Source: a virus
IMG/VR virus record: IMGVR_UViG_3300010233_000325
Span: 1 to 21,200 of that record
Reading direction: 5' to 3' (one strand)
Length of the DNA: 21,200 nucleotides
In this document: positions 1-21,200 of the stretch, in pieces
How the letters are laid out: every line of letters starts with the position of its first letter
How positions within the stretch are numbered: position 1 is the stretch's first letter
Position numbers and translations under genes: made by a program
Notes under the pieces: model-generated
Database searches by the model: none
What the model saw: only the letters and a program-made list of their open reading frames with translations
What the model was told of the DNA's origin: nothing

Positions 1-785
1 GCGTACTGATGGACAACGAAGCAGCCCCGATGGGCGACCGTAGCCTCTGCATCAATCCATTGATGCAGGCCGTTATCGTCGATGCCCTGAAGGGTCTGTT
101 CCAGTCCAGCCAGGCCATCTCCTCGCAGTACGAGAAGGGCAAGATGGGTACGGTCATCGGCAACGAATGGTACATGGATCAGAACGTTCGTCGGCATACC
201 TCTGGTGCGCTCGGCGGAACGCCTCTGATGAATGGTGCCACCGTTGACGGCGCGACCTCGCTGGTGACTGATGGTTGGACGCACAACGTCACGAACATCC
301 TGCTTCGCGGGGACATCGTGAGCGTTGCTTCGGTCAATCAGGTCAACCCGCAGAACCGTCAGTCGACTGGCGTAGCGCGTTACTTCGTTGTCACGGCGAA
401 TTGCTCGTCTGACAACTCCGGTAACGTCACTATCCCGGTCAACCCGTGCAGCGGCAACTATACTATCCAGTCCACCGGGCAGTATCAGAACGTCGATGCG
501 CTTCCGGCTGACAATGCGGCCATCACGGTCTTCAGCGCGGCCTCGACCGGTTCCGCTCAGGGCTTGCTGTTCGCCTCCGATGCCTTCACCTTTGCCTCTG
601 CCGACCTCGATGTACCGGGCGGCGTGGACATGGGCAAGCGGGTCTCGGACAAACAGTTGGGGATGAGCATCCGTGCCATCCGCGACTATGACATCAACCT
701 CGACCGATGGCCGTTGCGTTTGGACTTGCTCGGCGGATGGGCTACCATCTATCCCGAACTGGCCGTCAGAATCGCGGGGGCATAA
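1..785 (+). CDS. P22-type major coat protein, C-terminal part
   Basis: This would be the main shell protein of the icosahedral head. The reading frame is open to the left edge (codons from position 3), so the gene is cut and about 260 residues remain. Full P22 coat proteins are about 430 residues, so I estimate some 170 are missing upstream. Family cues are the segment reading APMGDRSLCINP near the start of the visible part and the ending RLDLLGGWATIYPELAVRI, both typical of the P22 coat (gp5) family as I know it. The gp4-like and gp10-like genes just downstream support the call. The ATG at position 9 is internal to the protein and is not the true start. The gene ends with TAA one base before the next ATG. 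The assignment is by recalled family pattern and synteny, not by a search. Confidence 0.85.
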   Translation, partial: VLMDNEAAPMGDRSLCINPLMQAVIVDALKGLFQSSQAISSQYEKGKMGTVIGNEWYMDQNVRRHTSGALGGTPLMNGATVDGATSLVTDGWTHNVTNILLRGDIVSVASVNQVNPQNRQSTGVARYFVVTANCSSDNSGNVTIPVNPCSGNYTIQSTGQYQNVDALPADNAAITVFSAASTGSAQGLLFASDAFTFASADLDVPGGVDMGKRVSDKQLGMSIRAIRDYDINLDRWPLRLDLLGGWATIYPELAVRIAGA

Positions 786-786
786 C

Positions 787-1380
787 ATGGCAATCACCGC
801 AACTACACTCTCGGCTGCCGTGGCTGTGGGCGACCAGGTTGTGAACGTGGCTTCGGCCACGGGCATCTCCGCGCCCGTTTCCACTACTGGGTCTGGATTC
901 ACCATCCTGAAGATTGATGATGAGATGTTCTTCGTCATCTCGGTCTCAGGGACGGTGGTGACAGTCCTTCGTGGTCAACAGGGTACCCAACAGGTATCCC
1001 ATTCGACCTCCACCCCTGTGCTGATTGGCTCGCCTTCGGACTTCTCGAACTTCGTTCCCGTCCAAGCTGCGTTCTCGGTGCAGACTCCGTATAACTTCTC
1101 CGCCATCGGACCTCCGATTGTCAGCGCGACCACCATCGCGCCGGTGAACGGGGCCATCCACCATGTCACAGGGACTACCGCGCTATCGGTCATCACCGTG
1201 CCTTCTGGTGCCGTTTCCGGCTCCAAAATCACGCTGATTTTCGATGGTTCGGGTTCCGGGTTGACATGGGGTTCCGGCGGGAACATCGCCGTCGCGGGAA
1301 CCGCCACCACCGCTGCCTCGTCCGTGGATTTCATCTACGACGCACCCAGCGCGAAGTGGATTCCCTCGCGGTTAGCGTAA
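787..1380 (+). CDS. Probable head decoration / capsid-associated protein
   Basis: The product is 197 residues, rich in Val, Ser, Thr, Ala and Gly with no long helix, so probably an all-beta structural protein. The first half (to about residue 80) contains a DDEMFFVISVSGTVV stretch followed by LRGQQGTQQVSHS. That pattern, RG-x-x-GT-x-x-x-x-H, is one I associate with small phage structural modules. The second half (about 115-197) has a repeated beta pattern ending FIYDAPSAKWIPS, similar to domains on phage fibres and head decorations. It starts one base after the coat stop, the usual place for a decoration or head-completion gene. The Shine-Dalgarno is weak (GGGGG at 776-780), so expression probably relies on coupling to the coat gene. 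Capsid decoration is inferred; a fibre anchored to the head is the main alternative. Confidence 0.6.
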   Translation: MAITATTLSAAVAVGDQVVNVASATGISAPVSTTGSGFTILKIDDEMFFVISVSGTVVTVLRGQQGTQQVSHSTSTPVLIGSPSDFSNFVPVQAAFSVQTPYNFSAIGPPIVSATTIAPVNGAIHHVTGTTALSVITVPSGAVSGSKITLIFDGSGSGLTWGSGGNIAVAGTATTAASSVDFIYDAPSAKWIPSRLA

Positions 1381-1387
1381 CCCTAGA

Positions 1388-1412
1388 GGCGGGGGACTCG
1401 CCATCCCCCGCC
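1388..1412 (+). terminator. Hairpin after the coat/decoration pair
   Basis: A perfect 8-bp stem (GGCGGGGG, 1388-1395; CCCCCGCC, 1405-1412) encloses a 9-base loop and is followed by ATCTTTC. It lies in one of the few real intergenic gaps on the plus strand (1381-1430). The T-rich tail is short, so it may be a leaky terminator or an mRNA-stabilising hairpin that sets coat and decoration message apart from downstream genes. Confidence 0.4.
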
Positions 1413-1430
1413 ATCTTTCAAGGAGGACGA

Positions 1431-1661
1431 ATGTCCATCTATATCTGGAAGTACAAGGAAGGCCAGTCCAAGCTCTGCACCACTCAGGCCGACTTAGACA
1501 AATGCGCGGCATGGTTCAATAACCCACTCGACCTTCCTGAAGGTGAGGAAGTCGTCGTCGAGCCAGACCCTCAGCCAGTCCCAGAGCCAGTTGTAGAAGC
1601 TCCGGTAGAGGTTTCTGAGCCCGTGGTCGAAGATGTCCTTGAGCCTGAGAAAGCCAAATGA
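1431..1661 (+). CDS. Small acidic Pro/Glu/Val-rich protein
   Basis: The product is 76 residues. Residues 1-35 look folded (MSIYIWKYKEG..., with C16 and C25 and several aromatics). From about residue 36 the chain is a low-complexity acidic tail of repeated Pro, Glu, Val and Asp, probably disordered. The start is set by a strong Shine-Dalgarno (AAGGAGG, 1420-1426) four bases before the ATG. The last codons overlap the gp4-like gene by ATGA at 1658-1661. I do not recognise the family. Its place between decoration and gp4 suggests a small virion or assembly protein, but nothing in the sequence proves that. Confidence 0.65.
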   Translation: MSIYIWKYKEGQSKLCTTQADLDKCAAWFNNPLDLPEGEEVVVEPDPQPVPEPVVEAPVEVSEPVVEDVLEPEKAK

Positions 1662-2386
1662 CTGCCGAAGAACTCATAGAAAGCTCTCTACGCCTTATCG
1701 GGGCATTGGCTCCGGGCGAGACTCCATCCGGTTCTGAAGGAACAGACGCTTTGTTCGTCCTGAATCAGATGTTGGACTCATGGAACGCTGAGAGTCTTTC
1801 CATCTTCACCATCTCGCGTTCGGTCTTTGACTTCATCGCCAACCAGCAAGCCTATACCTATGGTGTAGGCGGCGATTTCAATGCCGCACGTCCGGCCAAG
1901 ATTGACCATTGTTCCGTACTGTATCTGTCGAACCCATCGCAGCCGCTTGAGCTTCCCCTGCAAATGCTTACGGATGAACAGTGGTCGCAGATTCCCGTCA
2001 AGGCGGTCTACTCCACCATCCCGCTTCAAGTCTGGGATGATGGTGGGTACCCTCTGCGTACCCTGAGCTTCTGGCCAATCCCATCAGCGGCCAACCAATT
2101 CTGTTCCTACGCATGGACGGCGTTGACTGAGTTCACCGACCTAGCGACAGACAATGACTATCCTCCGGGCTATGCCAAGGCCCTGCGCTACAACTTGGCT
2201 GTGGACTTGGCTCCGGAGTGGGGTGTGGAGCTTCCGCCAGTGGTCGCCGCACAGGCTGTATCGTCCAAGGCCATACTCAAGAGCATGAACATCGGGCCGA
2301 TAGACATCCGGTGCGACGGTGCTTTGGTCAACCCCAAGGGCGGATACTACAATTACAGGAGCGATACTTTTGGGAAACCAATCTAA
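1658..2386 (+). CDS. P22 gp4-like tail accessory factor
   Basis: In P22 this protein binds under the portal ring and plugs the head-tail junction after DNA packaging. The product is 242 residues. P22 gp4 is shorter (about 166), but relatives of this length occur. The N-terminal pattern, TAEELIESSLRLIGAL followed by a gap and LFVLNQMLDSWNAESL, is the characteristic opening of the family. The middle holds the Y-T-Y-G-x-G-G-D-F block (about 68-76) and the later SFWPIPSA and PPGYAKALRYNLAVDLAPEWG motifs (about 168-190), which I also associate with it. It overlaps the upstream gene by four bases and the gp10-like gene by one base (TAATG). The following gp10-like gene strongly supports the identity. 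Confidence 0.88.
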   Translation: MTAEELIESSLRLIGALAPGETPSGSEGTDALFVLNQMLDSWNAESLSIFTISRSVFDFIANQQAYTYGVGGDFNAARPAKIDHCSVLYLSNPSQPLELPLQMLTDEQWSQIPVKAVYSTIPLQVWDDGGYPLRTLSFWPIPSAANQFCSYAWTALTEFTDLATDNDYPPGYAKALRYNLAVDLAPEWGVELPPVVAAQAVSSKAILKSMNIGPIDIRCDGALVNPKGGYYNYRSDTFGKPI

Positions 2387-3840
2387 TGTCTAGATTCGGT
2401 ATTTGTGGTGGTTCCTATCAATCGCAGACCTTCTCAGCAGACGCGCAGATGTGCATGAATATGTACGTCGAGAAGGACGAATCGGGATTGGGCAAGTCCG
2501 ATATGCAGCTTGTTGACTGCCCCGGACTCTCGACCTTCATCACCCTTCCGCAAACCCCCGTTCGCGGGGAGATTGAGATAAATGGCAGAGCCTTCGCAGT
2601 CGCAGGCGCAAAGCTGTATGAGATAACTTCTGCGGGTGGTTCTACCGAGCTTGGCGATGTGGGCAACGATGGACTCCCCGCATCATTGAGTTCCAGCCAG
2701 ATTCAAGTCTTGGTTGCTTCGGCGGGACAATGCTATGTCTTCAATCTGACGACCAACACTTTCTCGGCGGTAGATACCGCCACCCTGACCAACGTTTCCG
2801 TGGTCGGGTATACGGACTCCTATTTCCTCGCTCTCATCAAGGACTCGAACCAGTTCCAATTCTCCGCGCTTCAGGATGCTACCTCTTGGGACTTGCTGGA
2901 TGTGGAGGAAATCTCAGTGTTCGCGGGCAACATCAACTCGATGGTGGTTGACCACCGCGAGATTGTGCTTCTGGGGAACCAGAAAACCGTTGTCTATTAT
3001 GACACTGGAGACTCGGACAATCCCTTTCTTCCCGTACCATCAGGAATCATGGAAGTCGGTTCAGGAGCGGTTTACTCAGCAGTACGCGCCGACAATTCCG
3101 TGTTCTGGCTTGGTCAAGATGAGCGCGGCTCAGGCATGGCGTTCAAGGCGCAGGGCTACACTCCGCAGCGGGTCTCGACCTTCGCCATCGAGTTTGCATG
3201 GCAGTCATACTCCACTACAACCGATTGCGTGTCCTATTCCTATCAGGAACGCGGACACACCTTTGTCGTCTTCCGCTTCCCGTCCGCCAACAAGACATGG
3301 GTGTACGACACCTCGAACTCGATATGGCATGAGCGTGGCTTTTGGCACAACTCATCCTTCACCGCCCATCGTTCCACATGCCATATGTATGCTTTCGGCA
3401 AGCACTTGGTAGGAGACTGGGATTCAGGGAAGATATTCAACATGAGTCCCACCTACAGCGACGACTTTGGCAACTCTTTGCGCCGCGTCCGCCGCGCGCC
3501 ATTTGTCGCATCAGAAGGGCGATATGTGACACTGCCATATCTTGAGGTCGAATGCGATACGGGAATCGGTCTGGTTTCCGGGCAAGGCTCTGACCCACTG
3601 TTGATGATGCGTATGTCGAAAGACAACGGCAAAACATGGTCGGATGAGCGCACGGTAAACATCGGCGATCTTGGGGATTATGGCAAGCGCGTGTTTTTCC
3701 GGAGACTGGGAAGATTCTGGGGTACGAAGGGATTGATTTTCGAGTTGTCATTCACCGACCCCATTCCCTTCAGAATCACCGATGCGTATGTTCCGCCGCC
3801 AGTCACAAGATTGGCCACGACTCTTAGGAGCCAAGCATGA
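2386..3840 (+). CDS. P22 gp10-like packaged-DNA stabilization / needle hub protein
   Basis: In P22, gp10 forms the hexameric hub below gp4 that carries the tail needle and receptor-binding spikes. The product is 484 residues, close to P22 gp10 (about 470). It shows a beta-propeller-like run of short strands. Family cues are FSADAQMCMNMYVEKDES near the start, the LVDCPGLSTF segment with RGEIEINGRAFAVAGAKLYEI after it, ALQDATSWDLLDV in the middle, and the VWVYDT/ W-H-E-R-G region (about 305-322). The C-terminal part (about 390-470) contains SKDNGKTWSDER, a signature of this family. The start is the ATG overlapping the upstream TAA by one base; longer upstream frames overlap the gp4-like gene and are shadows. 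The stop overlaps the next gene by ATGA. Confidence 0.88.
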   Translation: MSRFGICGGSYQSQTFSADAQMCMNMYVEKDESGLGKSDMQLVDCPGLSTFITLPQTPVRGEIEINGRAFAVAGAKLYEITSAGGSTELGDVGNDGLPASLSSSQIQVLVASAGQCYVFNLTTNTFSAVDTATLTNVSVVGYTDSYFLALIKDSNQFQFSALQDATSWDLLDVEEISVFAGNINSMVVDHREIVLLGNQKTVVYYDTGDSDNPFLPVPSGIMEVGSGAVYSAVRADNSVFWLGQDERGSGMAFKAQGYTPQRVSTFAIEFAWQSYSTTTDCVSYSYQERGHTFVVFRFPSANKTWVYDTSNSIWHERGFWHNSSFTAHRSTCHMYAFGKHLVGDWDSGKIFNMSPTYSDDFGNSLRRVRRAPFVASEGRYVTLPYLEVECDTGIGLVSGQGSDPLLMMRMSKDNGKTWSDERTVNIGDLGDYGKRVFFRRLGRFWGTKGLIFELSFTDPIPFRITDAYVPPPVTRLATTLRSQA

Positions 3841-4541
3841 GCGCATCATCCCAGATACCCCAACTGCCTCCTATCCGCAGTCCGCTGGTTGGCAAAGATG
3901 GGATGGTCAGGGACTTCAGTTGGCTGAAATGGTTGCAAAATCTTCAAATCAAGACCGCCGACGCATTGACACTCATCGGGCAGATTGCCGCTTCTGCCGT
4001 GATTCAGGGACGGACAGAGGGCATTGGCACGACAGTCGGCAACCTGACTTCTACGGGAGAATTGAATACGACTGACTCAATCGCCGCCGATGGTACAGGG
4101 AGTCCATTGGCGGGCGGGGTAAGGGCTTTCATCGGCATGGAATCTTCGGGAAGGCTGGCATCATCGTTCTATCTTCAGCCCGTCGATGCTTCGATGGTTC
4201 CGACAGCCGATACTTCGCTCTCCAACAATGGAGCCGACACGGTGATTTCAATATCGTCCAACACCATGAGGCTTGGATTCGGTGATGTGATTTATTCGGC
4301 TGGTTCGGTAGACCCAGGACTGACGGGAACGTATTACGTCTATGCCGATGACCCGACATTCTCTGGTGGCGCGGTGACATATCACGCGACTCTGGACGGA
4401 ACGGTGGCCAAGACTGGAGCGACGACGCGGGTATTTTTCGGAGCCATCACGACATCGGGCGCACCCACTACTGGAGGTGGGTCAACGGGAGGCACGACCG
4501 ATGGAGGGAATGGAGGCTCGCGTGGAGCGAACCTGCCATGA
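3837..4541 (+). CDS. Tail needle-position structural protein (gp26 slot)
   Basis: The product is 234 residues. The first 40 residues are Pro-rich, then helical (IPQLPPIRSPLVGKDG, then FSWLKWLQNLQ), a layout I associate with virion-attachment segments of phage fibres and needles. The region 75-205 is beta-rich, including a Y-Y-V-Y-A-D-D-P-x-F-S-G-G pattern common in phage tail proteins. The C-terminus is a Gly/Thr/Ser-rich flexible tail. It occupies the place of the P22 needle gene gp26 directly after gp10, with a four-base overlap, but it lacks the long trimeric coiled coil of P22 gp26. It may therefore be a different type of tail tip or fibre. Structural role is likely; the exact role is inferred from position. 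Confidence 0.6.
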   Translation: MSASSQIPQLPPIRSPLVGKDGMVRDFSWLKWLQNLQIKTADALTLIGQIAASAVIQGRTEGIGTTVGNLTSTGELNTTDSIAADGTGSPLAGGVRAFIGMESSGRLASSFYLQPVDASMVPTADTSLSNNGADTVISISSNTMRLGFGDVIYSAGSVDPGLTGTYYVYADDPTFSGGAVTYHATLDGTVAKTGATTRVFFGAITTSGAPTTGGGSTGGTTDGGNGGSRGANLP

Positions 4542-4771
4542 AGCACACGACCGAGATTGTGGAGACAAAAGAAGCTAATGGACAATTCGCAGTCAAAATA
4601 CGCTGCTGTGACGACCCGAATACGGACGAATGGCACACTGTCGCTGCTCAGTTGGTGGAGCGAGGCTTTGATGCTCAACACCGATTGGCAGCTACACACC
4701 ACGACGCATTGTTGCTGGCAAGAAAAGTCATGGACACTGTGAAGGGTCAGAAAAAGGAAAACGAGGTCTAA
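4538..4771 (+). CDS. Small hypothetical protein (gp14 slot)
   Basis: The product is 77 residues, charged and probably mixed alpha/beta. A beta-like N-terminal half (EIVETKEANGQFAVKIRCC) is followed by a helix containing AQLVERGFDAQHRLAATHHDALLLA and ends in a Lys/Glu-rich tail. It overlaps the preceding gene by ATGA and ends immediately before the next ATG, so it is tightly coupled on both sides. In P22 the equivalent place between needle and first ejection protein is held by gp14, a small assembly protein. I see no sequence basis to call them homologous. No function is assigned. Confidence 0.6.
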   Translation: MKHTTEIVETKEANGQFAVKIRCCDDPNTDEWHTVAAQLVERGFDAQHRLAATHHDALLLARKVMDTVKGQKKENEV

Positions 4772-6043
4772 ATGTCATTCTTGGGCGGAATATTCCCATC
4801 CAACACGAATTATGGCGGATACGGACTACCGGGTGTCGGGACTCCTACCACTGGTGGAACATCCACTGGCTCATCCACCACCTCATCCTCCTCCCCGTGG
4901 TGGCTTCCTCTTGTTGGATTGGGAATCAATGCCGGAACCTCCATCCTGTCTGGAGTGTTGGGAGCCAATGCTGCTGGTAATGCGGCTTCTACTCAGGCCA
5001 ATGCCGCGACTCAGGCCGCACAGCTTCAATATCAGGCTTCGCAGAACGCGCTTGGATTCGCCCAGAATGTTTACAACCAACAGCAAGGACAGGCGCAGCC
5101 GTGGATACAGGCGGGGCAAGGAGCGGTCACCAATCTAGCCTATTTACTTGGCATCCCGATGCAGCAGGCGGCTCAAGTAGCGCAACAGAACCCGCAGTTG
5201 GCCCAGCAGGCCAGCACGGTTGGTCAGTATGCAGGAGCGGGGAACAATCTTCCCGCTAATCTGTCCGGAGGAACAATTCCCAACGGCATGGGCGGGCCTG
5301 CCTATTCCGGAGGTATTTCACCAGAGGCTTCGGCGGCGAATCCCAGGCCGAATGAACACATTCTTCCAGACGCGGCTACAGGTACTTCTCCGGCTGCTTC
5401 TACCGCTACAAGCACCGTTCCAGTATCCGGGGGTTCCACCGTACCGCTTTCTGGACTGTCTGGTACATCCACCCCTACGGGAATCAATCCGGCTCTTGGG
5501 GCATTTGGTTCGCTCTCTACTCCGTGGACGCAGCAATTCAATGCGCCTACTGATGTCACGGAGCAGAACGATCCTGGCTATCAATTCCGGCTCGCGGAGG
5601 GACAGAAAGCTCTTGAGCGTTCAGCCGCCGCCAAAGGCGGACTGCTTTCAGGAGGCACAGCCAAAGCCCTTGACCGCTATGGTCAGGACTATGCTTCCGG
5701 GGAATATGGCAACGTCTACAACCGGGCATTGGGAGAGTATCAGCAGAATTACAACATCTTCCAGCAGAACCAGTCCAATCTCTACAACCGCCTTTCCGGT
5801 CTTGCAGGACTTGGACAAGTCTCCGCCGGACAACTCAACTCCGCTGGACAGAATTATTCCAACAATGCCGGGAATCTTCTGATTGGCGGAGCCAATGCCC
5901 AGGCCGCTGGATTGAACAATGCGGCATCGGCAAGAGCTTCGGGATACATTGGTGGAACCAATGCGACCACCGGAGCATTGTCCGGACTCGGTAATCTTGC
6001 GACTCTGGCATCCGTCTTGTACCCGCAGATAGCACCACACTAA
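4772..6043 (+). CDS. Probable internal virion / DNA ejection protein (gp7 slot)
   Basis: The product is 423 residues. Residues 1-42 are Gly/Ser/Thr-rich, then PWWLPLVGLGINAGTSILSG and Ala-rich helix form a hydrophobic segment (about 42-70) of the type used to insert into the host envelope. A Gln/Ala-rich helical region follows (AAGNAASTQANAATQAAQLQYQ). The C-terminal third (about 265-360) has E-Q-N-D-P-G-Y-Q-F-R-L-A-E-G-x-x-A-L-x-R-S-A-A-A-K-G and a run of Tyr/Gln/Asn helix, patterns I associate with podophage DNA-transfer proteins. It has no cysteine. It abuts the upstream stop with GAGG at 4763-4766. In P22 this slot holds gp7, one of three proteins ejected with the DNA to span the envelope. 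Confidence 0.72.
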   Translation: MSFLGGIFPSNTNYGGYGLPGVGTPTTGGTSTGSSTTSSSSPWWLPLVGLGINAGTSILSGVLGANAAGNAASTQANAATQAAQLQYQASQNALGFAQNVYNQQQGQAQPWIQAGQGAVTNLAYLLGIPMQQAAQVAQQNPQLAQQASTVGQYAGAGNNLPANLSGGTIPNGMGGPAYSGGISPEASAANPRPNEHILPDAATGTSPAASTATSTVPVSGGSTVPLSGLSGTSTPTGINPALGAFGSLSTPWTQQFNAPTDVTEQNDPGYQFRLAEGQKALERSAAAKGGLLSGGTAKALDRYGQDYASGEYGNVYNRALGEYQQNYNIFQQNQSNLYNRLSGLAGLGQVSAGQLNSAGQNYSNNAGNLLIGGANAQAAGLNNAASARASGYIGGTNATTGALSGLGNLATLASVLYPQIAPH

Positions 6044-6047
6044 ACCT

Positions 6048-7442
6048 ATGTCATCCATCCCGCTTCCCGCGCTGCATATCAATCCGCCCGCCGACCCGTC
6101 TGAGGGCTTGACCAAAGCCGTTCAACTGAAGTCCCTATTGCAGAGCCAGCAACTCCAGCAACAGGCGATGCAGGAGAACCAGCTTCAGATTGACCAGCAG
6201 AAACGCTCGCAAGCCGACCATCAGCTTGCCCAGAAAACGCTGGCGGACAATAACGGGGACATGGACAAGACCCTGAACCAGCTTCGGGGAAAGGTAGACC
6301 CGTCGTTTCAGGCACAGCTTGAGCAGGAACACGCGCTGACGTTACAGAGAGAATCAGTGAAGGATGCCAGAGACAGGGCGTTGGAGGAGAAGACGAATGG
6401 GGATTTGTTCTCCGTCGTTGACCAAGCCAAAGGGATGTCCGCGCAGGACTTTGAGAAGAACAAGCCGCTCATCGCGCAGAGGATTTCGGAGATAAACCCG
6501 AAGATACAGATGCCTCCCGATGCCAAGCAGTCTGACATGGACAATCTTCTTTTGGGCCTGAATGTCCAGAAATATTACCAGCAGAAGGCGAAGCAAAAGC
6601 AAGATGAACAGGCGGCGCAAGATGTCCATCAGAACATTCAATCGGAGATAGAGGCGCGGAAGAATAAGCCGGAAAATAAAGATGACCGCGCTATTTCCAT
6701 CATGGCGAAACCTGAGAAAGAATGGACTCCAGCGGAAGCCGCCTATATGAAGGGCTATCGCCAATATGTCAAGGAAACCAAAGTAGAGCCTGGAGTCCTT
6801 CGCATCGAGGCATTGGGAGAGACTCGCGGCCCCACCGTGTTTGACAATCAGGCCAATGCAACGGTTACGATGAATTGGAACGATTACAACCGACTGAATA
6901 AGCAATTTCCGGGCCGCTACACCGCTCCCCAGTTCACACCAGAATCCCAGATTCAGCAGGGGACAGGAAAAGCATTTGCTCCGGGCGGCAAGGGAAGCGA
7001 AGACATCCTCGCATTCAATACCGCCATCAAGCACGCGAATACTCTACAGAAAGCCGCAGATGCACTCGACAATGGAGACATTCGGCTGGCGAATAAAATT
7101 GGGAATGAGGTTGGGATTCAGTTTGGGTCTGACAAGGCCACCAACTTCAGGACGATTGCCGGGGTCTATACCCGCGAGGTCAATAAAGCCCTCACATCGA
7201 ACCACATCACCGACCAAGAGCTTGAGAAAATCGGTGGAACCATGCCGGACAATGCCAGTCCCGCGCAGATTAAGGGAAGTCTCAATGCCTACAAGTCATT
7301 GATGGCGGATAAGGCTGCGCTGAGACAGCAGCAGTTCGAGGCTGGCAGGCAGGGAAAGCCCAACTTTAATACCCCATCTGCTCAACCTTCCGGAAAAACC
7401 ATTAGATATAAGATTGTGAATGGACAATTGGTTCCCGAATAA
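6048..7442 (+). CDS. Probable internal virion / DNA ejection protein (gp20 slot)
   Basis: The product is 464 residues, almost entirely helical and charged, with a Gln-rich coiled-coil stretch at about 25-60 (LLQSQQLQQQAMQENQLQ, then QQKRSQADHQLAQK). The middle is rich in Lys, Glu and Gln. The C-terminal 50 residues turn Pro/Gln/Ser-rich. No cysteine is present and no enzymatic motif is visible. It starts five bases after the previous stop with no obvious Shine-Dalgarno, so coupling is likely. It ends with a one-base overlap (TAATG) with the next gene. Size, helicity and its middle place among three large helical proteins match the P22 gp20 slot. Sequence homology to gp20 itself cannot be claimed. 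Confidence 0.68.
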   Translation: MSSIPLPALHINPPADPSEGLTKAVQLKSLLQSQQLQQQAMQENQLQIDQQKRSQADHQLAQKTLADNNGDMDKTLNQLRGKVDPSFQAQLEQEHALTLQRESVKDARDRALEEKTNGDLFSVVDQAKGMSAQDFEKNKPLIAQRISEINPKIQMPPDAKQSDMDNLLLGLNVQKYYQQKAKQKQDEQAAQDVHQNIQSEIEARKNKPENKDDRAISIMAKPEKEWTPAEAAYMKGYRQYVKETKVEPGVLRIEALGETRGPTVFDNQANATVTMNWNDYNRLNKQFPGRYTAPQFTPESQIQQGTGKAFAPGGKGSEDILAFNTAIKHANTLQKAADALDNGDIRLANKIGNEVGIQFGSDKATNFRTIAGVYTREVNKALTSNHITDQELEKIGGTMPDNASPAQIKGSLNAYKSLMADKAALRQQQFEAGRQGKPNFNTPSAQPSGKTIRYKIVNGQLVPE

Positions 7443-9517
7443 TGCCTGAAATAACCGTAACCGATGAACAGGGTGTGCAGCATATCTTCCCCGATGGCTC
7501 GACCCCGGAGATGATTGCGAAGGCGTTGAACGTCAAGCCACCCACCCTGCAGAAGAATCAATCTCCCGACATAGGTGTAGCGATGGGCGCAGAGCCGGGA
7601 GAGCTTGCTACTGGATTTAGCCTCCAGGATATAAAGAACGGGTCTTTTGGAATGGGAGCTACCACGTTCGGCTTGAGGCAGGCGGCCCTCGGTGGTCTCG
7701 ACGTTGCCAAAGGAATGGGTTCGCAATTAGCTGAAAATCTGACCGATCCAGTGATGTCTCTTTACCATGCGGGAAAGTCAGTGTATGACCTTGGCAAGCA
7801 AGCTATCGAAGTGCCGGGAGCCATTAAGGACTTGTATCAATCCGACAACGCTCTTGGAGCATTGGCATTGGCGGCTCCCCGCGCCGGTGGACAGGCAGCG
7901 GCAACGGTGGTCGCGCAAGAGGCGGGAGCGAGGATACCCGGAGCAACGGCGAAGGTAGTACAAAAACTGCCTGCGGAATATGCTGCCAAAGTCGTTCCAG
8001 AATCAGCTCTGTCTACCCGCCAACTTGGGGAAATAGCAGCGAAAGATGTTGAGACCAAGGGAAGCAATCTCTCCGCCGCACTCCAGACCGGAGGCAATCC
8101 AAAGGGAAACGTTTTGGTGCATGAGGACATTGGCCGTCCCATATTAGATGACATTCGAGAAGCGGCAGTCAAAGAGGGAGTCACCGCCGATGACTTCAAA
8201 GGCCGACAGGGGTATGATAAAGGCCAACAGCTTACAAAATCTGTCAGAAAGAAGTTTGACGACGCTTATGATTCTCTGGTTGAGCCTGTTGCTGGGAATA
8301 ATGCGGTCGGAGCGGCGAAGACGGCTGCAAAGCAGTTCCTTGGTGAGATGTTGCCGGATGCCAAGCTCATGGACAAGATTACCGGAGGGAACTCGGCAGC
8401 TAAAGTCCAAGCACTAGCCGATGAAATAGCTGACCAGAAAACGATTGGTGACCTCGACAACTTCCGCAAAGACGGTCTGAATCGTGCCGACAAATATGTA
8501 AGCAAAGGCCCCGCCGCACAATATCAATCTCCGGTCATGCAAGAAGCCATCCACCGAGCCGGTAATGCGGTGCGAAAGGCCGTCTATTCCGAGATGGAGC
8601 AGGCTTATGGTGGGCAAATCCCTGAAGAAGTATTGCGGGACTTGCAGAAACGGCATGGAGCAGCCATCCAAGCCGACAATATGATGTCTGAGACACGGCA
8701 GGCATTGAGCAAGATTGCGAGTGAGGAATCCTCTCCCGCAGGGCCTTGGCAGAGATTCAAGGGAGTCGGCTATCGGGGAACGATGGGGAGCAAGGCTCAT
8801 GCTGCCGCCGGACTGGTTGAGAAGCTCCTGCCGCCTTCGGAAATAGAACTATTCAATACCCGAATGCAACGAGTCTTGAAAGACATTTCCCCTGAGACTT
8901 CCGGCTATCAGCCTCCGGTTCCATCATCGGTGGGCGGAGAGTATCTGTCTCCTGAAACACAGAATCCCCGGTCTCCATCGCAAATGAATCTTTCCGAGAC
9001 CGCACCGGGAACCTATGTCGGAATCTCAAAACCACGCCAACTTCCAGAATCAACCACTCCGGTTGGCAAGACGCAGTTGATGAAACTCAATGTGCAAGAT
9101 GTTTTGAAGCAATCAATGGAACGAGTGATAGCAGAGAAAGAAGCCATTAGAGCCAGGGTCGGTGGAGATATGGCTCCATCCGGACAGCCTCCGCGTGGCG
9201 GTGGTGAGGCATTGATACCTCCGAGCATGTTTGGCGGGGATATGGGACAACAGGCTGCTATGAAAATGGGCCGTGTTCCTCCGGAGGGGAAACTTCGAGC
9301 GGAAGTCCCCGCTGGAACAATACCTAAATTACCACCCAATATGCCTAATCGTCCCGCGCTGCCTGCGGAAATGTTCAATCAGAAACTTACAACTCTTGAG
9401 AAAATAAAGGCTGCGGAAATGGCCAGACGTGAAGCGATAAAAGCTATGGAATATCGCTCCAAGATAAATAGAAATCCTAAAACTGGACGAATGGAACGAA
9501 TACAGGAGGGAAAATGA
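7442..9517 (+). CDS. Large probable internal virion / DNA ejection protein (gp16 slot)
   Basis: The product is 691 residues. The opening (MPEITVTDEQGVQHIFPDGS, then TPEMIAKAL) is a small module I recognise from the N-termini of many phage internal or structural proteins. An Ala/Gly-rich segment (about 85-190) could be membrane-active, followed by a long helical core (190-470). The C-terminal 220 residues are Pro/Gly/Ser-rich with basic residues and probably disordered, ending in a Lys/Arg-rich tail. There is no cysteine and no lytic-transglycosylase motif visible. P22 gp16, the third ejection protein, is about 610 residues and sits in this slot. It overlaps its neighbours by one and four bases. 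The ejection role is inferred from synteny and composition. Confidence 0.7.
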   Translation: MPEITVTDEQGVQHIFPDGSTPEMIAKALNVKPPTLQKNQSPDIGVAMGAEPGELATGFSLQDIKNGSFGMGATTFGLRQAALGGLDVAKGMGSQLAENLTDPVMSLYHAGKSVYDLGKQAIEVPGAIKDLYQSDNALGALALAAPRAGGQAAATVVAQEAGARIPGATAKVVQKLPAEYAAKVVPESALSTRQLGEIAAKDVETKGSNLSAALQTGGNPKGNVLVHEDIGRPILDDIREAAVKEGVTADDFKGRQGYDKGQQLTKSVRKKFDDAYDSLVEPVAGNNAVGAAKTAAKQFLGEMLPDAKLMDKITGGNSAAKVQALADEIADQKTIGDLDNFRKDGLNRADKYVSKGPAAQYQSPVMQEAIHRAGNAVRKAVYSEMEQAYGGQIPEEVLRDLQKRHGAAIQADNMMSETRQALSKIASEESSPAGPWQRFKGVGYRGTMGSKAHAAAGLVEKLLPPSEIELFNTRMQRVLKDISPETSGYQPPVPSSVGGEYLSPETQNPRSPSQMNLSETAPGTYVGISKPRQLPESTTPVGKTQLMKLNVQDVLKQSMERVIAEKEAIRARVGGDMAPSGQPPRGGGEALIPPSMFGGDMGQQAAMKMGRVPPEGKLRAEVPAGTIPKLPPNMPNRPALPAEMFNQKLTTLEKIKAAEMARREAIKAMEYRSKINRNPKTGRMERIQEGK

Positions 9518-11277
9518 AATCTAGGACGATGGAACGATTCATTCTCGCCGCTATCATCATTTGGATAGTAATGGCGTTGGCATATTCAGCCCATGCCCAA
9601 GTCCCGGTCACGGTCATGCCTGTGCCGAAAGCGCAGTTCTTCGACAACTCCGGAGTCCCGCTGGCCAATGGGTGTCTGGTCACCTATGCGGCTGGTTCAA
9701 CGACACCGCTGGCTACCTATACCGATTACACGGGGACGGTTCAGAATGCCACTACCATCGACCTTGACTCAGCGGGCAGGGCGAATGTATGGCTGGCAGG
9801 CTCGTCATACAAGTTCGTACTCAAGTCATCTGGCGGCAGTCATTGTGCTTCCGGCTCTACCATCTGGACAGTAGACGGAGTGGACGGGGTATATCTGGAC
9901 TTCTGCGGCCTCTCCGGATGCACGTTCACCGGGGATGTGCTTGGGCCGTCCTTTGGGCAGGTGCGATATACCGACCAATTCGCGTCCATCACATCGGCCT
10001 ATTCGGATGCTGGAACGACTGGCGGAGTCATCATCAACTCCGGGTCATCTGGAAACCCTCCGACAAACTCCAATGCGCTATCGGTGCTGGATTTCAGGCC
10101 ATCTTCAGGTATGTTCTACAGCGGCAAGTACAACGATGTGTCTGACCTGCGCGGGAACATGTGCTTTGGCCTATCTTGTCCGAACACTTGGAACGCATCG
10201 CATTCTGGGAACGTTGGGATGGGAGTGGGTCTGTTCAATGCCCTGACGACTGCCGACAACAATACGGGCATGGGCGACCATGTGTTGCAGCTTGCCACTA
10301 GCGGAACATCGAATGCCGCGTTTGGCAGGGCATCGCTCTCGCATCTGACCACGGGAAACTACAACTCCGCGCTCGGACACGCTTCTGGATTCTCAAGCAC
10401 CACAGGCGGGTTCAACATCTTTATCGGTGACGAGGCGGGATACACTGCGACTCCCGCGAACGCCAATACCACTGACAGCTATACCATCGCTATTGGCTTT
10501 GAGGCGGGGCGCGGTGATGCGACCCCAAGAGACAACTGGGCGGCGATTGGCAAGGGCGCACTAGCGACTTGTTCCAACTGCATGGTCTTGGGTTCGGTAG
10601 GCTCCAATGCCATCAAGGTAGGACTTGGCAATCAGGCTCCCGCCTATACCTTCCACCAGACGGCGAACATCGACAAGTCAACCGTATCGCTCACCGATAT
10701 GTCGTTCTGGGGAACGAATGACGGCTCGGCTCCATTCGGCTTAAAGCTCTCCATCTCTGGGCAGTCAGTAGAGAACACGCGGAGAATAGAGTTTGCCACC
10801 ACCGAACCGGGAAATGCCAACGGCGGAGGACTTGTCCTTCAGCCCGACGCTGGATGGGTGGACATTGGTTCCCGTTCGACTTGTGCCACCGTGTTGTGCA
10901 TCACTGGAACCGCCACGGTAAGCTCTCAAGTCACCGCCGCGACATTCGGAACAGCGACCAACTGCGCTGCGGTAGGTACTGGGGCAAATCCTTCATTGGT
11001 AGCTTGTGCGGCTGCAGCCTCAGGGTCATTCTCATGCGCCACGGCTGCAACCGGGGGGACATGTGTTGTCTCCACTACCGCAGTCACGGCCAACAGCGTG
11101 ATTCTGATTACGGAGGATGACAGCTTAGGGACGAAGCTGAGTGTCACTTGCAACACGGGAACCACGGTATTGCCAGTCCACATGATTGCGGCGCGTTCGG
11201 CAGGAGTGAGTTTCACCATCAATCTTGGTACGGTGACGACCAATCCCGCCTGCTTCAACTATCTGATAGTGAATTGA
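9514..11277 (+). CDS. Signal-peptide-bearing tail fibre with YadA-head-like repeats
   Basis: The product is 587 residues. Residues 1-29 form a Sec signal peptide: basic start, a long hydrophobic core (FILAAIIIWIVMALAY) and an A-H-A|Q cleavage site. Residues 36-123 are a recognised phage fibre N-terminal module (MPVPKAQFFDNSGVPLANG, LDSAGRANVWLAG, W-T-V-D-G-V-D-G). Residues 232-350 hold imperfect 14-17-residue repeats like those of YadA-type adhesin heads. The C-terminal 120 residues are a separate beta, Cys-rich domain. I count 16 cysteines, all after the signal peptide. The start has AGGAGGG at 9504-9510 and overlaps the upstream gene by ATGA; an in-frame ATG at 9529 would give a shorter signal peptide. 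It sits in the P22 tailspike slot, so receptor binding is likely. Its export signal is odd for a virion protein. Confidence 0.78.
   Translation: MKSRTMERFILAAIIIWIVMALAYSAHAQVPVTVMPVPKAQFFDNSGVPLANGCLVTYAAGSTTPLATYTDYTGTVQNATTIDLDSAGRANVWLAGSSYKFVLKSSGGSHCASGSTIWTVDGVDGVYLDFCGLSGCTFTGDVLGPSFGQVRYTDQFASITSAYSDAGTTGGVIINSGSSGNPPTNSNALSVLDFRPSSGMFYSGKYNDVSDLRGNMCFGLSCPNTWNASHSGNVGMGVGLFNALTTADNNTGMGDHVLQLATSGTSNAAFGRASLSHLTTGNYNSALGHASGFSSTTGGFNIFIGDEAGYTATPANANTTDSYTIAIGFEAGRGDATPRDNWAAIGKGALATCSNCMVLGSVGSNAIKVGLGNQAPAYTFHQTANIDKSTVSLTDMSFWGTNDGSAPFGLKLSISGQSVENTRRIEFATTEPGNANGGGLVLQPDAGWVDIGSRSTCATVLCITGTATVSSQVTAATFGTATNCAAVGTGANPSLVACAAAASGSFSCATAATGGTCVVSTTAVTANSVILITEDDSLGTKLSVTCNTGTTVLPVHMIAARSAGVSFTINLGTVTTNPACFNYLIVN
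10207..10563 (+). repeat. YadA-head-like repeats within the tail fibre gene
   Basis: Protein residues 232-350 of the fibre repeat a pattern with small residues and Gly at fixed places: NVGMGVGLFNAL, NTGMGDHVLQL, NAAFGRASLSHL, NSALGHASGFS, NIFIGDEAGY, then TIAIGFEAG and AAIGKGAL. Trimeric autotransporter heads use units of this form (N-x-x-x-x-G-x-x-A/S) to build a left-handed trimeric beta roll. The repeats are divergent at DNA level, so they are old and not a recent tandem duplication. Confidence 0.65.
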
Positions 11278-11284
11278 GGAGACC

Positions 11285-13225
11285 ATGAAGAAACTCATTC
11301 TGTTCCTGCTCTTTAGCATCGCGGCATGGGCAGACTCATCCACGGGCAATATCACCGCTTCAGGTACGACCTGCGGCACGACCAATGCCTGCATCGTCCT
11401 GCATTCATACTCGACCATCGGCAGCGCATCCATTACCGTGACGGGTACATGGAGCGCGACCTTGCAGTTCGAGACTAGCGCGGACGGGTCTACTTGGGCA
11501 GCGGCCACGGGATATTCCGTTCCCACGGGCTCGGCGGCTCAATCCATCACCGCCAATGGGGTCTACCAGTTCAATATGGCGAGCCTGACCTACATCCGTG
11601 TCAGGGGTTCGGCATATACCAGCGGGACGGCGGCCATCCTCATCTCTGGTTCGTCCTCTGACTTTGCTACTGCTATCGCCAATTCCATCATCACCGCGAC
11701 GGTGGCGACTCTGCCGGATGCCTCTGGGTCGACTGGATGGGTGAGGATTGTGACGGATGCACTCACTACCGCCGACTGTACCGTTGGTGGCGGCTCAGCC
11801 TATTCGCTCTGCGTGTCCAACGGCTCGGCATGGGTCAATCCCGGCGGCGGCGGAAGCACCTCTGCGGGTGGTTCAAACGGGCAATTGCAATACAACAACT
11901 CCAATGCCTTTGGCGGCATCACTAATGCCACTTCGGATGGAACCAATGTGTTGAGCATGACCATTTCCGGAACGCTGACTTCCGCTACCATCAACAACAG
12001 CGGGACAATCACGGCTGGAGTGCTTACATCATCCACGGTTCATCCTGCTACCGCCGGAGCCGTACGATTGGCGAATGGCGATGCGATTGACTGGAGGAAC
12101 GCGGCCAATAGCGCGAACATCCCGCTATCGGTGGACAGCAATAATACGCTGGTCATCGGTTCCGGTTCAGGGAATGTACAATCCACATCGTTCTCCCTGT
12201 TGAACGCCGCAGCTCCGGGGTTGACGGCCAATACGTTCACCCTGATTCCTCCAACAACCATCACTACTGCATATTGCTGGTCAGTTCCAGCGGGAGAGAA
12301 CGCCTCTGCCGGACTTCTACATCTTGCTGCTGCATCGGCTCATTGTTCGGCTGGTACTGTCAGCGCAGTCGTTGAATCCGATATTTCATTGTCAGACAAT
12401 ACGACTGGGAACGCATCCACCACGGCTCACGGATTCGTCCTTAAGGGAGACAACAACACCGCGCATTTCCTCCGTGGAGATCAAACCTGGGCTACCCCTC
12501 CCGGCACCACCTATGATTGCACCCTCATCACCGTGTTCTGTGCGGTAGAGGAAATGCCGGGTGGCAACACGACTTCGGGAGCCATCGGCTCTCTGGGATG
12601 GAACAATAGCGCAATCTCATCTGCCGCCGCACTAAGCTATATTGTCTCTACCTTCTCCAACCCCGGAGAGCTTCAATTCACCACCAACACCAGCGCGGGT
12701 AACGGAAGTTATTTTAACCTCGCTGGTTCTGGTTCCGGGTTCTCGCTTGTCGGCAATATCGGCGGCTCGACCAACTGGACAGAGACTTGGATATTCAAAG
12801 TCACCAGCGACGGCACGAAAGAGCGTATCCGCATCGGGTTTGGTGGGACTTCTTCCGTGGTGGAACCCACGGATGGCATCTGGGTGCGCTATGACAAGAA
12901 CGCCACTTATGCTGATACGACATGGCATCTGTGCATCCGGCAGGCTTCGACCAACTCTTGTCAAGCCACTACCAAGACCTTCGATGCCAACTGGCACAAG
13001 GTCGTGATACGCAGCACTTCGTCGGGAGTAATCGGAATCACTTGGGACAGCGATGCCGAACTGACTTGGTGTACGGCTGGGTCGGGATGCACCATCAACT
13101 CCGCAACCTTCCCATCTGTCAGCCTCACCCCAGTAGCCGACATCTGTAATGATGGCACTACCGCCGATGTCACGGTCATCGACTACTTCTCTCTGTTCAT
13201 CACCGGGTTGACGAGGATTCCATAA
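11285..13225 (+). CDS. Signal-peptide-bearing tail fibre / adhesin
   Basis: The product is 646 residues. Residues 1-16 are a short, classic signal peptide (MKKLILFLLFSIAAWA|D). Residues 17-125 form a beta domain with FETSADGSTWAAATGY, a module seen in phage fibres. About 145-180 carries D-C-T-V-G-G-G then C-x-x-x-G-x-x-W, followed by a Gly-rich hinge. The middle is a Ser/Thr/Asn-rich fibre shaft including FLRGDQTWATPPG, a typical phage fibre junction. The C-terminal 220 residues resemble a lectin-like jelly-roll head (GIWVRYDKNATYADTTWHLC). I count 13 cysteines in the mature part. The Shine-Dalgarno is GAGGAG at 11276-11281. It overlaps the next gene by one base. Receptor or surface binding is probable; it is the second of four exported-looking fibre genes. 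Confidence 0.75.
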   Translation: MKKLILFLLFSIAAWADSSTGNITASGTTCGTTNACIVLHSYSTIGSASITVTGTWSATLQFETSADGSTWAAATGYSVPTGSAAQSITANGVYQFNMASLTYIRVRGSAYTSGTAAILISGSSSDFATAIANSIITATVATLPDASGSTGWVRIVTDALTTADCTVGGGSAYSLCVSNGSAWVNPGGGGSTSAGGSNGQLQYNNSNAFGGITNATSDGTNVLSMTISGTLTSATINNSGTITAGVLTSSTVHPATAGAVRLANGDAIDWRNAANSANIPLSVDSNNTLVIGSGSGNVQSTSFSLLNAAAPGLTANTFTLIPPTTITTAYCWSVPAGENASAGLLHLAAASAHCSAGTVSAVVESDISLSDNTTGNASTTAHGFVLKGDNNTAHFLRGDQTWATPPGTTYDCTLITVFCAVEEMPGGNTTSGAIGSLGWNNSAISSAAALSYIVSTFSNPGELQFTTNTSAGNGSYFNLAGSGSGFSLVGNIGGSTNWTETWIFKVTSDGTKERIRIGFGGTSSVVEPTDGIWVRYDKNATYADTTWHLCIRQASTNSCQATTKTFDANWHKVVIRSTSSGVIGITWDSDAELTWCTAGSGCTINSATFPSVSLTPVADICNDGTTADVTVIDYFSLFITGLTRIP

Positions 13226-14430
13226 TGAGATGGCTTGTGTTGCTGTTCGCCTGCACATTGGCGACAGCACAGAACTTCCCGTATAAGGTTGTGAAGGATT
13301 CAGACAACCTTTCGACCACGGGGATCATCGTGTGGCACATCGAGGATTCTACGGGGTCAAACATCACCTCTCCGTCCACATCAAAGTTCCCGGTTGGTGC
13401 TGTGGGATTATGGGTGGCTTATTCACAAGAAGCACTCGCTGGGGCGGTGAACGCCGCTACTCAGCCCTCGACAGGTACTCAGCCGGGGACGGGTGGAACG
13501 GTGATGTGGAGCTACATCGTCGGCAAGCCCCTGACCTTTGCCCCGCCCTTGCCGACCGCCAGCGTTCTCGGAGGAGCGAAGTCATTGACCTGTACCGGGA
13601 CGGACAAGTTCTCAGCACTCGGAACCGATGGCGCGTTCGTGTGTTCGGCAGACGCGGGAGGCGGCGCGGTATCAAGCGTGTTTGGGCGGACTGGTGCTGT
13701 GACCGCCGCGTCGAACGACTATTCTTTCGCGCAGCTATCATCGATTCCGACGACCGTTTCTGGATACGGCATCACCGATGCGGTAACCACGGCGCGGACG
13801 GTATCCACGACATCGCCTCTCGGCGGGGGGGGAGCGTTGTCGGGAAATCTGACGCTTACTTGCACGACCTGTCTGACTGCACTTCCAAACCCATCTTCCT
13901 CGACCCTCGGCGGGGTCAAATCTCTGACCTGTGGCGCGGGAACACACATCCAGACCATCGGAACAGACGGTCTTCCGGTATGCAGTTCCGACTCAGGCGG
14001 CGGCGCAGGCAGCAAACTGTTCGTGACCTCTGCTTATACGAACGCCACGACCAATTTCACCAACGTGTCTGGCTTGTCATTCGCGGTATCGGCCTCGACC
14101 AATTACTACGTCGAGTGCCACATCACATGGCAGGGTTCAGCCACGACCACAGGCCCCAAGTTCCAGTGGACAGGCCCAGCATCGCCGACTGCGGTAGCGG
14201 CTAATGCGACCATCGCCACGACCGTTACGACCCTCCGGCTGGTATCGGCGGTGGCTTTCTCATCCTCAATGGCGCAGTCAGGAACCATCACGGCGACGAC
14301 AAACTTTCCTGCGATCGTGACGGTCGGAGTCGCCAATGGCGCGAACGCCGGGACAGTCCAACTGCAAGCGGCGGCGAACGGAAGCGGAACACTCACAATC
14401 CAACCAGGGAGTTTTTGTGCGGCTCAATAA
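13225..14430 (+). CDS. Signal-peptide-bearing fibre protein with duplicated Cys module
   Basis: The product is 401 residues. Residues 1-16 form a signal peptide (MRWLVLLFACTLATAQ) with an A-T-A|Q site. Residues 17-105 are a beta domain. Two copies of a module of about 40 residues follow (109-148 and 220-260), each with L-G-G-x-K-S-L-T-C, then G-T-D-G-x-x-x-C and a D/S-rich, Gly-rich end. Between them lies VFGRTGAVTAASNDYSF with a later SGYGITDA, classic phage tail fibre shaft motifs. The C-terminal domain (about 262-401) is a jelly-roll-like beta fold. The mature part has eight cysteines. It starts with TAATG overlap to the upstream gene. Its end overlaps the next gene by 14 bases. A fibre or fibre-accessory role is likely; the attachment partner is unknown. 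Confidence 0.72.
   Translation: MRWLVLLFACTLATAQNFPYKVVKDSDNLSTTGIIVWHIEDSTGSNITSPSTSKFPVGAVGLWVAYSQEALAGAVNAATQPSTGTQPGTGGTVMWSYIVGKPLTFAPPLPTASVLGGAKSLTCTGTDKFSALGTDGAFVCSADAGGGAVSSVFGRTGAVTAASNDYSFAQLSSIPTTVSGYGITDAVTTARTVSTTSPLGGGGALSGNLTLTCTTCLTALPNPSSSTLGGVKSLTCGAGTHIQTIGTDGLPVCSSDSGGGAGSKLFVTSAYTNATTNFTNVSGLSFAVSASTNYYVECHITWQGSATTTGPKFQWTGPASPTAVAANATIATTVTTLRLVSAVAFSSSMAQSGTITATTNFPAIVTVGVANGANAGTVQLQAAANGSGTLTIQPGSFCAAQ
13549..13668 (+). repeat. Cys-module repeat, copy 1
   Basis: First copy of a module of about 40 residues in the fibre protein (residues 109-148), with two cysteines 17 residues apart, G-T-D-G between them and a trailing A-D-A-G-G-G. Copy 2 lies at 13882-14004. Similarity is clear in protein and weaker in DNA. 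Confidence 0.65.
13882..14004 (+). repeat. Cys-module repeat, copy 2
   Basis: Second copy (residues 220-260) of the module at 13549-13668, sharing L-G-G-x-K-S-L-T-C, the I/L-G-T-D-G core, a second cysteine and the S-D-S-G-G-G end. The pair of cysteines in each copy could form a disulfide in an oxidising compartment. Confidence 0.65.
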
Positions 14431-16333
14431 TACAGTGAATAAATTGCTGCTCATTCTCATGTTGTCCCTTCCCGCCACGGCGGCGACGAAATACATATCC
14501 ACGCTCGGCAGCAATTCCAACGGGGGAACCAGTTGTAACGATGCCTATCTGACCTTTGCCAAAATCCAGGCCAATACCTCCGGAGGGGACACATGGAAGC
14601 TATGCGATGGCGGCATTACCGTGACCTATTCGGTGGCCGCAGGCACAGGAATCATCGATTGCGCAGCCACGGCCAACGTCCTTTCCGGATGTCCGCCCAG
14701 CGGGTCGGTGGGAAACTACACTCTAGTCCAAGCGCAACACTGTGGCGGATACGTCTATATCACATCGAGTGATGCGGCCTACTCATCCACCAACCTAAGA
14801 CTCAGCACGGCAGCAGCGGCAAGAAACTATGTGCATCTTGATTGTCTGGAGTTTCATAAAGGCCAAGATCAGATAGTCAATGGCGACCACATCTGGATAA
14901 GCAATTGCGGCTTCGGTTCGCAAAGCAACAGCGTGAGCGCGGTATTCGGATTCGGTTCTACCACTACCTCGGTGACCAACTTCCTCGTTCAAGACTCATG
15001 GTTCTGGGGCAGCGAACGGGCGATGATCACAACCTATCGCTCGAACACTGGGGTATGGAGAAGGATAGCCCTGTTCCAGGGCGGTTGTAATGGAGACGGC
15101 ACAGGATCGGCGTGTAACTCTGGCGGGAACTCGCTTCTGGTAAGCACGGTCTACAACTCCGACCACATCAGCCTTCAGAACATGTTGAGCATTGATGCCA
15201 CGCGGGGGACGAACGGAAGGAATGGTGCAGCCGACTTCCAGACCGCGTTCCACAATAACTTCCCGGCGAATGCAGGACTGAACGAATGGCTTGGGACATT
15301 GAGCATCAACAGCAAACTAGACCTCGCATTGATGGAGGCGGATTCCCCAACGGGAGCGGGAACCGATTATGCCCCGTTCTGGAAGGTGGAGAACATGGGA
15401 TTGTTCACCAACGACAATTCCACGCAGGCTGGATTCAGCGCGCTCATCAATGGAACCCCATCGGCCAATGAGACTTACGACTTCCAGAAAATCACCGTAT
15501 ACCGGGGAGCGGACAATACGCTTGATCTGTTCGGAATCAACTCCGGCATGAGCGGTAAAAAGACAGCATTGGGCGACATCAATACTTACGGAGTAGGGCG
15601 ATACGGGTTGTCGTCTCCCGACCAGGCCGATTGCGTCAACACCTATGGAGCGGCTCACAACTACAACCTCACCACCCCGACCAATCACACTGAGACCAAC
15701 CCCAGCGGAACGCTGCTCTATCCGCCAGTATTCCCCACTGGGTCTTTCCTTGATGCGGCCTGTGGCAAGAAGGGGGCTGACAACCGATTCCGCTATGGAG
15801 TGAATGATAGCTTCTACGGGGACGCTAACTTCGACACCATCACCGCGACTTCGGTATGGCCGTGGCCGAATGAGGGCGAGATAAACACCTCCGTTTGCGC
15901 CGACCTTCCAACGACTCCCTATTGTCTCAGTGGATACACCCTGACAACGTATGTCTATTCATACATGGGGAATCCGCCATCTCCGTCATGCGCCATCACG
16001 GCTCCGGCCAATGGAGCCACGGTATCGGGAGCATCCGTAACCATTTCAGGTACAGCGACCAATGGTGCGGTCGGGGGAACCCTCAACACCCAAGTCAACA
16101 TAAACGGCTCATCTCTGGGGACTGTTGTGACTGGCGGAAGCTGGACAAAATCATGGGACACTACCACTGGGGCATATCCTGATGGCGGCTATACCATATC
16201 CGCGACCACGGTGGATGATGCGCAGGTGGTGGCGAATTGCTCAGGCTCGGTGAACGTCACCGTCCACAACGCGGCGGCGGATACCAGCGTAAAGTTTGTG
16301 GGAGCCAAGGTCACGGGGGGTAAAATCAAGTGA
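14417..16333 (+). CDS. Exported beta-helix depolymerase-like protein with C-terminal Ig-like domain
   Basis: The product is 638 residues, with a predicted GTG start at 14417 preceded by AGGGAG at 14406-14411. The frame continues upstream to an ATG at 14336, but that adds a charged stretch in front of an ideal signal peptide (LLLILMLSLPATAA|T), so the GTG is preferred. Residues 25-200 read like the opening of a parallel beta-helix (KYISTLGSNSNGG, YVHLDCLEFHKG, DHIWISNCGFGS), the fold of pectate lyases and many phage depolymerases. About 200-500 continues with beta-helix-like turns. About 523-618 is an Ig-like domain (CAITAPANGATVSGASVTIS, ending GYTISATTVDDAQ), as found in exported bacterial carbohydrate enzymes. 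Fifteen cysteines occur in the mature part. No catalytic residues can be named. Polysaccharide binding or cleavage is inferred from fold. Confidence 0.7.
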   Translation: MRLNNTVNKLLLILMLSLPATAATKYISTLGSNSNGGTSCNDAYLTFAKIQANTSGGDTWKLCDGGITVTYSVAAGTGIIDCAATANVLSGCPPSGSVGNYTLVQAQHCGGYVYITSSDAAYSSTNLRLSTAAAARNYVHLDCLEFHKGQDQIVNGDHIWISNCGFGSQSNSVSAVFGFGSTTTSVTNFLVQDSWFWGSERAMITTYRSNTGVWRRIALFQGGCNGDGTGSACNSGGNSLLVSTVYNSDHISLQNMLSIDATRGTNGRNGAADFQTAFHNNFPANAGLNEWLGTLSINSKLDLALMEADSPTGAGTDYAPFWKVENMGLFTNDNSTQAGFSALINGTPSANETYDFQKITVYRGADNTLDLFGINSGMSGKKTALGDINTYGVGRYGLSSPDQADCVNTYGAAHNYNLTTPTNHTETNPSGTLLYPPVFPTGSFLDAACGKKGADNRFRYGVNDSFYGDANFDTITATSVWPWPNEGEINTSVCADLPTTPYCLSGYTLTTYVYSYMGNPPSPSCAITAPANGATVSGASVTISGTATNGAVGGTLNTQVNINGSSLGTVVTGGSWTKSWDTTTGAYPDGGYTISATTVDDAQVVANCSGSVNVTVHNAAADTSVKFVGAKVTGGKIK

Positions 16334-16416
16334 TAATCCTGGTATCCATGCTGTTTGGGGCGATTGTAGTGCTGGCGGTTTCCGCCTGGATGATAATCCG
16401 CGACAACGAGGACTGA
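16330..16416 (+). CDS. 28-residue single-span membrane peptide
   Basis: This GTG-started frame overlaps the upstream stop by GTGA. It encodes MIILVSMLFGAIVVLAVSAW and a short charged tail (MIIRDNED). It is one hydrophobic helix of about 22 residues with almost no N-terminal tail and an Arg/Asp/Glu C-terminus, which suits a cytoplasmic tail. The next ATG follows its TGA by one base. Coupled overlaps on the left and near-abutment on the right argue that it is translated, since otherwise this would be an odd gap. It opens the lysis-type cassette, so a small holin, antiholin or lysis-timing peptide is possible. No homology is claimed. Confidence 0.5.
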   Translation: MIILVSMLFGAIVVLAVSAWMIIRDNED

Positions 16417-16417
16417 C

Positions 16418-16675
16418 ATGAACTTACCCGATATTGACTATGGAAAATTGGCGCACAGGCTTTCGAGTGTGGGGTTCTGGGCGCAAGTCTATCTGCAATT
16501 CGTGGGCGGATGCTCGCTTGTAGCCAGAGCCTTGACTCCGCTGGAGGAATGGGCGCATGTCGAGGCTCCAGGGTTCTTCGTGCCGCTGCACAAGGTAATG
16601 GAGTTGCTCAGGAAGTATGCCTCGCTTGACTCCCGGCCAAATCTTCCCGGCCTGCGGGCGGAGCCTCCCAAGTGA
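16418..16675 (+). CDS. Hypothetical protein in the lysis-type cassette
   Basis: The product is 85 residues. GAGG at 16408-16411 lies six bases before the ATG. The chain looks helical: an amphipathic N-terminal half (IDYGKLAHRLSSVGFWAQVY), a mildly hydrophobic segment (LQFVGGCSLVARAL), a second helix around VPLHKVMELLRKYASL and a Pro-rich basic tail. There is no clear transmembrane span and no recognised domain. It is coupled by GTGA to the coiled-coil membrane protein downstream and lies between two membrane-protein genes. A lysis-accessory role is possible from context only. Confidence 0.6.
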   Translation: MNLPDIDYGKLAHRLSSVGFWAQVYLQFVGGCSLVARALTPLEEWAHVEAPGFFVPLHKVMELLRKYASLDSRPNLPGLRAEPPK

Positions 16676-16923
16676 CCCCCGACCCTGTTCTGGCGAAGCT
16701 AGAGGAGTTGCGCTCCGACATTAGCATCCTCTCGGTCAAGCTCTTTGGCGAGGAATCAGGCGAGAACCCCAAAGGCCGACTGCCCCTGCTAGAGTCAGAA
16801 GTCAAATCGGTAAGGGAACAATGCGACAAGCATGAGAACACGAAACACTTTGTCCTCGGAGCCGTGCTGCTCAACATCGGCTCCGCTGGCCTTTGGCTGA
16901 AGTCCCACCTCGGCATCAAATGA
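16672..16923 (+). CDS. Coiled-coil plus C-terminal membrane span protein, XhlA-like holin partner
   Basis: The product is 83 residues with a GTG start overlapping the upstream TGA; GGAG at 16661-16664 supports it. Residues 5-55 are a charged, heptad-like helix (LAKLEELRSDISILSVKL, then LLESEVKSVREQCDKHE), and 59-77 are a hydrophobic span (HFVLGAVLLNIGSAGLWL) with a short basic end. This N-terminal coiled coil and C-terminal span is the architecture of XhlA-type proteins, which work with holins and endolysins in lysis. The next gene (DUF5675) overlaps by ATGA, consistent with a holin-then-lysis-effector order. The family call is by architecture and position, not by a match. Confidence 0.6.
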   Translation: MTPDPVLAKLEELRSDISILSVKLFGEESGENPKGRLPLLESEVKSVREQCDKHENTKHFVLGAVLLNIGSAGLWLKSHLGIK

Positions 16924-17327
16924 TTCTCTACCTCAAGCGCGATACGCTGGGGCCAATATCCTCACAGGGGTCTCTTTGGCTCAACGATGCGCGCTACTGT
17001 GACACCCTAGAGCGTCCGTGGCTCAACAACCAGCCCCAAGTCTCATGTATCCCTGAAGGCGCATACGACATCCGCCTGGATGTCAGCAACCACTTCAAAA
17101 GACTCATGCCGCACGTCCTTGACGTTCCAGGACGCGCAGGAATCCTCATCCATCCCGCCAACTGGGTAGCACAACTCAAAGGCTGCATCGCCGTGGGCAT
17201 GGATCACGGTGCGGACTTCATAGGACGTTCTGAGGCGGCATTTGCCCCGCTGTTCCAAGACATTCAGGAAGCTGAGGACAGGAACGAGCCGGTAAGGCTT
17301 GTGGTGACCAATCCTGTTCCCGCATGA
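16920..17327 (+). CDS. DUF5675 family protein, candidate lysis enzyme
   Basis: The product is 135 residues. The core pattern C-D-T-L-E-R-P-W, then C-I-P-E-G-A-Y, then the block G-R-A-G-I-L-I-H-P-A-N-W-x-x-x-L-K-G-C-I-A-V-G (residues 77-99) is what I know as the DUF5675 family, common in phages and prophages. The paired H-P and K-G-C-I segments recall the His and Gly-Cys active-site region of L,D-transpeptidases (YkuD fold), so a peptidoglycan-acting enzyme is conceivable but unproven. The ATG at 16920 overlaps the upstream TGA; a longer frame to 16893 runs into that gene. It follows the coiled-coil/membrane protein, the position where an endolysin is expected, and no standard lysozyme or amidase is visible. 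Confidence 0.75.
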   Translation: MILYLKRDTLGPISSQGSLWLNDARYCDTLERPWLNNQPQVSCIPEGAYDIRLDVSNHFKRLMPHVLDVPGRAGILIHPANWVAQLKGCIAVGMDHGADFIGRSEAAFAPLFQDIQEAEDRNEPVRLVVTNPVPA

Positions 17328-17707
17328 GTTCCCCGATGCGCAGCCGCCGGAACCCCTCCCCGGCAAGTGCAGTCAGACGCAAAGGGGTGGAGGGGGGAGA
17401 AACCGCCCCCCTCTCAAAATACAAGCGTTACCAGTTGACCGAGAAAGGCCGCGCACGGGACAAGCGATACCTGCAAAGCGCGAAGCACCTGGTCAACCGC
17501 AGACGCTATGATGCCACCGAGAAAGGCCAAGCGACCTACCTGCGCTATCGCGCCTCGGAGGGCTACAAAATCATGTCCAAGCTGTACGGAAGATTGCCAA
17601 TGACGAGAATACTCAAAGCGATAGGAAGCCAACGGAGGCGAGATGGATTTTCGGGCGATGGTGGTCAACGATTTACAGTGTCCTTTACACGACCAGAGGG
17701 CGTTTGA
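17324..17707 (+). CDS. Small basic protein with internal repeat, unknown function
   Basis: The product is 127 residues, strongly basic, with many Arg and Lys and no Cys. Residues 32-85 contain an imperfect repeat: Y-Q-L-T-E-K-G-R-A-x-x-K-R-Y-x-x-S-A and Y-D-A-T-E-K-G-Q-A-x-x-x-R-Y-x-A-S. Such Tyr/Arg-rich helical repeats could bind nucleic acid. No known domain is recognised. It overlaps the DUF5675 gene by ATGA and the phosphoesterase gene by 65 bases, an unusually long overlap for this window. An 8-bp GC hairpin lies inside its 5' part (17390-17413), which could reduce its translation. Confidence 0.6.
   Translation: MSSPMRSRRNPSPASAVRRKGVEGGETAPLSKYKRYQLTEKGRARDKRYLQSAKHLVNRRRYDATEKGQATYLRYRASEGYKIMSKLYGRLPMTRILKAIGSQRRRDGFSGDGGQRFTVSFTRPEGV
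17390..17413 (+). other. GC hairpin inside the 5' part of the basic-protein gene
   Basis: GAGGGGGG (17390-17397) pairs perfectly with CCCCCCTC (17406-17413) around an 8-base loop. It is about 65 bases after the ATG of the surrounding gene. It has the same style as the hairpin at 1388-1412. No T-run follows, so it is more likely to slow translation or protect RNA than to terminate transcription. Confidence 0.45.
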
Positions 17708-18491
17708 TGTCGCCTGCCAAGTCGGGGCTGATTTCAAGCCTGATGTTCTGGACATCAACGGAGACTGGTTCGACCTGCTGAGTCTTTCGACCTACGGGGG
17801 CATCCGCTCCCTCAACGAAAAGACCGTTGTAGACTTCGATTCCGAACTTGAGCGGGGCATCTCACTCGCCAAGACCATGATTAAGGCGGTCAAGCCCAAG
17901 CGAGTCCATTGGAAGAATGGGAACCATGAGTTCCGCTTTGTAAGGGCTTTTACCCGCATCTCCGATGCCGCCGCCAAAGCCATCGTCAACTCCCAAAGAC
18001 TCAAGCATATCTACGACTACCGCAACCTGTTCGACTTCGACAGCTTTGGGGTGAAGGTAACCTATGCTGGTGACTATCCCAATGGCCTATGGCTGCACCC
18101 GACGCTGCCTCCAGACCAGAACGTGTGGGTGGAGCATGGGTATATCGCCAGAAAGAACTCCGGGTACACCGCTACAGCCCTAGTCCAAGAGCGCGGTACT
18201 TCCGTCATCGTGGGTCACTGTGAGCGTCTGGCTCTCATCTGGAAACACTCAGTCGGAGACAGGAATTACTTCGGCATTGAGAACGGGAACCTGAGCCTGA
18301 TAGGGGTTCCGCCGAGCGGTGGACATACCAATGGACAGGGACTATACTTCGGCGTGCCGCACTCCGTCCCAGATTTCATGAACCACCAGCAAGGAATGAG
18401 CCTCTTGACTCACAACGGGGAATGGTTCCCAGAATTGATACGCATCTCCAAAGGTAAGGCGGTCTATGCCGGGAAGACATACAAATCGTGA
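17643..18491 (+). CDS. Calcineurin-like metallophosphoesterase
   Basis: The product is 282 residues, a dinuclear-metal phosphoesterase fold. Motifs in order: N-D-L-Q-x-P-x-H-D (9-17), D-I-N-G-D-W-F-D (37-44), W-K-N-G-N-H-E (90-96), E-H-G (164-166) and V-G-H-C-E-R (190-195). These match motifs I-V of the family. The His of the usual D-x-H is Gln12, and the final His of G-H-x-H is Glu194, so metal coordination may differ. It lacks a signal peptide, so it acts in the cytoplasm. The start has GGAGG (17634-17638) four bases upstream and lies 65 bases inside the preceding gene; a second ATG (17658) is possible but lacks this site. The substrate could be a nucleotide, nucleic acid or protein phosphate and cannot be told from sequence. 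Confidence 0.85.
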   Translation: MDFRAMVVNDLQCPLHDQRAFDVACQVGADFKPDVLDINGDWFDLLSLSTYGGIRSLNEKTVVDFDSELERGISLAKTMIKAVKPKRVHWKNGNHEFRFVRAFTRISDAAAKAIVNSQRLKHIYDYRNLFDFDSFGVKVTYAGDYPNGLWLHPTLPPDQNVWVEHGYIARKNSGYTATALVQERGTSVIVGHCERLALIWKHSVGDRNYFGIENGNLSLIGVPPSGGHTNGQGLYFGVPHSVPDFMNHQQGMSLLTHNGEWFPELIRISKGKAVYAGKTYKS

Positions 18492-18538
18492 GTTCCCCAT
18501 CCTCCATTCCATCTTCGGAGAGTTCTGCGAGGACGACG

Positions 18539-18688
18539 ATGACTCCCTTCCGCTGCTCCGTATGCGGGGTAATGAAGCTGGAATGCCCGAACTGCCAACG
18601 GCTTGTTCATCTGGACGAAATAAACGGGGTTGGGTGTATACTTTGCGTCAAGAAGGAGAAATCTAATGGGACTCAGCAAGGTGTTTAG
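18539..18688 (+). CDS. Zinc-ribbon-like microprotein
   Basis: The product is 49 residues with three C-x-x-C pairs (C-S-V-C, C-P-N-C, C-I-L-C), the first two close together and the third after a linker of about 15 residues, as in zinc ribbons and knuckles. The ATG at 18539 has GAGG six bases upstream (18529-18532). The same frame extends to a GTG at 18488 that overlaps the phosphoesterase stop (GTGA), adding a Ser-rich 17-residue lead. I prefer the ATG for its binding site, but the coupled GTG is plausible. Its end overlaps the next gene by 23 bases. Nucleic-acid or protein binding is likely; no specific partner is known. Confidence 0.6.
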   Translation: MTPFRCSVCGVMKLECPNCQRLVHLDEINGVGCILCVKKEKSNGTQQGV

Positions 18689-19004
18689 CGGAATCGGCCA
18701 TGCCTTCGCATGGGTGGCTCTCCATGTCGTCGGGGCTGCGAAGAAAGCGGACGCAATCGCCGCTGAAGCCGCATCGTTTCAGCCGGAGATCCAGGCTCTA
18801 CTTGGACTCGTCGGCCCACAGGCGCAAGCCATCGAGGATGCGGTGTACCATGTGGCGGGTGACATATTCGCCGCTGTTCATGCTGCGGGGGATGCGGCCT
18901 CGGCCAATGGCCTGAGCGTATCGCTCGACAAAGCCGCCATCGACAAGGTGAAAGCGGTCATTGGCTCGGTGTCAGGATTCGCTGTAAGCGCACCGAAGAA
19001 ATAG
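18666..19004 (+). CDS. Ala-rich helical protein, unknown function
   Basis: The product is 112 residues, very rich in Ala and Val, with amphipathic helices throughout. Residues 5-25 (KVFSGIGHAFAWVALHVVGA) are moderately hydrophobic. The remainder alternates Ala-rich helices with few charges and ends in KVKAVIGSVSGFAVSAPKK. A good Shine-Dalgarno (AAGGAG, 18653-18658) lies seven bases before the ATG, so it may be made at higher levels than its coupled neighbours. I recall similar small proteins in the lysis area of tailed phages without known function. A membrane-active role such as a holin is possible but the helix is weakly hydrophobic. It is the last gene before the hairpin and tRNA. Confidence 0.62.
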   Translation: MGLSKVFSGIGHAFAWVALHVVGAAKKADAIAAEAASFQPEIQALLGLVGPQAQAIEDAVYHVAGDIFAAVHAAGDAASANGLSVSLDKAAIDKVKAVIGSVSGFAVSAPKK

Positions 19005-19039
19005 TGTATTATTGATGTATCTCCCTGCGAGGTACCTGC

Positions 19040-19086
19040 GGGTCTGGTAATAGCTGGCTCCCAAGCTTGGTTCTATTACCAGACCC
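19040..19086 (+). other. Perfect 14-bp inverted repeat / hairpin before the tRNA
   Basis: GGGTCTGGTAATAG (19040-19053) pairs without mismatch to CTATTACCAGACCC (19073-19086) around a 19-base loop. The loop itself contains the palindrome CCAAGCTTGG (19061-19070). No T-run follows, so simple intrinsic termination is doubtful. It ends 11 bases before the predicted tRNA 5' end. It could separate upstream mRNA from the tRNA, for instance as a processing or stability hairpin, or be a binding site for a dimeric protein. Confidence 0.6.
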
Positions 19087-19097
19087 CTTGTCAGAGT

Positions 19098-19172
19098 CGG
19101 GGCATAGTGTAGTGGACGCATCTATGCCTTGGGCGCATATGGAGACTGTTCGATTCAGTCTGCCCCCGACCA
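19098..19172 (+). tRNA. tRNA-Pro(UGG) with encoded CCA and one extra acceptor C
   Basis: All cloverleaf parts can be placed by eye: acceptor 5' CGGGGCA (19098-19104), T8 and A9, D arm GTGT/GCAT with GG in its loop (19107-19121), and anticodon stem TATGC/GCATA (19123-19127 and 19135-19139). The loop is CTTGGGC, giving anticodon TGG at 19130-19132 with T33 and G37 as in proline tRNAs. A four-base variable loop precedes T stem GACTG/CAGTC with loop TTCGATT (19144-19160). The 3' acceptor reads TGCCCCCG, then A and CCA. It has one C more than needed to pair with CGGGGCA; without it, C1-G72, A73 and CCA would be the canonical proline tRNA end. The gene lies between two CDSs, 17 bases before the next ATG. 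Confidence 0.82.
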
Positions 19173-19189
19173 AGTTTCGCAAGAAGCGC

Positions 19190-19828
19190 ATGTTGAGTGG
19201 ACTCAAGGCCGCGCTCTACATCTGCGGCATAGCACTTTTGCTCGCGCTAGTCTGGGGCGTGTTTCGCTTTGTCGCACTAGCGGAACACGCCTCGGCTACT
19301 TTGGACGCTTCGGTGAACCAGTTGCAGCCGAAGGTGGCGCGCTCTCTGGACTTGGGGAACCGGGTGCTGATGGAGGCGAGTTTTGCGGCGAAGGCTGGCC
19401 GCCAAGCATCCCAAGCATCCATAGCATCGGTGGATAAGGCAAACAAGACGCTTGATTTAACGCAGCAGACCCTGACCGCTGTAACATCCTCTCTTGAATC
19501 AGTGACACGCGACACGCACACGGTAGCCCTGTCAGCGGTCGCAACAATAGACAAAACGGGCTATGCTGTGGATGCAGCCACCACCTCAATCGAGAAAATA
19601 GGTCTCGCAGCCGATTCAGTACAGACACTTGTATCCTCCCCTGACATCAAAATGACCTTCGAAAACATGAACAAGACCACCCGCGAGCTTTCCGGCATAG
19701 CCGAGGATGGGCATCTGGTGACGACATATTATCGCAAGCAGCTCACCCATCCCGCCGGATTCTTCAAGTCGCTACTGAAAGAGCTAATCCCGCTGGCCGC
19801 GCAGTCGCGCATCCTGTTCAGCCGCTAG
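19190..19828 (+). CDS. Membrane-anchored helical protein, unknown function
   Basis: The product is 212 residues. Residues 7-28 are one hydrophobic span (AALYICGIALLLALVWGVF) behind a short Lys-containing N-terminus. Residues 32-165 form a long Ala/Ser/Thr/Val-rich helix with heptad-like spacing, reminiscent of a periplasmic or cytoplasmic stalk. The C-terminus (YYRKQLTHPAGFFKSLLKEL) is a more conserved-looking amphipathic segment. The ATG at 19190 is preferred because the longer frame from 19067 would run through the tRNA. The Shine-Dalgarno is weak (AAGAAG). A spanin-like or superinfection-exclusion role can be imagined, but no family is recognised. It converges on the minus-strand operon with only four bases between stop codons. 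Confidence 0.65.
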   Translation: MLSGLKAALYICGIALLLALVWGVFRFVALAEHASATLDASVNQLQPKVARSLDLGNRVLMEASFAAKAGRQASQASIASVDKANKTLDLTQQTLTAVTSSLESVTRDTHTVALSAVATIDKTGYAVDAATTSIEKIGLAADSVQTLVSSPDIKMTFENMNKTTRELSGIAEDGHLVTTYYRKQLTHPAGFFKSLLKELIPLAAQSRILFSR

Positions 19829-19832
19829 TCAA

Positions 19833-20198
19833 TCATTTCTTGCCGATGTATTTCTGTAATATTGGCGGTATTCGAGTAATGCCACAAATAGAGCAGGCTT
19901 GCATCCTGTGCCAAGATGTCTCAAATCCCCTATCATATTCAACCATTCCGAACGGTGTCACCTTCCAGTAGGGCGAGTCGATGGAATGGTCGTGGGGTTT
20001 GCATAGCTCAACGATTCCCGGCTTGGCTATGCAATCGGTAGCGGCTGAACCATCATCAACAATTACCCAATGGTAACCATCGAACCTCTGTGTTTCCCCG
20101 TTTGAATAATGTCGCATCGTTCCGGGGATGATCTTCTTCTGCCCCCATGCGGCTCCGCAGAGGGCGGCTAGCGCGGCGATGAGCGAGCGACGGTTCAT
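19833..20198 (-). CDS. Exported small protein, unknown function
   Basis: The product is 121 residues, last gene of the minus-strand operon. Residues 1-19 form a signal peptide (MNRRSLIAALAALCGAAWG|Q). The Cys at residue 14 is not in a good lipobox, so it is probably soluble or periplasmic rather than a lipoprotein. The mature part contains an early beta-like YHWVIVDDG segment, two Cys flanking I-A-K-P-G-I-V-E-L, a His/Asp-rich stretch (KPHDHSIDSPYW) and a C-S-I-C-G-I-T motif near the end, which together could bind metal or form disulfides. No family is recognised. It overlaps the upstream gene by ATGA, so the two are coupled and probably act in the same compartment. Confidence 0.65.
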   Translation of the reverse strand: MNRRSLIAALAALCGAAWGQKKIIPGTMRHYSNGETQRFDGYHWVIVDDGSAATDCIAKPGIVELCKPHDHSIDSPYWKVTPFGMVEYDRGFETSWHRMQACSICGITRIPPILQKYIGKK

Positions 20199-20827
20199 TT
20201 GATATTCTCCACATTATTGATTTCCAACTTCGGTCGGACGCAAAGTGGCGCATCATGGTTACGAGATTCCTTCGGAGTGAACCATTCCGCCGCGAATCCA
20301 TCGGGACAGAGGTATTCATTTTGATTTGCTATTCTCGCATGGTCTAGTTGATATCTATACCGCATCGTCACTTCAACGGCGGTCGGTTCAACGGTCTCAT
20401 GGGTCTTCATTACTTGGATAAGCCGTAGATATTCTTTGTAATGCGCGTGGCACGATGGGACTTGATTCCATTGCGAGATTTTGTTGTATAGTTTTTTGTC
20501 GTTGCACGGGAACACGGCTACAATCCGACCCGACGCGGTCTCAAATGGACAATGCCATTCTTTGTTGGTGTCAAGAAATGCAAATCGGCATGTCGGCCCC
20601 GTATAGTCTCCATAAACAGTCGTCCACTTCAATTCAGTGATTGGTTTTCTTTGGGTAGGAGATTCCGACATGTCCCACTTGTTCTCGGAACGACAGTAGG
20701 CGAAACCCTCATATCCAATAATGGCGTCACCTACCTTGCAAGTATTCGGCGGGGTGAACTCTTGAGCTTGACAAACAACGGTCATCGCGATCACAGCGAG
20801 CATAACTACTAACTGTCGGTGGTTCAT
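20195..20827 (-). CDS. Exported Cys-containing protein, unknown function
   Basis: The product is 210 residues. Residues 1-21 are a signal peptide (MNHRQLVVMLAVIAMTVVCQA|Q). The mature part is rich in aromatic residues and has eight cysteines spaced through the chain, consistent with disulfides in the periplasm or outside the cell. The early part has C-K-V-G-D-A-I-I-G-Y-E-G-F-A-Y-C, which suggests a small Cys-bridged beta unit. The rest mixes charged helix (SCHAHYKEYLRLIQVMKTHE) and beta. I recognise no domain. The start overlaps the upstream gene stop and the end overlaps the downstream start, both by ATGA. Base composition is lower in G+C than the phage structural genes (25 of 60 G or C in 20461-20520). 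Confidence 0.66.
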   Translation of the reverse strand: MNHRQLVVMLAVIAMTVVCQAQEFTPPNTCKVGDAIIGYEGFAYCRSENKWDMSESPTQRKPITELKWTTVYGDYTGPTCRFAFLDTNKEWHCPFETASGRIVAVFPCNDKKLYNKISQWNQVPSCHAHYKEYLRLIQVMKTHETVEPTAVEVTMRYRYQLDHARIANQNEYLCPDGFAAEWFTPKESRNHDAPLCVRPKLEINNVENIK

Positions 20828-21027
20828 TTCTTCCTCCGCTTGGGTAGAATCTCGGTCACGGAAACTTCTACCAATGTGATGCGTCCGGCAGCAACAACAT
20901 TCTTGTTTTTCGTGAAGTCCTGAGCGTGTTTCTTGCTGCTGAATAATATTGCTCTGGTTTCTGGTGCTAACAATAGGGCTTCAACGCGCCACGCCTTCTG
21001 CTTGAAATTTATGGGCTTACGTTGCAT
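20824..21027 (-). CDS. Small basic protein heading the minus-strand operon
   Basis: The product is 67 residues, strongly basic (MQRKPINFKQKAWRVEALLL, ending EILPKRRKK). The middle holds one predicted helix with a SSKKHAQDFTKNKN stretch, then a beta segment (RITLVEVSVTEI). No signal peptide and no known family. The ATG at 21025-21027 is chosen because a strong Shine-Dalgarno (AAGGAGGAG on the minus strand) precedes it. The frame stays open up to an ATG at 21103-21105 that lacks such a site. Its stop overlaps the start of the exported-protein gene by ATGA. Its basic character would fit nucleic-acid binding, perhaps regulation of its own operon, but this is inference. Confidence 0.55.
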   Translation of the reverse strand: MQRKPINFKQKAWRVEALLLAPETRAILFSSKKHAQDFTKNKNVVAAGRITLVEVSVTEILPKRRKK

Positions 21028-21044
21028 CTCTCTCCTCCTTGCTA

Positions 21045-21200
21045 TTATCTCCACGGTCTTGCTTCCCAAAAACTTCCCCAACCACACCAAGGAATTTGAT
21101 ACCACCTTCCAAGTATAGGAGGGCGTAGGAGCCTAAACCACGCTTTAATGCCTTCCCTTTTACTAACTAATGCCCATGCCACAAAAGGAGCATCGAGCGG
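21045..21200 (-). other. Right-edge stretch with an open minus-strand frame, status unclear
   Basis: From the right edge, one minus-strand frame stays open for 51 codons until TAA at 21045-21047 and would encode a Trp-rich peptide (eight Trp). A second frame is open for 11 codons, ending CSFCGMGIS at 21163-21165, which could be the tail of a zinc-binding protein. Neither has a visible start in the window. The stretch also carries the candidate promoter. I cannot tell whether it is coding. Confidence 0.2.
21112..21140 (-). promoter_or_regulatory. Weak candidate promoter for the minus-strand operon
   Basis: On the minus strand TATACT (21112-21117) matches the -10 consensus at five of six bases. 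A poor -35 (TGGTTT, 21135-21140) lies 17 bases upstream. A second -10-like GATAAT is just ahead of the ribosome site of the first operon gene. Either could start the operon; neither is strong. Confidence 0.22.

Follow-up and report, generated by a model that had tools for sequence, protein, structure and literature searches.

The gene sequences analysed here suggest that a family of short-tailed viruses of soil Acidobacteria provides its receptor-binding tail fibres with the export tags of the host and with paired cysteines, and that these fibres may reach their folded state beyond the cytoplasm and be added to the particle only at lysis. Our analysis starts from the window, i.e. the whole stretch of 21,200 nucleotides of DNA that was studied, which belongs to a 21.7-kb viral fragment (IMG/VR record IMGVR_UViG_3300010233_000325) and carries the virion genes of a short-tailed phage of the P22 type as one module, in a single orientation.

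In the course of events that we propose, the fibres or tailspikes would carry cleavable Sec signal peptides in the style of the host, pass the inner membrane and shed these signals, so that folding and disulfide formation would take place in the periplasm; the capsids, portals, adaptors and ejection proteins would remain in the cytoplasm. At lysis, the mature fibres, with their head-binding domain intact, would meet fibreless virions, and the docking of the fibres on the tail would be the last assembly step. We consider Sec export, periplasmic oxidation and attachment to fibreless virions at lysis to be the best explanation of our findings, and a likely one. The export of the fibres is well supported by the sequences, whereas signal cleavage, disulfides, periplasmic folding and docking after lysis are inferred, with the late docking being suggested by the identity of the domain that follows the first signal.

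Organisation of the window

All of the genes described in this section are located on the + strand. The gene of the major capsid protein (9..785; phrog_283), partial at the window edge, is followed by a member of a post-capsid virion-protein family (781..1380), which has neither a signal peptide nor a cysteine, by a gp4-like tail adaptor (1658..2386; phrog_12985, phrog_637) and by a homologue of gp10, the head-closure protein Hc3 of P22-type tails (2389..3840), which we have used for the phylogenetic tree; the last two are also without a signal peptide. Immediately 5' of the fibre genes are located three ejection-slot genes (4772..9517), none of which encodes a signal peptide or a cysteine: the first (4772..6043) corresponds to phrog_598, "DNA ejection", and the other two (6048..7442 and 7442..9517) are assigned by position only. 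The area 3' of the four fibre genes contains small genes and a metallophosphoesterase gene. Among the ORFs of the window we have seen no signal-less fibre gene that could serve instead of these four. A scan of the window for promoters and terminators has returned fewer sites than the shuffled sequences.

Fibre gene 1 (9514..11277) begins with a predicted signal peptide (aa 1-28, SAHA|Q), and its mature part, from position 9598, starts with a head-binding domain (approximately 9598-9900) that contains Cys26 and Cys83 (domain numbering) and precedes the fibre body; its C-terminus is K1-lyase_C-like, with a score below the Pfam cut-off. In fibre gene 2 (11285..13225; signal peptide aa 1-16, AAWA|D), the mature part consists of a recurrent N-terminal domain with a cysteine pair, whose homologues in related phages are likewise signal-bearing, and of fibre-like repeats. 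Fibre gene 3 (13225..14430; signal peptide aa 1-15, LATA|Q) is also composed of fibre repeats. Fibre gene 4 (14417..16333; signal peptide aa 1-22, PATA|A) most likely starts at the GTG at position 14417 rather than at the ATG at 14336; the GTG has the motif AGGGAG upstream and creates a 14-nt overlap with gene 3. The body of gene 4 ends in a C-terminal Big_7 Ig domain, and no close relatives of this gene have been found in viral contigs.

The mature fibres 1-4 contain 16, 13, 8 and 15 cysteines, respectively, against none in the ejection-slot proteins. No docking domain has been recognised in fibres 2-4, and a PDB sequence search with the whole of genes 1 and 4 has produced no match. We make no claim for the beta-helix look of gene 4, as its single-sequence AlphaFold2 model (pLDDT 32) is unusable.

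Signal peptides of the fibre genes

The preliminary description of this DNA had reported four consecutive fibre-type genes with Sec signal peptides; all of these ORFs exist at the positions given, and all four score positive with our signal finder, a home-made, untrained heuristic that looks for a positive n-region, an uncharged hydrophobic h-region and small residues at positions -3 and -1, and considers alternative starts. The scores of genes 1-4 are 16.6, 13.5, 11.7 and 12.4, with predicted cleavage at YSAHA|QVPV, AAWA|DSST, LATA|QNFP and PATA|ATKY, and none of the gp4-like, gp10 and ejection-slot genes of the window has been flagged. When each whole protein was shuffled in 2000 trials, a threshold score of at least 10 was reached by 17, 12, 19 and 7 shuffles, respectively (0.35-0.95%); with rates below 1% per gene, the chance of four positives in a row is negligible. 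Of the 597 ORFs with homology to core virion genes in the complete set of loci, no more than 3 score positive, each of them a homologue of an ejection protein with a hydrophobic N-terminus.

The 43 distinct signals of the family fit the Sec/SPase I pattern, by construction of the finder, with alanine at position -1 in 34 of them and glutamine at position +1 in 36; some are at least 30 residues long. Neither a lipobox (cysteine at +1) nor a twin-arginine motif occurs in any of the 43, and we have therefore rejected the lipoprotein (SPase II) and Tat readings. The calls of the finder are supported independently by the homology, cysteine and host data that are presented below.

The domain that follows the first signal

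Over approximately 100 residues after its signal, fibre 1 matches the tailspike head-binding domain in HMM comparisons, with cyanophage Pam1 (PDB ID:7eeq, E = 1e-11) as well as with the tail spike of Pan3 (PDB ID:9vyg, E = 2e-10). The structure predicted for the domain by AlphaFold2 (pLDDT 83) agrees with this assignment: its best seven PDB matches in Foldseek are all chains of the Pan3, Pam1, P22 and Sf6 tail machines, with E values of 4e-5 for Pan3, 1e-4 for Pam1, 3e-3 for the P22 tailspike head-binding domain and 2e-2 for the Sf6 tail-machine entry, where the matched chain of 619 residues is presumably the tailspike. Because of these sequence and fold matches, mature fibre 1, once cleaved, would begin with a virion-docking domain; its gene also occupies the tailspike slot, right after the ejection genes of the gp4/gp10 module. 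The conservation of the columns of the domain is alike in the signal-bearing and the signal-less classes (Spearman rho 0.77), so no loss of docking constraint is seen in the exported form.

Distribution of the signals among related phages

In all eight of the annotated phages that we have examined, mostly phages of Proteobacteria, the domain starts within a few residues of the initial methionine and there is no signal. When viral contigs were scanned with the domain, 80 loci were obtained, which split cleanly into those where the domain follows a signal peptide and those where it follows the initial methionine; two loci (L129 and L169, ...ALILLALPAFG|QVPV) were missed by the finder and have been counted as signal-bearing by eye. 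The homology between signal-bearing and signal-less relatives begins exactly at the predicted cleavage site.

In the gp10 tree, one group (SH-aLRT 99) consists of 34 gp10s, the window included, all 34 of them from signal-bearing phages, and the distribution of the signal label requires only 3 changes, compared with 18 when the labels are shuffled; outside this group, L107 and the distant L209 are also signal-bearing. With regard to the N-termini of homologues from related phages, which the preliminary description had proposed for comparison, the signal is present throughout this gp10 clade and absent in the phages of Proteobacteria and in most other phyla. No cultivated phage of the clade has been found in the phage collection that was searched, where all gp10 matches are below 60% identity.

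The tandem arrangement, which had been put forward as an undescribed oddity, is not unique to the window: related phages commonly have such genes in tandem, and in 23 of 38 loci we have counted two to four consecutive signal-bearing ORFs, headed by the gene of the head-binding domain, with many of the runs truncated where the locus ends. Close relatives retain the domain while their signals are exchanged: a comparison of 44 pairs that are similar in the domain, near-duplicates among them, gives a median identity of 73% in the domain and 36.5% in the signal, and in the pair L110/L111 the corresponding values are 88% and 19%.

Paired cysteines in the exported domains

If the fibres are exported to an oxidising compartment, paired cysteines are to be expected. 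After clustering of the head-binding domains at 80% identity, 33 of the 37 signal-bearing domains contain exactly two cysteines and the other four contain none, while the 36 signal-less domains contain no cysteine in 28 cases, one in seven and two in a single case; the association of two cysteines with the signal is strong (Fisher p = 3.6e-15), with its independence overstated by the relatedness of the rows. The number of cysteines is thus even (0 or 2) in every signal-bearing domain, as is the case for disulfide-bonded periplasmic proteins. The pairs occur in seven combinations of positions, none of which is found in a signal-less domain, which argues for several separate gains. In whole fibres, there are 1.87 cysteines per 100 residues in the signal-bearing class and 0.56 in the signal-less class. 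The cysteine pattern follows the predicted export, and the formation of the disulfides themselves would be its probable consequence.

The preliminary description had attributed the signals to selection rather than accident, and our comparison bears this out: the signals are fixed in a deep clade, have been kept despite their own turnover and are tied to paired cysteines.

A second family with signals

The virion-protein family that is encoded after the capsid gene occurs in both forms: the members in the window, L013 and L006 are signal-less, and those in L003, L016, L019, L020, L046, L053 and L061 are signal-bearing, where the signal sits directly before the homologous part (...Q..LTQTTLTA). 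The signal-bearing members contain 3-5 cysteines, compared with 0-2 in the others. In L056 and L061, the C-terminal module of the post-capsid protein is homologous to residues 88-386 of mature fibre 3 of the window, and for this reason the family is probably a head fibre or decoration. Taken over the clade, it appears rather probable that surface-exposed virion proteins, i.e. the fibres and, in several members, the post-capsid head protein, are built in the periplasm with disulfides and that the virion is finished outside the cytoplasm, in a split-compartment assembly.

The host

The closest relatives of the window phage with a known host infect Acidobacteriota, and because of its place in the gp10 clade the window phage probably has a host of the same phylum. 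Five of the six credible matches in Acidobacteriota genomes have a signal directly before the domain. Among named genome records with the domain, all three from Acidobacteriota (L099, L101 and L107, the last within a 446-kb contig of a Solibacteraceae MAG) are signal-bearing, and all eight from other groups (Burkholderia, Paraburkholderia, a Bacteroidetes MAG, a Bathyarchaeota MAG contig, Bdellovibrionaceae, Planctomycetota, Ramlibacter and Pseudoxanthomonas) are without a signal.

Genomes were scanned for the domain with a five-row alignment. In a sample of 396 Acidobacteriota genomes, two more, G285 and G245, are signal-bearing, with three tandem signal-bearing genes adjoining ejection-like genes on the single 6.4-Mb contig of G245; a weaker match in the phylum (L196) is without a signal, and another match in the sample (L197) has been discarded as spurious. 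The Burkholderia phylum, with 399 genomes scanned, has given nine matches, of which one is signal-bearing (L201/L209). This locus, from genome G774, lies outside Acidobacteriota and looks isolated, because its nearest homologues among 199 scanned genomes of its order (L260/L202 and L261/L204) are without a signal.

Glutamine is located at position +1 in 65% of the phage signals (55/84), in 34% of the signals of G245 (14/41) and in none of the 13 signals of the Burkholderia sample; the phage signals thus appear to be of the host's own style.

Other readings of the exported fibres

The exported fibres might never become parts of the virion, acting instead as free adhesins, depolymerases or blockers that condition the surface, clear the capsule or stop superinfection. 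Signal peptides and cysteines predict export only, several tandem genes would suit a secreted cocktail, and the Big_7 Ig domain of gene 4 resembles Ig domains of larger acidobacterial proteins. This is the main rival of the proposed route. Against this, the head-binding domain of fibre 1 is conserved as in signal-less tailspikes, the genes occupy the tailspike slot with no other fibre gene seen to serve the virion, and the post-capsid family has acquired signals too; we regard this reading as rather unlikely. Free secreted fibres that kept the domain would present the same sequence picture. Three results also speak against the proposed route: fibres 2-4 show no recognised docking domain, four signal-bearing head-binding domains are free of cysteines, and the weaker Acidobacteriota match L196 is signal-less.

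Alternatively, the fibres might be kept at or under the inner membrane, with virions completed there before lysis, or be divided in a mixed pool between virion and surface. Export itself is compatible with this, and the signals of at least 30 residues could anchor temporarily, but SPase I-type sites are present in all 43 distinct signals (the finder requires one) and no way is known for tailed virions to pass from the cytoplasm to the periplasm ahead of lysis, making such completion a still less probable course.

Among the options that the preliminary description had listed, the assembly of fibres on virions after lysis gives the best fit, as an intact docking domain for the virion stands at the start of the exported protein; a decoy or a conditioning of the surface appears less probable. 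The option of hydrophobic N-termini that serve as virion anchors fits poorly with the SPase I-type sites: uncleaved N-termini, inserted for example into the tail or the target membrane, are very improbable, since homology begins exactly at the predicted cleavage site, the identities of domain and signal differ as expected for exchangeable export signals, and the association with cysteines would be left unexplained. An artefact or chance, i.e. wrong starts or functionless hydrophobic N-termini, is scarcely credible: the finder is home-made and the start of gene 4 needed revision, but the shuffle rates, the rarity of positives among core ORFs, the clade-wide conservation and the cysteine association all contradict it.

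Comparison with known systems and implications

The tailspikes of P22, Sf6, Pam1 and Pan3 resemble fibre 1 in the slot after the ejection genes, in the accompanying gp4-like and gp10/Hc3 genes, and in the head-binding domain, by both HMM and fold. The annotated relatives that we have examined have their methionine at the domain, no signal and rarely paired cysteines, whereas fibre 1 has a Sec signal before the domain and two cysteines inside it. Because the signal peptide is present in all four genes of the window and throughout the clade, these fibres appear to be a variant of the P22-type tailspike rather than plain examples of it. The P22 tailspike is the last component to join finished heads and can be added in vitro; docking as a last step thus has a precedent.

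The coat proteins of filamentous phages, which are parts of the virion, also have cleavable Sec signals and disulfides, but these phages are extruded as they assemble at the membrane; the window phage, in contrast, is tailed and has a capsid that is cytoplasmic. Tailed phages use Sec for lysis proteins, as in Lys44 of fOg44 and the SAR endolysins (PMC6116005), which are Sec-routed like the window fibres, but are lysis enzymes rather than receptor-binding virion proteins. The head spikes or head fibres of RcGTA, head-attached surface fibres that bind host polysaccharide, are comparable to the post-capsid family, but have another fold and belong to another particle, and the available portion of their description mentions no signal peptide (PMC7296036).

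We have found no published description of signal-bearing tailspikes or fibres in a search of mostly open-access literature, without bioRxiv preprints, and novelty is to that extent provisional: the component parts are already known, and the Sec route for tailed-phage fibres is provisionally new. By the textbook, tailed phages assemble in the cytoplasm. If the proposed route is true, genuine receptor-binding proteins may be overlooked by annotation pipelines in which fibre genes with a signal are classed as host or non-virion genes, the combination of a signal peptide with a head-binding domain would be a metagenome marker for Acidobacteriota-type hosts, and an uncultured group of soil phages would offer fibres that can be tested. 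Disulfide-stabilised fibres would become possible, and it would be shown that a virion can be assembled partly in one compartment and partly in another, with completion at lysis.

Fibre modules and signal-bearing genes

The C-terminal 300 residues of fibre 3 of the window (13531-14430) share homology (E about 1e-40) with the gene that follows the capsid gene in other phages, with matches at L056:6812-7984 and L061:7144-8160, two related phage loci; modules therefore move between a head-slot gene and a tail-slot gene. In two further related phage loci, an insertion that separates the head genes from gp10, the homologue of the head-closure protein Hc3, consists of several signal-bearing ORFs: five additional ones in L019 (4478-9805) and four in L020 (3789-9997), on top of those in the tail-fibre slot, which brings the total of signal-bearing genes in L019 to seven.

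Outside the Acidobacteriota, two signal-bearing fibre genes (12303-13430 and 16869-18242) are located in L209, a P22-like prophage region of the Burkholderia-phylum genome G774; since the relatives of L209 within the same order are without signals, its signals may be a separate gain.

Small genes of the window

Immediately 3' of the fibre genes, two mutually overlapping small ORFs of 85 and 83 aa (16418-16923) are possible candidates for holin-type lysis genes; a hydrophobic stretch is located at the C-terminus of the second. On the minus strand, opposite to the virion module, two small genes carry Sec-type N-termini, AAWG↓QKK (19833-20198, 5 Cys in the ORF) and VCQA↓QEF (20195-20827, 9 Cys), and are possibly exported accessory genes.

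Residue at the +1 position

Phage and host signal peptides from loci L212-L231, L232-L248 and the phage loci were compared at the residue directly after the cleavage site (+1). This residue is Gln in 55 of the 84 signals of these phages, in 14/41 signals of the Acidobacteriota genome G245 and in none of the 13 signals of a Burkholderia sample; +1 Gln may be usable as a host marker.

What the first reader, a model, noticed from the sequence alone, without database searches (positions are those of the whole stretch)
19833..21027. Convergent three-gene operon for exported proteins, likely moron
Three coupled minus-strand genes (a basic intracellular protein, then two signal-peptide proteins) face the late operon with four bases between stops. 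Composition is visibly more A+T-rich than the structural genes (25 of 60 G+C in 20461-20520 versus 35 of 60 in 15001-15060). Opposite strand, own ribosome sites and export signals fit an acquired cargo unit acting on the host envelope, such as superinfection exclusion or host fitness. None of the three is recognised.
Basis: partly seen in the sequence, partly recalled or inferred. Interest (0 to 1): 0.58.

Follow-up and report, generated by a model that had tools for sequence, protein, structure and literature searches.

The report
Exported orphan genes ending phage operon
Three small, unrecognised phage genes, two of which carry export signals, are the last genes of a longer operon rather than a separate inserted unit, and the phage belongs to a lineage whose tail-fibre proteins unexpectedly carry export signals too.

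Summary
In detail: three minus-strand genes (P3 67 aa, P2 210 aa, P1 121 aa), each overlapping the next by 4 nt, end 4 nt from the last plus-strand late gene. P3 is basic and leaderless; P2 and P1 carry Sec-type signal sequences. They are more A+T-rich (48.5% G+C) than any late stretch of equal size. No family or homologue was found.

The moron reading is weakened. The minus-strand operon continues upstream across a 46-N gap: further genes joined by the same 4-nt overlaps, one junction carrying the same 15-nt Shine-Dalgarno element that precedes P3. In six of six annotated relatives examined the structural block meets an opposite-strand block tail to tail, so opposite strand is the usual plan (not universal: relative G001 is unidirectional). 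Best reading: distal, fast-changing end of the early operon, encoding two envelope-targeted accessory proteins. Their exact function is a guess.

Export signals are not special to the cassette. Four tail genes in the late operon also carry them. The tail-fibre anchor domain has a signal-like leader in 7 of 59 records that hold it; on a tree of the head-closure protein, all seven lie in one clade of 11 rows with 100/100 support. That lineage trait is the more surprising result.

The parts
19833..20198 (-). P1, 121 aa: signal sequence MNRRSLIAALAALCGAAWG|Q, mature part with 4 Cys (CxxH / CxxC spacing)
   Evidence: no family or homologue; weak unconvincing hits
20195..20827 (-). P2, 210 aa: signal sequence MNHRQLVVMLAVIAMTVVCQA|Q, mature part with 8 Cys
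   Evidence: signal judged by eye (the script missed it because of Cys at -3); no convincing homologue
20824..21027 (-). P3, 67 aa, net charge +11, no Cys, no signal; preceded by AAGGAGGAGAGAG
   Evidence: no homologue
21017..21112 (-). possible further minus-strand gene end (...GDNSKEERDAT) overlapping the start of P3; its C-terminus resembles the ...ALKEERDR end of the gene across the gap; start uncertain
21163..21200 (-). C-terminal end (ARCSFCGMGIS) of a minus-strand ORF that runs into the N gap (G000 21201-21246); its ATG overlaps the stop of the 89-aa gene at G000 21255-21524 by 4 nt, which in turn overlaps a gene at 21521-21736 by 4 nt
19190..19828 (+). last gene of the late operon, 212 aa, N-terminal hydrophobic segment, weak coiled-coil/tail-type family matches only
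9514..11277 (+). tail-fibre/spike gene: signal sequence (...YSAHA|QVPVTV) before the tail-fibre anchor domain; AGGAGG site 4 nt before the ATG
11285..13225 (+). tail-region gene with signal sequence MKKLILFLLFSIAAWA|DSS
13225..14430 (+). tail-region gene with signal sequence MRWLVLLFACTLATA|QNF
14411..16333 (+). tail-region gene with a Big_7 domain and a likely signal sequence (...LLLILMLSLPATA|ATK); start codon uncertain

Best explanation
The three genes are the distal end of a longer minus-strand, non-structural (probably early) operon of a P22-like podovirus (P22-like by its head-closure/gp10 protein) that converges on the late operon. P3 is a small basic cytoplasmic protein. P2 and P1 are exported by the host Sec system, cleaved by signal peptidase I (leaving Gln at +1) and probably disulphide-bonded or metal-binding in the periplasm or outer membrane. 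There they most likely adjust the envelope of the infected cell, with blocking of superinfection or masking of receptor the leading guess. Shown: gene anatomy, coupling, operon continuation, orphan status, lineage context. Predicted: export. Inferred: early timing. Guessed: the envelope function.
For: 4-nt overlaps at P3/P2 and P2/P1 and again at both readable upstream junctions; a 15-nt leader (CAAGGAGGAGAGAGA) present exactly twice, before P3 and before the gap ORF; in 6 of 6 annotated relatives examined an opposite-strand block meets the late block tail to tail, with DNA polymerase in that block in P26218, MW202557 and OR003940; the related uncultivated record G014 has the same plan and a signal-bearing protein near the distal end of its minus block (L111:1499-2164); signal sequences on P1 and P2 with even Cys counts (4 and 8) in the mature parts and none in P3; other signal sequences of this lineage also mostly have Gln at +1.
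Against: No replication gene is seen on the minus strand of this 21.7-kb record, so 'early' rests on comparison. Among relatives, G001 (inside the same clade) is unidirectional. The cassette is more A+T-rich (48.5%) than the upstream minus genes past the gap (53.9%), whereas in six named relatives the junction block is not unusual for its genome; this leaves room for acquisition. Near-junction genes of those six relatives, 27 examined, gave no signal-sequence hit, so export from this position is not a general rule.
Confidence: 0.6

Rival explanations
1. A true moron: an independently transcribed, horizontally acquired cargo unit inserted between converging operons, acting on the host envelope (superinfection exclusion or fitness).
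For: Lower G+C than all 373 late windows and than the upstream minus genes, atypical codon use, export signals, absence of homologues in 40 related records.
Against: Operon continues upstream with identical coupling style and a repeated leader; no promoter or terminator signal above shuffles; no bacterial donor found for P2 in the pattern scan of genome contigs or in 195 and 398 sampled genomes of two phyla (one spurious hit); strand opposition is the normal plan.
Confidence: 0.2
2. A lysis-timing or envelope-integrity module: P1/P2 act in the periplasm as regulators of lysis (lysis inhibition or anti-holin-like).
For: Exported, Cys-rich, next to the end of the late operon, which holds small membrane-type ORFs and a DUF5675 gene.
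Against: Wrong strand for late expression; no match to holin, spanin or antiholin families in the libraries searched.
Confidence: 0.12
3. Signal sequences are misread: the N-terminal hydrophobic segments are membrane anchors or chance, and the proteins are ordinary small non-structural phage proteins.
For: P1 shows CxxH/CxxC spacing that could be a cytosolic zinc ribbon; P2's cleavage region is not canonical (Cys at -3); predicted structures were poor.
Against: Both proteins have a charged n-region, hydrophobic core and Gln at +1 like other leaders in this lineage; the same script finds 1 signal in 249 ORFs of six named relatives.
Confidence: 0.08

Closest known systems
Porphyromonas gingivalis phages (proposed family Nixviridae) with 'Q-rule' signal-peptide genes (PMC10367356; passages seen)
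   Different: Different phage group; the passages seen speak of capsid, spanin and unknown genes, not of tail fibres; host of the present phage unknown.
Superinfection-exclusion proteins such as Ltp (PMC3952083) and P22 SieA (PMC10883804) (starts of abstracts seen in the listing)
   Same: Phage-encoded proteins that interfere with superinfection, as a functional analogy.
   Different: No similarity to any such family in the libraries searched; those are encoded by temperate phages; here no lysogeny gene is visible and the genes end a longer operon.
Rhodoferax phage P26218 and MW202557 (P22-like podoviruses)
   Same: Same head module (gp10/Hc3 about 36% identical) and an opposite-strand replication block ending next to the late block.
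   Different: Their last non-structural genes have no signal sequences in the script and their tail-fibre domain starts without a leader.

Membership tests
Phage moron | Independent transcription unit (own promoter and terminator) | tested here: inconclusive
   Promoter and terminator scan within shuffle range and the operon continues upstream of P3, which speaks against it; but a consensus scan is weak evidence for an unknown host and there are no RNA data
Phage moron | Composition differs from neighbours | tested here: met
   48.5% vs 51.0-60.3% in 373 late windows and 53.9% in the post-gap minus genes
Phage moron | Present/absent as a unit among close relatives | tested here: inconclusive
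   No homologue in 40 related records, but none is close and many are fragments
Phage moron | Expressed from the prophage / alters the lysogen | not testable with these tools
   Only about half of a genome (judged by relatives of 33-44 kb) is held; no RNA data
Sec/SPase I-exported proteins | n-region charge, hydrophobic core, small residues at -3/-1 | tested here: met
   P1 by script (score 3.82, under the cut-off of 4 used later) and by eye; P2 by eye only, with Cys at -3; no SignalP available
P22-like podovirus (head module) | gp10/Hc3 head-closure protein and related major head protein | tested here: met
   phrog_578 E=1.9e-104, phrog_283 E=6e-44
Superinfection exclusion protein | Sequence or experimental evidence of blocking adsorption or injection | not tested
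   No family match; needs experiment

The most novel reading that the evidence does not exclude
The window comes from a lineage of P22-like podoviruses that runs an export programme: its tail-fibre/spike proteins are sent through the host Sec system, and accessory early proteins such as P2 and P1 are exported as well. Tail fibres would then either join virions outside the cytoplasm (in the periplasm or at lysis) or act as secreted receptor-blocking or matrix-degrading proteins, unlike the textbook cytoplasmic assembly of tailed phages.
Probability: 0.35. Interest if true: 0.78.

Novelty: new variant of a known kind. Interest (0 to 1): 0.48.

Why it matters
The cassette alone is a modest find: new exported orphan genes at a variable operon end. 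The context matters more. A tail-fibre domain that starts without a leader in 52 of 59 records has a signal-like leader in one well-supported clade. If those fibres really pass through Sec, the cytoplasmic-assembly model for tailed phages needs an exception, and secreted fibres would offer a simple way for an infected cell to exclude rivals. Both are directly testable with virion proteomics and reporter fusions.

Tried and rejected
Homologue searches that led nowhere: viral contigs pattern scans with P2, P1, a P1 piece, the metallophosphoesterase, the last late gene and the 89-aa minus gene; genome contigs with P2; phages and plasmids by tblastn (plasmids with P2 only); PDB by sequence (one hit at E 0.73); Pfam, PHROGs, NCBIfam, PADLOC (best PHROG hit for P2 E 0.0049, not credited); 6 and then 40 related records (for P2, 40 of the 85 loci then fetched with the head-closure query; two hits to P1 at E 0.002-0.003 with stop codons inside, rejected); 195 and 398 genomes of two phyla with P2 (one hit at E 7e-4 in a 60-aa frame with two stops, rejected). 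phmmer of P1-P3 against 17,461 ORFs of all loci then held found only themselves.

Structure prediction of P2 and P1 gave mean pLDDT 40.9 and 46.2; no fold search was run on such models.

Considered and rejected: that G+C alone proves acquisition; that the opposite strand alone is unusual. The host could not be named: Gln at +1 is described as a Bacteroidetes feature (PMC5837995, start of abstract in a listing and one passage), but I recall similar leaders in Acidobacteria from memory only, and no call settles it. Rfam found nothing at gathering thresholds, although ARAGORN calls a tRNA-Pro.

The signal-sequence script is home-made; it missed the leader of 9514 (Glu in n-region) and P2, and scored P1 3.82, under the cut-off of 4. 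A count of 25 of 319 ORFs in eight records (window included) versus 1 of 249 in six named phages used records some of which were chosen after signals had been seen in them, so only the domain survey and tree are relied on. The same script gave signal hits downstream of the head-closure gene in 5 of 80 loci. The tree held 38 rows: the window, six named phages and 31 of the 85 loci that fetched with the head-closure query, picked after the domain survey because their fibre was readable, plus four near relatives whose fibre is not.

Full report
WHAT IS THERE. The window is bases 1-21200 of a 21,736-base virus record. Its plus strand carries a late module with a major head protein (phrog_283, E 6e-44), the head-closure protein Hc3/gp10 (phrog_578, E 1.9e-104), a DNA-ejection protein (phrog_598, E 3e-26) and tail-region genes. 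Towards its end lie a DUF5675 gene, a metallophosphoesterase-like gene (phrog_221, E 4.4e-30) and a tRNA-Pro (19097-19172); the last gene stops at 19828. Four bases later, on the other strand, is the stop of P1. P1 (19833-20198), P2 (20195-20827) and P3 (20824-21027) overlap by 4 nt each. P3 has a strong AAGGAGG site.

IS IT MORE THAN CHANCE. Single ORFs of these sizes are not very rare in shuffles of this stretch: 6 of 300 shuffles hold one of at least 210 aa and 103 of 300 one of at least 121 aa. The case rests on the combination: three coupled frames, a Shine-Dalgarno site, two signal sequences, and even numbers of cysteines in the mature parts of P1 (4) and P2 (8) with none in P3. P3 has net charge +11.

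THE UNIT IS LONGER THAN THREE GENES. Beyond the window end there is a run of 46 N (G000 21201-21246; I cannot tell whether it is an assembly gap or a masked stretch), then 490 more bases. On the same minus strand these hold a gene of at least 71 aa (21521-21736) that overlaps by 4 nt an 89-aa gene (21255-21524), whose stop in turn overlaps by 4 nt the ATG of an ORF running into the gap; if the gap length is exact, that ORF ends at 21163 after a CxxC motif. The 15-nt sequence TCTCTCTCCTCCTTG (minus strand CAAGGAGGAGAGAGA) occurs exactly twice in the stretch searched, before P3 and before that ORF; at both places it also encodes ...KEERD at the end of the preceding frame. So P3-P2-P1 look like the last genes of one operon. 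The two readable upstream genes have no family match either.

COMPOSITION. The cassette is 48.5% G+C; 373 late windows of the same size lie between 51.0 and 60.3%; the post-gap minus genes are 53.9% and 21028-21200 is 48.6%. So the drop is real and covers the distal operon end, not the whole minus strand. In six named relatives the block next to the junction is not unusual against the late block of the same genome. This is the best remaining support for recent acquisition or relaxed change.

COMPARISON WITH RELATIVES. tblastn with Hc3 finds 45 phage records, all under 60% identity. I read the annotation of six: P26218, MW202557, OR003940, MW202483, MW202573 and MG592550. In 6 of 6 the late block is met tail to tail by a block on the other strand; DNA polymerase lies in that block in P26218, MW202557 and OR003940. 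The uncultivated record G014 has the same plan, with a 221-aa signal-bearing protein on the minus strand near the distal end (L111:1499-2164). Not all agree: G001 is almost wholly on one strand, and G011 mostly so. I conclude that strand opposition here is a layout common in this kind of phage, and infer, without expression data, that the minus operon is early.

ORPHAN STATUS. P1-P3 have no credible relative in any search (listed under Tried and rejected), including 40 records of related phages and ORFs of all loci then held. As related records are distant or partial, this does not show insertion.

EXPORT IS A TRAIT OF THE PHAGE LINEAGE. The late genes at 9514, 11285, 13225 and about 14411 also begin with signal sequences. 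The gene at 9514 carries the tail-fibre anchor domain, and its ATG with the leader has its own AGGAGG site, while the internal Met before the domain has none. I searched all loci then held (window included, L001 and L002 left out as copies) with a profile of this domain built from seven sequences. It occurs in 59 distinct records at E 1e-5 or better. In 7 (window, L022, L024, L025, L003, L029, and G013 through L107) a hydrophobic, signal-like segment precedes it; in the other 52 there is none, the domain mostly starting within 12 residues of the first Met. The 52 include 11 named phage records and 6 bacterial loci. Of the 10 named phage records hit, nine were checked by annotated start or by translation and none has a leader; the tenth, KP792623, carries the same name, length and match as P26218 and was not opened. 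In the records of the signal-bearing group no second, leaderless copy of the domain was found; for G001, G009, G013 and G014 all bases were searched, as pieces.

ONE CLADE. A maximum-likelihood tree of Hc3 (38 rows) puts the seven signal-bearing rows and four rows whose fibre is not readable (L023, L026, L027, L031) together with 100/100 support; all 27 leaderless rows lie on the other side. The leader therefore needs one change on this tree, the unreadable rows set aside. Some rows have long branches (L003, L007, MG592550, MW202573, L078), as the tool warns, and the root is drawn at the midpoint. The nearest row to the window is L022, 50% identical.

GLN AT +1. Most leaders seen in the lineage leave Gln after the predicted cut: P1, P2, 9514, 13225, L024 (two), L022, L003 (three), L029 (two) and L110:11893, though not 11285 or 14411. 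A Gln at +1 is described as the Bacteroidetes Q-rule (PMC5837995, seen in the listing and one passage). P. gingivalis phages were reported to encode Q-rule signal-peptide proteins of unknown function, taken as a sign of adaptation to host secretion (PMC10367356, passages seen). I recall similar leaders in Acidobacteria, which is memory, not a test.

MECHANISM. Shown: gene order, coupling, operon continuation, orphan status, leaders on tail genes in one clade. Predicted: Sec export of P1 and P2. Inferred: early expression. Guessed: function in the envelope, with superinfection blocking or receptor masking first. Exported early proteins together with exported fibres would fit a phage that reshapes the surface of the infected cell, but nothing here tests that.

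LITERATURE. Nine searches of the held open-access library gave no paper that I recognised, from listings, as describing tail fibres with Sec leaders; this is a statement about those searches only.

VERDICT. Observation confirmed; interpretation partly supported. The cassette is a new set of orphan exported genes at an operon end, modest by itself. The lineage-wide leader on a tail-fibre domain deserves follow-up on its own.

Noticed in passing
9514-11277, 11285-13225, 13225-14430, 14411-16333: Four consecutive tail-region genes begin with Sec-type signal sequences; for the tail-fibre anchor domain this is restricted to one Hc3 clade (7 of 59 records).
   Followed up: yes
19097-19172: ARAGORN calls a tRNA-Pro (anticodon TGG) between two late genes; Rfam at gathering threshold lists nothing there.
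   Followed up: no
about 19040-19085: A long near-perfect hairpin-like stretch (GGTCTGGTAATAG...CTATTACCAGACC) just upstream of the tRNA gene, possibly a terminator or processing site.
   Followed up: no
G000 21201-21246 (just past the window): Run of 46 N that interrupts a minus-strand ORF of the same operon.
   Followed up: partly
L002 2128-2142 and 2363-2377: Exact 15-nt repeat that serves both as Shine-Dalgarno leader and as the coding end (...KEERD) of the preceding frame.
   Followed up: partly
16893-17327: DUF5675 protein (E 1.3e-26); matches in phages from human faeces are annotated as transpeptidase or L,D-carboxypeptidase, a possible cell-wall enzyme.
   Followed up: no
L011:653-1183 and 22-519 (record G001): Relative G001 has further signal-bearing ORFs at the end of its late block, on the same strand.
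   Followed up: no
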